Below are positions 1 through 55,619 of a DNA stretch of 55,619 nt, one piece after another. The notes under the pieces are model-generated. The model had not been told where the DNA came from, ran no database searches, and saw nothing but the letters and a program-made list of their open reading frames with translations. Made by a program: the position numbers and the translations under genes. Where the stretch lies: contig VXRD01000007.1 of assembly GCA_009838845.1 (NCBI GenBank), forward strand, positions 1 to 55,619. The letters run 5' to 3'. Every line of letters starts with the position of its first letter. The first letter of the stretch is position 1. The DNA is from Gemmatimonadota bacterium (lineage in GTDB: Bacteria > Latescibacterota > UBA2968).

Positions 1-395
1 GCTCTCTCCTGACCCGTGCTCACATCCCACAGCTTCACTGTGTTATCATCTGACCCGGAGGCCAACAGCGTCCCATCGGGTGAAAATGACACCGATCTGA
101 TAGAACTCGTCGTGGGTATCAACGCGCGCTCACGAGACGTCGCCACATCATAAAGCCAGATGCCGATGTCACTTGCCACAGCGAGATATTGACCATCTGG
201 CGAGAATGCTATCGGCCTGTCGATTCCCCCAAGTGTTCCTTTTCCCAGACGTGCGATTACACCATTGGGGACATGCCACGTCCGATAATGACCCTCCAGG
301 TTCAGCACGTCGTCAGACAGCGTTCCTGCGCTGCGGCTGTCCTGTATAAATAGAACCAGTAAGAATATGAGGTTGAATAATAGGATCTTTTTCAT
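1..395 (-). CDS. WD40-repeat protein, exported, truncated by the window edge
   Basis: Translating the minus strand from an ATG at 393-395 gives an open frame of 131 codons that runs off the left edge. AAAGGAG lies about 8 bases upstream of the ATG. The first 20 residues (MKKILLFNLIFLLVLFIQDS) look like a signal peptide. After that come WD40-type blades: one with FSPDGQYLAVASDIGIWLYD and a second with FSPDGTLLASGSDDNTVKLWD, which has the typical SPDG, S-x-D and WD positions. WD40 propellers are scaffolds for protein contacts, and this one is probably periplasmic or extracellular. The partner is unknown. A TTGACA hexamer upstream is only 14 bases from a TATACT, so I do not call a promoter. Confidence 0.85.
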   Translation of the reverse strand, partial: MKKILLFNLIFLLVLFIQDSRSAGTLSDDVLNLEGHYRTWHVPNGVIARLGKGTLGGIDRPIAFSPDGQYLAVASDIGIWLYDVATSRERALIPTTSSIRSVSFSPDGTLLASGSDDNTVKLWDVSTGQER

Positions 396-714
396 CTGCG
401 AATTCTCCTTTATTGTTCGCGGCGGGATCTATCAGAGAGTTGCCAATCACAATTCCCATCTTAATATAAGAAGCAAGCCCTGCTGATAGTAAGTCCTCAG
501 AAAAGTATAGTTTGTTCTTAAGATGTCAACCCCGCAAATTTGTCCCAGTTTCCGTTTTTTTCACTGATGTTACACATCTGCACAAGATAACGGGCCTGTC
601 ATTTTTAGCGCAGCGGAGTCGAAAAATCTACTACTGACGCAGGTGAAACAGATGCTTCGGCTCCGTTTCACTCCGCTCAGCATGACGCCCTTTCATTAAA
701 TTTAAAACAGCTTC
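396..714. other. Intergenic region with a palindromic repeat
   Basis: This 319-base gap separates the WD40 gene from the tsaC-like gene. It holds the upstream region of the WD40 gene on the minus strand and the partly palindromic repeat at 598-686. I see no coding frame with a plausible start and no clear rho-independent terminator for the tsaC-side operon, unless the palindrome serves that role. Confidence 0.5.
598..686. repeat. Partly palindromic intergenic repeat
   Basis: The left end reads GTCATTTTTAGCGCAGCGGAG. The reverse complement of the right end reads GTCATGCTGAGCGGAG. The ends therefore pair as imperfect terminal inverted repeats around about 50 bases that contain CGGAGTCG and CGGCTCCG. 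From general experience this resembles the dispersed 'GTCATTCTGAGCGCAGCGAAG' repeats of many environmental genomes. No second full copy is present in this window. Confidence 0.5.
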
Positions 715-1329
715 TTAGAGGTGAATATGCGCCCTGAGTTTTTGGGCAGGAATAGCACCTTCGCGCAGGAGAATTGCGCGGTCAGTAGAAACATCGACAA
801 GCGTGGAAGGGAGAGTACTGCCGGAAGGCCCACCGTCGAGAATGAGATCCAGATGCTCGCCTAGCGCATTTTCCACCTCATAAGCCGAACGCGCCGGAGG
901 CTCTGTAGAACGATTGGCACTCGTACTCGTGAGGGGACCACCAAGTGCAGTGAGCAATTGGGTGGCAATGGGCGAACTCGAATGGCGGAGAGCCACCGTA
1001 TCGCGTCCGCCGAGCAAGGCGGGAGAAAGATTGCGATTGGCGCGAAAAATAAGGGTAAGCGGTCCTGGCCAAAATGCCTCGATAAGTATTTGAGCTGTCG
1101 GAGATACAGTGCGGACAAGCGTTGAAAAATCATCTGCACCGCGAATCAAGAGAATAATCCCCTTATCCTCCGCACGTCCTTTGGCAGTGAAAATTTTCTG
1201 AATAGCCTCAGCATTATAGGGATCTGCCCCCAGACCATACACAGTCTCGGTCGGATAGGCAATCAGGCCGCCGTTTTTAATAATATCGGCAGCCTGATTG
1301 ATATTTTGAAGAGTTGGCAGTGCGATCAT
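715..1329 (-). CDS. tsaC: L-threonylcarbamoyladenylate synthase (TsaC/YrdC/Sua5 family)
   Basis: The 204-residue product has the YrdC-like fold signature: IKNGGLIAYPTETVYGLGAD near residue 17, a KGR motif near 50, and STSANRS near 135. The family forms threonylcarbamoyl-AMP from threonine, bicarbonate and ATP, the first step of t6A modification at position 37 of ANN-decoding tRNAs. The length fits the short TsaC type, without the C-terminal Sua5 domain. It starts with ATG 6 bases after the stop of the giant NHL gene, so it is probably the last gene of the long minus-strand transcription unit. The partners TsaB, TsaD and TsaE are not in the window. Confidence 0.9.
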   Translation of the reverse strand: MIALPTLQNINQAADIIKNGGLIAYPTETVYGLGADPYNAEAIQKIFTAKGRAEDKGIILLIRGADDFSTLVRTVSPTAQILIEAFWPGPLTLIFRANRNLSPALLGGRDTVALRHSSSPIATQLLTALGGPLTSTSANRSTEPPARSAYEVENALGEHLDLILDGGPSGSTLPSTLVDVSTDRAILLREGAIPAQKLRAHIHL

Positions 1330-1335
1330 GGCATC

Positions 1336-4300
1336 TCACTTCACACTTCTCACTTCATAAACCCTGGCAAAGTGCAGAAAATCGCCGAAACCAACCCGAC
1401 CATCGGCATTGAGATCAAAGCGCATATCCGCAGAGTCAAAAGCGTTGACAAAGATCCGAAAATCATTGAAATCAATCCGACCATCGGCATTGAAATCAAA
1501 GGTTTTTTCCCGCGGAACAGCAGGCAATGCAAAAGCCATATCAAATAGAACAGACAGTTCTCGTATTCTGTGATTTGCCGCATCCGCAATTAACAGGGTG
1601 CCCGTTGGACTAAGAGCCAAGCCATGCGGGGCATTGAGACTTATGGCGAGAGCGCCGCCTTCTTCGAAATCGAGTTGCCCCACTTCCGTGCCCGCGACAG
1701 TCTGGATCAGACCGCTGTCCAAATCGAGCAAGCGAATGCGGTGATTATTCGTATCGGCAATAAAAAGATATCCCCGTTCATCAACGGCAATGCCCTGTGG
1801 AGCATTGAGTTGCGCCTGCGTGCCCGCACCGCCATCGCCTGCAAATCCGTTCTGTCCCATTCCCGCAATAGTCGCAATAACACCGCGGGCATCGACTTTG
1901 CGGATGCGGTGATTATCCGTATCGGCGATATAGATATTCCCACGCGAGTCAATGGCAATCGCACTGGGGCGATTTAGGCGCGCCTGTGTGCCCACCCCGC
2001 CATCGCCAAAAAATGCGCCCTGATCGGGGTCGCCGCTACCCACAACCGTCGTGATAATGCCATTGGCATCGACTTTGCGAATGCGGTGATTATCCGTATC
2101 CGCGATATAGACATTCCCACGCGAGTCAATGGCAAGCCCTGCGGGACTTCTTAAATTGGCGTCCAAAGCACGCCCCCCATCGCCTCCAAACTGACCGATG
2201 CCGATTCCGGCAAAGGCGAACAATATCTCATCTTGCACCGTGCTCACAACGTGATTGCCCATCTGGCTGATCAACAAATCGCCTTGAAGAACCATACCTC
2301 GAGGCGCAGCGAGATCTTCCGCTACTCCTGTCCCTGCAATGGTCTGGATAATACCTGTTTCCAAACTCACGGAGCGAATGCGGTGATTCTCTGTATCCGC
2401 AATATAAATGTTGCCCGACGGATCGACCAATACGCCTTGTGGCCGCTGAAGGCGTGCCTCAATAGCTGCGCCGCCATCGCCTTGAAATCCACCGCCCTCA
2501 TCGCCCGAACCAGCGATAGTACGCATAGTCAGGGCATCCTCTGCGAAAGGTTTGATGAGTTCTATCTCAACGCGCCCGGATTCCAGGCCAGCACTTTCTG
2601 CAACGATGACAACGCGCCCCTGATCTTGCCCTGCTCGAAAACGCGCATACGCCACGCCATCGCGCACCGCAACAGAATCTCCGCCAGCGGGTTCTGACCT
2701 CTCAGAAGAAATGATGAGACCACTACCGCTCTCAATGCGAAATATAACCGCCTGGTCGCTGGTGGGCAAAGGTCTGTTGTCTATCGTGACGATCTGTGCG
2801 GTGAGTTCAATTTCGGAGATACCATTGGCCAGCAAATTGGCCGCGTCTGCAAACAAAAGAACGCGAGCAGGGGGCAAAGACGGTCGTTCGGTAATATCTA
2901 TAACGCGATTGACCGATAAATTGTCTCTATCACTGCGAAATTGCTGCACAATACCACTGGGCCAGCGCAGGGAGAGCACTTCGATTTTTTCGGCTTTGCC
3001 CACGCCAAATGTGGGCAAGAGCGCGTCCTGCGATAAAAAGGAAGCACCTCCTGTAACTTCTCGAATGGCCTGGCGATTATTGCCATCCCCATCTTTGAAC
3101 TCAATTTTGAGGCGCGTGCCAATCGCATCGGTGCTGCTATCTGTCCCGCGAAGCCGAATTGCGAACCAATTGCCATCAGCTTCGCGATTGCGAAAAAGAG
3201 CATCGGGACCATCCTGCACTGCGACATACAAATCGAGTTTACCATCGTTGTCGTAATCGGCAAGGGCAACACCGCGGCTGTCGGCATTCAGAGCAACGCC
3301 CAAAGAGTCGGACATCTCTACAAAAAGTCCGTCCTCATTTTGGTAGTACAAATTGGGCTGATCGCTATTGGTCACATAGAGATCGAGATCCCCATCATTG
3401 TCAAAATCGCCCCACACCGCACCTCTGCTTCGTCCGTCGTGATCGAGCATCATTTCCGGCGCGCGATCTCTGAACACGCCATTGTCTTCGTTTATATAGA
3501 ATCTATTAGCCGCACCAAAATAGGGGATAAACAGATCGAGGTCTCCATCGTTGTCGAAATCGCCCCACGTCGCGCCAAAACTCGGCCCGGTATCAACCGG
3601 GCTAAAAACATTTTCTACGGATGTGAATTGCTCGCCATCATTTCGAAAAAGGCGGTTGGGCCCGCTATTCGCCAAAAACAAATCGGGATCCCCATCATTG
3701 TCGAAATCGCCCCAGGCAGGTTGAATCCCACTCTCTATATCGCCTATGCCCAGACTATCGGCACGCTCGGAAAAACCATTGCCATCGTTCTGGTAAAAGC
3801 GGTTTGCGCCAAAATTAGCGACATAGAGGTCGAGATCCCCATCGCGGTCATAATCTGCCCAGGCCGCGCCATACCCATCTCCAGAGTCGTCAACCCCAAA
3901 AATGGTTGCAATATCTGTGAATCCCGCACCGTCATTGCGATATAAGCGATTGGATTCGCCAAAGTTGGTGACATAAAGATCGAGATCCCCATCGCCATCC
4001 ACATCCCCCCATATCCCCGCACTGCCATCACCGGAATCGCCAATACCCAGTGCTGGCGCGATATCTGTGAACCCCGTACCGTCGTTGCGATATAAGCGAT
4101 TGGGTTCTCTGCTGCGTACGAGATAGAAATCGGGATCATTATCGTTGTCAAAATCTGCCCAGGCCGCACCAAATCCCGCACCTGTATCCCCCAAACCCAT
4201 GTTGGGTGACACATCGACAAATCCGCCGGGCTGGGCACTTTGCCCAATGCCCTGTAATTGAAGTCTAACGGCAGGAGTTCCTGGCGCATTGCTAAAAATG

Positions 4301-6036
4301 GTCAACACGGCTTGTTGGAGATCCTCGGACTGCGGGCGGAAAATAATGGGAAGTCGCTGGCTTTGTCCGGATTCAATGCGGAGGACATCGGTTTGTTCGA
4401 CAACAAATTGCGAGTCGGTCGTAGTAGCATTGGGAACCACCAGCACGCCAGCACCGAGGTTGGAAATGCGTACCGACAAGGTTTGAGATTGCCCAATAGA
4501 GGTGCGATCAAAAATTAAAACATCGGATGGAAAAAGTCCGATATTGGCGGCATCTCCCCATCCCTGCACATTGACCGTGGCAGAAGGTATGCGCGAGTCA
4601 TTGGTGGTAATAGTGATAACACCTCTTGCCACGCCTGTTCGTACAGGATCAAATATAATCTCAAGTTCAGCGATTTGTGCGATGCCAACTTCGAAGGGCA
4701 ATTCCGACAAAACGCGAAACCCGGGGTTATCGGAAATAGCTGTTTCAATACGAACGGGCAAATTGCCTCGATTTTCAACGCGCAAATGGCGCACCGCCGG
4801 ATCGCCAACGCTAACTCTACCAAAGATGACATCCGTGGAGATGGCGTTGAAAAGAGGCATTCGGAACGCCGGATCGCGCAGTTTCCGGATGCGATTGTTG
4901 AAAGCATCGATAAAAATGAGGTCCCCATCGCCATCAATCAGCAAATGTGTGGGCTGCCCCAGATCAGACAGAAGACCGAGTGTACCTTCAGGCCCCTCGC
5001 CCGCAACACCCGTTCCCACGATAGTCAACACATTGCCCGTTTCCGTTTCAACCACGCGAATGCGATTATTGCCCGTATCGCCGATATAGATATTGCCAGC
5101 TTCATCGACAGCAACGCCCGAAGGAGAAAAAAATAAAGCACCTGTCGCTGGCCCACCATCGCCCTTGTAGAGATCTTCTGACAGTTCTTCCGCAGGGGTT
5201 GCTCCCCGTCCGGCTACGGTATTGATCACGGCAACGACGGTTGTGTCTTGTATGGCCCTGCTGACGCGCCGAATGCGTCCATTGTTAAAATCGGCAATCA
5301 AAAGATCGCCCAGACCTGTCACAGCCAATTGCCCAGGGGTTAAACCCGCTCGAGTTGCCAATCTCCCATCCTGAATATTCGACGCCTGGGCACTACCATT
5401 GCCTGCGATTGTGCCTACGGTATTATTCGCCAGATTAAATTGCCGCACGCGGTTGTTGCCCTGTCCATTCTCATCGAGGCTATCGGAGATTAAAAGAGCC
5501 ACATCGCCCAACATCGTCAGTGCGACAATTTCGTGGAACGTGGCTTGTAGTGCGGGCACCACCTGATCATTGAAACCACCTTCGCCCGTACCCGCAACCG
5601 TAGTGATGATACCGAAAGCATCGATGCGCCGAATGCGTCGATTGTGAACATCACTTTCACTCGCGCCACCGCTACTGATATAAATATTGCCCGCGCTATC
5701 GACCGCAATGGCATTGGGAGTATTGAGCAATGCCATTGTCGCTGGCCCGCCATTGCCCGAAAATCCCGGCTCCCCAGTACCCGCGACCGTAGTGATGATA
5801 CCCGTTATCGCATCCACCCGTCGAATGCGGTGATTATCCGTATCCGCAATATAGAGATTTCCCCGTGTATCGAGCGCAATTCCCAGCGGACGGTTGAGCA
5901 CAACATCCGTTGCCAGCACATTATCGCCATCTTCCAGACCACCACCGGCAATGGTGACAATCGCACCGCGTGTCTGGGCGAAAACACCCGCTTCCGAGAT
6001 CAGAAAACTAAAAAAAAATATATAAATATATCGCAT
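1336..6036 (-). CDS. Giant secreted NHL / choice-of-anchor / FG-GAP / ASPIC-UnbV protein with dockerin-like tail
   Basis: This 1566-residue protein starts with a signal peptide (about 20 residues ending FAQ). NHL beta-propeller repeats follow to about residue 380, each with phrases like GNLYIADTDNHRIRRVD. Residues 400-590 hold two or three Ash/choice-of-anchor-D-like Ig modules. Residues 600-930 carry seven or more FG-GAP/VCBS repeats with Ca-binding DFDNDGDLDL motifs. Residues about 930-1020 look like the ASPIC/UnbV module. An Ig-like invasin-type domain comes next, then a second NHL block at 1150-1480. The last 50 residues hold two dockerin-like Ca loops (FDFNADGRIDFNDF and FDLNADGRVGFGDF). 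It is surely exported and probably binds surfaces or glycans, but no catalytic site is visible. It lies 37 bases after the MetE-like gene. Confidence 0.9.
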   Translation of the reverse strand: MRYIYIFFFSFLISEAGVFAQTRGAIVTIAGGGLEDGDNVLATDVVLNRPLGIALDTRGNLYIADTDNHRIRRVDAITGIITTVAGTGEPGFSGNGGPATMALLNTPNAIAVDSAGNIYISSGGASESDVHNRRIRRIDAFGIITTVAGTGEGGFNDQVVPALQATFHEIVALTMLGDVALLISDSLDENGQGNNRVRQFNLANNTVGTIAGNGSAQASNIQDGRLATRAGLTPGQLAVTGLGDLLIADFNNGRIRRVSRAIQDTTVVAVINTVAGRGATPAEELSEDLYKGDGGPATGALFFSPSGVAVDEAGNIYIGDTGNNRIRVVETETGNVLTIVGTGVAGEGPEGTLGLLSDLGQPTHLLIDGDGDLIFIDAFNNRIRKLRDPAFRMPLFNAISTDVIFGRVSVGDPAVRHLRVENRGNLPVRIETAISDNPGFRVLSELPFEVGIAQIAELEIIFDPVRTGVARGVITITTNDSRIPSATVNVQGWGDAANIGLFPSDVLIFDRTSIGQSQTLSVRISNLGAGVLVVPNATTTDSQFVVEQTDVLRIESGQSQRLPIIFRPQSEDLQQAVLTIFSNAPGTPAVRLQLQGIGQSAQPGGFVDVSPNMGLGDTGAGFGAAWADFDNDNDPDFYLVRSREPNRLYRNDGTGFTDIAPALGIGDSGDGSAGIWGDVDGDGDLDLYVTNFGESNRLYRNDGAGFTDIATIFGVDDSGDGYGAAWADYDRDGDLDLYVANFGANRFYQNDGNGFSERADSLGIGDIESGIQPAWGDFDNDGDPDLFLANSGPNRLFRNDGEQFTSVENVFSPVDTGPSFGATWGDFDNDGDLDLFIPYFGAANRFYINEDNGVFRDRAPEMMLDHDGRSRGAVWGDFDNDGDLDLYVTNSDQPNLYYQNEDGLFVEMSDSLGVALNADSRGVALADYDNDGKLDLYVAVQDGPDALFRNREADGNWFAIRLRGTDSSTDAIGTRLKIEFKDGDGNNRQAIREVTGGASFLSQDALLPTFGVGKAEKIEVLSLRWPSGIVQQFRSDRDNLSVNRVIDITERPSLPPARVLLFADAANLLANGISEIELTAQIVTIDNRPLPTSDQAVIFRIESGSGLIISSERSEPAGGDSVAVRDGVAYARFRAGQDQGRVVIVAESAGLESGRVEIELIKPFAEDALTMRTIAGSGDEGGGFQGDGGAAIEARLQRPQGVLVDPSGNIYIADTENHRIRSVSLETGIIQTIAGTGVAEDLAAPRGMVLQGDLLISQMGNHVVSTVQDEILFAFAGIGIGQFGGDGGRALDANLRSPAGLAIDSRGNVYIADTDNHRIRKVDANGIITTVVGSGDPDQGAFFGDGGVGTQARLNRPSAIAIDSRGNIYIADTDNHRIRKVDARGVIATIAGMGQNGFAGDGGAGTQAQLNAPQGIAVDERGYLFIADTNNHRIRLLDLDSGLIQTVAGTEVGQLDFEEGGALAISLNAPHGLALSPTGTLLIADAANHRIRELSVLFDMAFALPAVPREKTFDFNADGRIDFNDFRIFVNAFDSADMRFDLNADGRVGFGDFLHFARVYEVRSVK

Positions 6037-6073
6037 GGTAAAATTATAGGACGGAATACTACTACCGATCTTC

Positions 6074-7096
6074 TCACTTCACACTTCCCAAATAAAGATC
6101 TCTGCCTTGCGCGAGGGCTGCGATTTTCTGATCTGCTACCGAGCGTTTGAGCATCCAGAACCCGCAATCGGGATGAATAAATGCGATGCGTCCCGGGCCG
6201 AGTTCTTTTTCGGCGTGATCGAGGCGCCGGGCAATCTGTTCGGCGGTTTCAACGTGATTGATTTTGATGTCAACCACGCCGATGCCCAGTTTGATGCGCG
6301 GATCAATTTCTTTCAGAGCAACCAGATCATCATCCGGGCGATGGGCCAGTTCGAGCACGAGGTGATCGGTGTGCAGATCGTTGAGGAAATCAATAAGCGC
6401 GCGCCATGTGCCGCGTTGGATGGTTTGCCCACCGTAATTTCCAAAACAAAAGTGAACAGCTTTCTCAGTATCGGGATCAACCGCGTCGAGCACCCTATTA
6501 ATCGCCTTCGCTGCGATAGGCCCGTCCTCGGGATTACCCGGAATATTGGCTTCATCGACCTGTACACAGGCGCATGGCAGACCGCGCACCTGATCGGCCA
6601 ACACATCGGCCACCCCCATGAGCAGGGCTTCAAAATCTCCGTAGTAGTTATCGAGCAAGGTGCGGGCAAGCATATAGGGGCTGGTAAGCGTAAATTTGAA
6701 GGAACCACCTGCGACGGTTGCTGCACGCAAACAGTCGGATAACAAGTCAAGCGACCCCTCTGAGAGCGCGTCATCGACAACAGCAGCGGGTTTGGCGCGA
6801 AAGTCCATGGATTGTCGTTGCCGAAATGTCTCGATCTCAGTACGCCCAAAATCGGCGCGCGTACCGCCCATAGGACGCACAAAATATTCGATCATGCCAT
6901 TGGTCTCGGGATGATTGATGTCAAATCGGTAGAGTTCGCCATCGGTAGGCAGATCAATCCCTGCCTGGCGCTGCGTATCGAAGATAACGCGCGTGGCATC
7001 TACAACAGCGGTTTCACTCGGTGCTGCCACGAGCCAGTCGGGCAGCGGATAAGACCCAACTGTGGTGGTGAGAATTGTATCCAGGTTTTCAGACAT
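6074..7096 (-). CDS. MetE C-terminal-like (cobalamin-independent methionine synthase family) protein
   Basis: The product is about 340 residues and resembles only the catalytic (C-terminal) barrel of cobalamin-independent methionine synthase. Candidate zinc ligands are His215 and Cys217 (HFCFGNYGG), Glu249 (LELAHRP) and Cys311 (HPDCGF). VQVDEANIPG carries the conserved Asp-Glu pair. Stand-alone proteins of this kind may move methyl groups between varied donors and thiols; the true substrate cannot be read from the sequence. I place the start at ATG 7094-7096 because GAGG sits 7 bases before it. An in-frame GTG at 7117 would overlap the stop of the upstream Wzz gene, and an ATG at 7102 lies too close to that GAGG. 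Confidence 0.82.
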   Translation of the reverse strand: MSENLDTILTTTVGSYPLPDWLVAAPSETAVVDATRVIFDTQRQAGIDLPTDGELYRFDINHPETNGMIEYFVRPMGGTRADFGRTEIETFRQRQSMDFRAKPAAVVDDALSEGSLDLLSDCLRAATVAGGSFKFTLTSPYMLARTLLDNYYGDFEALLMGVADVLADQVRGLPCACVQVDEANIPGNPEDGPIAAKAINRVLDAVDPDTEKAVHFCFGNYGGQTIQRGTWRALIDFLNDLHTDHLVLELAHRPDDDLVALKEIDPRIKLGIGVVDIKINHVETAEQIARRLDHAEKELGPGRIAFIHPDCGFWMLKRSVADQKIAALAQGRDLYLGSVK

Positions 7097-7113
7097 GGAC
7101 ATACCTCGCTTAC

Positions 7114-8295
7114 TCACAATTCCTCTGATATGGCATCGAGTTTGGCTCGATTCTCCGGAGTCAGATTTCTCAGAGCTTCAAATACAAAGGCAAACAAGCA
7201 ACTCAATATCAGACTAAGTCCCCCCGCAACAGCAACCATGAGACTGCGGCGCGGATAGCTGCGCGTATCAGGAGGCCGGGCATAATCCAGGACTGTGATA
7301 GTGTGTGTACCTTTTTCATCTTCAAATCGCGTTTTTTCATATTCCTGTTTGATAAACTGATAGATGGCATTTTGTATTTCAACATCGCGGATGAATGCCA
7401 CCGCAGTCAGGCCCAATTCAGGCAATTGTCGAAAAGGCTTAAAAATTTCTGGCAATTGTCCGCCCGAATCGCTGCTGCGCAAACTATCGGGGAATTGGCC
7501 CATAAGCAAATTGTCGAGCACTTCGCGCGTAGTCTGGATTTCCATATCGAGCTTTTTCAGTTCGGGATTGTCTGCAGTCATCAGTTTTGATTGGTAATCG
7601 CGCTTGACAATCAGTTCTGCCAGCGAACCGATGAGCGTGGCAGATATTTCCAACTGCGTTTTGCCCTGGGTTTCTACGTCTAATACCATGTGCTCGTTCT
7701 GAAAATCCCGATAGCGCCGCTCGGCTTTGAGCATGTCCTGTTCGGCTTCTTTGAGCCGCTCCGTGAGATAAGCCAGATAGGCACGCGTTTTGTCTTGATT
7801 GCGTCGTTCAAGCGCGTTTTCGAGTTCTTCAACAAAAGCATTGGTCAATTCTGCCGCCAGTTCTGGAGTATTGGCTTCGTAGGAAATCGTGAGAAATTGC
7901 TCGCGAGAGAGATCGACTTGCAGACGATTGGATATCATATCGAGCAATTCGCTTTGATGGCTGGCACCATAAAGCCTGGCGAGATCAAAGCGCTCTGCAA
8001 CAGATAGGCGCACGCTTTCGCTTTCAACGACCGGAACAAATTCTGTGGCGGATATGACCTCACCGCCCAGTCCCATCAAATTGAGGGGCAGTTCTTGCAA
8101 CAGATTAGATAGTCCCCCTAAGCCACTCCCGGTATCTTGTGGGGGATAAACGCTGGCATACGCGCGATAGGCTTTGGGCAAGATCAGAGAAATGCCCGCT
8201 GTCACCAGCGTGACGGCAAAAAAGCAGGTGAGAATCATGCGTCGCCAGCGCACGAGAACATAAATGTGATCGAGGATATTGCGTTCAGATTCCAT
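7114..8295 (-). CDS. Wzz/GNVR-type polysaccharide chain-length determinant protein
   Basis: This 393-residue inner-membrane protein has a transmembrane helix at about 19-39, a periplasmic region of about 310 residues with coiled-coil stretches, and a second helix at about 350-375. The second helix is preceded by a Pro-rich segment (YARPPDTRSYPRRS), as is typical of Wzz polysaccharide co-polymerases. The family sets O-antigen or exopolysaccharide chain length and works with a Wza exporter, which lies 8 bases upstream. No BY-kinase domain with Walker motifs is attached. No glycosyltransferase, flippase or polymerase gene is nearby, so the sugar pathway must be encoded elsewhere. Confidence 0.87.
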   Translation of the reverse strand: MESERNILDHIYVLVRWRRMILTCFFAVTLVTAGISLILPKAYRAYASVYPPQDTGSGLGGLSNLLQELPLNLMGLGGEVISATEFVPVVESESVRLSVAERFDLARLYGASHQSELLDMISNRLQVDLSREQFLTISYEANTPELAAELTNAFVEELENALERRNQDKTRAYLAYLTERLKEAEQDMLKAERRYRDFQNEHMVLDVETQGKTQLEISATLIGSLAELIVKRDYQSKLMTADNPELKKLDMEIQTTREVLDNLLMGQFPDSLRSSDSGGQLPEIFKPFRQLPELGLTAVAFIRDVEIQNAIYQFIKQEYEKTRFEDEKGTHTITVLDYARPPDTRSYPRRSLMVAVAGGLSLILSCLFAFVFEALRNLTPENRAKLDAISEEL

Positions 8296-8303
8296 ATTTA
8301 TTG

Positions 8304-10028
8304 TCAGAGTTCGCGGTTGATCAAAACGATGGTGAAGACCAGCGATGCGATAGAACCGAGCATTGCAATGACTTCTCGCGTGATGCGATAGCCCTGCCCT
8401 GGCATGGTTGCTCGCGTGGGAACCACAATCGCATCGCCGGGACGCACGATTGATTCTGATGTGGCGTTTATAGCATTGCCCGTATTGCCCTCAACAATGA
8501 TAATATCTTTTTCTTTTGCACGTGTGTTAAAACCGCCAGCGAGGTCAATATAACCGCCAACCGTAAGTGCCGCATCATAAGGAATATTCGCCGGTGCGAT
8601 CACAGCACCTGTCACGCGCACAGAAGGGACAAATCGCGGAATGCGAACGACATCGCCATCTTGCAGGAGGATATTGTGCTGCTCGTCGCCAGCCATGAGC
8701 GCTACAAAATCAATGGGCAAACGCCCGGAAAGCTGCTGGGTTTTGAGGGTAATGAGGGCTTCTTCGGCATCGGTGCGCTGTGAGCGGGGGATGCCGAGCA
8801 ATCGGTTGAGCGCGGGATCATCTTCGATGGTCTGTTCTTCGAAATTGACCTTGCGAATAAGAGACGCCTGAACCACGGATGCTTCGGGTGTGAGTTCGGC
8901 CTGCTGTAATAATTCTTTGAGGCGAAGCCCCTCTTTAAAAGGAAAAGAACCGGGGAATTTTACCTCGCCTTCGACATAGACCCACTTTGTTTCGCCAATA
9001 ACATAGAGTTTATCACCCGCCAGCAAAGTGAGATTCGCCTCGGGATCACCTGCAAGCACACGGGAAAGATCGATGTCTATGGGTCTCCACTCACCATCAT
9101 CCGACAAGCGCAAAAGATGGGCGCGCTTTGGAGGGGAATGGGCACGCAAACCATTCCCCAAAACAATGAGATCGGACACGCGATCGCCGGGCGCAAATTC
9201 ATAGCTACCCGGGTATTGTACTGCACCTGTGATATAGATGGAATCACTGCGAGCAACGGGCACCACAATTTGCTCTCCATCGAGTAAGAAGGGGTTGTAC
9301 TGTGCCTTACCAGTGCGGTTCCATAGCTCGAGATCTATCCTGCGTTCCGTATTGTGCCATTGTCCATTTTCATCGAGACGCATGATCTGGATATTGCGGC
9401 TGGAGCCTTTGCGGTTAAAATCATCAATGAGGCCCCCGGCTTTGGTGATGAGTTGCGATGCCTGTTCGACACCTTCAACATCAACGGCTCCTGGCATGTG
9501 TACTTCGCCAACTACGTTGATGGGAAATGTGCGAAGGCGCGCGAGGCTGATGGAGATATCGAGTTGATGAAAGCGTTTAGTTATAGCGGTCTGGATAGCC
9601 TGGTTGGCTTCTGTAAGCGATAAAAACGCAACGGAAACAGGTCCAACAGACGGAAAAAGCAAACTGCCGCTCGCGCCGACGGGCACTTCAAAGGTTTCGA
9701 TTTCTTCATTTCTATTTATAACTACGGCAAAAACATCTCCCGGTCCGACAATATAGCGACCTGACCGAATAACCGCGTCATAGGCGGCTTTGCCAATGCT
9801 TTTGATTTCAACCGGTGGTGTAACTTCTTTTTCTGTTTCTTCGGGAACAGACGTGGTAAAGGGCCTGGGAGATGGTCGTTCGGATTTTTCCTCGGTTTGA
9901 CGTGCAGTGCGACGAGATTGCGCGTGTGCAGCAAAAGGGTAAAACGCAAAGTCAAAAATGAGCAAACTCACGAGCACAATATAAAAAAGACGCATATAAC
10001 GTCCCGGATATGCCATAGAGATAATCAT
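8304..10028 (-). CDS. Wza-type outer-membrane polysaccharide export protein with SLBB domains
   Basis: The 574-residue product has an N-terminal signal sequence (hydrophobic run LFYIVLVSLLIFDFAFYPF, then AHA). A poly-export domain follows at about 85-180 (YIVGPGDVFAVVI). Several SLBB beta-grasp repeats come next, seen as VYITGAV/VEGEV-type strands with LxLxAGDxLYV spacing. The C-terminal stretch IAMLGSIASLVFTIVLI looks like a short membrane helix. The family forms the outer-membrane channel for capsule or exopolysaccharide. The start ATG overlaps the thrB stop as ATGA, which suggests translational coupling, and a second ATG lies 12 bases downstream. I see no lipobox Cys after the signal peptide. 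Confidence 0.88.
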   Translation of the reverse strand: MIISMAYPGRYMRLFYIVLVSLLIFDFAFYPFAAHAQSRRTARQTEEKSERPSPRPFTTSVPEETEKEVTPPVEIKSIGKAAYDAVIRSGRYIVGPGDVFAVVINRNEEIETFEVPVGASGSLLFPSVGPVSVAFLSLTEANQAIQTAITKRFHQLDISISLARLRTFPINVVGEVHMPGAVDVEGVEQASQLITKAGGLIDDFNRKGSSRNIQIMRLDENGQWHNTERRIDLELWNRTGKAQYNPFLLDGEQIVVPVARSDSIYITGAVQYPGSYEFAPGDRVSDLIVLGNGLRAHSPPKRAHLLRLSDDGEWRPIDIDLSRVLAGDPEANLTLLAGDKLYVIGETKWVYVEGEVKFPGSFPFKEGLRLKELLQQAELTPEASVVQASLIRKVNFEEQTIEDDPALNRLLGIPRSQRTDAEEALITLKTQQLSGRLPIDFVALMAGDEQHNILLQDGDVVRIPRFVPSVRVTGAVIAPANIPYDAALTVGGYIDLAGGFNTRAKEKDIIIVEGNTGNAINATSESIVRPGDAIVVPTRATMPGQGYRITREVIAMLGSIASLVFTIVLINREL

Positions 10029-10924
10029 GTGATGGTGGCTCCCGATGGATCAATTTCGAGGATGCTATAACGCGCCTGGACGTTTTTTGCCGCCCAAATA
10101 TCAATCATAGCCTGTCCGATAGCGTCGGCATTTTGGGTAGTAAGCGCGACGAGGGTCGGTCCCGCACCCGAAAGCGCAGCACCCCATGCCCCTGCTTTGA
10201 CCGCTGCTGCGAGTATCTGATCAAAGCCCGGAATGAGTTTTGCCCGATAGGGATGATGCAAGCGGTCTTGCATGCCGATGGCGAGATGCTCAAAATTTCC
10301 CGTGATCAGCGCTGCCGTAACAATGCAGGCTCGGCTTGTACTGAAAACAGCGTCACGGTGGGAAATGGTATTGGGCAAAACATTGCGAGCGTCTTGAGTT
10401 TTGAGTTCAAATTCGGGAATAGCGACCACGGCGCGCAATTCTTCCGGAGGCAGGGCGCGCACGCACGCAACGCGGTTGCCATCCATAGTAGAAGCAGTGA
10501 GGCCGCCGAGCAAGCAGGGTGAGACATTGTCGGGATGGCCTTCAATAGCGGTGGCAATATCGAGCATCTCCATCTGCGAAAAGGGTTCGCATAAGAGGTG
10601 ATTGGCTGCAACAACACCGCCAACAATGGCCGTTGAACTGCTACCCAATCCCCGGGCAAGGGGCACAATGTTGTGCATGTGGATATCGATCCCGGGCAGT
10701 GTTTTCCCCGCGCGTTGGGCGGTGAATTGCGCGGCGCGATAGAAGAGATTCTCCTCATCGGCAGGCAAAATATCCGTACCTTCACCCTCAATGCTAAACG
10801 ACACGCCCGGTTGAGAACGGATTTTTACCGCGACCTGATTGTAAATGGACAGCGCCATACCCAGTGCATCATAACCGGGACCGAGATTGGCAGTGGAACC
10901 GGGCAGGCGGATGCGAAATTCCAT
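10025..10924 (-). CDS. thrB: Homoserine kinase
   Basis: This 299-residue GHMP-fold kinase has the ATP-binding motif ARGLGSSSTAIVGG near residue 91, N-terminal LPGSTANLGPGYDALGMAL, and the C-terminal glycine-rich GAWGAALSGAGPTLVAL. These features match ThrB, which phosphorylates L-homoserine for threonine synthesis. The length is normal. The start lies directly after the hemW stop with no gap, and the 3' end overlaps the wza-type gene by 4 bases. No thrA or thrC is present. Other GHMP kinases share the core motif, but the N-terminal segment fits homoserine kinase best. Confidence 0.88.
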   Translation of the reverse strand: MEFRIRLPGSTANLGPGYDALGMALSIYNQVAVKIRSQPGVSFSIEGEGTDILPADEENLFYRAAQFTAQRAGKTLPGIDIHMHNIVPLARGLGSSSTAIVGGVVAANHLLCEPFSQMEMLDIATAIEGHPDNVSPCLLGGLTASTMDGNRVACVRALPPEELRAVVAIPEFELKTQDARNVLPNTISHRDAVFSTSRACIVTAALITGNFEHLAIGMQDRLHHPYRAKLIPGFDQILAAAVKAGAWGAALSGAGPTLVALTTQNADAIGQAMIDIWAAKNVQARYSILEIDPSGATIT

Positions 10925-12034
10925 CTATAGTTCTCTAACGAGTTCGGTGCATACCAGATCGGCGAACAGGAGACCCTGTCGCGTCAGGCGGATGCGGTTA
11001 TCAATTTGTTCCAGCAAGTGCTGATTTGCCATCGCGATGTACTGTTTGTGGATTTTTGGATGACTCAAAAAATCTGCGCAAAGCCCCCTGCGTTGGCGCA
11101 ATCCAAGCATAACGCGTTCCATGATGTGCTGTGTCGGTGTGAGTTGTTCTTCTCTTTCCAATGCATATCCGGTTGCCTCAATGCGCTGTATATAAGTTGT
11201 GATACCGCGCACATTCCAGGATCGGCGATTGTCGAGATATGAATGTGCAGATAAACCAACGCCCAGATAGGGGCGATCATGCCAGTAGTTGAGATTGTGG
11301 CGCGACGCAAATCCCGGTTGGGCAAAATTGGAAATTTCGTAATGTGTGTACCCGGCAGCTTCGAGTTGGTCAATAGCATATATATACATCTCGGCCTGAT
11401 CGGTCTCAGGCGGCACATCCAATTTCCCCTTTTGAAAGCGGCGCGCAAAATTAGTCTGGGGTTCAATCGTGAGTCCATACACCGAGATATGTTCGGGACA
11501 CAACTCAATGGCCCTCTGAATACTCGTTGCCCATTCTTCAGGCGTCTGCCCCGGCGCGCCGTACATAAGATCGACACTTATGTTCTTAAACCCCACATCA
11601 CGGGCGGCTTGAAACGCAACTATCGCATCTGATGCCGTGTGAAATCGACCGAGTGCTTTGAGTGCGCGATCTGTAAATGCCTGCACACCCAGACTCAAGC
11701 GGTTGATGCCGTGTTCATATAATTTTTCAAAGTGCTTGCGATCATTTGGATTGGCCTCTGCCGTAATCTCTGCATCGGGAGCGACCGCGCTTTTCGCATT
11801 TGTCGTGATCCGATTCAACTGTCCAGGCGGTATTGCCGAAGGCGTGCCTCCTCCAAAGTATAGCGTATTGAACACGGGCGGCGTTCTGAGGGTTTGCATG
11901 CGATTTTGCATCTCGACAATCACCGCATCCGTATAGCGTTTCGCCATGTGGTTTTTGCCCACAACAAATGCAAAATCGCAATACGGACAACGCGAGTGAC
12001 AAAATGGGATATGAATATAAAGGCCGAGGTGCAT
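10925..12034 (-). CDS. hemW: HemW-like radical SAM protein (heme chaperone family)
   Basis: The 369-residue product begins with LYIHIPFCHSRCPYCDF, where Cys12, Cys16 and Cys19 form the CX3CX2C radical SAM cluster site. FGGGTPS follows near residue 62. The length and the start directly at the radical SAM motif, with no longer HemN-type N-terminal extension, fit HemW. HemW was long misannotated as coproporphyrinogen III oxidase and acts in heme trafficking. The C-terminal part contains the HemN_C-like segment ending in LVCTELVREL. Its gene starts 6 bases after the lepB stop, so it belongs to the lepA-lepB unit. Confidence 0.9.
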   Translation of the reverse strand: MHLGLYIHIPFCHSRCPYCDFAFVVGKNHMAKRYTDAVIVEMQNRMQTLRTPPVFNTLYFGGGTPSAIPPGQLNRITTNAKSAVAPDAEITAEANPNDRKHFEKLYEHGINRLSLGVQAFTDRALKALGRFHTASDAIVAFQAARDVGFKNISVDLMYGAPGQTPEEWATSIQRAIELCPEHISVYGLTIEPQTNFARRFQKGKLDVPPETDQAEMYIYAIDQLEAAGYTHYEISNFAQPGFASRHNLNYWHDRPYLGVGLSAHSYLDNRRSWNVRGITTYIQRIEATGYALEREEQLTPTQHIMERVMLGLRQRRGLCADFLSHPKIHKQYIAMANQHLLEQIDNRIRLTRQGLLFADLVCTELVREL

Positions 12035-12040
12035 GACGTT

Positions 12041-12730
12041 TCACTCCACGAGCATGCCAATGCGCTGCCAGCGCACGCGTTCTGGGAAATGGAACAGATT
12101 ATAGAACGCAATACTGAGCAGAGAAGTTATATTGCTATATGCGGGAACGCGATCATCTGGTGCCCAGGACCAGTAAAGAACAAATGCTTTCCTCCGAATG
12201 AGATCGCGCTTGAGAAAGCCCCAGTATCGACTGTCTTCGCTGCTGTCGCGGTTATCGCCCATCACAAAATAACAGTCTTCGGGCACGATCTTAGGTCCGT
12301 AGTTATCCCGCGTATTGGCTACCGACCTCCGTTTGAGAATAACAGAATCGATATATTTGGATTTGGACGGATCAGTCGCGCGCTTGTCGTCAACATAAAG
12401 GATTTTATCTTTGATTTCAACTTTCTGCCCGGGACCTGCAACAATGCGTTTGATAAAATCGCGGGACGGATCTCTGGGATACTGAAAAATGACAATATCG
12501 CCGGGATCTGGCGAGCGCCACGCTGGCAGGCGAATATCGATAAGGGGAATGCGAGCGCCATAAATAAATTTGTTCGCCAGCAAAAAATCCCCGACCAGCA
12601 AAGTGTTTTCCATCGATCCCGAAGGAATGCGAAATGCCTGCACGATAAATATGCGAATAAAAAGCGCGAGTGCAAACGCGAGTAAGATGGCTTTGATATA
12701 TTCGATAGTCACGGATTTTTTTTTGGGCAT
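12041..12730 (-). CDS. lepB: Signal peptidase I
   Basis: The protein is 229 residues from the ATG at 12728-12730. I choose this start over a longer frame beginning at 12871 that would run deep into lepA; GAGG lies just upstream of it. A single membrane helix spans about residues 10-30. IPSGSM gives the catalytic Ser39, and DFIKRIVAGPG gives the general-base Lys94. VMGDNRDSSEDSRYWG is the conserved box E. The enzyme removes signal peptides on the outer face of the inner membrane, and the many exported proteins encoded here are likely substrates. It lies 5 bases after lepA, a common bacterial gene order. Confidence 0.93.
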   Translation of the reverse strand: MPKKKSVTIEYIKAILLAFALALFIRIFIVQAFRIPSGSMENTLLVGDFLLANKFIYGARIPLIDIRLPAWRSPDPGDIVIFQYPRDPSRDFIKRIVAGPGQKVEIKDKILYVDDKRATDPSKSKYIDSVILKRRSVANTRDNYGPKIVPEDCYFVMGDNRDSSEDSRYWGFLKRDLIRRKAFVLYWSWAPDDRVPAYSNITSLLSIAFYNLFHFPERVRWQRIGMLVE

Positions 12731-12735
12731 TTTCC

Positions 12736-14535
12736 TCACACTTCCATCTGCAAAACAGCGAGAAACGCCTCTTGAGGAATTTCTACTGCTCCGACTTGTT
12801 TCATGCGCTTTTTGCCCTCCTTTTGACGCTCGAGGAGTTTGCGCTTGCGGGTAATATCGCCGCCATAACATTTGGCAGTAACATTCTTGCGGAAGGGACG
12901 CACGGTTTCGCGCGAGATCACTTTGGCACCGATTGCCGCTTGAATAACGACTTCAAAGAGCTGGCGCGGGATCAGTGCTTTGAGTTTTTGACTCAATGCG
13001 CGCCCCCATTCATAGGCTTTATCGCGGTGAACAATTGCAGAGAGTGCGTCTAAGGGTTCGCCATTGATGAGCAGCTCGAGTTTGACCAGATCCGCTGCCT
13101 GGTGTTTTTTGTATTCGTAGTCAAACGATGCATAACCGCGCGAGACCGATTTGAGGCGGTCGTAGAAATCGAGAACAATTTCGGATAACGGCAGATCATA
13201 GCGCAAGAGGGCACGGGTGGGATCGATGTATTCGGTCGTCCGATAATGACCCCGACGATCTTGTGCAATACGCATAATATTGCCCACATATTCAGAGGGC
13301 ACCAAAATTTGAGCATCGAGTATGGGTTCGGCAATATCTTCTATATTTCCCGCAGGTGGCATCTCAGCGGGATTTTGCACATCGATTTGCTCGCCACTGG
13401 TCAGACGCACGCGATATTCGACATTGGGCACAGTCGTGATGATGTCTATGTCAAATTCGCGGTCCAGTCGCTCCTGGACAATTTCCATGTGAAGCAGGCC
13501 CAGAAAGCCACATCGGAACCCGAAACCGAGTGCTGTAGAAGTTTCGGGTTCGTAGGACAATGACGCATCGTTAAGGTGCAGTTTTTCGAGCGCAGAGCGA
13601 AGGTTTTCAAAGTCATCTGATGATACGGGATAAAGTCCGGCAAAGACCATGGGTTTGACTTCCTGGTAGCCGGGCAAGGGATGAGGGGCGGGATTAGCAG
13701 AGCCGGTAACGGTATCGCCAACCCGAGCGTCTTCAAGATCTTTGATACCCGCGATGAGATATCCGACTTCGCCCGCACTGAGGTTTTGTTGTTTGATGCG
13801 TTTGAGTTTGAGAGTGCCAATTTCTTCGGCGTCGTAATTTTGGTGGGTTGAAAAGAGACGAATGGGCATGTTTTTTTTCAAAACACCATCAAAAACGCGC
13901 ACATAAGCCACGACACCTCGATATTGATCGAAGATGGAATCGAAAATGAGAGCCTTAAGCGGTGCATCCGGATTCCCTTCAGGGGGCGGTATCTCATCAA
14001 TGATGGCAGCCAAGAGTTTATCGATCCCAATGCCCTCTTTAGCACTGATTTTGACAATTTCTTCTTCTTCGACACCGAGCAAATCGTGAAGTTGCATCAC
14101 TACGCGATCGACCTCGGCACCGGGCAGGTCAATTTTGTTAATCACGGGAATGATGAACAGGTCGTGCTCCATGGCGAGGAGGACATTGCTAACGGTTTGG
14201 GCTTCAACTCCCTGCGCCGCGTCAACGAGGAGCAACGCCCCTTCACACGCGGTAAGGCTGCGCGAGACCTCATAAGAGAAATCGACATGACCCGGCGTAT
14301 CGATGAGATTGAGTTCGTAGATCTGACCATCTGGCGCCGTATAATCCATGCGAATGGCGTGCGACTTGATGGTAATACCCCGCTCGCGTTCGAGGTCCAT
14401 GCTATCGAGCACCTGATCTTGCATCTGAAATTTGCTCAGAGTTTGCGTCTGTTCGAGCAACCGGTCGGCCAGAGTCGATTTACCGTGATCAATATGCGCG
14501 ATAATGGAAAAATTTCGAATATTCTGGAGATTCAT
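12736..14535 (-). CDS. lepA: Elongation factor 4 (LepA), translational GTPase
   Basis: This 599-residue protein is of normal LepA length. The G1 loop is AHIDHGKST (residues 13-21). G2 is RERGITIK, G3 is DTPGH and G4 is NKID. The C-terminal LepA-specific domain is present, with [22 protein letters not shown] near residue 555 split across its conserved core. LepA binds ribosomes and influences initiation or back-translocation under stress. The ATG start is preceded by a strong sigma70-like promoter at 14624-14652. It heads the minus-strand series that continues to tsaC. Confidence 0.96.
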
Positions 14536-14623
14536 GTTTTTGTGTTCTAAAAAGTTCGGGAAGCCGTATATGAAAAGCGCGTCTGACTGTCTCAGTAGCG
14601 CAATGAAAGCTATAAAGCATGAG

Positions 14624-14652
14624 AATATACCGCCTTGCCCTGTTCAAGTCAA
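14624..14652 (-). promoter_or_regulatory. Sigma70-like promoter for the lepA operon
   Basis: Read on the minus strand, TTGACT (forward 14647-14652) and TATATT (forward 14624-14629) are separated by exactly 17 bases. Each hexamer matches the consensus at 5 of 6 positions. Transcription would start near 14617, leaving about 80 bases of leader before the lepA ATG. Confidence 0.65.
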
Positions 14653-14753
14653 TCTAAGACCTGATTCTATAAACGCACCACCTGATAACCCCAATTGCGA
14701 GATGTGAGAAAATGCGATTGACAACCTCAAATCCGTAGTTCTATCCAGTTTGA

Positions 14754-14782
14754 TTGACAATAATATGTAAATTGACTATCTT
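14754..14782 (+). promoter_or_regulatory. Sigma70-like promoter for the yicC operon
   Basis: A perfect TTGACA (14754-14759) is followed after 17 bases by TATCTT (14777-14782), a 4 of 6 match. The start would be near 14789, about 50 bases before the yicC ATG. Together with the minus-strand lepA promoter it makes this gap a divergent control region. An earlier TTGACA near 14719 has no good partner. Confidence 0.5.
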
Positions 14783-14837
14783 TTTTGGCTATTATTCCAA
14801 ACATTTTTACTACATTTGCCAGCAGGTGGGAGCGGGT

Positions 14838-15710
14838 ATGATCGCCAGCATGACCGGTTTTGGAAAGGGGGTTGCAGAAGGGGAAGTGGGCCGCGTTATT
14901 GTTGAAATGCGGTCGGTCAATGGACGCTATGGCGATGTGATGGTACGCATGCCCCGTTCTTTGTCTGAACTTGAGTCTCGCATCAAAGAACGCGTTTTAT
15001 CGGTCTTTACGAGAGGGCGTCTCGATGTAAGTATCACCTTGCAGGATGCTGCATCAGAGCAAGGTCTTCCCGTACTCAAGCCCGAAGTGCTAGCCGCATA
15101 TCTCAAGGGGATTGAGGAAATTCGCGCGGATATATCGGGCGATATCGATTTGATGCAAATTGCCCAATTGCCTCAATTATTCACATTTGAAGTTCCCGAA
15201 CTCGATTCTGAAGCCCTCTGGAAAGTGGTATCTGTTGCACTCTGTCAAGCCATTGACGCCTGTCGGGCCATGTGCCTGGCAGAAGGTGAAAAACTCGCCC
15301 GTGATCTCCGCACGCGCATTTCAGTACTCGACGAATTTCTCCAGCGCGTCGAAGCACTCGCACCCGAGCGTGTAGAAACTGTTCGAACGCGGTTAGAGGA
15401 AAAATTGGCGCAATTATTAACACCTGAACAAATTGATGAGAGCAGGTTGTTAATGGAAATTGCTCTCTTAGCTGACCGCAGCGACATAACAGAAGAATGT
15501 GTGCGTTTTCACAGTCACAACGCGCAGTTTCTCGGGATGCTCGATCGCAGTGAAGCGGTTGGTCGGCGTCTCAATTTTTTGCTGCAAGAAATGCTCAGGG
15601 AAGCCAATACTATGGGATCCAAAGCGGGTGATGCGACGATAGCCCATGTGGTCGTGGATATCAAAGAAGAAATTGAAAAACTCAAAGAACAGGTTCAAAA
15701 CATTGAGTAA
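14838..15710 (+). CDS. yicC: YicC-family endoribonuclease
   Basis: The product is 290 residues from ATG 14838. I prefer this start because GGGAG lies 5 bases before it and the protein then begins MIASMTGFGKG, matching the family's usual MIRSMTGFG start. A longer frame from 14754 would translate across the promoter. The C-terminal DUF1732 region is visible (LNFLLQEMLREANTMGSKA). YicC proteins are linked to RNA turnover and are commonly found just upstream of gmk, as here (9-base gap). Enzymatic detail for this lineage is not known. Confidence 0.9.
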   Translation: MIASMTGFGKGVAEGEVGRVIVEMRSVNGRYGDVMVRMPRSLSELESRIKERVLSVFTRGRLDVSITLQDAASEQGLPVLKPEVLAAYLKGIEEIRADISGDIDLMQIAQLPQLFTFEVPELDSEALWKVVSVALCQAIDACRAMCLAEGEKLARDLRTRISVLDEFLQRVEALAPERVETVRTRLEEKLAQLLTPEQIDESRLLMEIALLADRSDITEECVRFHSHNAQFLGMLDRSEAVGRRLNFLLQEMLREANTMGSKAGDATIAHVVVDIKEEIEKLKEQVQNIE

Positions 15711-15719
15711 AAATCGCGG

Positions 15720-16373
15720 ATGATTAAATCAGAAGAAACTGATATTGAACGGATTCGGCAAAAGTTGAGCAATAATCCCGCCGCATTTGCCGTGGTCGTC
15801 GCCGGGCCATCGGGAGTTGGAAAAACGTCGATGTGCCAGGAGGTTTTGCGTGCAGATTCAAGCGTCCGGCGCTGTGTGACGACAACGACGCGACCACCAC
15901 GCGATGACGAAATACAGGGTGTTGCCCGTCATTTTGTGACAGTTGCACAATTTGAATCCATGCAAACGCGAGGCGATTTTATCGAATCTGCCGAAGTACA
16001 TGGACATCTTTACGGCGCGACATTCGACGCGGTTGCAGAAGCTCTGTGCGGTGGACATGTGATGTTGATGGATGTAGATGTGCAAGGCGTGGCCGCGTGG
16101 AAAAAAGTCTTGGGAGATCGCTGCGTGACCGTATTTGTCGTGCCGCCATCTCTCGATGTGCTTGCGAAGCGCCTCAATGCACGGCAGTCTGAAAGTGCTT
16201 CGGACTTTCGATTGCGTATGGAAAATGCCGTTTCTGAACTCGTTCACGCAAAAAACAGCGATTACGTCGTCGTAAATGACGAATTGGAACAGGCTATCGC
16301 CGATTTGCTCGCTATTATTCGCGCAGAGCGCCAGCGCACACGGCGGATATGTTTGCGTCGCTTGAGTCTCTAA
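15720..16373 (+). CDS. gmk: Guanylate kinase
   Basis: The 217-residue product has an N-terminal extension of about 20 residues before the core. The P-loop GPSGVGKTS is at 29-37. TTTTRPPRDDEIQGV is the GMP-binding lid region, followed by FIESAEVHGHLYGA. The enzyme phosphorylates GMP to GDP. The order yicC-gmk-rpoZ-coaBC is widely conserved in bacteria and supports the call. Confidence 0.94.
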   Translation: MIKSEETDIERIRQKLSNNPAAFAVVVAGPSGVGKTSMCQEVLRADSSVRRCVTTTTRPPRDDEIQGVARHFVTVAQFESMQTRGDFIESAEVHGHLYGATFDAVAEALCGGHVMLMDVDVQGVAAWKKVLGDRCVTVFVVPPSLDVLAKRLNARQSESASDFRLRMENAVSELVHAKNSDYVVVNDELEQAIADLLAIIRAERQRTRRICLRRLSL

Positions 16374-16443
16374 AACTATGCTCCCGGCCCATCTCCGGCC
16401 CGTTATCGCAATGCGAAAGTCCATTTCTAACAAGGAGTGCGTT

Positions 16444-16671
16444 ATGTCGAATGTATTTTTCACTGAGGAATTAACGGTTGAAGAGGACATGAATACCTAT
16501 AAAGCCGTATTGCTGGCATCAAAAGAAGCTCGCCGGTTGAATAAAGCCCGGCTGGTTGCAGGTGTGCCCGAAGGCGAAGAAAAAATAACAACCATTGCAC
16601 TGGACCGAATTGTAGAAAAGAAAATTCAGGTGACCTATGCTGACGGGAAAGAGGATTCTTCTGGGCGTTAG
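16444..16671 (+). CDS. rpoZ: RNA polymerase omega subunit
   Basis: The product is 75 residues from ATG 16444, preceded by AAGGAG with a 6-base spacer. An in-frame ATG at 16378 has no such site. The core reads NTYKAVLLASKEARRLNKAR and then GEEKITTIALDRIVEKKI, which matches the omega helices of the short FCB type (K-A-V-x-x-x-S-x-x-A-R). Omega helps assemble the polymerase around beta-prime. The position between gmk and coaBC is the classical one. The 3' end overlaps coaBC by 35 bases. Confidence 0.85.
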   Translation: MSNVFFTEELTVEEDMNTYKAVLLASKEARRLNKARLVAGVPEGEEKITTIALDRIVEKKIQVTYADGKEDSSGR

Positions 16672-17842
16672 CGGTGGAATTGCCGCCTATAAAAGCGTAT
16701 TCTTATTGCGCCTTCTTCAGAATGCAGGCGCAGAGGTTCGGGTGGTCATGACACCTGCTGCACAGAAGTTTGTGCAGCCCCTCACTTTTGAAGCACTCTC
16801 GCACCATCGCGTCTATACGGATTTGTTTCCTTCGGACGGCGACCCCGATGTTATCCACGTACATTTGGGCAAATGGGCCGATCTAATCATTGTTGCGCCA
16901 GCAACTGCAAATTGCATGGGGAAATTGGCCCATGGATTAGCCGACGACCTTTTGACCTGTGCGTTGTTGGCTGCAGAAGCACCTGTTCTACTCGCCCCGG
17001 CAATGGAAACCCAAATGTGGGAACGCGGTGCTGTGCGGCAAAATGTCGAGTTCTTAAAAAAAGACGGCTATCGGATGGTTGGGCCGGGAGCGGGAGCGCT
17101 CGCCTCGGGTGCCGAGGGAATGGGGCGCATGGCCGAACCCCCTGAGATTGTGGATGAGGCCAGTAGTATGATGGGCGCGACGCAATCGCTTGCCGGCAAG
17201 CGCATTGTAGTGACAGCGGGCAGAACCGAACAACCCCTTGATCCCGTGCGCTTTATCACCAATCGCTCAACGGGTAAAATGGGCTACGCCATTGCCGAAC
17301 AAGCGCGACGCCGAGGGGCTGATGTCGCGTTGATCAGCGGACCGACAGAACTCACCGTCCCCGCCGGTGTACAAATCGAATCTATCCGCACAGTTGCCGA
17401 CTTAAAAGCAGCGACCGTCCGCGCATATCAGCATGCCGACGCGCTAATTATGACCGCAGCGGTGCTCGATTTTCGCCCCGAACACGTGTCCAAATCAAAA
17501 ATCAAAAAACGCGATGGCGGTCTTTCGCTTCACCTTCTGCCCAACGAAGATTTTTTAATTCCTCTGGGACAAAACAAGGGAGAGCGAGTCGTAATCGGGT
17601 TTGCGATGGAAACCGATCACGCGCTGGAAAATGCCCACAAAAAACTCCACGAGAAAAACCTTGACCTGATTGTGCTGAACGAATTGAATGTGGAAGGTGC
17701 GGGGTTTGGCGTCGATACCAATGTCGTGACTTTTATCGAACCCCATCGAGAACCTGTCGCATTGCCTCTAATGTCCAAACGCGATGTGGCAGACCACATT
17801 TTGGATTGGCTGGTGTCGCGTTGGGAGAGCGGGCATGGATGA
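16637..17842 (+). CDS. coaBC: Bifunctional phosphopantothenoylcysteine decarboxylase / phosphopantothenate-cysteine ligase
   Basis: The 401-residue product starts [20 protein letters not shown], the standard CoaC flavodomain opening. The likely catalytic His lies in [30 protein letters not shown] is the PASANT-like FMN/substrate loop. The CoaB half starts near residue 190 with [18 protein letters not shown] and [12 protein letters not shown]. It carries out two steps of coenzyme A synthesis from 4'-phosphopantothenate. AGGTGA sits just before the ATG, inside the end of rpoZ. The 3' end overlaps the udg gene by 8 bases. Confidence 0.95.
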
Positions 17843-18506
17843 ATCCTCCGATCTGTTGGAAACCCTCGCGCTTGCACGCGATTTTCTATCGCGGGAAATC
17901 GCTTATGCACCTGCCTCGATTGCGCGGATGGATGATCGAGAATCGGACACTGATCCCCTGACTATTTTGGATCAAGAGGCTTGCAACTGTCAAAAATGCG
18001 GGTTGGCACAAACGCGCACCTCAGTCGTGTTTGGAAGCGGGAAAACTAATGCAGACCTCATGTTTATCGGTGAAGCACCCGGTGCAGAAGAAGACCGGCA
18101 AGGTCTGCCTTTTGTAGGGGCTGCCGGACAATTGCTGACGCGAATGATCGAAGCCATGGGTTTGACACGCGAAGATGTCTATATCGCCAACATCATCAAA
18201 TGCAGGCCCCCCAATAACCGGGACCCCAAACCCGATGAAATTGCTGCCTGTCAGCCTTATCTACTACAACAAATTGACCTGATTGCACCGGTTGTAATCT
18301 GTACTTTGGGACGTTTTGCCGTGCAAACCCTGTTGCAAACTACCGAGTCTATGGGGCGTTTGCGGGGAAAAATTTTTGAATACCAGGGCGCGAAATTAGT
18401 CCCCACATATCACCCTGCTGCCCTGCTGCGAAATGCACACTGGAAGCGCCCTGCCTGGGAAGACTTGAAACTCGTTCGCAAACTTTACGATGGAACCAAA
18501 ATCTGA
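17835..18506 (+). CDS. Family 4 uracil-DNA glycosylase (Fe-S)
   Basis: The protein is 223 residues from ATG 17835, preceded by GGGAG; an in-frame start at 17784 lies within coaBC. Four cysteines fit the family 4 cluster: Cys52 and Cys55 ([10 protein letters not shown]), Cys123 ([12 protein letters not shown]) and Cys139 (EIAACQPYL). GEAPGAEED is motif 1 and HPAALLRN is the C-terminal motif. The enzyme removes uracil from DNA. The N-terminal 45 residues before the first Cys form a variable extension. It sits between coaBC and dnaB and overlaps the dnaB ATG as TGATG, so it is translated with the replication genes. Confidence 0.92.
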
Positions 18507-19879
18507 TGGCCTCCCAAAATCCAACATTGAACACGGCTGAACGCGCGCTACCCCAGGCCCTCGAAGTCGAACGCGCTGTACTGGGCGCCATGTTAATTGA
18601 CAATATGGCAATCAATCGCGTAGTGGAAGTATTGGGGGATGAAACGGCTTTTTACCATACGCCACATCGAAAAGTCTATGCGGCAATTCAATCTGTGTCT
18701 GAGCGTGGTGATCCCGTCGATCAAGTCACACTGACCGCAGAACTCGTGCGACGAGGACAACTCGACGATGTCGGCGGCGTGGTTTTCATTGCTGAGTTAG
18801 CCAGTGAAATGGCGACGGCAGCCAATGCCGAATACCACGCACAGATCGTTTTGGAAAAGGCGCAGAGGCGGCGGTTGATTGACGCGGCGACTCAAACGCT
18901 TACCGAAAGCTATGAAGAAACCGAGGATGTGCGCGAACTCATCGACCGCGCAGAGCAACGGGTCTTTCAAATTGCCGAAGGCGAATTGGGCAAAGGCGTC
19001 ATGCCCCTTTCATCGGCCATTGAAGAGGCTTATGTAGCGATTGAACGCGCGCACGAACAGCCCGGCGCGCTGACAGGCGTGACCACGGGCTATACGGACC
19101 TGGATGAGATCACAGCGGGCTTGCAGTCCTCGGACATGATCATCCTCGCGTCGCGTCCATCGATGGGCAAGACAGCACTCACATTGTGCATGGCGCGCAA
19201 TGCCGCCGTGAAGGGCAGTACACCCGTGCTGTATTTTTCTCTGGAAATGTCAACAGAGCAACTCGCACAGCGACTTTTGTGTGCAGAAGCACGCGTGAGT
19301 TCGCACCGTTTGCGAACGGGCAGGCTATCAGAAGAGGAATGGCAACGATTATCCGAGTGGACGGGAAAGCTCATTGAAGCCCCCATATACATCGATGACA
19401 CACCTGCTATTTCTGTCATGGAACTGCGAGCCAAAGCGCGCCGTGCAAAATCCGAATACAATATTGAGTTAATCATTGTCGATTATCTACAACTGATGAC
19501 CTCATCTGAAAATTTTGGCAGCCGCGAACAGGAAATCGCCTATATCTCGCGGTCCCTGAAAGCCCTCGCCAAAGAACTCGATATTCCGATCGTTGCCTGC
19601 GCGCAATTGTCGCGGGCTGTGGAAAGTCGCACGGATAAACGACCGCAATTGGCCGATTTGCGCGAGAGCGGCTCGCTGGAACAGGACGCGGATGTGGTGA
19701 TGTTTCTCTTTCGCCCCGAAGTATATGGCATTGTAGATGAAGAGGGCAATACGCAAGAAGGCAGAGCCGAGATCATATTGGGCAAGCAGCGCAGCGGGCC
19801 GATTGGCAGCGTTTTTTTGATCTTTCAGGCAGAATATCTTCGCTTTGAAGAACCCGAAATCTATCGCGAATTTCCCTGA
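18506..19879 (+). CDS. dnaB: Replicative DNA helicase
   Basis: The 457-residue protein has the DnaB N-terminal domain (ALEVERAVLGAMLID near residue 14) and a RecA-like helicase domain with Walker A SRPSMGKTAL near 215. Walker B (LIIVDYLQLM) lies near 325, followed by QEIAYISRSLKALAKEL and the DnaB-type motif LRESGSLEQDADVVMFLFR. It unwinds DNA at the fork as a hexamer. There is no intein or insertion. The start overlaps the udg stop by one base. Confidence 0.96.
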   Translation: MASQNPTLNTAERALPQALEVERAVLGAMLIDNMAINRVVEVLGDETAFYHTPHRKVYAAIQSVSERGDPVDQVTLTAELVRRGQLDDVGGVVFIAELASEMATAANAEYHAQIVLEKAQRRRLIDAATQTLTESYEETEDVRELIDRAEQRVFQIAEGELGKGVMPLSSAIEEAYVAIERAHEQPGALTGVTTGYTDLDEITAGLQSSDMIILASRPSMGKTALTLCMARNAAVKGSTPVLYFSLEMSTEQLAQRLLCAEARVSSHRLRTGRLSEEEWQRLSEWTGKLIEAPIYIDDTPAISVMELRAKARRAKSEYNIELIIVDYLQLMTSSENFGSREQEIAYISRSLKALAKELDIPIVACAQLSRAVESRTDKRPQLADLRESGSLEQDADVVMFLFRPEVYGIVDEEGNTQEGRAEIILGKQRSGPIGSVFLIFQAEYLRFEEPEIYREFP

Positions 19880-19891
19880 GGAATATAGCCC

Positions 19892-21259
19892 ATGGGCAAA
19901 ATGCGCGTGCGGTATGTATGTCAGCAATGCGGTGCTGATTCGGGACAGTGGTTTGGTCGGTGTGTATCCTGTGGTGAATGGAACACCTGTGTCGAAGAAC
20001 AGGCATCGCCCGATGTAAAACAAAACAGACGCGCGGACGAATGGATCAAAGCAAATCCGCCGCAGCCGATTACGGAAGTGATGGGCGGTAGAGAAGACCG
20101 CATTGAGACAGCTATCGGCGAATTTGACCGCACATTGGGTGGCGGCATAGTGCCCGGCATGGCTGCGCTTGTCGGGGGCGATCCCGGCATTGGCAAATCC
20201 ACATTGCTCTTGCAAGGCGTTGCACAACTCGCGTTTTCGGGTATGAAGACGCTGTACGTATCCGCAGAAGAGTCTCCTCGCCAAACGCGAATGCGCGCCC
20301 ACAGAATCGGCGCGTTATCCGATGAATTGTACTTGATTTCTGAATCCAATCTCGATCTAATTTGCGGCTACATCGAAGAAATGCAGCCCATTGCGGTTGT
20401 GGTCGATTCGGTGCAGACCATTTTTAGCCCAGATCTACAAAGCGCGCCGGGAAGTGTGGCACAAGTCAGAGAATCTTCTGCCAAACTGGTGGCACTGGGC
20501 AAACGCACGGGCACATCGATTTTTTTAATCGGGCATGTCACCAAAGAAGGCACGGTTGCAGGACCGCGCGTGCTCGAACACATCGTCGATACCGTACTTT
20601 ACCTGGAGGGCGAACAACACGGTGCATTTCGCATTTTGCGGGCTGCCAAGAACCGGTTTGGCTCGACAAATGAAATTGGCATTTTTGAAATGTGCGATCG
20701 GGGGATGGTCGCAGTGGATAATCCCTCACAGGTATTCTTGCCCGAGCGCGAGGCCGACCGAGAAGGCACAGCCATTGTTTGCACAATTGAAGGTACACGT
20801 CCCATTTTGGTCGAAGTACAAGCACTGGTCAGTCGCAGTAATTTCGGGTACCCGCAGCGCGTGGCCACGGGATTTGATGCGCGGCGGATGGCGATTTTAA
20901 TTGCCGTGCTCGAAAAACGGTCAGGCCTGCAATTGGGTACTGAGGATATTTTTTTAAATGTCGCAGGAGGCTTGCGCATTGACGAACCCGCTGTCGATCT
21001 GGGTGTAGCTATGGCTATGGCGTCGAGCTTTCGCAGCAGACAGATGTCCCGCGATACGGTTGTAATTGGCGAAGTTGGGTTGGGCGGAGAAGTGCGTGCG
21101 GTTGGTCAAATTGAACGCAGAATGACCGAAGCGCGCAAACTGGGCTTCACGCGGTGTATTGCCGCCAAAGCAAATTTGAGTGGGGCGCGCATTCCCGATG
21201 GCCTGTCGTTGATTGGCGTTCAGGATGTGGATGCCGCGCAAGATGTGGTGTTTTCATAG
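19892..21259 (+). CDS. radA: DNA repair protein RadA (Sms)
   Basis: The 455-residue protein has a zinc finger with Cys10, Cys13, Cys24 and Cys27. Walker A is GGDPGIGKSTLLLQ near residue 90. The RadA-specific KNRFGSTNEIGIF motif comes near 252, and a Lon-like C-terminal domain follows (EDIFLNVAGGLRI, DLGVAMAMASS). RadA helps branch migration and processing of recombination intermediates. It lies 12 bases after dnaB. A diadenylate cyclase gene follows two genes later, echoing the radA-disA pairing known in Firmicutes. Confidence 0.95.
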   Translation: MGKMRVRYVCQQCGADSGQWFGRCVSCGEWNTCVEEQASPDVKQNRRADEWIKANPPQPITEVMGGREDRIETAIGEFDRTLGGGIVPGMAALVGGDPGIGKSTLLLQGVAQLAFSGMKTLYVSAEESPRQTRMRAHRIGALSDELYLISESNLDLICGYIEEMQPIAVVVDSVQTIFSPDLQSAPGSVAQVRESSAKLVALGKRTGTSIFLIGHVTKEGTVAGPRVLEHIVDTVLYLEGEQHGAFRILRAAKNRFGSTNEIGIFEMCDRGMVAVDNPSQVFLPEREADREGTAIVCTIEGTRPILVEVQALVSRSNFGYPQRVATGFDARRMAILIAVLEKRSGLQLGTEDIFLNVAGGLRIDEPAVDLGVAMAMASSFRSRQMSRDTVVIGEVGLGGEVRAVGQIERRMTEARKLGFTRCIAAKANLSGARIPDGLSLIGVQDVDAAQDVVFS

Positions 21260-21283
21260 AGATTATTTTTACGGAGAAAGCGC

Positions 21284-21904
21284 ATGGCACCGAGAATTGT
21301 ACACATTTCCAAATTGTTATCATTGATGTTGCGACACAGGCCCGATGAGTTTGGACTGCAAGTTGACCGCTATGGTTTTGCCGACCTCGACGAGGTTTTA
21401 CGTGCATTTCAAGACCGAAATTCGACATTTACTCTTGAAGATATTGAAAAAGTGGTTTATGATGGAGAAAAGCAACGTTTCGAGATTGTGGAAAATCGCA
21501 TTCGCGCGCGTTATGGGCACAGTTTTTCCATCGACCTGGGTCTCGATCCATCAGAACCACCCGAATTTTTATACAAGGGCGTGGATTCTGCCGATGTTGA
21601 GCGATTGTTGTCTGAAGGCCTGGTGCCTGATGATCGCGATTATGTACATTTGTCATTTGATGCCGATGTCGCCGCGCGGTTAAGTGCCAGGCCCGGACGC
21701 CGAGGGGCAGTCATACGCATTGCAGCAATACGCGCCCATCAGGCTGGCGTGCATTTCTACGATTGTGGTCCAACCATATTGACCAAACATATTCCCGGGG
21801 AATTTTTGGATTTAGAACGGGGAGGGGTCATAACGTCGCACAACGTATCTCAAGAAGAAAATGTGACTTATGGTCGACGGCGGCGCTTCTCGTCCCGGCG
21901 GTAG
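21284..21904 (+). CDS. KptA/Tpt1-like RNA 2'-phosphotransferase (variant active site)
   Basis: This 206-residue protein matches the Tpt1/KptA family. Residues 9-34 contain SKLLSLMLRHRP with Arg17-His18 and then DRYGFADLDEVL. NRIRARYGHSF matches the canonical IRAxxGHS. DRDYVHLS matches the family's R-x-x-VHLS. The family transfers the 2'-phosphate of RNA splice junctions to NAD. The usual HGT motif before the second half reads YKGV here, and the usual NGVWLT reads GPTILT. Activity is therefore plausible but not certain. AGCG-type spacing 24 bases after radA suggests the same transcript. Confidence 0.82.
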   Translation: MAPRIVHISKLLSLMLRHRPDEFGLQVDRYGFADLDEVLRAFQDRNSTFTLEDIEKVVYDGEKQRFEIVENRIRARYGHSFSIDLGLDPSEPPEFLYKGVDSADVERLLSEGLVPDDRDYVHLSFDADVAARLSARPGRRGAVIRIAAIRAHQAGVHFYDCGPTILTKHIPGEFLDLERGGVITSHNVSQEENVTYGRRRRFSSRR

Positions 21905-21965
21905 TTAAATGGTAGTTTTGGGGCGTGTTCACAGGGCCAGCATGACCTTCTCATAAAAACATTTT

Positions 21966-22874
21966 ATGGCTAAATCAAACGAAAATCACACGCAGTCCTT
22001 GCTGAGTACCGCCAAAAATTTGGCACGGGAAACCTGCGCTGATATGATCCTGCTCGTGGCTAATTCCGGCGTGAGCCAAGATGATGTTCACAGGCTAAAC
22101 GCCACCTGTCAGGTCCTGATTGTTACGGAAAAAAAACACTTTTTGAGTGGTGTGGAAGAAAAGGGTGTGCAGCGTTTAACTTATGATTATCGCAGAAGTG
22201 ATGGCACTCCCTTCGAACAATTGCGACAATGCATTATCAGGGGCCTGGAGAGTGGATATATTCGCCGAGATGCGCGATTGGTATGCCTGAGTAGCATGCT
22301 GGTCTCTCGGGGCGTAGATGCGATAACGGTGATGGATACCAGTATTGGGTTTGATATATACGACCCGGCAAAAATTGCAGCCATAGCGGGCAATTTACCG
22401 CTCAAAGTTGTCAAAACCACGCTCGATCTTGCCATCAATATTGGTAAGGAAGGTCGCGAAGGCGAATTGGTCGGCACCTTATTTGTCATTGGCGATTCCA
22501 AACGGGTTTTGCACCATTCGCGATCCATGACATTTGATCCTTTTCGCGGATATTCCGATAAAGAAAAAAATATCTGTAATCCCGATGTTCACGAAGGTGT
22601 CAAAGAAGTATCGCTGATGGATGGCGCATTTATTATTCGGGAAGATGGGGTTATTATATCTGGAGGACGCTATATTTCAGCGAGTGTGCGCGGTCTCACT
22701 TTGCCCAAGGGGTTGGGCGCACGGCATGTGGCGGCGGCGGCGATTACCAAAACTACCCGAGCCATCGCCCTGGCTATTTCTGAGTCAACAGGAACAGTTC
22801 GCGTATTTAAGCAAGGCAAAATCGTTTTGCAAATTAACACGCATCGGCGACATATTGAGCAAGATCAGTTGTAA
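21966..22874 (+). CDS. Diadenylate cyclase (c-di-AMP synthase) with PK-C-like N-terminal domain
   Basis: The 302-residue protein ends with a DAC/DisA_N domain at about 165-290. MDGAFIIREDG holds the DGA motif (219-221). LPKGLGARHVAAAAIT holds the nucleotide-binding RH (253-254), and SESTGTVRVF (272-281) is the family's most conserved block. It would join two ATP into cyclic di-AMP. Residues 10-125 resemble the pyruvate kinase C-terminal-like domain of the archaeal-type CdaZ/DacZ enzymes rather than the membrane helices of CdaA or the helical scanning domain of DisA. The third position of the usual RHR motif is Val. Confidence 0.85.
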   Translation: MAKSNENHTQSLLSTAKNLARETCADMILLVANSGVSQDDVHRLNATCQVLIVTEKKHFLSGVEEKGVQRLTYDYRRSDGTPFEQLRQCIIRGLESGYIRRDARLVCLSSMLVSRGVDAITVMDTSIGFDIYDPAKIAAIAGNLPLKVVKTTLDLAINIGKEGREGELVGTLFVIGDSKRVLHHSRSMTFDPFRGYSDKEKNICNPDVHEGVKEVSLMDGAFIIREDGVIISGGRYISASVRGLTLPKGLGARHVAAAAITKTTRAIALAISESTGTVRVFKQGKIVLQINTHRRHIEQDQL

Positions 22875-22900
22875 TGGACATATTGCGCTAAGAGATACTT

Positions 22901-24196
22901 ATGCAGCGGTGGATCGTGCCCCTTTTGATGGGGTTGGTCATGACGAGCAGTTTTGCTGCAATGCCGGCATTGGGCAAGCATGTGCCGGTTTTTTTTATGC
23001 TTTTTGGCATTGCATCTGTGGCCTATCTCATTGCCATCTGGCATTGTAAATATGTGCCATTGACCGCTATTGTGCTCGTTTCCGTTGTTTTTCGGCTTAG
23101 CCTTTTGTTTTCTATTCCCGCGCTATCCGATGACATTTATCGCTATGTGTGGGATGGACGCGTACAGTGGGCGGGCGTCAACCCCTACCGGTTTGCACCT
23201 GCAGCACAAGAACTGGTGCATGTACGAGACGCGCTCATTTTTTCCAAAATTAACCACCCCGAATTGCCCACCATTTATCCGCCCATTGCCCAAATGGCAT
23301 TCTGGGTAGGATATGGGATTTCGAGTGGCATACTGGGCATTAAGATGCTACTCGTGTGTGCCGACCTGATTGCGGGATGGCTTATAGTCTGTTTGCTCAG
23401 GCATTTTGAGCAGCGGCCTCAATGGGTTTTGATTTACTTCTGGCATCCGCTGATCGTGGTGGAAATCGCTGGAAATGGACATATTGAATCACTGGGCATC
23501 GTCGCTTTGTTAGCCGCATTGTACTTGTTCTTCAAAGGACGAGATCGCATAGCGCTAAGTGCGCTGGGCGGGGCTGTTTTGGTGAAATTCTTTCCCCTTG
23601 TTTTTTTGCCGTATTTTGTGCGCTGGAAAGGGTGGCTGCCAACCAATTGGTCGGCACTGCTCATGGTCCCCTGTGTCATACTCCTGGGATATCTGCCCTA
23701 TGCCTGGGCCGGCGCATCTGTCTTTGGTAGCCTGGGCACTTATGCACAACACTGGTCGTTTAATAGCGCGATATTCGATGTACTCATTCTACTTTGCGGC
23801 AATGGGCAGATAGCGCGTGGCATTATTGGCTTGCTCTTTTTAAGTGTTGTTCTGTTTCTGATCTGGAAGAGAATTCCCCTGTTGCGCTGCGCATATCTGA
23901 CTGCGGCGGCCTTTGTTCTGCTGACCCCTACTCTTCATCCGTGGTATGTCGTGTGGTTAATTCCATTTCTCGTTTTTTTTCGGCATCCGCCCTGGATCGC
24001 TTTCTCACTTCTGGTGGTCTTATCCTACCACATTTTGATCCAGTATCAGACCCGTGGTGTATGGGAAGAAGCCGCATGGGTCCAATGGGTGGAATACGGT
24101 GGTTTAGCACTGATGGGCATACCGTATTTGCTTCTCAAGTACACGGAAATCTTGACGAAAATAGGACGTTTTTTTAATATACACCGTCCAATCTGA
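22901..24196 (+). CDS. Multi-pass GT-C glycosyltransferase (mannosyltransferase-like, DUF2029/GT87 type)
   Basis: The 431-residue protein has about 10-12 hydrophobic helices. After the third comes the loop ALSDDIYRYVWDGRVQWAGV, with the acidic pair typical of polyprenyl-phosphate-sugar-dependent GT-C enzymes, then NPYRF and TIYPPIAQ. These are hallmarks of the GT87/MptA-like mannosyltransferases. It would add a sugar from a polyprenyl carrier on the outer side of the membrane. Donor and acceptor cannot be read from the sequence. It begins 26 bases after the cyclase gene. Confidence 0.78.
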   Translation: MQRWIVPLLMGLVMTSSFAAMPALGKHVPVFFMLFGIASVAYLIAIWHCKYVPLTAIVLVSVVFRLSLLFSIPALSDDIYRYVWDGRVQWAGVNPYRFAPAAQELVHVRDALIFSKINHPELPTIYPPIAQMAFWVGYGISSGILGIKMLLVCADLIAGWLIVCLLRHFEQRPQWVLIYFWHPLIVVEIAGNGHIESLGIVALLAALYLFFKGRDRIALSALGGAVLVKFFPLVFLPYFVRWKGWLPTNWSALLMVPCVILLGYLPYAWAGASVFGSLGTYAQHWSFNSAIFDVLILLCGNGQIARGIIGLLFLSVVLFLIWKRIPLLRCAYLTAAAFVLLTPTLHPWYVVWLIPFLVFFRHPPWIAFSLLVVLSYHILIQYQTRGVWEEAAWVQWVEYGGLALMGIPYLLLKYTEILTKIGRFFNIHRPI

Positions 24197-24284
24197 TCGC
24201 ACTGTGTAGAGAGAAAAAACGGGAACTCGAATTGGACAAAAGCGTTTTTGAAAAAGTTTGAATAAGCAAAGGAGATGGAAAAAG

Positions 24285-24767
24285 ATGCACAGATTTCGAT
24301 TTCTATTCTTTTTGCCACTATTTGTCGCCTGTGAGGGACAAGACCAGTCTGCGGATCTGCTATTTCGAGAGGGCGAACAAGCCGCGCACGATATGGCGTC
24401 GTATCCAGTGGCCGAGGTCAAATTGGCGGAATTTCTGGCGCAGTTTCCCGACGATCCTCGCGCTGAGGTGGCACTACAGGCTCTGGCTCGGGTGTTGATG
24501 AATCAGCAGAAACACAAAGAAGCTATTGCGCGATACGAAACCCTGATCGCGCGATTTCCGCAGAGCCGGTATTGTGTACAGGCACAATTTATGATTGGCT
24601 ACATCTACGATCAACTCGGCGATTACAAACAGGCGCAGATAGCCTATCAGCAGGTGGTTGATACATATCCAAACTCTGAGCTGGTAGATGATGCCGAATT
24701 TTCGATTGCAAATTTGGGCAAAGCGCCCGAACAGTGGTTGCGTACCAAACCAATAAGTCGAGAGTGA
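24285..24767 (+). CDS. TPR-type outer-membrane lipoprotein (BamD/YbgF-like)
   Basis: The product is 160 residues from ATG 24285, about 10 bases after AAAGGAG. A TTG at 24258 is also in frame but overlaps that site. The N-terminus (MHRFRFLFFLPLFVAC) is a lipoprotein signal with Cys16 as the lipid site. About three tetratricopeptide repeats follow, including YETLIARFPQS and YQQVVDTYPNSELVDDA, like the BamD or CpoB/YbgF repeats. It probably acts as an envelope scaffold. It lies 4 bases before moxR and could be translated with it. Confidence 0.8.
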   Translation: MHRFRFLFFLPLFVACEGQDQSADLLFREGEQAAHDMASYPVAEVKLAEFLAQFPDDPRAEVALQALARVLMNQQKHKEAIARYETLIARFPQSRYCVQAQFMIGYIYDQLGDYKQAQIAYQQVVDTYPNSELVDDAEFSIANLGKAPEQWLRTKPISRE

Positions 24768-24771
24768 TGCA

Positions 24772-25767
24772 ATGACAGTTGGACAAGATATTCAGGTAAT
24801 CAATGAGCGGGTTGGGCGCGAAAGCGTGTTTGTCGATCGGTTATTGGCCGAGGTGGGCAAGGTCATTGTTGGGCAGCAGGACATGATCGAACGGCTGTTA
24901 ATCGGTCTGTTGTGCAACGGCCATGTCCTGCTCGAGGGCGTTCCCGGTCTTGCGAAAACTTTAGCCGTCAATTCATTGGCTCAGGCGATTCAGGCGTCTT
25001 TTAAACGCATTCAGTTTACACCCGATTTGTTGCCCGCCGACCTGATCGGCACAATGGTCTATCACAGGGAGACGGGCCAATTTGTAGCTCAAAAGGGACC
25101 TATTTTTGCCCAACTCGTACTCGCCGATGAAGTCAATCGCGCACCGTCAAAAGTACAAAGTGCCATGCTCGAAGCCATGCAAGAGCGTCAAGTTACCATT
25201 GGGAACGAAACATTTGCCATGCCCGATCCATTTTTGGTGCTGGCCACGCAAAATCCCATCGAACAAGAGGGGACCTATCCACTGCCCGAAGCACAGGTCG
25301 ATCGCTTTATGCTGAAAGTGCGGGTAACATATCCCAATAAACAGGAAGAACGCGCTATTGTCGATCGCATGAGCCGCGATGCAACCCCTCGGATCGAGAA
25401 CGTTATAACAACTGACGATCTCATTCGTGCGCGAAGCGTAGCCGACGAGATTTACGTGGATGACAAAATCAAAGATTATATCGTCGATCTCGTGTTGGCA
25501 ACCCGTGATCCGGCGGCTTATGGTCTGGATGATTTGCGCGCCCTGATCGAATTTGGCGGATCGCCGCGCGCGTCTATCGCCCTGACCCGCGCTGCCAAAG
25601 CACACGCGTTTTTGCGCCATCGCGGCTATGTCACCCCCGAAGATGTGAAAGCCATTGGACTGGATGTGTTGCGTCACCGCGTGCTGGTAACTTACGAGGC
25701 AGAAGCCGAAGAAATTGACTCCGAAGAAATCGCACGCCAAATATTCGATCACGTTGAAGTGCCGTGA
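24772..25767 (+). CDS. MoxR-family AAA+ ATPase
   Basis: The 331-residue protein has Walker A GVPGLAKT near residue 61 and Walker B LVLADEVNRAPSKVQSAML near residue 116. Sensor 1 is FLVLATQNPIEQEGTYPLPE. The C-terminal lid domain follows with GGSPRASIALTRAAKAHAF. MoxR ATPases act as chaperones that insert metals or activate partner proteins with VWA domains. The next gene encodes such a partner (DUF58). The two overlap by 4 bases if the GTG start of DUF58 is used. Confidence 0.94.
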   Translation: MTVGQDIQVINERVGRESVFVDRLLAEVGKVIVGQQDMIERLLIGLLCNGHVLLEGVPGLAKTLAVNSLAQAIQASFKRIQFTPDLLPADLIGTMVYHRETGQFVAQKGPIFAQLVLADEVNRAPSKVQSAMLEAMQERQVTIGNETFAMPDPFLVLATQNPIEQEGTYPLPEAQVDRFMLKVRVTYPNKQEERAIVDRMSRDATPRIENVITTDDLIRARSVADEIYVDDKIKDYIVDLVLATRDPAAYGLDDLRALIEFGGSPRASIALTRAAKAHAFLRHRGYVTPEDVKAIGLDVLRHRVLVTYEAEAEEIDSEEIARQIFDHVEVP

Positions 25768-25778
25768 TAGTTTTTACC

Positions 25779-26660
25779 ATGATTCCAACTGAAATCCTCA
25801 AAAAAGTGAAGCGCATTGAGTTGCGCACGCGCAATCTGGTGAACACGATTTTTGCCGGCGAGTACCATTCGGTATTTAAGGGCAGGGGAATGGCATTTGC
25901 AGAAGTGCGAGAATATCAGCCCGGCGATGATGTTCGCACAATTGACTGGAACGTGACAGCGCGTATGGGCGACCCCTTTGTCAAGGTGTTCGACGAGGAG
26001 CGCGAACTCACCGTAATATTGATGGTGGATGCGAGTGCGTCGGGCGACTTTGGAACGGTGGCGCAAATGAAAGGCGAGATAGGTGCTGAAATTTGCGCTT
26101 TGCTCGCCTTTTCAGCAATTCAGAATAACGATCGCGTGGGACTGATCATTTTTACCGACGAAGTTGAGTTGTTTATCCCCCCCAAAAAGGGCAAAAAGCA
26201 TGTGCTGCGTGTCATTCGAGAGTTGTTGTATTTTCAACCTTCGGGGCGCGGTACAAATATCGATGCGGCATTGGAGTATTTGAATCGCGTAACCTACAGG
26301 CGCAGTGTGGTGTTTCTGGTATCGGATTTTTTTGCTTCCAACTATGAAAAAGCACTGCGGGTTGCAAATCGGCGTCACGACCTGGTAGCGATAGCGCTGG
26401 AAGACCCTCGGGAGTACGACCTGCCTGCAATTGGCATAGTGGAGTTAGAAGATGCCGAGACGGGCGAAGGCATCATGGTCGATTTCGGCGATGCAGCAGT
26501 GCGCGATGCATTTCAAAAGCTGACGCGAAAAGAGCGCGATGACCGCGAAGCGTTGTTTCATCGCATGGGTTTAGACGCTGTAAATATTTCGACTCAAGGG
26601 GCGTATCACGAACCGTTGATGCAATTTTTCAGGATGCGGGCAAAAAAAATTAAGGGATAA
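25779..26660 (+). CDS. DUF58 / VWA-like protein, partner of MoxR
   Basis: From ATG 25779 the product is 293 residues and begins MIPTEILKKVKRIELRTR, the usual start for this family. GTG 25764 (GTGA overlap with moxR) is an alternative that adds five residues. FAGEYHSVFKGRGMAF and VREYQPGDDVRTIDWNVTAR form the DUF58 core. MVDASASGDFG is the MIDAS-like site of the VWA fold. DUF58 proteins pair with MoxR ATPases in envelope or surface maturation, but no partner substrate is named by the sequence. It has no clear membrane helix. Confidence 0.9.
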   Translation: MIPTEILKKVKRIELRTRNLVNTIFAGEYHSVFKGRGMAFAEVREYQPGDDVRTIDWNVTARMGDPFVKVFDEERELTVILMVDASASGDFGTVAQMKGEIGAEICALLAFSAIQNNDRVGLIIFTDEVELFIPPKKGKKHVLRVIRELLYFQPSGRGTNIDAALEYLNRVTYRRSVVFLVSDFFASNYEKALRVANRRHDLVAIALEDPREYDLPAIGIVELEDAETGEGIMVDFGDAAVRDAFQKLTRKERDDREALFHRMGLDAVNISTQGAYHEPLMQFFRMRAKKIKG

Positions 26661-26671
26661 AGGAGTAAGGT

Positions 26672-27598
26672 GTGATAGAAGTTGATCGCCTGACAAAGCG
26701 CTACGGCGCGTTTACGGCTGTTGACGACATTTCATTTCAAGTGGGTAAGGGTGAAATTGTCGGTTTTTTGGGACCAAACGGCGCGGGCAAAACCACGACC
26801 ATGCGCGTACTCACCTGTTTTTTGCCCGCCACAGAAGGCACGGCACGCATTGCCGGCTACGATATTTTTGACAATCCATTGGAAGTCAAAATGCGCATTG
26901 GATATTTGCCTGAATTGCCGCCCCTGTATCGCGATATGCGCGTGCGTACATATCTGGAGTTTATCGCTAAAATCAAGGGGGTTGCGCCAAAAGAATCCAG
27001 ACGGCGAATTGATGAAGTCGTCGTTCAATGCGGACTTGTGGGGCGCACCGAGCAACTCATCGGTCATTTATCCAAAGGATATCGGCAACGGGTAGGGCTT
27101 GCACAGGCGATATTGCACAACCCTGAGGTAATCATTATGGACGAGCCAACTTCGGGTCTCGATCCCAATCAGATCATAGAGGTGCGACAATTGATCCGCG
27201 AACTTGCCCAGGAGCGCACGGTGATTTTAAGCACGCATATCTTGCCCGAAGTTGAAATGACCTGCAATCGCGTAATCATTATCCACGAAGGTAGGATTAT
27301 CGCTGTTGATACCCCTGAAAATCTCACGGCTAATATGCGCGACACAACGCGGTTTTTTGTTCGGATATCGGGCGATATGGACATCGCGGCCAAAGCCATT
27401 GCCACTATTGAAGGGATTAGCGATGTGACGCGAACAAACAATGGGCTGCACGTCCATTGGCCAGCTAAAGCTGATTTGAGTGCCGCAGTATCGGCTCGCA
27501 TTGTAGGATTGGGCATGGGACTGGTGGAAATGAAGCGTGATGCCATGTCTTTGGAAGAAATTTTTCAAGCGCTGACCATGAACGAGGAGGAGGGGTGA
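26672..27598 (+). CDS. ABC transporter ATP-binding protein (GldA-like)
   Basis: This 308-residue ABC ATPase has Walker A GPNGAGKTT near residue 35, the signature SKGYRQRVGLAQAI near 130, and Walker B VIIMDEPTSGLDP. A C-terminal regulatory segment of about 90 residues follows. It starts with GTG, preceded by AAGGAG. It powers the permease encoded next, and the two overlap as TGATG. The gene order (MoxR, DUF58, ABC ATPase, ABC-2 permease) is common in FCB bacteria, where a GldG-like subunit usually follows, but none is here. Confidence 0.92.
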   Translation: MIEVDRLTKRYGAFTAVDDISFQVGKGEIVGFLGPNGAGKTTTMRVLTCFLPATEGTARIAGYDIFDNPLEVKMRIGYLPELPPLYRDMRVRTYLEFIAKIKGVAPKESRRRIDEVVVQCGLVGRTEQLIGHLSKGYRQRVGLAQAILHNPEVIIMDEPTSGLDPNQIIEVRQLIRELAQERTVILSTHILPEVEMTCNRVIIIHEGRIIAVDTPENLTANMRDTTRFFVRISGDMDIAAKAIATIEGISDVTRTNNGLHVHWPAKADLSAAVSARIVGLGMGLVEMKRDAMSLEEIFQALTMNEEEG

Positions 27599-28371
27599 TG
27601 GGTAATGTAATGGCGATTTTTGGCAAAGAGATGCGGTCGTATTTTGGCTCGCCAATTGCATACGTGATGGCCGGTGTGTTTTTGCTATTTAGTGGCTTTG
27701 TTTTTCGCAACCAGTTGCTCGAATTTCACGATATGACCGTATATCTGAAATTGGCAGAACGCGAAGAAAAAATTCTACTAAACGTCAATACAGAGGTTGT
27801 CACACCATTTTTTGAATTTCAGACTTTTATCTGGATGATCGTGATTCCAATGCTCACGATGCGTCTCTACGCTGAGGAAAAACGCGGGGGTACGTATGAG
27901 TTGTTGATGACCTCACCGATTACTTCAGCACAAATTTTGATAGGAAAATTTCTCGCTTGTTATGTATTGTATTTGCTAATCGAAGCGATGGCCTTCGGCT
28001 ATATTGGCGTATTGTCTATGCATGCGCAATTAGACTGGGGGCCCGTTTTTTCCGGTGCGCTGGCTGTAGTGCTTATTGGCGCCACATTTATCAGTGTGGG
28101 CATTTTGGCGTCGTCTTTGACCGAAAATCAGATTATCGCGGCTGTGTTGTCTTTTTTCTTTCTAATTCTACTGTGGATTATCGACTGGGCCGCGCGTTTT
28201 GCCAGCGACATATTTTTTGTTATTTTGAAATTTCTCTCCCTCATCGAACACACCCGAGACATGATTCACGGTGTTGTCGATACCCACGACGTGGTATTTT
28301 TTATTAGTGCTGCGGCTTTTTTTCTTTTTTTAACACATATGGTGCTCGAATCGCACAGGTGGCGAGCGTAG
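27598..28371 (+). CDS. ABC-2 type permease (GldF-like)
   Basis: The 257-residue membrane protein starts at ATG 27598, with GAGGAGGGG just upstream; an in-frame GTG at 27595 is also possible. It has about six helices. The N-terminal VMAIFGKEMRSYFGSPIAYV is the standard coupling segment of GldF/ABC-2 permeases. RLYAEEKRGGTYELLMTSPI is the conserved loop between helices 2 and 3. The substrate is unknown. The run of genes on this strand continues 13 bases later with an unrelated oxidoreductase. Confidence 0.88.
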   Translation: MGNVMAIFGKEMRSYFGSPIAYVMAGVFLLFSGFVFRNQLLEFHDMTVYLKLAEREEKILLNVNTEVVTPFFEFQTFIWMIVIPMLTMRLYAEEKRGGTYELLMTSPITSAQILIGKFLACYVLYLLIEAMAFGYIGVLSMHAQLDWGPVFSGALAVVLIGATFISVGILASSLTENQIIAAVLSFFFLILLWIIDWAARFASDIFFVILKFLSLIEHTRDMIHGVVDTHDVVFFISAAAFFLFLTHMVLESHRWRA

Positions 28372-28384
28372 GAAGGACGCTATT

Positions 28385-29380
28385 ATGAAAATCGGTATTA
28401 TGGGCATGCACTACGGACATATAAGTGGTATGTTTCACTCGGCAGTCAATGTGCCAAATAGCGAAATCGTCGGCATTGTAGAATCCGATGACGCGCTTTG
28501 CGAAAAATATACCGCAGACCACAACATCACCCGCTTTGCCACACTCGACCAGATGCTTGAAAAAGCAAAACCCGATCTGGTAATTGAGGGTCTCGAGCAT
28601 CACGAAAAAACGCCTGTCATTGAAACGTGCGCGGCAGCCAGCGTCCACATGCTACTCGACAAACCGCTCTGCCGAACGACGGAAGAATTACAACGCATCA
28701 AAACCGCTGTTGCAAAAAACAATATCAAACTCTCGACCTTTTTCACATCTCGTAGTTATGGAGCCTTTATCGCATTGAGACAGGCGATTCAAAACGGCGA
28801 TTTGGGTGACCTCGTAAGCCTCATCACCACACATCCGCACAAACTCGGCGCCAATCCCCCTGCACTCTACTTCGATGCTGACAAATATGTGGGTACATTC
28901 CACGACCTGGCAGGCCACGGGGTGGACCAGGTTCGCTGGCTCACCGGCGCAGAATACACAGGTGTTCACGCGCTCGGCACACTCAAAAAACACATCGACA
29001 CGGGCCTCATATTCGATCACGTCCAGGCTTCGTTTCAACTCGACAATGGCGCACTGGCCACCGCCACTGCCGATTGGCTCACCCCAAACGATGCGCGATC
29101 TTTTGGCGACACGCGATTCATTATTATGGGCACCGAAGGTTCGGCACACTTGCGTGCCTATGCCGACGATCACGTGCTCATTGTCTCCAACAAATCGGGC
29201 ACTTACGAACCCAAACTCCCTCCCTCAACTAATCACACATTTGTCGAAAATATGATTGATGCACTCTCGCGTGGCGAAGAAAACTCAATCTCAACAGACG
29301 ATACCCTCGCCGTTGCCAATGCCTGCATCACAGCCGAAGAATCGGCGCGACAAGGTGGAAAATTTCTATCGATCAGATAG
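28385..29380 (+). CDS. Gfo/Idh/MocA-family NAD(P)-dependent oxidoreductase
   Basis: The 331-residue protein starts with KIGIMGMHYGHISGMF, a variant of the N-terminal Rossmann glycine motif with MHYGH in place of the more usual GxGxxG. MLLDKPLCRTTEEL near residue 95 carries the family catalytic Lys. DLAGHGVDQVRWLTG near residue 178 carries the conserved catalytic-region His-Asp. These enzymes oxidise or reduce sugars and inositols, and the substrate is not apparent. The region ends convergently with the Rieske gene across the hairpin at 29391-29426. Confidence 0.88.
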   Translation: MKIGIMGMHYGHISGMFHSAVNVPNSEIVGIVESDDALCEKYTADHNITRFATLDQMLEKAKPDLVIEGLEHHEKTPVIETCAAASVHMLLDKPLCRTTEELQRIKTAVAKNNIKLSTFFTSRSYGAFIALRQAIQNGDLGDLVSLITTHPHKLGANPPALYFDADKYVGTFHDLAGHGVDQVRWLTGAEYTGVHALGTLKKHIDTGLIFDHVQASFQLDNGALATATADWLTPNDARSFGDTRFIIMGTEGSAHLRAYADDHVLIVSNKSGTYEPKLPPSTNHTFVENMIDALSRGEENSISTDDTLAVANACITAEESARQGGKFLSIR

Positions 29381-29390
29381 TGAGTGGCAC

Positions 29391-29426
29391 ACAAAAAAGC
29401 AGTAGCAGGATGTTGCCTGCTACTGC
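29391..29426 (-). terminator. Intrinsic terminator (mainly minus strand)
   Basis: A perfect 11-base-pair stem (GCAGTAGCAGG and CCTGCTACTGC) encloses a 6-base loop. On the minus strand it is followed by TTTTTTG, so it ends the Rieske transcript. On the plus strand the bases after it are not T-rich. Confidence 0.85.
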
Positions 29427-29461
29427 CTGTTCAGCCCTATGCCTTCACCTTGCCCCTTGGC

Positions 29462-31309
29462 CTAATTATCATCATCCCGCTCGCTTAGCAGTTCCCCGCG
29501 CTGCAGCCGCTCCGCGTTCTCCGTGGACCACAGAATTCCCTTCATCACCTTCTGGGCGGTAATATACCGGGTCGCCGCCAGCAGGTGCATACGCTTCTCC
29601 TTCGGATCGTCCGACAGGTCGTAGTGCCGGAACGCCACCTCCAGCACCTGGAACATGTGCAACTCCGCATCCTCGCGCAGCATAATATGGGCCAAAGTAT
29701 GCCTGAGTTTCGTGATATCGTATCCTTCCTCCAGGTACTGGCTTACCAGCACCTCAGCCTCGAAGACCTTCTGGAAATCCGCAAACTCCTGTAGCCGGTC
29801 CAACATCTTGTCCTCAGACGCGAACGTCTCGTTCAGCCGCTGTCCTTCCCTGGGCAGGCGGGCCGCTGGCATGTTGAGCCAGCGCAAATAGGTCATAAAC
29901 ACAGCGCCGTGGAAAATGCCGCGTAAAAGCTCTGCGCTCGGCGCCAGGTGGAAAGCGCGATAGAGGGCATGGGCATAAGAGTAAATATTCGCCACATCGT
30001 GCCAGTCCCCCTCGTTCTTGAGGTGGAACCGCGCTGTGCGGATGGCCCCGGCATAGGTCATCGCCCGGCAGATATCCGTGGGCTTCACACCTTCGCGCAA
30101 TTTGTCTTCGATCTCGGCGACAATCGGCTCAAACTCCTCCCCCAGCAGCGTCTGCGTAAAAGCAGAAATATCCAGCGGTGCCTCGTTTTCCTGGTTCGCT
30201 TCCCACATCCCGTCCAGACGGGTGAAAATATCTTCCAGGACCGGCACGCTGTCTTCCCACCGGGCGGTCTCCTCGTGTCGTTCCCTGCCCACTAAATCTA
30301 CCACAATCGGTCGCAAAATCTCATTCGCCCCTTCCCAATCTACATAATCTAAGGCCTCGAACATCTTATTCGCGAAATCGAGCGCGTGACCGTCCCCGGT
30401 AAAATAGAAATCCGTCGCCGTGGTAAAAACGATATCCGCAATCTCTTCTGGTGAATATCCACGGTCGTACAGGGTCATCAGAATACGCTGTGCAGCGCTG
30501 CTGCTGCGCTGATCCACCAGCCGCCGGAACCAGCGTTTGAGGGTCGCCAGGTCCGGTTCGTCCGATGTTTTGGGCAAAGGGAAACCCTGCCGCCGCGAAC
30601 CCCCTGATGTGCGTCTGGAAATCTGTGTCAGCCCGTGGACCAGGAAAAGATTGTGGTCCCTCTCGCCCACATCTTCCCACATATTTGCAGCCAGCGTCAA
30701 AATGGCCACTCCCGATGACCAACCCTCATTCGATTTATATGCCCCGTAAAAAAGTCCCTGCTGGATCATCTCCTGCGGCGTGGCACCCGCAGCCTTTAGC
30801 GCGGTAATCGCCTTGGCAATCAGGAGCGAGCTCCGATCTTTCAAACCCTGCTCAAGAATATACTTCCCCCGGTCAATCTGTCGGCGTCTGGCCGCCTCTT
30901 TTTCGCCCGGCGCAAGCCCCACGTACAGACATCCGTCATCCCGCACCTCCACGGGAAAGCTCTTCAGATCGTTTCCAGCTCCAGAGGTTATGAAACAACC
31001 GCCCGTCTTAAGGTCGAACTCCCAGTGGTGCCAGTGACAGATCAGGACCCCGTCCCGAACGCTGCCCTCGGACATCGGATATCCCATGTGCGGACAGCGG
31101 TTATCTACCGCATTGAACTCCCCCTCGTAGCGAAAAACGGCGATGTGGGTGCCCTCCACCGTAAACGGCTTCCCTTCGCCTTCTTCAAAATCATCAGCAG
31201 AGCACAATTTGTGATACACCAGATTGCCCGGATCCACCTCCGGAGAAACATCCAGAGTCATATCCCCGTCCATCAGTCGATCCTGGAAACTTTGAGTAGC
31301 GATAGCCAT
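29462..31309 (-). CDS. Rieske [2Fe-2S] protein with a large uncharacterised helical domain
   Basis: The product is 615 residues from the ATG at 31307-31309, with GAGGGGG about 7 bases before it; ATG 31315 is closer to that site. Residues 30-125 form a Rieske domain: Cys72-x-His74 (RCPHMGYPM) and Cys91-x2-His94 (CHWHHWEF) ligate the cluster. The remaining 480 residues have no motif I recognise. They look mainly helical, with IAKAITALKAAGATPQEMI and the repeated HALYRAFH- and LYDRGYSPEEIADIV-type segments. The Rieske part probably passes electrons to a reaction housed in or bound by that domain. By eye the gene is richer in G+C than its flanks. A clear promoter precedes it. Confidence 0.85.
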   Translation of the reverse strand: MAIATQSFQDRLMDGDMTLDVSPEVDPGNLVYHKLCSADDFEEGEGKPFTVEGTHIAVFRYEGEFNAVDNRCPHMGYPMSEGSVRDGVLICHWHHWEFDLKTGGCFITSGAGNDLKSFPVEVRDDGCLYVGLAPGEKEAARRRQIDRGKYILEQGLKDRSSLLIAKAITALKAAGATPQEMIQQGLFYGAYKSNEGWSSGVAILTLAANMWEDVGERDHNLFLVHGLTQISRRTSGGSRRQGFPLPKTSDEPDLATLKRWFRRLVDQRSSSAAQRILMTLYDRGYSPEEIADIVFTTATDFYFTGDGHALDFANKMFEALDYVDWEGANEILRPIVVDLVGRERHEETARWEDSVPVLEDIFTRLDGMWEANQENEAPLDISAFTQTLLGEEFEPIVAEIEDKLREGVKPTDICRAMTYAGAIRTARFHLKNEGDWHDVANIYSYAHALYRAFHLAPSAELLRGIFHGAVFMTYLRWLNMPAARLPREGQRLNETFASEDKMLDRLQEFADFQKVFEAEVLVSQYLEEGYDITKLRHTLAHIMLREDAELHMFQVLEVAFRHYDLSDDPKEKRMHLLAATRYITAQKVMKGILWSTENAERLQRGELLSERDDDN

Positions 31310-31386
31310 AACCATACCCCCTCAAAATAATGACCTGAAGTAGAAAAAAATAATAGACTAAAACCGCATTTTACGATTCAATAAAA

Positions 31387-31415
31387 AATATACTACAATT
31401 GCAGTACGTGGTCAA
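31387..31415 (-). promoter_or_regulatory. Sigma70-like promoter for the Rieske gene
   Basis: On the minus strand TTGACC (forward 31410-31415) and TATATT (forward 31387-31392) are spaced by 17 bases. Each is 5 of 6 to consensus. The start would be near 31380, about 70 bases before the ATG. Confidence 0.65.
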
Positions 31416-31531
31416 TGTGATGGTTCTGTGTCCATCCCTGCTTACACCTGCAGGGACATGCCTGCGGATACCTCCCGCCTTTCATCCTGCTCATCCTAAA
31501 ATCCCGACCCGTCGTTCTACCCAAAAAACAA

Positions 31532-31560
31532 TTGACAGGTGCTCTCCACCGCCTTATTAT
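31532..31560 (+). promoter_or_regulatory. Sigma70-like promoter for the ATP-grasp/alpha-E operon
   Basis: A perfect TTGACA (31532-31537) and TATTAT (31555-31560, 5 of 6) are spaced by 17 bases. The start would be near 31567, about 43 bases before ATG 31610. It is divergent from the Rieske promoter. Nothing else is visible in the 300-base gap 31310-31609. Confidence 0.7.
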
Positions 31561-31609
31561 TTTTTGTCGCCACGTCACGTAAGCCGTTCTTTTGCTGGAT
31601 GGTGAACAC

Positions 31610-33091
31610 ATGGACTTTTCATCTTATGAACTCGGCGGATTTTACGACGAACTCTTTGAATCTCCGAACACGCCCCATCCCGGCGCGCGATTGCTCCTCG
31701 AAAAACTCGGCGAACTCTCCAAAGACGAACTCCAAAAACGCCATCAGGCCGCCGAACTGGCCTTGATGAACATGGGCATCACATTCAACGTGTATGGCCA
31801 CGACGCTGGCGTTGAAAAAATTTTTCCCTTCGACATCATTCCGCGCATCGTTTCTCATACTGATTGGACCTACATCGAAAATGGCCTCAAGCAACGCATT
31901 CAGGCCCTCAACCTCTTCCTCTGCGACATCTACGCCGAGCAAAAAATCCTCAAAGACGGCATCATTCCCCGCTACGTCATCGACACAGCCAAAGAATTTC
32001 TAAAACCCTGCATTGGCCTTTCGCCAACCAAAGATGTGTGGTGTCACATTTCCGGCATTGACCTCGTGCGCGATAGAGACGGTCAGTTTTACATCCTCGA
32101 AGACAACATGCGCTGTCCTTCGGGCGTGTCTTATGTGCTTGAAAATCGCGAGGTTCTCAAACGCATATTTCCGGAAGTATTTGAAGCTTCTCATGTGCGA
32201 CACGTCGATGACTATCCCGCTCAATTGCTCAACACACTGCGCTCTCTATCTCCTTCCCATGTCACATCCCCAACGGTCGTTTTACTCACACCCGGCATCT
32301 ACAACTCGGCCTATTTTGAACATGCCTTTCTCGCCCAACAAATGGGTGTCGAATTGGTCGAAGGGCGGGACCTCGTCGTTGCCGATGGTTCTGTATCGAT
32401 GCGAACGACCCGAGGATTCCAGCGCATTGACGTTATTTATCGGCGCATTGATGCCGAATTTCTCGACCCAAAAGTCTTTCGTCCCGATTCCATGCTGGGC
32501 GTACCTGGCCTCCTGGAGGTCTATAAAAACGGTCAGGTAGCCATCGCAAATGCACCCGGCACAGGTGTTGCCGACGACAAGGTCGTATATGCTTATGTGC
32601 CGCAAATCATCAAATATTATCTCAACGAAGACATCCTGCTGCCCAATGTGCCCACCTATGTTTGTTGGGACGACAAGCAACGCCAGCATGTACTCGAAAA
32701 CCTGGACAACCTCGTGGTCAAAGCCGCGAATGAGTCGGGCGGATACGGCATGCTCATTGGCGTGAATTCCACACGAGCCGAACGCGAAGACTTTGCCAAC
32801 CGCATCACCCAAAACCCACGCAATTATATTGCACAGCCCACCATTGCACTCTCGCGAAGCCCTATTCTGGTAGAAGACCACTTTGAAGGTAGGCATGTCG
32901 ATTTGCGGCCCTATGTCCTCTACAATGGCGAAGACATTTATGTCTTGCCCGGTGGGCTGACGCGTGTAGCCCTTAAAAAAGGATCTCTGGTGGTCAACTC
33001 TTCACAAGGCGGGGGTAGCAAAGACACCTGGGTATTATACGACAGTGACGACCCATTTGTCCCGTCCAGGTATCTTTCACAAACGCACTAA
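31610..33091 (+). CDS. Circularly permuted type 2 ATP-grasp protein (COG2308), active-looking
   Basis: The product is 493 residues from ATG 31610; a TTG 18 bases upstream is weaker. Family landmarks include the N-terminal [29 protein letters not shown] and [20 protein letters not shown] come next. The nucleotide loop near residue 375 reads [13 protein letters not shown], and [19 protein letters not shown] and [13 protein letters not shown] complete the fold. These proteins are predicted amide-bond ligases of the amidoligase type (Iyer and Aravind described the family). The neighbours alpha-E and transglutaminase form a conserved set whose product is unknown. A strong promoter precedes it. Confidence 0.9.
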
Positions 33092-33108
33092 CACGCACGA
33101 GCCACCTT

Positions 33109-34068
33109 ATGTTAAGCCGCGCAGCAGAATCCATTTACTGGATGAGTCGTTATCTTGAACGCGCCGAAAATGTCGCCCGCTTTATCGAGGTCAATTGCCA
33201 CTTGATGCTCGACTTGCCCGTTGAAGCCAAAGGGCAGTGGGAACCGCTTGTGCTCACCACTGGCGATCAGGACCTGTTCTACGAAAACTACGCAACGGAC
33301 AATCAAGCCAGCGTCATTGACTTCCTGACATTTAGTCCCATAAACCCCAACTCCATTATCTCCTGCTTGCAAAACGCCCGTGAAAATGCGCGTTCTATCC
33401 GAGAAATTATTTCACCGGAAATGTGGGAACAGATTAACAAATTCTACTTGCAGGTGCAAAACATCGACAAACCCCAAGCACAGGATACTCCCCATACCTA
33501 CTTTACAGATATCATCATGGCCAGTCACCTGTTCACAGGCATTCAGCGCAACACCATGTCTCACAATGAAGCATGGCAATTTGCTCAACTGGGGCGGGAC
33601 TTAGAACGCGCCGATAAGACCTCGCGCATCCTCGATGTCAAATACTTTTTTTTATTGCCCGAAGTTGGTGATGTGGGCACGCCCTTTGACAATATCCAGT
33701 GGTCGGCATTGCTCAAATCTGCCAGTGCCCTCGAAATGTATCGCAAGCAATATGGCCCTATCGACCCCCATAATGTGGTCGATTTCTTGCTCTTAAACCG
33801 CGAATTTCCCCGCGCTATTCGATACTGTCTCTCCAGAGCCAATCAATCCTTGCACACCATATCAGGCACACCCGAAAGCTCTTTCCAAAACACATCTGAA
33901 CAAGTACTGGGTCGCCTGCTCGCCGAACTGGATTACACCAGCATCGATGAAATCATCACGCGGGGTCTGCACGAATACCTCGACGCATTTCAAACGCGCC
34001 TCAACCGGCTTGACAACGCTATATTTGAGACCTTCTTCGCAACTTCACCCTCCTCCACGACCGCCTGA
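33109..34068 (+). CDS. Alpha-E domain protein (DUF403, COG2307)
   Basis: The 319-residue all-helical protein begins MLSRAAESIYWMSRYLERAE, which is diagnostic for the alpha-E family. NARSIREIISPEMWEQIN and WQFAQLGRDLERADKTSRI are further conserved helices. Its exact role is unknown; it always goes with circularly permuted ATP-grasp proteins and often with a transglutaminase, in separate or fused genes. It lies 17 bases after the first ATP-grasp gene and about 36 bases before the second. Confidence 0.92.
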   Translation: MLSRAAESIYWMSRYLERAENVARFIEVNCHLMLDLPVEAKGQWEPLVLTTGDQDLFYENYATDNQASVIDFLTFSPINPNSIISCLQNARENARSIREIISPEMWEQINKFYLQVQNIDKPQAQDTPHTYFTDIIMASHLFTGIQRNTMSHNEAWQFAQLGRDLERADKTSRILDVKYFFLLPEVGDVGTPFDNIQWSALLKSASALEMYRKQYGPIDPHNVVDFLLLNREFPRAIRYCLSRANQSLHTISGTPESSFQNTSEQVLGRLLAELDYTSIDEIITRGLHEYLDAFQTRLNRLDNAIFETFFATSPSSTTA

Positions 34069-34104
34069 AATCTTCCTCTTTTTTTGTTGTACAGGAAATC
34101 AGCC

Positions 34105-35580
34105 TTGTCCAAAACCCCAATTGCCGATATTATGCTCGAAGGGTACGCCATCGAACCCGGTTCTTACGACGAAATGTGGGATCCAAAAGACGGAGTACGC
34201 GCCCATTGGCATCCTTTTTTTCGCGCAATAGAACGCATGGGCAGCAAAGAACTCGCGCGCCGCCACCAGGAAGCGCGACTACGCGAAAACGGCGTTACGT
34301 ACAATGGCGATCCCGATGGCTTGCACCACCCCTGGGAACTCGATCCTATACCTCTGCTGCTTCAGGCCAATGACTGGACCCATATTGCGCGAGGGGTGTC
34401 TCAACGCGCCGAATTGCTCAACCTCGTGCTCAAAGACATCTACGGTCCCCAAACACTCATCCGAGAGGGTCTGTTGCCTTTTGAGCTCATCTATAATCAC
34501 GCCGGTTTTTTGAGGTCCTGCAAAGATATCTTTCTGCCTGCCGAGCATCAATTGCGCGTCTATGCCGCCAATCTCGCGCGAGGACCCGATGGACAGATGT
34601 GGGTTTTGTACGACCGCACACAGGCGCCTTCGGGCCTGGGATACGCGCTCGAAAACAGAACCACGATGTCGCGCATCATGCCCGCCTTGTTCAACAACTG
34701 CAATGTGCGACGTCTGGCTAATTTTTTTCGCACCTTTCAGGCCGGTCTATCTGAAATTGCTCCTCACGATAAAGAAAACCCCCGGATCGTCGTACTGACC
34801 CCGGGGCCTTTTAACGCCGCCTATTTTGAGCATGCATATCTCTCGGCTTATCTGGATTATACCCTTGTGCAAGGCGATAACCTCACCGTGCGCGATGGGC
34901 GCATGTGGCTCAAATCCATTGATGGCTTGCATCCTGTTGATATCATTTTGCGCCGCATCAATGGCGATTTTTGCGACCCATTGGAACTCAACGAAGAATC
35001 GCAACTCGGCGTTGCCGGTCTGCTCAATGCCGTGCGAAATGGGCATGTAGCCATTGCCAATCCCCTGGGCAGTAGCATGCTCGAAAATCTGGGCTTGATG
35101 CCTTTTTTGCCCGGCATTGCACGACACTTGCTGGGCGAAGATCTCATCCTGCCCTCGGTGGCCACCTGGTGGTGCGGGCAAGCGCGAGAAATGAACTATG
35201 TGCTCGATCATCTCGACAGCCTGGTTCTCTGTCCAATTGATCAGCAATCCGTTATCCCCCGCGTCTTCGGCGCCTTGCTCAGCCGTGCCGAGCGCGAAGT
35301 CTGGCGCGATCGCATCAGGGCAAATCCCACCCATTACGCAGGCCTGGAACACGTCAGCTTTGCAACGGCACCTTCCCTGATCAACGGCCACCTCGAATCT
35401 CGCTACACCACCCTCACAGCCTTTGCAGTCTCCCACCAAAATACATACTCAGTAATGCCCGGAGGTCTCACGCGCAGCGCACCCGAGCGCGGCAATTTTG
35501 TCGTTCCTACGCATACATTTGTACACAGCAAAGACACCTGGGTGATTGACGGTCACCCACACCGGAACTTTGGCGCATGA
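34105..35580 (+). CDS. Circularly permuted ATP-grasp paralogue, probably catalytically inactive
   Basis: From TTG 34105, preceded by AGGA with an 8-base spacer, the product is 491 residues. A TTG at 34084 is in frame but lacks a site. The N-terminal half keeps the family pattern (ISQRAELL-type helix, LYDRTQAPSGLGYALENRT). In the second half the nucleotide loop [13 protein letters not shown] of the paralogue is replaced by VLCPIDQQSVIPRVFG. VDLRPYV becomes YTTLTAFAV, and NSSQGGG is lost, although SKDTWV remains. Loss of the Lys and Gly loop suggests a non-catalytic partner, perhaps a heterodimer subunit. The next gene overlaps by ATGA. Confidence 0.85.
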   Translation: MSKTPIADIMLEGYAIEPGSYDEMWDPKDGVRAHWHPFFRAIERMGSKELARRHQEARLRENGVTYNGDPDGLHHPWELDPIPLLLQANDWTHIARGVSQRAELLNLVLKDIYGPQTLIREGLLPFELIYNHAGFLRSCKDIFLPAEHQLRVYAANLARGPDGQMWVLYDRTQAPSGLGYALENRTTMSRIMPALFNNCNVRRLANFFRTFQAGLSEIAPHDKENPRIVVLTPGPFNAAYFEHAYLSAYLDYTLVQGDNLTVRDGRMWLKSIDGLHPVDIILRRINGDFCDPLELNEESQLGVAGLLNAVRNGHVAIANPLGSSMLENLGLMPFLPGIARHLLGEDLILPSVATWWCGQAREMNYVLDHLDSLVLCPIDQQSVIPRVFGALLSRAEREVWRDRIRANPTHYAGLEHVSFATAPSLINGHLESRYTTLTAFAVSHQNTYSVMPGGLTRSAPERGNFVVPTHTFVHSKDTWVIDGHPHRNFGA

Positions 35581-36464
35581 ATTATCGCATCACACATCAG
35601 AGCCACTACGAATATGCAGAGACCGTGAGTCTGTCTCACAATCAAGCCCGATTGAGCCCGCGCAGTTTTTTTAATCAGACATGCTTGAATAGCCACATCA
35701 CCATCAATCCACAGCCAGCATCCTTTCGCGAGCGAAAAGATTTTTTTGGCAACCGAACCGCCTATTTTTCCATCGAACAACCCCACAATATCCTCTCAGT
35801 CACAGCCGAAAGCGATGTGCATATCGTATCGCAAACCCGATTGACCAGCGATATGCCCTGGGAAACCGTGTGTCACATCCTCAAAACCACAACCGATCCC
35901 GACCTTCTTTCAGTGCGCCAATTTGTACTGGATTCTCCCAAAGCCACTACCGTCCCCGAGTTGACAAAATATGCAGAACCGTCATTTTCTAAAGACCGTC
36001 CCTTTATAGAAGCGGTTAGCGACCTCACCCAACGCATCTACAACGACTTTGAATACGTACCTGGATTTACCACCATATCCACGCCATTATCCGATGTATT
36101 CAAACACCGCAAAGGCGTGTGTCAGGACTTTGCCCACCTGGCCATCGGTTGCCTCCGCGCTATGGGTCTGGCCGCGCGCTATATAAGCGGCTATCTCGAG
36201 ACCCTGCCCTCCCCCGACACAGATTACCTGATTGGCGCGGATGCCTCCCATGCCTGGTTCTCTGTGTACCTGCCCAATCACGGCTGGATCGACTTTGATC
36301 CGACCAACAATCTCATACCCGGTGACCGGCACATCACCGTGGCATGGGGCCGTGACTTTGCCGATGTCACCCCTCTCAAAGGCGTAGTCCTGGGCGGTGG
36401 TCAACACGCGCTCACCGTATCCGTCACTGTGGAACCAATAGAAGGGGAATTTGCGCTCGCTTAA
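35577..36464 (+). CDS. Transglutaminase-like cysteine protease family protein
   Basis: The 295-residue protein has a bacterial transglutaminase N-terminal domain (MNYRITHQSHYEYAETVSLS) and a core domain. The triad is Cys182 (KGVCQDFAHL), His225 (DASHAWFSV) and Asp241 (DFDPTNN), all intact. Such proteins cut or cross-link peptide amide bonds. In this conserved neighbourhood it may process the product of the ATP-grasp ligase, which is an inference. The ATG overlaps the stop of the second ATP-grasp gene. No signal peptide is seen. Confidence 0.92.
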   Translation: MNYRITHQSHYEYAETVSLSHNQARLSPRSFFNQTCLNSHITINPQPASFRERKDFFGNRTAYFSIEQPHNILSVTAESDVHIVSQTRLTSDMPWETVCHILKTTTDPDLLSVRQFVLDSPKATTVPELTKYAEPSFSKDRPFIEAVSDLTQRIYNDFEYVPGFTTISTPLSDVFKHRKGVCQDFAHLAIGCLRAMGLAARYISGYLETLPSPDTDYLIGADASHAWFSVYLPNHGWIDFDPTNNLIPGDRHITVAWGRDFADVTPLKGVVLGGGQHALTVSVTVEPIEGEFALA

Positions 36465-36486
36465 GGAAAGTGAACTAATCTAAATA

Positions 36487-36526
36487 AAAGAGTCCTACCG
36501 AATCCGGTAGGACTGTTATTTTTTTA
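36487..36526. terminator. Bidirectional intrinsic terminator
   Basis: A perfect 10-base-pair stem (AGTCCTACCG and CGGTAGGACT) with a 4-base loop is followed by GTTATTTTTTTAT on the plus strand. On the minus strand CTTTTATTT follows. It separates the convergent transglutaminase and enolase-superfamily genes. Confidence 0.9.
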
Positions 36527-36535
36527 TCATTGCTT

Positions 36536-37648
36536 TCACGCCTCTATAACTGCTTTCATAACCGTCACTTTCTCCAGACGCCCAGGAACTGGATCAAACC
36601 CAACGCCGGGCGTCTCATCCAGTACTACATTGCAATTCTCATCCTGCTCAACCCACCGGTCTGTAATATCCTCAACATAGAACTTGCGGGAGGGAAAAAC
36701 ATCTGCCGGATAGTTAAATCCCGGCAACGTGCCCAACGCCGCACAAATCCCAGCGCCAACACTACTCTCCAGCATCCCGCCCACCCACGCATCTATACCC
36801 GCATCGCGCGCCATGTCGTGAATTTTCACAGCGTTTAACAAACCTCCCACGCGGCCTGGTTTCACATTGATCACGCGACAGGCGCCAATTTTCAAAGCGA
36901 GTTCAAAATCCCGCGGACGTTTTACTGACTCATCTAAACACACAGGCGTTTCAATTTGGCTTTGCAACTCCGCATGCTCGATCAGATCCAGATGATCCAA
37001 TGGCTGTTCAATCATCGCCAAATTAAACTGATCAAATGCCTTGAGCGTATCAAAATCCGTGTTCAAATCATATCCCGAGTTGCAATCCACATGAATCACG
37101 GGATCGGGAAAAGTCGAGCGTACGGCTTTGAGCACCTCGATATCCCACCCGTGTCGTACCTTCAATTTGATACGCGGATACCCTACATCCACAGCCCCCT
37201 GGATCAGCGATAAAAGTTCATCAATCGTATCCTGTACACCAAAATCAGCACCACATACCACTGTCGGATCGGTCGCTCCCAGCGACTGCCAGAGCGGTAT
37301 GCCCTTCAACTTGCTATCCAATGCCCACCACGCGGTCTCTACAGCCGCTTTGGCAAAGGGATTGCCTTTAAACACCGCAATCCGCGCCATCAGTTCCGCC
37401 GCCGTCTCTATCTGCTCTCCCACCAGATAGGGCAAAAAAAATTCCTGCGCCGTCTCATAAACAGATCGGGCAGATTCGGACGAATAGGTCGGCGCATAAA
37501 ACGGCGTAGCCTCACCCCAGGCAACGGTTCCTCCACTCGAGAGTTTAACCATCACCGAATGAATCGTCGCATCCTCGCCATAAGCCGTGCGCCACGGCGA
37601 AATCAGCGGCAACTCGACATATCGAATTTCCGCGGCATCTATTTTCAC
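36536..37648 (-). CDS. Enolase-superfamily enzyme of the OSBS/N-succinylamino acid racemase type
   Basis: From GTG 37648 the product is 370 residues; AGGA is 7 bases upstream, whereas TTG 37654 lies too close to it. KLKVRHGWD holds the acid/base Lys. DCNSGYD, IEQPL and LDESV hold the metal ligands, and NVKPGRVGG holds the second Lys. GGMLESSVGAG is the OSBS/NSAR barrel loop. The family makes o-succinylbenzoate for menaquinone or racemises N-succinylamino acids; sequence alone does not decide which. No other men gene is nearby, so I do not assign menC. Confidence 0.85.
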   Translation of the reverse strand: MKIDAAEIRYVELPLISPWRTAYGEDATIHSVMVKLSSGGTVAWGEATPFYAPTYSSESARSVYETAQEFFLPYLVGEQIETAAELMARIAVFKGNPFAKAAVETAWWALDSKLKGIPLWQSLGATDPTVVCGADFGVQDTIDELLSLIQGAVDVGYPRIKLKVRHGWDIEVLKAVRSTFPDPVIHVDCNSGYDLNTDFDTLKAFDQFNLAMIEQPLDHLDLIEHAELQSQIETPVCLDESVKRPRDFELALKIGACRVINVKPGRVGGLLNAVKIHDMARDAGIDAWVGGMLESSVGAGICAALGTLPGFNYPADVFPSRKFYVEDITDRWVEQDENCNVVLDETPGVGFDPVPGRLEKVTVMKAVIEA

Positions 37649-37746
37649 CTGCAAATCCTCTTAAGTGAAGCAATAACAGTCCATCTATACAATGTACCGC
37701 CCGTTGGGTAGCCGAGCAAGGTTTTCTTGATTAGTCACGACAATTC

Positions 37747-37775
37747 TTGACACGCGAGATCAAATCGGCTATTAT
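37747..37775 (+). promoter_or_regulatory. Sigma70-like promoter for the HigA/HipA-N pair
   Basis: A perfect TTGACA (37747-37752) and TATTAT (37770-37775) are spaced by 17 bases. The start would be near 37782, about 66 bases before the ATG. The region could also hold the HigA operator, but I see no clear palindrome. Confidence 0.68.
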
Positions 37776-37847
37776 TTTCGGCAATTCTGGAAAAATTCCT
37801 CTGTAAACACAAAGGAAAGCGGATACGAGATTGGAAGAGGTAAAAGC

Positions 37848-38243
37848 ATGACCATCAAACGCGCAGAACTGGACCGACGAGAGATCGATTTCTCGGATGT
37901 GGTCTCCGGACACCAGCTATCGCCTGTACATCCTGGTGAAATCCTGCGCGATGAGTTTCTTATTCCGATGAATCTCAGTGTGACTCGCCTTGCTCAAGGG
38001 ATCAAGGTTTCGGAGAAGGACTTAGACGCTATCGTGCATGGAATTAATGGAATTACAATCGATACCGCGCTACGCCTTGGTCACTACTTTGGCATGACCC
38101 CTGAGTTCTGGATGAATCTTCAAACCCACTACGATCTCGATGTCGCCGAGCACACAGTACGTCTCAAAATTGAGCGGGAGATAGAGCCGTATGCTGAGTT
38201 CGCACCATCTTCCGACTCAGCACGGCAAATGGACACAACATGA
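37848..38243 (+). CDS. HigA-family XRE antitoxin-like regulator
   Basis: The 131-residue protein has the characteristic HigA opening SPVHPGEILRDEFLIPMNLS near residue 25. A helix-turn-helix follows (VTRLAQGIKVSEKDLDAIVHG), then the family's ITIDTALRLGHYFGMTPEFW. Proteins of this type bind their own promoter and neutralise a toxin. The usual HigB (RelE-like) toxin gene is absent upstream, where only about 200 non-coding bases separate it from the enolase gene. The next gene overlaps by ATGA. AGAGG lies 6 bases before the ATG. Confidence 0.88.
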   Translation: MTIKRAELDRREIDFSDVVSGHQLSPVHPGEILRDEFLIPMNLSVTRLAQGIKVSEKDLDAIVHGINGITIDTALRLGHYFGMTPEFWMNLQTHYDLDVAEHTVRLKIEREIEPYAEFAPSSDSARQMDTT

Positions 38244-38647
38244 TCTCTATTTCGACCCTGAAGAAAATTTTATCCCGACAAGACGGCCGGGAGCAACTTC
38301 GAACTCCGAAACACGAGGAAGCCAACTTGCGTTTGCAATACCGCAAGCTGGATGTAGGATATCTGTCTCTCTATGACGGAAAGTGGCATTTCGAGTACAC
38401 CGATGATTTCCGGTGCCAGACGAATGTTTGCCCTCTCATTGACTTTCCCCATACAGACAAGCCCTACGAATCCGAAGTATTGTGGCCGTTCTTCGCTATT
38501 CGCATCCCCGGCCTGGGACAACCAGCTGTCCAGCGCGTGATCCGCGAGGAGAACCTCGATAAACATAACGAAGCCCAACTTCTCAAGCGTTTTGGCAAAA
38601 TGACAATCGCAAATCCGTTCATCCTGACCCCAATCTCTCAGGAGTGA
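38240..38647 (+). CDS. Stand-alone HipA N-terminal-domain protein (HipS-like)
   Basis: The 135-residue protein matches the N-terminal subdomain of HipA. VGYLSLYDGKWHFEYTDDF lies near residue 38. PLIDFPHTDK and PFFAIRIPGLGQPAVQRV follow, ending with LLKRFGKMTIANPFIL. No kinase domain follows, and a terminator lies 34 bases downstream. In HipBST systems a protein of this size (HipS) is separate and acts as the antitoxin; here the partner kinase (HipT) is missing from the window. Start ATG overlaps the HigA stop, so the pair is co-translated. Assignment to the domain is fairly clear; the function is not. Confidence 0.8.
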   Translation: MISISTLKKILSRQDGREQLRTPKHEEANLRLQYRKLDVGYLSLYDGKWHFEYTDDFRCQTNVCPLIDFPHTDKPYESEVLWPFFAIRIPGLGQPAVQRVIREENLDKHNEAQLLKRFGKMTIANPFILTPISQE

Positions 38648-38680
38648 AAATCACGCTGTTTTATCCGTCGCGTTTCACAA

Positions 38681-38720
38681 GCCGCCACTCGCGCTTCTGT
38701 GAGTGGCGGTATCTTTTTTT
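38681..38720 (+). terminator. Intrinsic terminator of the HigA/HipA-N unit
   Basis: A perfect 9-base-pair stem (CCGCCACTC and GAGTGGCGG) with a 10-base loop is followed by TATCTTTTTTT. It lies 34 bases after the HipA-N stop. The remaining gap to the minus-strand kinase gene (to 38847) shows nothing else. Confidence 0.88.
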
Positions 38721-38847
38721 ACCAACCAAATCGCATTGCCCCTGCATTTGATCTATCACCGTAACTGCACAAAACCTCTTTTTCTAAATTGGTGAGAAAA
38801 ATCCCATCCTCATTTATCTTCCCTACAAAGATGTAAAGAAGCAAGAG

Positions 38848-40725
38848 TTAAAAACGCAGGGCAACTCGAAAACCGTTGCTGAGGTCCCGGATAACGGTGT
38901 AAATCCCACTGCGATTCGCCGAACGCAAGACCCACGGTTCGTCGTACCACGAACCACCACGCAACACGCGCCTATCGCAACTACCAGACTCCCACGCAGA
39001 ACCGTCGGTAGGTGCGCCCACATAGCTATCATTCCAACAGTCTTCCACCCACTCCCACACATTGCCGTGCATATCGTGAATGCCCCAAGCATTGGCTCTG
39101 AAACTACCCACTAGTGCCGTCTTGTCAGCATCCCACCGACTGCCACAACCATCGCAATTGGCACGGTTGCGACCTATCTCGTTGCCCCAGCTATACCGTG
39201 TATCCGTACCTGATCGCGCCACATACTCCCATTCTGATTCACTCAGCAATCCATATTTATGGCCCGTCCTTGCAGACAACCAACGCACATAAGACTGCGC
39301 ATCTTTCCAACTCACATTGATCACCGGACGATTCCCACGGCCCCAACCCTCATCAGAAACATACCTATCGCAACCACCAGCATCTGCACATGCATCCCAC
39401 TCGGCAAACGTTACCTCATACACGCCCACTGCAAACCGATAATCTATACGCACAGCATGACGAGGACCCTCATCATCATGGCCTTTCTCCCCGCTGGGAG
39501 ACCCCATCGTGAACGAACCTGATGGGACCACCACCATCTCCGGACATTCATTACAGTCCCTGAATCTCCCGACTACCCTCTGTTCTTGACGACGCGCTGA
39601 CTCACGCGCCGCATCTACCCCTACTGCTTCCTGTGTCCGACGACGCTGATCGGGGAGATAATAATAATAGACGACGGCACAGGCCCACAGAGCAACCACG
39701 CAGGCAAACGCAACAAATAACTTTCCTTTGGACTTAGTGGAATGATGCACAGGTGGGGCATCATCTCTCTCTTGATCCTGCACTTCTGATCGGGTTGCGG
39801 TTTCAGACCTTGTGACTGACAGTTCCTCATCCACACTACCTGGTACCTCCCCCTCCAGCGCAACACGCCAAGCTGCCACACTTTGCGGGCGATCCCCTTC
39901 ATCCACTGCCAACGCCCAATCTATCGCCGATAAAAATCCAGCACTCGCTTGACCCGCACATCGCTCAACTACTGGGATCAGAGGATCATCACGCATCCGA
40001 TCTGTCGCATCATCCGGAACCTCACCCGTCAATGCGCGGTAGCATACGCCCCCCAACGTATAGATGTCTGTCCATGGGCCCTGATCACCCCGACTCGAAT
40101 ACTGCTCTATCGGCGCATATCCCGGCGTGATAATTGACGTAACTGAACGGCTCCTTGCACCTATCGCCTGACGCGCTGAACCAAAGTCCAACAACACAGG
40201 CGAATTGTCCTCGTCTCGGATGATGATATTGCCAGGCTTAATATCTCGATGCAAAAAATCAGCCCTGTGCACCACCTCCAGACCATCAAGGATCGGATAC
40301 AGTATGGATTTGAGCTCAGATTCTTTCAATGTCCCTTTGCGTTCCAAAAACGCCGATAAGGTCTCACCCTCAGCATATTCCATCACGATATACGCCGTAC
40401 CATGTGCCTCAAAGAAACGATACACCTTAATAATGTGGCGATGATCAAAGCGAGCTAAGGCACGCGCTTCATCCACGAAGCGATCTAATCCCCACTCAAA
40501 ATCACCTCGAAACTGGCTCGCTTGTGGCACAACGCTATTATCACCTGTACGTGTAGCAATATCAGACGGCAGGTATTCCTTGATAGCAACGGCTTTGTCC
40601 AAATTGTGGTCAAAGCCGAGATAGGTCATGCCGAATCCCCCAAAGCCGAGGACACGTACCAGTTCGTATTCCTGAAGTCGGTGCCCTTGTGGCAGGGCGT
40701 TAAGAGGTTGTTGTGCTTCGTTCAC
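38848..40725 (-). CDS. Membrane Ser/Thr protein kinase with C-terminal SUMF1/FGE-like domain
   Basis: The 625-residue protein starts with GTG (AAGGA upstream; GTGA overlap with the PP2C stop). Residues 20-280 are a Hanks-type kinase with VAIKEYLPS, HRDIKPGN, LLDFGSAR and SIITPGYAPIEQY, so it looks active. A helix at about 345-370 spans the membrane. Residues 390-625 resemble the SUMF1/FGE domain (VVPSGSFTMGS, GNVWEWVEDCW, GFRVALRF). The two catalytic Cys of formylglycine-generating enzyme are absent, since the region reads GGSWYDEPWVLRSANRS. It may sense or bind an outside ligand. Its kinase half shares a 248-base identical stretch with the second kinase. Confidence 0.92.
   Translation of the reverse strand: MNEAQQPLNALPQGHRLQEYELVRVLGFGGFGMTYLGFDHNLDKAVAIKEYLPSDIATRTGDNSVVPQASQFRGDFEWGLDRFVDEARALARFDHRHIIKVYRFFEAHGTAYIVMEYAEGETLSAFLERKGTLKESELKSILYPILDGLEVVHRADFLHRDIKPGNIIIRDEDNSPVLLDFGSARQAIGARSRSVTSIITPGYAPIEQYSSRGDQGPWTDIYTLGGVCYRALTGEVPDDATDRMRDDPLIPVVERCAGQASAGFLSAIDWALAVDEGDRPQSVAAWRVALEGEVPGSVDEELSVTRSETATRSEVQDQERDDAPPVHHSTKSKGKLFVAFACVVALWACAVVYYYYLPDQRRRTQEAVGVDAARESARRQEQRVVGRFRDCNECPEMVVVPSGSFTMGSPSGEKGHDDEGPRHAVRIDYRFAVGVYEVTFAEWDACADAGGCDRYVSDEGWGRGNRPVINVSWKDAQSYVRWLSARTGHKYGLLSESEWEYVARSGTDTRYSWGNEIGRNRANCDGCGSRWDADKTALVGSFRANAWGIHDMHGNVWEWVEDCWNDSYVGAPTDGSAWESGSCDRRVLRGGSWYDEPWVLRSANRSGIYTVIRDLSNGFRVALRF
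40268..40515. repeat. Copy A of a 248-bp identical segment in the two kinase genes
   Basis: This stretch matches 43757-44004 at every base, in the same orientation, by direct comparison. It codes the N-terminal part of the kinase domain up to about the catalytic loop. Outside it the two genes differ at many positions, so either a recent duplication with selection or gene conversion is likely. Confidence 0.9.
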
Positions 40726-41930
40726 CTCGTTCCTTTCGATTGGGTCGTAGTGTCGGGTGTTGTTGATCGCTGCGCTGGAATGTCTTCGGTTTCTTTCTTC
40801 GATGATTCCTCATTCACCTTGCCTGTGTCGAGTTGTGCTGGCGCATCCTTTGCAGGTGGCTCTGCCTGTGGAGATTTGCCCCCGGTCTGCACTTCTGGCA
40901 AATCAGAAGTAATCGTTTCCGTGCCAGTAGCTGGTGGAGAAACATCCTGTTTAGTAGGCTCTTCCTGCGGTGCCTCTGGAGGTTCAATCGCCGCCTCTTT
41001 ATCAGACATGTGCGACGTAAGCCAATAAACCACTCCAAGTGCTATCAAGACCCCGTATAACGATATCCAAAACAGGCTCTTCTTTCGTCCTTGTCGCTGA
41101 AGACCCTCGCGCTGTTTGGACTCCTCCTGAACAGCATCAAAGGGAAGCTCTTCCACCCCACAATCTGTCTCCGGAGCATAGAGCAACACCGTAGTATTGT
41201 CCTGATTGGGATGTCCGACTTCTTCCACAGCATGTATAAGTGCCTCAACGACTTCTGACAGAGTATCATCCTGCATGTCCTGTAAAATACCCGCAATCTC
41301 CTCATCCTCCAGTGTCATTAAACCATCACTCGCCAATAACAGGCGGTCGCTTTTCCGAATAGCAACAGGTTGCGAGGAGACATCAATCATGTGAATTTCA
41401 TCGCCCATAACCGCCGAGCGTAGAGCGTGGCGTTTGGGATCCGTCGCCGCTTCTTCCTCAGTCATACGCCCAACCGCCACCAGGTTCGCAAGCACTGGTG
41501 CCATCGAATGATCGGCATTGAGACGGTGTAACTTGCCATCGCGGAACAACCACAAAGGAGAATCGCCCACGCTGATCCAGTCGAGTCCGTGTTGTGAAAC
41601 AACGGCTGCGACCACAGTCGATCCCATGCCCTCCAATTCAGGGTTTTCTTTGATTGCTTCGGCGAGGGCATCATTGGCCGCATTGAGACAGACCCGGAGA
41701 CGATCTGGAATCGGCCCATCCGTGTCGTGATAGATCTCCACAAAGGTCTTGACCACCGTCCTGCTCGCCGTACCGCCGCTGACGTGCCCACCCATCCCAT
41801 CAGCTATCAACAAGACTTCGCTCCCATCAGCATCGGGATCACCCGGCTCAATCAGGCCGTAATCGTCCTCCTGATATTCCCGTCCACCGGGAATTTGCTG
41901 CGCGGCAAATCGTCCGTCTAAAAGATCCAT
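40722..41930 (-). CDS. PP2C-type Ser/Thr phosphatase with membrane anchor
   Basis: The 402-residue protein has a PP2C domain at about 1-250. Metal-binding acidic sites appear in QEDDYG and LLIADGMGGHVSGG, with GDSPLWLFRDG and HPNQDNTTVLL further on. A helix (KKSLFWISLYGVLIALGVVYWL) crosses the membrane near residue 290, followed by a Pro/Glu/Thr-rich tail of about 90 residues that would lie outside. It should reverse the phosphorylation made by the two kinases beside it. The gene sits between them, 4 bases overlapping the downstream kinase. Confidence 0.92.
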   Translation of the reverse strand: MDLLDGRFAAQQIPGGREYQEDDYGLIEPGDPDADGSEVLLIADGMGGHVSGGTASRTVVKTFVEIYHDTDGPIPDRLRVCLNAANDALAEAIKENPELEGMGSTVVAAVVSQHGLDWISVGDSPLWLFRDGKLHRLNADHSMAPVLANLVAVGRMTEEEAATDPKRHALRSAVMGDEIHMIDVSSQPVAIRKSDRLLLASDGLMTLEDEEIAGILQDMQDDTLSEVVEALIHAVEEVGHPNQDNTTVLLYAPETDCGVEELPFDAVQEESKQREGLQRQGRKKSLFWISLYGVLIALGVVYWLTSHMSDKEAAIEPPEAPQEEPTKQDVSPPATGTETITSDLPEVQTGGKSPQAEPPAKDAPAQLDTGKVNEESSKKETEDIPAQRSTTPDTTTQSKGTR

Positions 41931-42000
41931 ATACTTCCTCTTAATCGCGTGTTCTACCTGAGCACGATTATCAGTATTACTGTGTATGCACTCATGGCCT

Positions 42001-42189
42001 TCATCGGGCCGCGTTCAAAACTGACCACAGGTGGATCAACCAGCCCATCCAGATAAACCACAGGATAGCCGCCAGAACAAATTGGAAAAGGGCAATTAGC
42101 AAACGTCCCTGAAGCAACTGCCCCAAACTCGGAATAAAAAAACTACACAAAGCTGCAAGAACATTACCGCCCGAACCTTGTCCCGCCAT
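42001..42189 (-). CDS. Small two-helix membrane protein
   Basis: From the ATG at 42187-42189, with AAAGGAGG 8 bases upstream, the product is 62 residues. A longer frame to 42213 would include that site. LAALCSFFIPSLGQLLQG and ALFQFVLAAILWFIWMG are two hydrophobic segments. The pattern (short helix, FIPSLGQLxQG, helix, W-x-W) resembles small 'TM2/YqaE-like' proteins, but I cannot name a family. Its place between the kinase-ankyrin and PP2C genes suggests a part in the same membrane complex. Confidence 0.75.
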   Translation of the reverse strand: MAGQGSGGNVLAALCSFFIPSLGQLLQGRLLIALFQFVLAAILWFIWMGWLIHLWSVLNAAR

Positions 42190-42240
42190 ACTATTTCCTC
42201 CTTTTATCGACATTAATAAAACCGCGTTGCCCCAACACTG

Positions 42241-44214
42241 CTATTTTTCTCGCCCTCCATAACGACGCAACACCTCAGCGGCCTCACGAGCATTTTGCCC
42301 AATCGCAAGGCGTAGCGGCGTCACTCCATTAATCTTCGCGTTGACATCGGCTCCATGTTTGAGCAATACCTCTACCATCCTATGAGCGTTTTTCTGCGCC
42401 GCCCAGTGCAGCGGCGTTCTGCCAGTGTTGTCTTTTGCGTGGACATCGGCGCCTGACTTGAGCAATATTTCGGCTGTCGCAGAAGCATCTTGCAACGCCG
42501 CCGAGTGTAGTGGCGTCCTGCCTTCGTTGTTTTTGGCGTATATATTGGTGCTGGCCTTGAGCAATATTTCGGCTGTCGCAGAAGCATCTTTATACGCTGC
42601 CCAATGCAGCGGCGTATTGCCATCATTATCTTTTGCGTTTATATCGGCTCCTGACTTGAGCAGGAATATAGTCAGCATAGGTAAGTTCAGTTTCGCTGTA
42701 ATGTGCAGGTCCGTCTCACCCTTGTGTCTTCCCCTCGGCTGTGGCATGCGCCCTACCTTTGCGACAAATGCCTGACGCTGCTTTTCCAATAATGCCGCTT
42801 GCTCTTGACGTTGCTTCTCAGCCTGTTCGGCTACCAGTCTTGCTTGCTCTTGACGTTGCTTTTCCAATAATGCTGCTTGTTCCTGACGCCGCTTCTCAGC
42901 CTGTTCGGCTACCCATCTTGCTTGCTCTTGACGCTGCTTCTCAGCCTGTTCTTGACGCCACCTCTCCGCTTGGCGTGATGATGACAAACGACTTTCCAAT
43001 TCTGACAACATAGGCGCATCTGAATCAATCACACGTATCGAATCCACATAGATACCCGCTATAATGAAATCCTTATCCTTCAAAGCTTCCTTAAATTTCT
43101 CCTCATACCGTTCAATTTTGGCCTGAGATTTTTTGTTTTCCCACCACAAATACCCCCCTAAACTCACAAGCAATAGACACAAACCCAAAGCTCCCCACAG
43201 CACCTTGCCGTGGACCCTTGGTTGTCGCTCTGACTCGGATGCAACAACTTGAGACACAGCAGATGGTGTACTTGCCTCCTCAACAGGAGCAACAGAAATC
43301 GAACTGTCGTCGCCTGATGGAAAAGCAGTGACTGTCGTCCCTTCCAACTTTGCACGCCATTCAGTGATACTCTGCGGACGATCTCCCTCATCCACAGCCA
43401 ACGCCCAATCTATTGCAGACAGAAATTCTGCACTCACTTGACCTGCACATCGCTCAGACACTGGAATCAGAGGATCATCACGCATGCGATCCGTCGCATC
43501 ATACGGCACTTCACCAGTCAATGCTCGATAGCATACACCGCCCAATGCATAGATATCTGTCCAGGGGCCTTGATCTCCCCGACTCGAATACTGCTCTATC
43601 GGCGCGTAACCCGGCGTAATAATTGACGTAACTGAACGACTTCGAGCACCTATTGCCTGACGTGCTGAACCAAAGTCTAACAACACGGGCGAATCATCCT
43701 CATCACGAATGATGATGTTACCCGGCTTGATATCTCGATGCAAAAAATCTGCCCTATGCACCACCTCCAGACCATCAAGGATCGGATACAGTATGGATTT
43801 GAGCTCAGATTCTTTCAATGTCCCTTTGCGTTCCAAAAACGCCGATAAGGTCTCACCCTCAGCATATTCCATCACGATATACGCCGTACCATGTGCCTCA
43901 AAGAAACGATACACCTTAATAATGTGGCGATGATCAAAGCGAGCTAAGGCACGCGCTTCATCCACGAAGCGATCTAATCCCCACTCAAAATCACCTCGAA
44001 ACTGACTCGCTTGTGGGGCAACACTGTTATCGCTTGTACGGGTAGCAATATCGGATGGGAGGTATTCTTTGATAGCAACGGCTTTGTCCAGATTGTGGTC
44101 AAAGCCGAGATAGGTCATGCCGAATCCGCCAAAGCCGAGGACACGTACCAGTTCGTATTCCTGAAGCCGGTACCCCTGGGGTAAGGCGTTAAGGGGTTGT
44201 TGTGCATCGTTCAT
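42241..44214 (-). CDS. Ser/Thr protein kinase with membrane helix, coiled coil and ankyrin repeats
   Basis: The 657-residue protein has an N-terminal kinase (VAIKEYLPS, HRDIKPGNIII, LLDFGSARQ, TPGYAPIEQY) with nearly the same sequence as the neighbouring kinase. A membrane helix follows at about 345 (GKVLWGALGLCLLLVSLGGY). Residues 400-490 are a charged coiled coil of repeated AEKQRQEQARLVAEQ-type units. The last 170 residues carry four ankyrin repeats (DGNTPLHWAAYKD, EGRTPLHSAALQD, TGRTPLHWAAQKN). Ankyrin repeats bind proteins, so the tail probably recruits a target. The ATG has an Arg-rich gap region upstream rather than a strong site. Confidence 0.92.
   Translation of the reverse strand: MNDAQQPLNALPQGYRLQEYELVRVLGFGGFGMTYLGFDHNLDKAVAIKEYLPSDIATRTSDNSVAPQASQFRGDFEWGLDRFVDEARALARFDHRHIIKVYRFFEAHGTAYIVMEYAEGETLSAFLERKGTLKESELKSILYPILDGLEVVHRADFLHRDIKPGNIIIRDEDDSPVLLDFGSARQAIGARSRSVTSIITPGYAPIEQYSSRGDQGPWTDIYALGGVCYRALTGEVPYDATDRMRDDPLIPVSERCAGQVSAEFLSAIDWALAVDEGDRPQSITEWRAKLEGTTVTAFPSGDDSSISVAPVEEASTPSAVSQVVASESERQPRVHGKVLWGALGLCLLLVSLGGYLWWENKKSQAKIERYEEKFKEALKDKDFIIAGIYVDSIRVIDSDAPMLSELESRLSSSRQAERWRQEQAEKQRQEQARWVAEQAEKRRQEQAALLEKQRQEQARLVAEQAEKQRQEQAALLEKQRQAFVAKVGRMPQPRGRHKGETDLHITAKLNLPMLTIFLLKSGADINAKDNDGNTPLHWAAYKDASATAEILLKASTNIYAKNNEGRTPLHSAALQDASATAEILLKSGADVHAKDNTGRTPLHWAAQKNAHRMVEVLLKHGADVNAKINGVTPLRLAIGQNAREAAEVLRRYGGREK
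43757..44004. repeat. Copy B of a 248-bp identical segment in the two kinase genes
   Basis: Identical to 40268-40515 at all 248 positions. It lies at the same place in the kinase domain of the second gene. Confidence 0.9.
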
Positions 44215-44249
44215 AGCATTTCTCTTGATGATGTATTTTTTCCGTCAAA

Positions 44250-44394
44250 AAAATAACAATCAAAACCTTCTGGATTGCGGCTAAGATCATGCCGCAATGA
44301 CAATCAAAACTACTGGATTACTGGCGTTGTAGTGAGGATATCCCCTGCCTCCGGTAGGCGCGTGGTGACTCGACGCCCTGCCGCAATGACAATC
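44250..44394. repeat. Short intergenic repeats and hairpin
   Basis: TGCCGCAATGACAATC occurs twice in direct orientation, at 44290-44305 and 44379-44394. Next to the first copy, ATTGCGGC and GCCGCAAT form an 8-bp perfect stem around a 9-base loop. CTGGATT also recurs. No T-tract follows, so it is not a clear terminator. This fills most of the 181-base gap between the kinase-ankyrin gene and the FHA gene. Confidence 0.6.
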
Positions 44395-44395
44395 G

Positions 44396-45046
44396 CTATT
44401 CCTGACTCTCTTCTGTATCCTGCCAATCAAATGCATCGCCGCATAAGGGCATAAATCGCAGAACCGTATTGCCGATGCTAATATGGCTCAACGCGGGCAG
44501 TTCAACCGGGGTAAGCACGGGCTGATCATTGAGGTAGGTTAGATTAGTACCCCCACCGTGCTGCACATAAAACTTCCTGCCACGCGGATCATAGGTCACA
44601 GTAGCATGTCCGCCACGCGAAATTTGATCATCACCGAAATTGAGATTGACGCGGTCAGTTTCTCCGCGTCCAATCGAATTAGAACCATAACCCAATTGCA
44701 TGGCCCTTCCTTTTCCTGGTCCCTTGACAATAACCAACCATCCCACAACCGGATCATCCATACCGTTGGATTCCTCAGCGCGTTCTTCCAGACGCGCTTG
44801 ATCTTCCTGCCTGCGACGACCACCTACGATCCGGGTCTTTTCTTCAGGAATCGCTTGGGATTGAGAACCGCTCGCATCCATCTTTTGAGTAGGTGCATCC
44901 AAACGCCCAGAACCAGCGGCTTGATCACCGCCCGGTGGTGCTGGCGGCATCGGCCTTTGTGCCCTATCAGTCGGCTGGGTCGCATCTTCTCCTTTATTCG
45001 TTTTCTCTTCAATAATCTTACCATCGGGTCCGCGATAAACAGGCAT
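44396..45046 (-). CDS. FHA-domain protein with disordered N-terminus
   Basis: The 216-residue protein has an N-terminal Pro/Gln/Gly-rich linker of about 95 residues. A C-terminal FHA domain follows: LVIVKGPGKGRAMQL, NSIGRGETDRVNLNF, ISRGGHATV and FYVQHGGGTNLTYLN. Arg in SIGR and Ser-Arg in ISR keep the phosphothreonine-binding pattern. FHA domains bind phosphothreonine, so it is a natural reader of the kinases encoded in this cluster. It lies 12 bases after the MotA-like gene. Confidence 0.9.
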   Translation of the reverse strand: MPVYRGPDGKIIEEKTNKGEDATQPTDRAQRPMPPAPPGGDQAAGSGRLDAPTQKMDASGSQSQAIPEEKTRIVGGRRRQEDQARLEERAEESNGMDDPVVGWLVIVKGPGKGRAMQLGYGSNSIGRGETDRVNLNFGDDQISRGGHATVTYDPRGRKFYVQHGGGTNLTYLNDQPVLTPVELPALSHISIGNTVLRFMPLCGDAFDWQDTEESQE

Positions 45047-45058
45047 AACACTACCCTC

Positions 45059-45844
45059 CTATTTTTCATAAAGTCGGTTGATTAAATTATCCAAACAGTA
45101 CTGGCCCGATTGATTCAAAGCCATCTCTTCTCTACCTTGCGCGATATGCAGTGCAAAAACCAACAGTGCTGATTGAATCAGAGCGAGTAAGGTCGTGTAA
45201 AACGCGACACCCAGCCGCCCGGTGATCTGCGCCAGCAACTTTGGATCTTGTGGATTTTCAACACTCGCCGCATAATCCAGTGCAAACGCAATCCCCACCA
45301 CCGTGCCAATAAAACCCATCGTAGGAATCAGCCAGACGAGATATCGCAGCATAGTATATTTGAGTTCAAGTTCGTGCTGAAATAATTCCAGAGAAGAATT
45401 TAACAGAGAATTGGTCTGATTGACCGATCTGCTCCCCTGAAATTGCAAAATACAGCGCGCGATTAAGCGTTGTAAAAAGAAAGTCCGTTCCCCATCCATG
45501 GGGCGCATCTTTTGATAGAGAGTTCCCAGGTCCTGTGCCCGCAACATGGTCTCTTCATCTTCTGGAAGGTATCGCCTGGAGATCTGTGCCAACTCCAAAT
45601 TGGACTGGTTGAATCGCCCCCACAACTCGCCACATCCCATGCAAAACATCAGCCACATGACATTCTGGATCGTAAATGGATAAGGAAAATTTTCCGTGTG
45701 GCGATCGAGCAAAAAAGCACCCACCTGTGAATCGGGATTATCAAAGATAGTACTCAGCAGCGCAATAAGGACAATACCGATTCCCAAACCGATGCCAGAT
45801 GCAATGAGGCGTTGATTTATTTCCACTGTTTGATCCGTTGCCAT
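45059..45844 (-). CDS. MotA/TolQ/ExbB-like ion-channel subunit
   Basis: The 261-residue protein has helices near 15-34, 58-75, 166-189 and 210-233. The last two carry the family marks: WLIPTMGFIGTVVGIAFALDY (the TolQ/ExbB GLLGTVWGI position) and RLGVAFYTTLLALI (the ALxTTxxGL position). MotA, TolQ and ExbB form pentamers that conduct ions and drive a partner. The partner here is probably the next upstream gene's membrane-anchored VWA protein. The cytoplasmic region of about 90 residues between helices 2 and 3 is shorter than MotA's. It lies 1 base from the FHA gene. Confidence 0.9.
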   Translation of the reverse strand: MATDQTVEINQRLIASGIGLGIGIVLIALLSTIFDNPDSQVGAFLLDRHTENFPYPFTIQNVMWLMFCMGCGELWGRFNQSNLELAQISRRYLPEDEETMLRAQDLGTLYQKMRPMDGERTFFLQRLIARCILQFQGSRSVNQTNSLLNSSLELFQHELELKYTMLRYLVWLIPTMGFIGTVVGIAFALDYAASVENPQDPKLLAQITGRLGVAFYTTLLALIQSALLVFALHIAQGREEMALNQSGQYCLDNLINRLYEK

Positions 45845-45845
45845 G

Positions 45846-46211
45846 TCAGTCCTCGTCTCCTATAATTTCACCCGTATCTACATTGCGACGCACTGGCCCC
45901 TCGGGCAAATCATCCTTGCGTCTTACAATATCCCGGTCGCCTTGCTTAACCATCGCCATAAGTTGCTGTGCGGTCGTCTGATACCGACCGAGCAAAATTG
46001 CATCCATCGGAGCTATAAAACCCTGCGTAATAGGCTGCCACTCGCCATTTCGCGCAACACAACTTCCGCCGCTACTACCGCAATCGGTTAGATAGTACGC
46101 CCCCTTCGCAGTCACAACCAATTCCGCCTGAACGCGAGACACTGTGCTGTCATCAATGCGAATATCCACATCCGAACCGCGACCAATTCGATAAATAGAA
46201 AATTTAGACAT
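45846..46211 (-). CDS. Small FHA-like protein
   Basis: The 121-residue protein is essentially one FHA fold at residues 1-80, with IYRIGRGSDVDIRID and STVSRVQAELVV. The usual SRxH reads SRVQ, and the usual DLNSxNGT reads DCGSSGGSC, so two ligand-contact positions vary. The Arg and Ser of the core remain. The last 40 residues are charged and probably flexible. It sits between the VWA-anchor gene and the MotA-like gene and may regulate the motor in response to phosphorylation. Confidence 0.85.
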   Translation of the reverse strand: MSKFSIYRIGRGSDVDIRIDDSTVSRVQAELVVTAKGAYYLTDCGSSGGSCVARNGEWQPITQGFIAPMDAILLGRYQTTAQQLMAMVKQGDRDIVRRKDDLPEGPVRRNVDTGEIIGDED

Positions 46212-46223
46212 CTCGAAATCCTC

Positions 46224-47240
46224 TCAACCGGGTTTGGCACCTACGAAGTAACCACCATTCCGCTTTGTCAACTGCACCAGAAAATCGATAAAATCTCGTT
46301 TTGTGACATAGATGCCAATAGCGACAGCGTGTATCGGTATTTTTTTTCTATTTTGAGCCGTTACAGCATTGACGACCTGCCGCCAATCTTCCGAGGGAGC
46401 ACCATCGCTCAATAGAATAATCTCTTCGGGATTAAGCGCCAGTGCTGCCGTCAGAGCTTCGCGGGTTGGCGTACCACCATCCACGAGACCCATCCAATTG
46501 TTTATGGTCGCTACAACGCGATTTCGCGTATTCTTCTGTACTCGAAAATAACGCCTATTTTCAGGCCAAAAATGCAATCGCGCCCTGCGATTTGGGGAGT
46601 GAAAACCAATAAGAACCAATTCTATTTCCGATTGAAAAGAAGCAAGCATATCTCGTACTGACAATGTGATGAATTGGCGATAGTCTTGTCCACGAGGTTG
46701 ATAAATACTGCCTGACATATCCACTACAATGACAAATTTTCTTGCTGTGGTCTTAATACCCAGTAAAACAGATGTGCCATTGAGTTGCTTTTCCAGAGCT
46801 TTAATTCGTTCTTCAAGTGGATTATTTTGGGGTTTCGGGGCTTTAGTCCGCTCTTGTTCCAGCTTAGCTCTTTCTTGTTCCAGTTTGGCCATTTCTTGTT
46901 CCAGTTTGACCCGCTCCTGTTTTAATCTGATCTGCTCTTGTTCCAATCTGGCTTTTTCTCGCTGCAGTTCAGCATCTTCAACCTTTGTTTTTGGAACTTT
47001 GGCTTTCTCCTGTTTCAATTTAGCCCGCTCTTGTTCCAACCCAGTCCTTTCCTGCCTTAGTTTAGCCCGCTCTTGTTCCAATCTGGCTTTTTCTTCAACT
47101 ATACGTTTTGATGAATCGCCCAGATTTGGAAAAAAGGGAAACAACACAATGGTAATCAAAATAAAAGCTCCCATTGCCGAAGCGAATAAATCGAGCGCAG
47201 ACATGCTAAAAATGTTAATTTCTCGGCTGCGTTTTTTCAT
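46224..47240 (-). CDS. TolR/MotB-like anchor with coiled coil and VWA domain
   Basis: From the ATG at 47238-47240 the product is 338 residues; a longer frame to 47288 would run into the upstream protease gene. Residues 8-38 (INIFSMSALDLFASAMGAFI onward) form one membrane helix with Asp17 near its start, as in TolR, ExbD and MotB. Residues 45-135 are a long coiled coil of EQERAKL-type repeats. Residues 168-330 form a VWA domain with MIDAS residues Asp174, Ser176, Ser178, Thr257 and Asp279. Here the usual OmpA or TolR C-terminal domain is replaced by VWA. It should pair with the MotA/ExbB-like channel. Confidence 0.9.
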   Translation of the reverse strand: MKKRSREINIFSMSALDLFASAMGAFILITIVLFPFFPNLGDSSKRIVEEKARLEQERAKLRQERTGLEQERAKLKQEKAKVPKTKVEDAELQREKARLEQEQIRLKQERVKLEQEMAKLEQERAKLEQERTKAPKPQNNPLEERIKALEKQLNGTSVLLGIKTTARKFVIVVDMSGSIYQPRGQDYRQFITLSVRDMLASFQSEIELVLIGFHSPNRRARLHFWPENRRYFRVQKNTRNRVVATINNWMGLVDGGTPTREALTAALALNPEEIILLSDGAPSEDWRQVVNAVTAQNRKKIPIHAVAIGIYVTKRDFIDFLVQLTKRNGGYFVGAKPG

Positions 47241-47253
47241 TTCCAGGATGCTC

Positions 47254-48555
47254 CTATTCCAACTTTGAAACTCTGAACTCCAAACCACCCAATCTCACTA
47301 AAGCCCCATAGTCTAAAAGCATGGGCTGAAACGGAGACAATTTGTGGTGATTCAGAAAAGTCCCGTTACGCGAGTTCAAATCTTCAATATAAAACTGACC
47401 CGCTTGTACAGCTATTCGCGCATGCCGTCTCGATACATTTTGGTCCTGTATAATTTCATTCACCAACTCGGGATGCCTGCCCAAAGAAATTCCCAAACGC
47501 TGCCCCGCGAATCTGTTTGGCGGTAAAGCAATGCGGATGGGATTGCCATTACCATCAAACCCGGCCAGCATCAGACCGTGTTCTGGAAGTTTTTCGGTTA
47601 CTCGTTTTTGGACAGTTCCGATGGGTTCTTTTGCTTTTAAGTGCTGGCTGATATACTCTGCGACGTGAATGATTTGTTGCCGGGGCTTCTTCAAGGCAAG
47701 TATCAGGGCAGCCAAAGCCACAGCACCCAACAATATAATCCAAATAAGAAATCTCTGGCTCGCATCGTCGGCTTGAGTCTTTGTTCGTTCTGCCTCCGCA
47801 GAACGCCCGGTAGAATCAGCCGTCAAACACGCATCGTCCTCAGATTGAAAAGAGATTGCGTTGTCGCGTAACAGCTTGGCCAACTCCTCAATATGAGAAG
47901 ACCAGTAAATACCCGCCGCGTGATGAACTCGCGTTACCCCATCAGATGGACCAGCAATGACGACAAGTGATGCCTGCGTATTAACTCCAATCACCCTTCC
48001 GCAGTCGTCCAACAAAGGGCCGCCGCTATTACCGGGGTTCGTAGGCGCGTTGTGTTGAATAATCCTGAATTTTTGAGTCTTCCATGCACCTGAAAAAATT
48101 CTACCAATAACACCATCCTGTACAGTTGGATCATAGGCAGGTCTGTTCCTATCGGCTCCCCCCGGATAACCGATAGCCCACACCTTCTGCCCCTTCCTCG
48201 ATGGCGCGAGCGAAAGCGTAATCGGTGGAAGATTGATCCCCGGCGCGCGTACGATTGCCAGATCGAATTCATAGGACATGGCAATTACGTCAACATCGTA
48301 CAGGGTATTGGAATTTGTCGGTATTGTTTTGATCAAACTGCCATCGGCAATAACGTGTACATTCGTGGCGATATAACCCCGATCGTTGATCACAAATCCA
48401 GTACCCGTACCAATCCCCTGACTTGTCTTCGTCACAATACGCACAACACTCTTCTCAAGCGCTTCAAAGTCTGGCGCAGCAACAGCATCGCGAAAAAAAA
48501 ACAGAAACACGAGAACAAGACCGACAAGACGCCAATATTTGCATATCAGTTGCAA
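47254..48555 (-). CDS. Trypsin-like serine protease with membrane helix and FHA domain, active-looking
   Basis: The 433-residue protein starts with TTG, 6 bases after GGAG. A signal peptide is followed by a trypsin-like domain with His67 (TNVHV), Asp98 (FDLAIV) and Ser177 (PGNSGGPLL), a complete triad of the HtrA-like type. A membrane helix spans about 269-288. The C-terminal FHA domain (345-433) has LGRHPELV, VSRRHARI and DLNSRNGTFL, all canonical. The protease should be outside the membrane and the FHA domain inside, a plausible signal link. No PDZ domain is present. Confidence 0.92.
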   Translation of the reverse strand: MQLICKYWRLVGLVLVFLFFFRDAVAAPDFEALEKSVVRIVTKTSQGIGTGTGFVINDRGYIATNVHVIADGSLIKTIPTNSNTLYDVDVIAMSYEFDLAIVRAPGINLPPITLSLAPSRKGQKVWAIGYPGGADRNRPAYDPTVQDGVIGRIFSGAWKTQKFRIIQHNAPTNPGNSGGPLLDDCGRVIGVNTQASLVVIAGPSDGVTRVHHAAGIYWSSHIEELAKLLRDNAISFQSEDDACLTADSTGRSAEAERTKTQADDASQRFLIWIILLGAVALAALILALKKPRQQIIHVAEYISQHLKAKEPIGTVQKRVTEKLPEHGLMLAGFDGNGNPIRIALPPNRFAGQRLGISLGRHPELVNEIIQDQNVSRRHARIAVQAGQFYIEDLNSRNGTFLNHHKLSPFQPMLLDYGALVRLGGLEFRVSKLE

Positions 48556-48558
48556 TTT

Positions 48559-50148
48559 TCACTCCTGCATCAAACGTACCTGAAAAACAACAGGCCCCAC
48601 CTCGAGTTGGTCATTGTTTTGCAACACCGCAGGTTCGCGCGGATTGAGCAAGCGTCCGTTAATTCTGGAACCATTCGTACTACCCAGATCCTCTACATAG
48701 AGATTTCCGTCAGCATACAAAAGCCTGATGTGTTCGCGGGATACGGACTCGTGGTCAATAATAAATTCCGCGTTGGCAGGGCTTCTTCCAAGCGTGACAC
48801 CTGAAGGCAGAGCCAATGCTGGGATACTCAACGCAAAGGGTTGGCCCGTGTTGTCCTGACCCTCTAATAGACATCTGAAAGGTGCAAACTGTGGTGCCTC
48901 AGACACAGCTTGTCGTGCGGCTTCGGCCTCTTGTTCTGCCTCGCTCAAACGAGAAGCAGTCGCTTGCAATTGTGCCCTTTTCCTGCGTGCGAACATAAAC
49001 CAGCCGAAAAGCACCAGAATGACCAGAATACCCCCGGAGACGATGGCCCATTGTAATCTTTGCGATGTCTTTTCACGCTCTTCTTGATGTACTGCGGCGA
49101 GACTATCTGCCGCTGATTTTTGAGCAGCAATACGCTCCTGTGTCGCCTTCTTTAATGAATCTGTCCTCGCCTTCTCCTGTTCTAATGCCAGCCGCGCTGT
49201 ATTGATACTATCTTGTGCTGCCTTAACACTATCTGCCGCTGCCTTACTTGCTAAGTCTGCCTGTGCTTTCGCCTTTTCGGCTGCCAGCCGAGCGGCTTCT
49301 GCTTTTTCAGCCGCCTGTTGTTTTTCTTTGACAGCTTTTTCAGCCGCCAATCGGGCAACCCTTTCTGCGCTAACACTATCTCTTGCTGCTTTTGCTACCG
49401 CTTTGATACTATCTTCTGCGATTTTTCTATCTCGTTCAGTACGTTCAACGGCACTCAAACATTCTTCTTTAACTACTGAATGTGTAATTTCCCGGTCTTT
49501 GAGCACAGCAATGATATCGACGCTACGCAAGGCAAAAACTGTTCCTCTGGGTTCCACATTTTTCCGAAACGGCCAGGATCCGCTCTTCGGGTCTGGCAGA
49601 TTGATAGCGACAACATCACCACACTCATTAAACAGAGGCATACCAAATGCTTTGGAAGTCACCATGGCATTGTGCTGTAGCAGATGTGCCACGGGATCAC
49701 TCACCTTTTTTCCCGGCACATCCTGGTATGTACCAATAGTCCCGCGGGCAATCTGGATACTATCCTGAGGCGTCAGCTTCAGGGTTTCCACCATCCGGCC
49801 CACAGCGGCTCCTCGCTCGGATAAATTGAGAGGCAGTAAACCTAGACCCTGTGCGCGCAACAAAGCGAGATTCAATTCACGATTGGCAAAGACCTGCTGT
49901 GACACGATCTCGGCACCAGTCTTTCGAGCCCGGACAGTCAATCCCTCCGCATCCGCCAGGAGATGGGCATTCGTCAGCACATACCCCTCTTCATTCACAA
50001 CAAAACCGCTTCCCTCAGCCAAAATCTTATGATTCTTGTACACACGCACCTGCACGATGCTCTCAGATACGACAGCAACATCTATTTCCGCAAATACAGG
50101 GCTGAGGAATAGGAACATCACGAAATGCACAAAAAGAAAAACACGCAT
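48559..50148 (-). CDS. Pseudoprotease with coiled coil, membrane helix and FHA domain
   Basis: From the ATG at 50146-50148, with AAGGAG 6 bases upstream, the product is 529 residues. The trypsin-like domain keeps His62 (TNAHLL). The Asp position is Asn93 (ELNLALL), and the Ser loop reads MVTSKAFGMPLF, with Phe167 where the sister has the catalytic Ser. The domain is therefore probably inactive. Residues 240-360 are an Ala/Lys/Glu-rich helical stretch, a helix crosses the membrane near 385 (WAIVSGGILVILVLFGWFMF), and the last 95 residues are a canonical FHA domain (LGRSPANAE, VSREHIRL, DLGSTNGSRI). It is probably the first gene of the ten-gene unit. Confidence 0.9.
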   Translation of the reverse strand: MRVFLFVHFVMFLFLSPVFAEIDVAVVSESIVQVRVYKNHKILAEGSGFVVNEEGYVLTNAHLLADAEGLTVRARKTGAEIVSQQVFANRELNLALLRAQGLGLLPLNLSERGAAVGRMVETLKLTPQDSIQIARGTIGTYQDVPGKKVSDPVAHLLQHNAMVTSKAFGMPLFNECGDVVAINLPDPKSGSWPFRKNVEPRGTVFALRSVDIIAVLKDREITHSVVKEECLSAVERTERDRKIAEDSIKAVAKAARDSVSAERVARLAAEKAVKEKQQAAEKAEAARLAAEKAKAQADLASKAAADSVKAAQDSINTARLALEQEKARTDSLKKATQERIAAQKSAADSLAAVHQEEREKTSQRLQWAIVSGGILVILVLFGWFMFARRKRAQLQATASRLSEAEQEAEAARQAVSEAPQFAPFRCLLEGQDNTGQPFALSIPALALPSGVTLGRSPANAEFIIDHESVSREHIRLLYADGNLYVEDLGSTNGSRINGRLLNPREPAVLQNNDQLEVGPVVFQVRLMQE

Positions 50149-50452
50149 GATGATCTCCTTCATAAACGAAGAAAATGGGTGGACATGAAGGATTCGACAT
50201 AAATAACTCAAGTTGTGTGGTCTTAGAGTTACTCCGTTTTGGTAGATCGTATCGAAGGTTCACCCCAGTCATCCTGAGCTATCTGTTTTGCATAGGTCCG
50301 CGTCCTTCGCACGTCATATTTGCGCGGGGACACACGGGGACGTACCGAAAATTTGAAGACCGTTGAGAAAAAGAATTTTTAATTTAAGTGCAAAAAGCGT
50401 GCCAATGTGAGCGGTGTCCAGAAAGTTATATTCGTAACGCGTTGTTTTACAT

Positions 50453-50512
50453 AAAGAAAAAGAGCCAATCTGACTATATCATAATGTCGCAAGATAGTCG
50501 GATTGGCTCTTT
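50453..50512 (-). terminator. Long hairpin, probable minus-strand terminator
   Basis: Arms AGAGCCAATCTGACTAT (50461-50477) and ATAGTCGGATTGGCTCT (50494-50510) pair with one mismatch. On the minus strand TTTTTCTTT follows. It could be a second terminator behind the PIN toxin operon. Confidence 0.5.
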
Positions 50513-50539
50513 GCAAGACCTTATATGGTCTTAAAAGAC

Positions 50540-50574
50540 GTACTATGGTCTCAATGGTCCCGAGACTATAGTAC
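50540..50574. other. Imperfect 13-bp hairpin
   Basis: GTACTATGGTCTC (50540-50552) pairs with GAGACTATAGTAC (50562-50574) with one mismatch and a 9-base loop. It lies inside the 399-bp element and has no T-tract. Confidence 0.45.
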
Positions 50575-50615
50575 ATTCTTCATTATCATTATACCACACA
50601 ACTTGAATGAAATAT

Positions 50616-50661
50616 AAAAAAAGAGGTTCCAGATACCTGTCTGCACAGGCCCTGGAACCTC
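50616..50661 (-). terminator. Intrinsic terminator of the PIN toxin operon
   Basis: GAGGTTCCAG (50623-50632) pairs with CTGGAACCTC (50652-50661), and an inner CCTGT/ACAGG stem extends it. On the minus strand CTTTTTTTATAT follows directly. Confidence 0.85.
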
Positions 50662-50779
50662 CCGAAGAAATTTATCTCGCCTTACTCAACAACATTAAAA
50701 TTTCCGTACACGAGACAAGAAACCATCAGACATAGACTGAGCCAACTCATCGTTGAAAACCAGAACAAGATCAGGATAT

Positions 50780-51214
50780 TCAAGAATTAACCTGCATATC
50801 CAAGAAAGCCCTGGGCGTGAGAATGGGTATATCTTGAAAATCACTTAAGGCAGTAAGGTGTCGATCTCCAGAGATGATGTAATCTGCCTCGGCTTCAAGA
50901 GCGCACCCCAGCACCATATTATCATCAGGATCCGCATCTATCAAGTTTACTTCTCTATGACCAGCGGTTAATTCCGCTATCGCAACAATCTTATCTACGA
51001 TCTCTCCTGCCTGCTCAACGGTCTTTCCCCCTCTTTTTAGCAAATCAGCCATCTTTTCATAATGAATGACGCGCTGAATTTCATCTATAAGAGGTGCAGA
51101 GAGACAAAGAGATGCTTTCTGGTCAAAGACCAGATCGAGTATAATGCCTGGACTCCCGTGCGGATTCAGAATAGCACTGATTAATACATTGGTATCCAGC
51201 ACAATTCGCGTCAT
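50780..51214 (-). CDS. PIN-domain ribonuclease toxin (VapC-like, COG1569)
   Basis: The 144-residue protein has the PIN acidic sites: Asp7 (IVLDTNVLISA), DADPDDNMVLGCA near residue 92 and ISGDRHLTAL near 113. The opening MTRIVLDTNVLISAIL and the DPDDN motif fit the putative-toxin PIN family paired with short antitoxins. PIN toxins usually cut RNA. The ATG overlaps the antitoxin stop as ATGA. Confidence 0.9.
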   Translation of the reverse strand: MTRIVLDTNVLISAILNPHGSPGIILDLVFDQKASLCLSAPLIDEIQRVIHYEKMADLLKRGGKTVEQAGEIVDKIVAIAELTAGHREVNLIDADPDDNMVLGCALEAEADYIISGDRHLTALSDFQDIPILTPRAFLDMQVNS

Positions 51215-51453
51215 GATCTTTGCGCTCTTACTGCCCGTCTGGACTCACCAATAATCTGTTCAATCTCCTCGGAGGATATATCCTTAAAGCCTGCCCGGAA
51301 CTGCGCCACGGCCTCTCGGATATCTTCGCGTGTCTGTGAGGACTCATCCTCTATGATAATGAAGGCTCGAGCCTTAGTCGTCTTAGGCTTCCCCGTGGCC
51401 TCGAGCCGTTCAATCAGTGCGCCAATGGTGGTATTGGTCTCGGTAATTTTCAT
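51211..51453 (-). CDS. Antitoxin of the PIN toxin
   Basis: The 80-residue protein lies directly upstream of the PIN gene with an ATGA overlap, the standard antitoxin-toxin order. It contains FIIIEDESSQTREDIREAV and EEIEQIIGESRRAVRAQR. I cannot name its DNA-binding fold, so the call rests mostly on position, size and charge. The opening KITETNTTIGALIERLE has no recognised motif. Confidence 0.75.
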   Translation of the reverse strand: MKITETNTTIGALIERLEATGKPKTTKARAFIIIEDESSQTREDIREAVAQFRAGFKDISSEEIEQIIGESRRAVRAQRS

Positions 51454-51470
51454 ATTTTCCTCGACACACT

Positions 51471-52016
51471 TTATTCCACAACATCAAAGTCATGGAAATC
51501 TTCGCCAGCTTCGAGCGATAGAATTTCCAGAGCCGTTGCGGCGCCTTGCCCGGCGGAAATAATCGCCTGCGTGCGGATGAGACGCGTATTCCAACCCACT
51601 GCAAAAAGTCCTTCGACGGAGGTGCGACCATCTCCATCGGCAACAATACCCTTATTCTCCTTGGCCAAACTCAAACCTTCAGCCAATTTGGTATTTGTGC
51701 CAGTCGCCAAAATGAGATACTTCCCTTCTCTTCGATCTCCATCCCCCGTTGTAACCACAAACCCACCATCGGTCTTTTCGGCATCGGTCACTTCTACATC
51801 CTCAATTTTGCCCCCCAAATTCTGGACCTGCGCTCGACCTACCCGCTGAAACTCACTCCCCGTCATCTCGGGAATGCCCAGATAATTGTAGAGCATCGCC
51901 TTGTGCATCGGCGTTCCATCTTGCCCAAACACCGTCACATTCTGACCATTCTTCGTCAAAAACAACGCGGCACTCAGTCCCGCAGGTCCATCGCCTATAA
52001 TCAAAACATCTGCCAT
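51471..52016 (-). CDS. Half-length thioredoxin-reductase-like FAD protein
   Basis: The 181-residue protein has an FAD-binding GDGPAG (residues 8-13) and the C-terminal FAD site TSVEGLFAVGWNTR near residue 132. The NADPH domain with its CxxC pair, found in the middle of full thioredoxin reductases (about 310 residues), is absent, and no frameshift is seen. It therefore needs another electron source or acts as a flavin carrier. It is followed after 17 bases by the antitoxin gene. Confidence 0.8.
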   Translation of the reverse strand: MADVLIIGDGPAGLSAALFLTKNGQNVTVFGQDGTPMHKAMLYNYLGIPEMTGSEFQRVGRAQVQNLGGKIEDVEVTDAEKTDGGFVVTTGDGDRREGKYLILATGTNTKLAEGLSLAKENKGIVADGDGRTSVEGLFAVGWNTRLIRTQAIISAGQGAATALEILSLEAGEDFHDFDVVE

Positions 52017-52070
52017 AACCTATCCTTTCATTTGGAATTTAGCTGTTCGATTGTTGACGCCTCTGTCAAA

Positions 52071-54110
52071 TTAGTATCCCGAACCAACTTCATCCAGTAA
52101 TTTTTCCAGTGCCTCAACATCTGTAACGGGTTCTGAGCACACAAAATTGCGACAGATATAAGCCGTGGCGCGTCCGTCGATCATACCGCGATTTTGCAGA
52201 AGTGGAATAGCGTCGGACACTGGATCACTTCCCCCACATAAAACGACATTGGGTCGCCATGTTTTATTCACCACATTGAGCAGCGCAACCGTATCCTCTC
52301 TATCTCGATCCCCCAAAACAGCGACTTCAACTGCACCTTGCAAATAGAGATCCAGGGCACAAACCATATTGCCAAAACCCGAAGGCACCTCCCGAATATG
52401 CCTGCCAAAAAGATGCAAAATACGGGTGGCCATATCCCGCCAATCTTCGCGCTCCAGCAGCGTTCCCAATCGCAGCAACGCCATCGCCCCCACCGAATTA
52501 CCGGACGGCGTGGCATTGTCAAAGGGATTTTTTGACCGCACAATCAGCTCCTCGTGATCTCTCCCAGTATAAAAAAATCCACCATCTTCTCGATCCCAGA
52601 ACTGATCTATCATCACCTCCATAAAATCGCGGGCAGCAACGAGATAAGAAGGCTCAAAACTCGCCTCGTACAAATCGACTAACCCAACGATCAAACAGGC
52701 ATAATCATCCTGATAGGCATTGAAACGCGCGCGACCGTCTTTATAAGTATGCAACAAAAGCCCGCGATCCGTACACATATTCCCCAGGATAAATTTAGCC
52801 GCATCTGACGCACTATCCAGATAAACGGAATCGCCAAATGCCCGATACGCCTGTGCAAAAGCCGAAATCATCATCCCATTCCAACTCACCTGAATTTTTT
52901 CATCGCGCCCGGGTTTTATACGCTCTTCTCGCGCCTCAAACAAAATCGCACATCCGCGTGCCATTGCGTTTTCATCAACCTCATAAACATGCGGGACATT
53001 CAGAATATTTTTCCCCTCGAAATTACCTCGCGCCGTCACATCGAAATACCGACAAAATACCGCCCCTTCTTCTTCGCCCAATAAATCCACCACCTCCTGC
53101 GGCGACCACACAAAAAACTTGCCCTCTTCCCCCTCGCTATCGGCATCTTGCGTAGAATAAAAACCGCCCTCTGGCGCGGTCATCTCTCGGCGCGTATAAT
53201 CCAGAATTGACCTGGCAATGCGCGCAAAAAGCGGTTGCTCAGTCACCTGATAAGTCTGCGTATAAAGCTGTGCGAGCAGCGCATTGTCATATAGCATCTT
53301 CTCAAAATGGGGTACAAGCCAGTAGCGATCCACAGAATAGCGGTGAAATCCCCCGCCGAGCTGATCGTAAATGCCCCCGCGCGCCATTTTTTCGAGCGTC
53401 AATGTCACCATCGCAAGTGCCTCTTCGTTCCCCGTACGCAAATAGGTCCGCAAAAACACATCGAGATTCATCGAATTTGGGAACTTAGGCTGTGTTCCAA
53501 ACCCGCCATTTTGAAAATCAAAATTCGATCTGATCTTTTGAAATGCACCGTCAAAATCCGTCTCAGTCAGGTCATCTGCCAACGCATCAATACGCGCCAT
53601 CGCTCGCAAGTGCTCGTGCAATCGATTCGCCACATCTGCGACATTATCACCTTTTTCCCGATAATGCCTGGCAACGGATTCCAGAACCTGGGGAAAGCCC
53701 GGTATGTTGTGCCTGCTCTCAGGCGGGAAATACGTGCCTCCGTAAAACGGAACACCCTGCGGAGTCAAAAACACACTCATAGGCCATCCACCTGAACCGG
53801 TCATAACCTGTACTGCATTCATATAAATTTCATCGACATCGGGGCGTTCTTCCCGATCGACCTTCACATTGACAAAATGCGCGTTCATAATCTGCGCGAT
53901 TTCCTCATTTTCAAAACACTCGTGCTCCATCACATGGCACCAGTGACAGGCCGCATATCCCACGCTCAAAAAAATGGGCTTGTCTTCGGCAGTAGCCTTT
54001 TCAAATGCCTCTTCTCCCCACGGAAACCACGCAACGGGATTGTGTGCATGCTGCAATAAATACGGGCTGGTCTCGTGGACCAATCGGTTGGTATCTCTTC
54101 TATCGTCCAT
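52071..54110 (-). CDS. Thioredoxin-domain DUF255 protein (YyaL/SPATA20 family)
   Basis: The 679-residue protein starts at the ATG at 54108-54110, with GAGG 5 bases upstream. It begins with the family's [22 protein letters not shown] thioredoxin-like domain follows with Cys55-x2-Cys58 ([13 protein letters not shown]) and the phrase [20 protein letters not shown]. The rest is an alpha/alpha-barrel-like region with [19 protein letters not shown], a common mark of this family. The function is unresolved; a role in redox or nucleotide-sugar chemistry has been suggested. It lies 7 bases after the phosphoesterase gene. Confidence 0.92.
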
Positions 54111-54117
54111 CACATCC

Positions 54118-55473
54118 TCACCTGAAAGACAACACTGTAGATAACGGTCGTCCCGGTTTCATCTTTTGCAACGTCTCGTATTCATACCCTTCCCACCGGT
54201 TAGACCACGTATAAATCTCTTCAAAAACCTGCGATCGCACATAACGACCACCGGGCAATACCACTTCGAGAACCAGATTGCCAAGAGTCATCTCACTTCC
54301 CTCAGCTGGTTCAATACGCACCTTATTTTCCATCTGCAAACAAGCGAGCGCGTTGGGAGGTAAAGAGAGGCGACTGGGCGTAAAATTATCTGCACGCGGC
54401 AAAAGGCCAATTTCATTCCCATTGAGAAATACGCGCGCATCTCCCATACTATCCCAGGCACAAAAACGGAGAATCCCCTGGCGAATACGCTGTAAATTTG
54501 CTTCAATAAGTTGGGCTGGGGGCGCAGGAGCCATCGTCCAAAAAGTCTGAATATCACCAGGACGAAACCAACGCACCATGGCCTCGGCTCCGCGGTTAAT
54601 ATGATGCCATTCCACACGCGCCTGGCCCTGTGAAACATATCCCATAAACCATCCTGGAGCCGTATTTTCAATATATCCGGGCCAAATGGCCATGAGATCA
54701 TCGGGCGTGGGCAAAAGGGCTTGAACGTGGTGGAGCGGAAGTGGCGGCGCGTCAGACAATCCGACCAGAGCACCCATACACTGCAACACCGGCAAATAGG
54801 GCGTACGGTGCAACACAATGCTTTGATTGTGTGAATGCCCACAAAAATAGGCATCGATCGCATGCCGAGACAAAAGATTGACCATATCCATCTGAAAATC
54901 GCGGTTGTAAAAAAAAGCACGTGCTACCGGCCATATAGGATGATGTCCCAGCAAAAACGACGGTGCATAATCATTTTCTGCCAACACGGCATCGAGCCAC
55001 TGACATTGCTCAGTATTCCAAAACGGCGTATCCAGTACAATAAACTGGCAACCATCCACCTCAAATGAAAAATAATGCGCTTTGGGCATCTCACCTAAAA
55101 ACTGTGCAACACGCGGCCCCACAACCTCATCAAAAGACGAAGTGCCATCGTGATTTCCGCGAGCGACAATCAGGGGAATATCGCATGTGGCAAAAAAATC
55201 CAGTGCAGCCTTGAGATTCTCGCGGTGGCGCTCTGGATCCAGAGGAGGTTCGGCCACATCACCGGTCAAAACTATAAAATCCGGTCTGAGACCGCGCAAT
55301 GCATCCATCATTGGCGCGAGCGAATAGGTCACATTTTCCACATACCCCTCGGTGCTGAGAGGTCTTGTCGCGTCAAACGCTTGCCCGATAAAATCTCGCG
55401 TTACAAAATGCGTATCACTCACAACAGCAAATGAAAAAGGCCGCTTGAGATGTTTGAAAAACTCAGGTATCAC
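54118..55473 (-). CDS. Calcineurin-type metallophosphoesterase
   Basis: From GTG 55473, which has GGGAG 6 bases before it, the product is 451 residues; a TTG 18 bases upstream is weaker. The metal motifs are VVSDTHF, LTGDVAE, ARGNHDG, LGHHPIW and CGHSHNQS, all in the standard order. A C-terminal region of about 200 residues looks like an added beta-rich domain ([11 protein letters not shown]-type segment). No signal peptide is present, so it probably acts in the cytoplasm on a small phosphate ester. Its substrate is not evident. Confidence 0.9.
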
Positions 55474-55523
55474 AGAATTCTCCCATTGCAATGAGAAATA
55501 ATGTAACCCATTTTTTTACAATA

Positions 55524-55566
55524 AACAAAAAAACAAACGCGGGCTTCTTCAAAGAAACCCGCGTTT
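55524..55566 (-). terminator. Intrinsic terminator for a gene entering from the right
   Basis: AAACGCGGG (55535-55543) and CCCGCGTTT (55558-55566) pair perfectly around a loop with a further small stem. On the minus strand TTTGTTTTTTTG follows. Confidence 0.85.
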
Positions 55567-55571
55567 TGACA

Positions 55572-55619
55572 TCACCAACACGGAACAGGCAGAGAGACCT
55601 CTGCTTTATTCTCCACCGC
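55572..55619 (-). CDS. Possible C-terminal end of a gene beyond the right edge
   Basis: On the minus strand from 55619, the frame starting at the edge reads AVENKAEVSLPVPCW and then TGA at 55572-55574, shortly before the terminator. The other frames stop within 12 bases or run through the terminator. Fifteen codons are too few to name the product. Confidence 0.35.
   Translation of the reverse strand, partial: AVENKAEVSLPVPCW

Follow-up and report, generated by a model that had tools for sequence, protein, structure and literature searches.

The window analysed here, a stretch of 55,619 nucleotides from a Latescibacterota-like genome, carries ten ORFs between positions 38848 and 50148, all on the minus strand, raising the question of whether these genes constitute a single system and, if so, what kind of machine they would encode. 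Based on ORF calls and Pfam matches, the genes (here numbered g1 to g10) occur in the order FHA pseudoprotease, FHA protease, TM-VWA protein, FHA protein, TolQ/ExbB-like channel, second FHA protein, kinase-ankyrin protein, small membrane protein, PP2C phosphatase and kinase-FGE protein. According to the ORF coordinates, g1 through to g6 are separated by 1-13 bp each, g6 and g7 by a 181-bp gap, and g7 through to g10 by 27 bp, 70 bp and a 4-bp overlap of g9 and g10. A first-pass annotation had described ten one-strand genes with these domains, a description with which both the ORF calls and Pfam agree.

Varied forms of the neighbourhood were found to recur in bacteria of at least seven phyla; cultured carriers include Aliiglaciecola lipolytica and Pseudidiomarina mangrovi. 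A VWA-slot protein together with FHA, PP2C and kinase proteins is encoded in 29 of 34 well-flanked loci (the minimal Gemmatimonadota-dominated clade being left out), and partner genes were found on the same strand in 351 cases versus 19 on the opposite strand. Three genomes supplied 12 MotA/ExbB genes as controls, and the gene set surrounded none of these genes; since the arrangement is recurrent in other phyla and absent around these controls, it lies far beyond chance. The homologues are not scattered without a conserved neighbourhood, an outcome that the first-pass annotation had named as refuting its cluster, and its assignment of kinase, PP2C and FHA proteins to the ion-channel/anchor pair is supported by this recurrence and by the retention of catalytic residues. 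MotA-like matches on cyanobacterial plasmids were rejected as relatives, as they represent a different three-gene unit. Reduced loci of the Gemmatimonadota type retain g5 and g3, with proteases, PP2C and FHA absent, and protease-FHA genes are missing from approximately half of the related loci, so that both the protease-FHA and the PP2C/FHA genes may be accessory.

Within the genus, the cluster is patchily present, with a decayed copy and empty sites. The small hydrophobic membrane protein g8 (42001..42213, minus strand; 70 aa, no Pfam match) persists by itself in four genomes of the genus whose site is otherwise empty, where its ORF is intact and ~93% identical; of 81 related loci, no more than 3 gave a match to it, each from Latescibacterota. 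As g8 persists at the site in relatives without the cluster, it was dropped as a component and is judged from these comparisons to be a resident neighbour; since it neither tracks the cluster within the genus nor is frequently matched in relatives, the cluster was counted as nine genes. The ten-gene arrangement is real, and the system it contains comprises nine genes.

At the core of the cluster, g5 (45059..45844, minus strand) encodes a TolQ/ExbB/MotA-type channel (Pfam MotA_ExbB, PF01618; 7.5e-11, above the cut-off), with P174, G177, G180, T181, T217 and T218 invariant among 43 sequences. Its predicted structure (pLDDT 84) retrieved TolQ and ExbB as the top PDB matches, the similarity being modest (Foldseek E 2e-3 to 1e-2, TM 0.4-0.56). 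Its proposed partner g3 (46224..47240, minus strand; Pfam VWA_3), for which the start was chosen where homologues place it, consists of a short cytosolic N-terminus, a TM helix bearing an Asp (the transpore helix), a coiled coil and a VWA domain with a MIDAS. TM residue D33 and the MIDAS residues D190, S194 and D295 (ORF numbering) were invariant across 25 aligned sequences; a pattern search found the TM Asp in 75 of 80, and the five exceptions are explained by misread starts or by a miss of the pattern. The TM Asp is retained even where the outer head is another domain. The structure prediction for g3 indicates a TM helix at residues 27-52, a coiled coil and a VWA fold, and its best Foldseek matches are VWA domains, with ITIH1 at the top. 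The VWA domain is membrane-anchored and predicted to be periplasmic. The pair displays the features of MotA/TolQ/ExbB motors, i.e. a family channel with a conserved pore Thr and a partner with a single Asp-bearing TM helix, and the invariant residues are those of a motor (axle Asp and pore Thr); g5 is proposed to form a pentameric motor ring and g3 a dimeric axle.

A predicted family in which a TolQ-like motor is paired with a TM-Asp (transpore-helix) VWA partner, with homologues in Idiomarina, was published in 2025 (Mol Biol Evol; PMC12204202); AlphaFold3 models support that pairing, and the main text names no kinase, phosphatase or FHA domain. As in that family, the window combines a TolQ-like ring gene with a TM-Asp VWA protein that replaces TolR/ExbD, with no TolR nearby, and both occur in Idiomarina relatives (loci L113 and L114). 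Conversely, the published family mostly comprises heterologous VWA pairs beside tolQ, whereas the window lacks such a pair; VWA pairs are present in related loci L047, L049, L089, L091 and L104. Idiomarina-type genomes were found to carry one VWA protein of the g3 kind each, at the related locus, and the published family and the present one may be the same. A literature search for FHA/MotA/VWA/PP2C/kinase combinations returned no description of this gene set, and the named system with exactly these genes that the first-pass annotation had allowed for was not encountered. Taken on its own, the notion of a motor made of TolQ and a TM-VWA protein is already in print, while its phospho-signalling partners seem to be undescribed.

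These partners include two Ser/Thr kinases with active motifs. The product of g7 (42241..44214, minus strand; Pfam Pkinase and Ank) contains HRD and DFG motifs, followed by a TM segment (residues 334-352), a coiled coil and ankyrin repeats, while that of g10 (38848..40725, minus strand; Pkinase 6.7e-38, FGE-sulfatase 1.6e-51) continues through a TM segment (336-354) into an FGE-sulfatase/C-type-lectin-fold domain. The first 300 aa of g10 are 92% identical to g7, and no further close paralogue of either kinase was found elsewhere in the genome. Although the FGE domain ends in a DGR-like stretch, an actively DGR-diversified sensor was rejected, as an RVT_1 search of the genome gave no match while control genomes did. 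Among 62 neighbourhood kinases, the outer domain is PG_binding_1 in 8 and PEGA in 3, with Sel1, beta-helix and LRR domains elsewhere; peptidoglycan-binding kinase domains are seen in some relatives, the window kinases carrying ankyrin and FGE instead. The phosphatase g9 (40722..41930, minus strand) consists of a PP2C domain (Pfam PP2C_2; Stp1-like 2.7e-42, under that model's cut-off), a TM segment (286-304) and a short tail. Across loci, HRD was identified in 61 and DFG in 68 of 77 kinases, and the PP2C motif is present in 52 of 61 phosphatases.

Two FHA proteins are encoded between these enzymes and the proteases. The stand-alone FHA protein g4 (45846..46211, minus strand; Pfam FHA) has degenerate phospho-binding His and Asn positions in the window (VSRVQ, GSSGG), and SRxH is kept in most g4 homologues. 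In g6 (44396..45046, minus strand; Pfam FHA; NCBIfam FhaB/FipA-like 6e-14, under that model's cut-off), the FHA domain is preceded by a long unstructured N-terminal arm with a conserved, phosphoacceptor-like EEKTRIV motif, of which T71 is at least 90% conserved (n=21 sequences); the Thr motif is present in 47 of 51 arms, and its acidic-context form in 40 of 51. This layout resembles the OdhI/GarA/FhaB switches, in which a phosphoacceptor-type Thr also lies N-terminal to the FHA domain, although the motif differs (EEKTR here versus ETTS there), as do the partners. The invariant residues, including this Thr motif, fit a live phospho-relay. A comparable logic of membrane kinase, PP2C and FHA governing an envelope machine is known from the T6SS PpkA-PppA-Fha pathway, which was rejected as an assignment since no sheath gene (VipB/TssC) match was obtained in the genome.

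Both proteases combine a signal peptide and a trypsin-like domain with a TM segment and a cytosolic FHA domain (Pfam Trypsin_2 and FHA). In g1 (48559..50148, minus strand; start set at ATG 50148, where homologues begin), which also contains a coiled coil before the TM segment and has hydrophobic stretches at ORF residues 20-38 and 389-407, N stands in place of the catalytic Asp and FGMP in place of the GNSGG motif in 10/10 aligned relatives; the catalytic serine is missing in 24/24 homologues, confirming its earlier designation as a pseudoprotease. Conversely, g2 (47254..48555, minus strand; TM 270-288) is an active, HtrA-like protease, with H67, D98 and S177 invariant (n=9 sequences) and GxSGG kept in 28 of 29 homologues. 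The active protease clade received full tree support (100/100), and the pair split anciently into active and serine-less copies, before its spread between phyla. Sequence comparison in this way establishes the gene content, predicted topology, conserved catalytic, MIDAS, TM-Asp and Thr residues and conserved linkage of the cluster.

We propose, with confidence evenly balanced for and against, that the products of the nine genes make up a single 5:2 motor that senses the envelope, is switched by phosphothreonine and is coupled to proteolysis in the periplasm. A g3 dimer would be encircled by five g5 subunits arranged as in TolQ/ExbB rings, with the TM Asp of g3 lying in the proton path, so that the flow of ions would rotate or pull on the coiled coil and VWA head in the periplasm. 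Both transmembrane kinases would sense the envelope via swappable outer domains (ankyrin and FGE here) and, once activated, phosphorylate threonines, most likely including T71 of the g6 arm. These marks would be recognised by FHA domains, namely those of g4 and g6 and those on the g1 and g2 tails in the cytosol, which would bring the motor together with the protease/pseudoprotease pair; g9 would reset the marks. As output, the VWA head may exert force on a target in the envelope or capture it, with cleavage of that target by g2 and with g1 acting as regulatory subunit or inhibitor. We infer the stoichiometry, signalling direction, motor gating and protease coupling, as well as a physiological role in envelope surveillance or repair. 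Loss of the g4 phospho-binding residues in this copy counts against the model, as does the lack of an outer-membrane partner among the cluster genes, and no experiment on any homologue came to light.

An anti-phage or other conflict system, in which the kinase outer domains or the motor would act as phage detectors in the envelope, leaving the protease or channel to kill or silence the cell, is considered unlikely. Such detect-then-kill/silence logic is thought to underlie Zorya and VMAP-type systems. The cluster shares with Zorya a MotA-family ring and an axle protein reaching the periplasm, and a weak ZorA motif match was obtained; however, ZorA has a long cytosolic tail and ZorB a peptidoglycan-binding (OmpA-like) head where g3 carries a VWA domain, the g5 fold is nearest to TolQ/ExbB, and PADLOC found no ZorC, ZorD or ZorE among the ten proteins, so that the Zorya likeness initially suggested was rejected. 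The VWA, PP2C and kinase combination recalls TerY-P triads, a likeness also raised by the first-pass annotation, but the TerY VWA is soluble and cytosolic, whereas that of g3 is held by a TM helix. VMAP ternary systems share VWA, trypsin and FGE parts, yet neither a MoxR ATPase nor VMAP was present among the ten genes and ten flanking proteins scanned, and in both comparisons the VWA of the window differs in being membrane-anchored with a channel partner. MotA/TolQ is nowhere mentioned by Kaur 2020. FGE domains are favoured in conflict systems (PMC7159879, PMC10907252), and swappable kinase domains including FGE would suit such a role, although the genome lacks a reverse transcriptase, so that the FGE here is not being actively diversified by a DGR. 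Similarly, the patchy distribution, decayed copy and empty sites, and the toxin-antitoxin-like genes flanking the cluster on both sides, are set against PADLOC results that contain only generic kinase and protease matches, effectors predicted to be extracytoplasmic and a cluster without a nuclease or nucleotide-signal enzyme. The 124 flanking proteins of related loci, an uncontrolled sample scanned with PADLOC and Pfam, were mostly ordinary, with few defence matches (single or few, to MADS, HEC-01, SspH, AriA, RmrA and Cas3 families); the defence role entertained at the outset thereby gained no positive evidence.

More doubtful still is an adhesion or gliding machine, in which the motor would drag a VWA adhesin and the FHA proteins would serve as inner-membrane couplers. 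In Myxococcus Agl-Glt, the FHA membrane protein GltG likewise binds a TolQ-like PMF motor, AglR (PMC3169522), but that machine relies on TolR-like partners together with TPR, TonB-like and outer-membrane components, and has no kinase/PP2C/protease set; the cluster encodes no TPR, TonB-like or outer-membrane barrel protein, and its GltG-type matches cover the FHA domain only and fall far under the cut-off. VWA domains often bind surfaces, and sponge- or filament-type hosts are among the carriers, whereas the VWA here is attached to the motor axle and is not a lipoprotein of the outer membrane. Least probable is a signalling complex only, with g5-g3 as a passive scaffold or ion leak and phospho-control of periplasmic proteolysis as its purpose. 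In its favour, the FHA domains are joined through the membrane to protease domains; against it, few residues are invariant and these include the TM Asp and pore Thr, and g5 and g3 are what the reduced Gemmatimonadota-type loci keep, without proteases.

Returning to the phosphothreonine-switched motor, a broader and more tentative reading, which may well prove wrong, is that the cluster represents an undescribed class of trans-envelope machine present in at least seven phyla, in which a TolQ-VWA motor powered by protons is switched, via FHA adaptors, by transmembrane Ser/Thr kinases whose outer sensors are interchangeable, and is linked to a protease/pseudoprotease pair that spans the membrane. 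Flagella, TonB, Tol-Pal, gliding, T9SS and Zorya provide examples of energised envelope motors, and the regulation of most of them is poorly understood. If the reading is correct, a phosphothreonine-gated force generator would be distributed across at least seven phyla, and a widespread motor whose kinases, phosphatase and phospho-readers are encoded alongside it would allow the gating of a proton-driven machine by Ser/Thr phosphorylation to be studied in a tractable setting. It would furthermore give context to orphan TolQ-VWA pairs reported without a function, while the cytosolic FHA tails on the pair of active and inactive proteases point to a testable route by which a phosphorylation signal may be conveyed across the membrane to a protease.

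As the first-pass annotation had stated, ten ORFs were present on one strand (minus) of the window at 38848-50148, and each of the domains claimed for their products was matched in Pfam. Genes g1 to g6 (encoding a trypsin-FHA protein, a second protease-FHA protein, a TM-VWA protein, an FHA protein, a TolQ/ExbB-like channel and an FHA protein with an N-terminal arm) are spaced by 1-13 bp, while a 181-bp gap precedes g7 to g10 (kinase-ankyrin, small membrane protein, PP2C and kinase-FGE), which are separated by small gaps or overlap. Hydropathy analysis indicated that g1 and g2 each have a signal-like segment at the N-terminus, then a trypsin-like domain outside the cytoplasm, a single TM segment and a cytosolic FHA domain, and that g3 carries a single TM close to its N-terminus, followed by a coiled coil and the VWA domain. 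Since the catalytic domains of g7, g9 and g10 lie N-terminal of one TM and the VWA domain follows that of g3, the ankyrin (g7), FGE (g10) and VWA domains are predicted to be located outside the cytoplasm.

Recurrence of this neighbourhood across genomes, left to be checked by the first-pass annotation, was borne out. A g5 match was obtained in 13 of 64 genomes in a phylum search, with the order g1-g2-g3-g4-g5-g6-PP2C/kinase repeated among them. In a wider scan, two short peptide patterns were matched against 84,980 species genomes, giving a lower-bound count of at least 148 relatives, 80 of which were kept; these are labelled Latescibacterota, Pseudomonadota, Gemmatimonadota, Acidobacteriota, Binatota, Bacteroidota/Rhodothermota and Bdellovibrionota, the labels being the submitters' own and the bins possibly contaminated. 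Domain maps of the related loci revealed the same parts in shuffled order. Outside a Gemmatimonadota-dominated clade, g3, FHA, PP2C and kinase genes were found together in 29 of the 34 loci flanked by over 8 kb on each side. Twelve stretches surrounding other MotA/ExbB genes (three genomes) served as controls, in which the same search yielded no g3, FHA, PP2C or kinase match and two protease-only matches in one stretch. Within that clade, g5 and g3 stay paired, often convergently, and the other parts are mostly absent. The g5 tree does not strictly follow phylum labels, which would be compatible with either transfer or misbinning.

Several other genes were also observed. Two Pfam-less genes are repeatedly found upstream of g5 in Gemmatimonadota-type loci, one in 13 and the other in 10 (e.g. 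L062:7237-9273), where kinase, FHA and PP2C genes are mostly absent and g3 is often convergent with g5. In Idiomarinaceae, the cluster is adjoined by a thermolysin-type metallopeptidase that contains two FHA domains (L114:17267-19846; also the L100, L105, L107 and L113 region); in Alteromonadaceae, this slot holds FHA proteins of similar size. A candidate defence unit, in which a MotA-like protein of another type (466-470 aa) is accompanied by two small hypothetical genes, was seen on two plasmids: next to type III-B CRISPR and viperin genes in Anabaena, and next to an N-6 DNA methylase/helicase group in Microcystis (L021:9779-12358 and L022:9650-12250).

The g5 protein exceeds the Pfam cut-off for MotA_ExbB, and its invariant residues include P174, G177, G180, T181, T217 and T218 (43 diverse sequences). 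Its predicted model (pLDDT 84) best matched TolQ and ExbB structures, the scores being modest (E 2e-3 to 1e-2, TM-score 0.4-0.56). The model of g3 has a TM helix, a coiled coil and a VWA fold, and among the residues invariant in 25 sequences are D33, the aspartate of the TM, and D190, S194 and D295 of the MIDAS. In some relatives, a different, apparently beta-rich domain that has no Pfam match takes the place of the VWA domain, and the Asp-bearing TM segment is the same, suggesting that the common working part of g3-type proteins is the TM helix. The replacing domain bears the signature DVDLHVxDPxG...GPGNEIW (L053:12468-13214, L078:10766-11548 and L020:10769-11503).

The catalytic triad of g2 (H67, D98 and S177) is invariant across nine aligned relatives. 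In contrast, g1, annotated as a pseudoprotease, has Asn at the aspartate position and FGMP in place of GNSGG in 10/10. Among the 80 related loci and one Rhizobium plasmid, the serine was absent from all 24 g1-type proteins, upholding that annotation, and GxSGG was present in 28 of 29 g2-type proteins, although typing by best match is partly circular. For this reason a tree of the protease copies was built, in which active copies formed one clade (support 100/100) with one later loss (L077), and inactive copies of several phyla fell outside it.

The HRD and DFG motifs were retained by 61 and 68, respectively, of 77 neighbouring kinases, and the GMGG motif by 52 of 61 PP2C proteins. Two phospho-binding residues of the FHA domain are missing from the window copy of g4 (VSRVQ and GSSGG), the His being kept in most relatives. 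In the unstructured g6 arm (~100 residues), a single motif, EEKTR[IVL] among the window's kin, stands out from otherwise freely varying sequence; T71 shows at least 90% conservation (21 diverse sequences), and a matching Thr motif occurs in 47 of 51 arms, 40 of the 51 having an acidic context. In OdhI and GarA, a phosphorylatable threonine (ETTS) lies N-terminal to the FHA domain (PMC8546545), and by analogy g6 may act as a similar switch. Outer domains of 62 scanned neighbouring kinases included FGE (11), ankyrin (8), PG_binding_1 (8), Sel1 (6), beta-helix (6), PEGA (3) and LRR (3), the peptidoglycan-binding ones suiting a putative envelope sensor. The sole close relative of the g7 kinase in its own genome is g10; their kinase halves (43340-44214 and 39850-40725) are 94-100% identical over bases 200-500 and 84-90% around, and beyond the kinase domain they are unrelated, a mosaic pattern that suggests gene conversion accompanied by swapping of the outer domains.

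Within the genus, the cluster behaves as an accessory insertion. Its site, bounded by an enolase-like gene (end at 37654) and a DUF255 gene (start at 52071), is filled in the window's own genome, G030 and G031 (the last judged from partial contigs), empty in seven genomes (G029 and G032 to G037; flanking genes ~0.7-1.3 kb apart) and rearranged in G038. Copies lie elsewhere in G032 and G033, and a broken one in G038. Gene 8 (42001-42213) was rejected as a system component, because it persists alone, intact and ~93% identical, at four empty sites (G029, G033, G034 and G037); it is probably a resident of the site, with the cluster either inserted around it or lost. Its fusion to a kinase ORF in G030 and G032 may be a by-product of insertion alongside it. 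Toxin-antitoxin-like genes (HTH with HipA-N-like; PIN with a small partner) flank the cluster on both sides (37848-38647 and 50780-51453) and are absent at relatives' empty sites.

TolQ-like rings with TM-Asp VWA partners were predicted and modelled in 2025 (PMC12204202). The Idiomarina family in that work is possibly that of g3; Idiomarina-type genomes each encode just one g3-type protein, at the related locus. The main text of that paper mentions neither kinase nor phosphatase, and FHA only inside the name FhaC; MotA and TolQ are unmentioned in Kaur 2020, as are VWA and FHA in other motor papers, in a literature coverage without most subscription journals, so that a description in other papers is possible. 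The best-supported account is that of a proton-driven TolQ-VWA motor, which would be controlled by kinase, PP2C and FHA proteins and tied to a transmembrane protease pair; its parts, residues and linkage are read from sequence, and we infer its assembly, gating, protease coupling and role. Among possible roles, envelope surveillance or repair is favoured on two grounds: relatives' sensors bear peptidoglycan-binding domains, and the effectors would be located outside the cytoplasm.

A defence system is a possible alternative, consistent with the patchy presence of the cluster and the adjoining toxin-antitoxin-like genes; however, no PADLOC system was found and relatives' flanks are mostly ordinary genes. 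An adhesion or gliding machine is also possible by analogy with Agl-Glt, in which TolQ-like AglR binds the FHA protein GltG (PMC3169522).

Follow-up and report, generated by a model that had tools for sequence, protein, structure and literature searches.

A large envelope machine, the type VI secretion system (T6SS), is controlled by a Ser/Thr kinase, a PP2C phosphatase and an FHA protein through the threonine phosphorylation pathway (PpkA/PppA/Fha; see PMC5995506). In archaea, ArnA and ArnB (an FHA and a vWA protein) jointly regulate components of the archaellum (PMC12852372, PMC6509490). Among ion-driven membrane motors, a paper of June 2025 (Mol Biol Evol msaf138) described 'TPH-vWA', in which a VWA protein replaces ExbD, TolR or MotB as the partner within the pore (PMC12204202). 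In this second family the vWA is tethered by a transmembrane (TM) segment, with an ExbD/TolR-like transpore helix and a conserved Asp, and the genes adjoin tolQ-like genes in the absence of tolR or exbD, mostly as heterologous pairs, a tendency and not a rule (PMC12204202). The published 5:2 model places a pair of Asp residues inside a ring of Thr residues, and the same paper also describes a side-binding vWA family (PMC12204202).

A MotA/ExbB-type gene and a VWA gene share a cluster with kinase, phosphatase and FHA genes

The window analyzed here, a stretch of 55,619 nucleotides, belongs to a 5.75-Mb genome of 172 contigs; the named genomes close to it are for the most part Candidatus Latescibacterota MAGs. 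Nine genes on the minus strand, running from 50211 down to 38848, encode in order a pseudoprotease-TM-FHA protein, an HtrA-TM-FHA protein, a VWA protein, a small FHA protein, a MotA/ExbB-type protein, an FhaB-like FHA protein, a Ser/Thr kinase with ankyrin repeats, a PP2C phosphatase and a Ser/Thr kinase with an FGE-like domain (Table 1). A preliminary description had paired the MotA/ExbB-like protein with the VWA protein, and the positions, proteins, motifs and residue numbers that it gave were all correct. It included neither the small FHA gene, which is all that separates the two motor genes, nor the kinase/phosphatase/FHA/HtrA operon around them. Comparison with PHROGs returned nothing informative.

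Table 1. Positions of the cluster genes in the window, and of two related Rhizobium plasmid genes
Feature	Position	Strand	Evidence
Trypsin-like pseudoprotease, TM helix, cytoplasmic FHA	48559..50211	-	Trypsin_2 E 1.4e-15; FHA E 5.4e-17; Asp and Ser lost
HtrA-type protease, TM helix, cytoplasmic FHA	47254..48555	-	Trypsin_2 E 2e-28; FHA E 3.8e-17; triad intact
Putative B (shaft) subunit of 338 aa; single TM helix (Asp17), helical stalk of variable length, VWA domain, all five MIDAS residues	46224..47240	-	VWA_3 E 4.9e-8; fold match E 3.9e-8; Asp17; MIDAS
Small FHA protein, 121 aa, between both motor genes	45846..46211	-	PF00498 E 6.2e-12
MotA/TolQ/ExbB-type channel (A) subunit, 261 aa	45059..45844	-	PF01618 E 7.5e-11; TolQ Z 13.8; T181, T217/T218
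FhaB-like FHA protein, 216 aa	44396..45046	-	PF00498 E 7.4e-8; FhaB_Rv0019c E 6.1e-14 (short of its cut-off)
Ser/Thr kinase, TM helix, coil, ankyrin repeats	42241..44214	-	Pkinase E 1.9e-40; Ank E 2.2e-29; HRD and DFG motifs
PP2C-type phosphatase, one TM helix	40722..41930	-	PP2C_2 E 8.9e-12; Stp1_PP2C_phos E 2.7e-42 (short of its cut-off)
Ser/Thr kinase, TM helix, FGE-sulfatase-like domain	38848..40725	-	Pkinase E 6.7e-38; FGE-sulfatase E 1.6e-51
pRlBT01d shaft protein	L059:12769-13506
pRlBT01d FHA-ended VWA-like protein	L059:18877-20379

The channel protein resembles TolQ and ExbB

The channel protein scored 42.3 bits against the MotA_ExbB family (PF01618), for which the curated cut-off is 22.9. 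The FIGTVVGI (T181) and FYTTLL (T217, T218) sites previously reported for this protein were both confirmed, and the three threonines were invariant among 13 aligned channel sequences; the copy on a Rhizobium plasmid has FDGTLL in place of FYTTLL. An AlphaFold2 model built from 13 sequences (pLDDT 74) was compared with solved structures, and TolQ was the best match at Z 13.8, a value to be read with the caution for VIA-align that helical bundles without kinship can score about 13. Matches to ExbB (Z up to 12.6), ZorA (up to 11.0) and PomA/MotA (up to 10.1) followed, and the 32 top-ranked structural entries all belonged to one motor superfamily. Foldseek alone gave a best E of 2.7e-3. Three TM segments were clear by hydropathy, and the model has four long helices.

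In a profile search, P174, T181, T217 and T218 of the channel, all four invariant in the 13 sequences, aligned with P151, T158, T185 and T186 of PomA (E 0.15); all sequence matches to PDB chains had E >0.1 and served residue alignment, not proof of kinship. The aligned PomA residues line the ion path, where there is a Na+ site (PMC10374538). Coupling to Na+ was rejected as a diagnosis from the T181/T217/T218 triple, since further A subunits encoded by this genome have Thr-Thr at that place too; these residues cannot tell Na+ use.

The VWA protein combines a conserved membrane helix with a variable stalk

Translation of the VWA protein from the ATG at 47240 gives MKKRSREINIFSMSALD, with the Asp as residue 17; an upstream GTG (47288) is the less likely start. 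The position of Asp17 at the start of the single helix, noted in the preliminary description, was borne out, and the residue is invariant in 15 aligned sequences; like that of the channel threonines, this conservation exceeds what chance would give. Mean column identity was 0.90-0.92 across the shaft helix (residues 11-30) and far lower in most of the stalk, the length of which ranges from 48 to 124 residues among relatives. A coiled coil had been proposed for this stalk; a long predicted helix with a seven-residue repeat was indeed found, but the window sequence has a single clearly Leu-rich stripe.

The VWA domain was predicted with a pLDDT mostly around 90 or higher and matched solved VWA folds at E 3.9e-8. 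Its match to VWA_3 lies above the curated cut-off; when the VWA profile was searched by sequence against PDB chains, no match came up at E 0.01. The MIDAS is intact, as had been claimed, with D174, S176, S178, T257 and D279 all present. These five positions are kept in the same-phylum copies, two with conservative S/T swaps. The MIDAS is broken in the second VWA gene of an alphaproteobacterial locus (L010), so that in pairs one head may have dropped metal binding. In the AlphaFold2 model the anchor helix had low confidence (pLDDT about 40). Judged from charge and by analogy, the N-terminus would lie inside, with the stalk and VWA domain in the periplasm, where the latter may act as an adhesion domain that is rotated or pulled.

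The two putative motor genes occur together and, in one genome, decay together

Strong matches to the channel and to the VWA protein were found in the same 11 genomes of the phylum sample. The chance of two identical sets of 11 is approximately 3e-12 by a count of combinations that ignores kinship, which cannot be ignored. Gene order is largely kept in all 11 carriers, one of which has a stop that splits the VWA gene (L051), and in most relatives the small FHA gene stays beside the channel gene. One VWA gene is present in the window and most relatives; there are two in G002, in G006 (second site) and in L010.

In a single-contig genome (G008) the search for VWA returned nothing beyond stalk-like noise, and all that remains of the channel gene (L057:8670-9366) is residues 179-261, preceded by a short stretch similar to the N-terminus. 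The joint loss of the VWA gene and most of the channel gene supports a joint function of the pair. The FHA, HtrA, kinase and PP2C genes persist in this genome, outliving the motor and indicating that the signalling part can persist on its own. Taken together, homology, synteny, identical carrier sets and joint decay in one genome support reading the pair as a putative motor with a VWA head, as the preliminary description did, but that reading is not new, being the published TPH-vWA proposal (PMC12204202).

The pair is probably a relative of TPH-vWA motors

Loci fitting the description of TPH-vWA were identified in a Pseudomonadota sample (L078-L082 and L084) and in a genome of the same class as the window (L058). 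Profiles of these loci, standing in for the Idiomarina sequences of the paper itself, were compared with the window proteins. The pair-type VWA profile matched the window VWA protein over its full length, helix on helix (E 2.6e-25), and the pair-type channel profile matched the window channel at E 1.7e-24. This strong homology indicates that the window pair is probably a relative of the published kind, and the surprise is limited accordingly, since the core idea of a VWA protein as shaft is already in print. The shared features comprise a TM-tethered vWA, an in-pore type of helix with a conserved Asp, an adjacent TolQ-like gene, a cluster lacking a TolR/ExbD gene, and a shaft helix lacking the SHLS motif; the window helix has no His either.

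The window differs in usually having one VWA gene where the published kind has a heterologous pair, and in its operon of kinase, PP2C, FHA and HtrA/pseudoprotease genes, which the text of the paper does not mention (PMC12204202). The pair-type loci have no kinase or PP2C genes beside the motor, which argues that phospho-control is no general need. In a channel tree, which is small and unrooted, the kinase-linked sequences, among them L010 and the Rhizobium copy, were split from the pair type with high local support. What appears to be new is the kinase-linked branch, with its conserved operon, usually one VWA gene, and presence also in an alphaproteobacterium. Searches of open-licence papers turned up no account of an operon uniting motor, VWA, FHA, kinase and PP2C genes, which is not proof of absence. 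The FGE-sulfatase-like domain occurs near both motor types, fused to the kinase in the window (38848-40725) and to PEGA repeats in pair-type loci (L078:9952-12018; L058:6745-9246).

TolQR and ExbBD provide the best structural matches for the channel, and there too the partner has a single helix with an Asp at its start. Unlike these, the window partner has a VWA domain instead of the ExbD/TolR periplasmic fold, and the cluster lacks a TolA/TonB-type gene. The VWA protein did not match the ExbD family (PF02472), nor did anything on the window's contig. Three ExbD-family genes are present in the same genome, all on other contigs, and their absence from the cluster was counted in favour of the VWA protein as B subunit.

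The ZorAB motor of Zorya shares the 5:2 fold (Z 11) and the setting in an accessory gene cluster. However, the cluster lacks ZorC, ZorD, an OmpA-type domain on the partner and the long ZorA tail; neither an OmpA nor a helicase domain was found among the nine cluster proteins. Zorya membership was rejected, the channel giving a weak partial match to ZorA2 (E 2.1e-4) and no ZorB match being found. Ser/Thr kinase, PP2C and FHA proteins are common to the cluster and the T6SS pathway, but a T6SS link is unsupported, as no T6SS structural family was found among the scanned cluster proteins. The ArnA/ArnB module similarly unites FHA, VWA and Ser/Thr kinase (PMC12852372, PMC6509490), whereas the window VWA sits on a membrane shaft and is periplasmic under the topology proposed above.

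Further channel-family genes were observed in other settings. On an Anabaena plasmid (L060:9779-12358), Cmr-type CRISPR genes lead straight into a gene for a MotA/TolQ/ExbB protein and, behind it, genes for two proteins with one helix each; a viperin-family gene lies downstream at a distance of a few kb. At L083:643-9121, a distant channel homologue (311 aa) lies beside a 2192-aa protein and two shorter proteins, both with a membrane segment near the N-terminus.

Signalling genes accompany the putative motor in two phyla

In genomes of the Latescibacterota group and in an alphaproteobacterium (L010), the motor is surrounded by genes for kinases, PP2C and FHA proteins. On Rhizobium leguminosarum plasmid pRlBT01d (L059) the channel, shaft helix and kinase/FHA genes are kept and the head differs: the shaft protein keeps the IFSMSVLDLFASALGGF helix with no VWA recognised by Pfam, and a weak VWA-like stretch (E 1.4e-3) is carried by a second protein, with an FHA domain at its end. 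With ring, shaft helix and phospho-signalling retained there under a different head, heads appear to be exchanged.

The HtrA-TM-FHA protein keeps its His-Asp-Ser triad, and the pseudoprotease lacks the Asp and Ser in every same-phylum copy. Where a genome has one full-length protease-like copy (L053, L055), the pseudoprotease is the copy retained. The FhaB-like protein has an N-terminal tail with a conserved E-E-K-T-R-(I/L/V)-V/A-G motif, EEKTRIVGG in the window. By likeness to GarA and OdhI, this motif is a candidate for phosphorylation by a kinase and for binding by an FHA domain. At two loci (L056:27-5817; L057:9392-17463) several related kinase genes stand in tandem beside the cluster, suggesting repeated duplication of the kinase part.

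A phospho-regulated motor is the favoured reading

We propose that the channel and VWA proteins would assemble 5:2 into an ion-driven membrane motor akin to ExbBD, TolQR, MotAB and ZorAB, with the VWA protein in the place of the B subunit. Its helix would lie in the pentamer pore with Asp17 carrying the ion, and the helical stalk would project the VWA head into the periplasm. Ion flow would turn the ring against the shaft, such that a partner held by the VWA head would be turned, pulled or pressed. The kinase, phosphatase and FHA proteins encoded around the motor suggest, by gene neighbourhood, that protein phosphorylation turns it on and off. The membrane Ser/Thr kinases and PP2C may set its activity via Thr sites such as that in EEKTRIVGG of the FhaB-like protein, and FHA proteins, including the FHA tails of the periplasmic protease and pseudoprotease, may thereby join or leave the cytoplasmic face of the motor. 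We regard this statement as a whole as somewhat probable, the motor by itself as more so, and each control step as less so.

It is rather unlikely that the motor is as described while the kinase/FHA genes form a separate signalling island, co-located or co-transferred and having no action on it. The retention of kinase, FHA, HtrA and PP2C genes in G008 after loss of the VWA gene and most of the channel gene, together with the pair-type motors that have no kinase or PP2C alongside, would be expected of such an island; against it stand the FHA gene lying between the two motor genes in an order kept across the phylum, and the recurrence of the association in an alphaproteobacterium and on the Rhizobium plasmid. 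A further explanation, which we consider unlikely, is a regulated ion channel or sensor instead of a working motor, with a ligand of the periplasmic VWA or pseudoprotease moving the helix to gate ions and the kinases relaying the signal. All solved relatives of the fold are 5:2 motors and the Thr and Asp residues along the ion path have been retained, even though the cluster is rich in signalling parts and candidate periplasmic sensors, including the conserved pseudoprotease, and the length of the stalk is not conserved, an unusual trait in a device needing fixed reach.

Very improbable is an arrangement in which a TolQ/ExbB-type motor has its pore filled by a TolR or ExbD from elsewhere and the VWA protein attached to its side in the manner of TolA or TonB. 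A side-binding vWA family has been described (PMC12204202) and the genome does contain ExbD-family genes outside the cluster, but the cluster itself has none, and the shaft helix has an Asp and lacks the SHLS motif and His, on which ground TolA/TonB-like side binding was disfavoured.

If true, the phospho-regulated motor would link eukaryote-type phospho-Thr signalling with a 5:2 ion motor, and no description of such a coupling was found; TPH-vWA motors would gain a testable mode of control and candidate partners. It would also suggest that the motor head is exchangeable while the ring, shaft helix and control genes stay. More tentatively, and in our view doubtful in its full extent, there may be a class of accessory envelope motors in which kinases and PP2C act via FHA adaptors on a 5:2 motor with an exchangeable periplasmic head (VWA or another fold), doing work or triggering a response, possibly against competitors or phages.

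The cluster occupies a variable site

The genes flanking the cluster are separated by 14.4 kb in the window (37654-52074) and by 19.2 kb in G004. The distance is only 0.7-1.3 kb in seven genomes of the genus (L089-L095), where the cluster is not present at the site, while in G006 and G002 it is located elsewhere. A hairpin-like stretch of 90 bases (window 50615-50701) is kept at all seven short sites, and the region of a 70-aa ORF (window 42001-42213) at four of them; in the window both lie between inserted pieces. The simplest reading is that the cluster was gained or lost as an island, in more than one piece. Within the stretches searched, neither ARAGORN nor Rfam detected a tRNA or other known RNA to account for the insertion site. 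Small gene pairs are present at both ends of the variable region (window 37848-38647 and 50780-51453), and by eye they look like toxin-antitoxin modules (HigA-like, PIN-domain).
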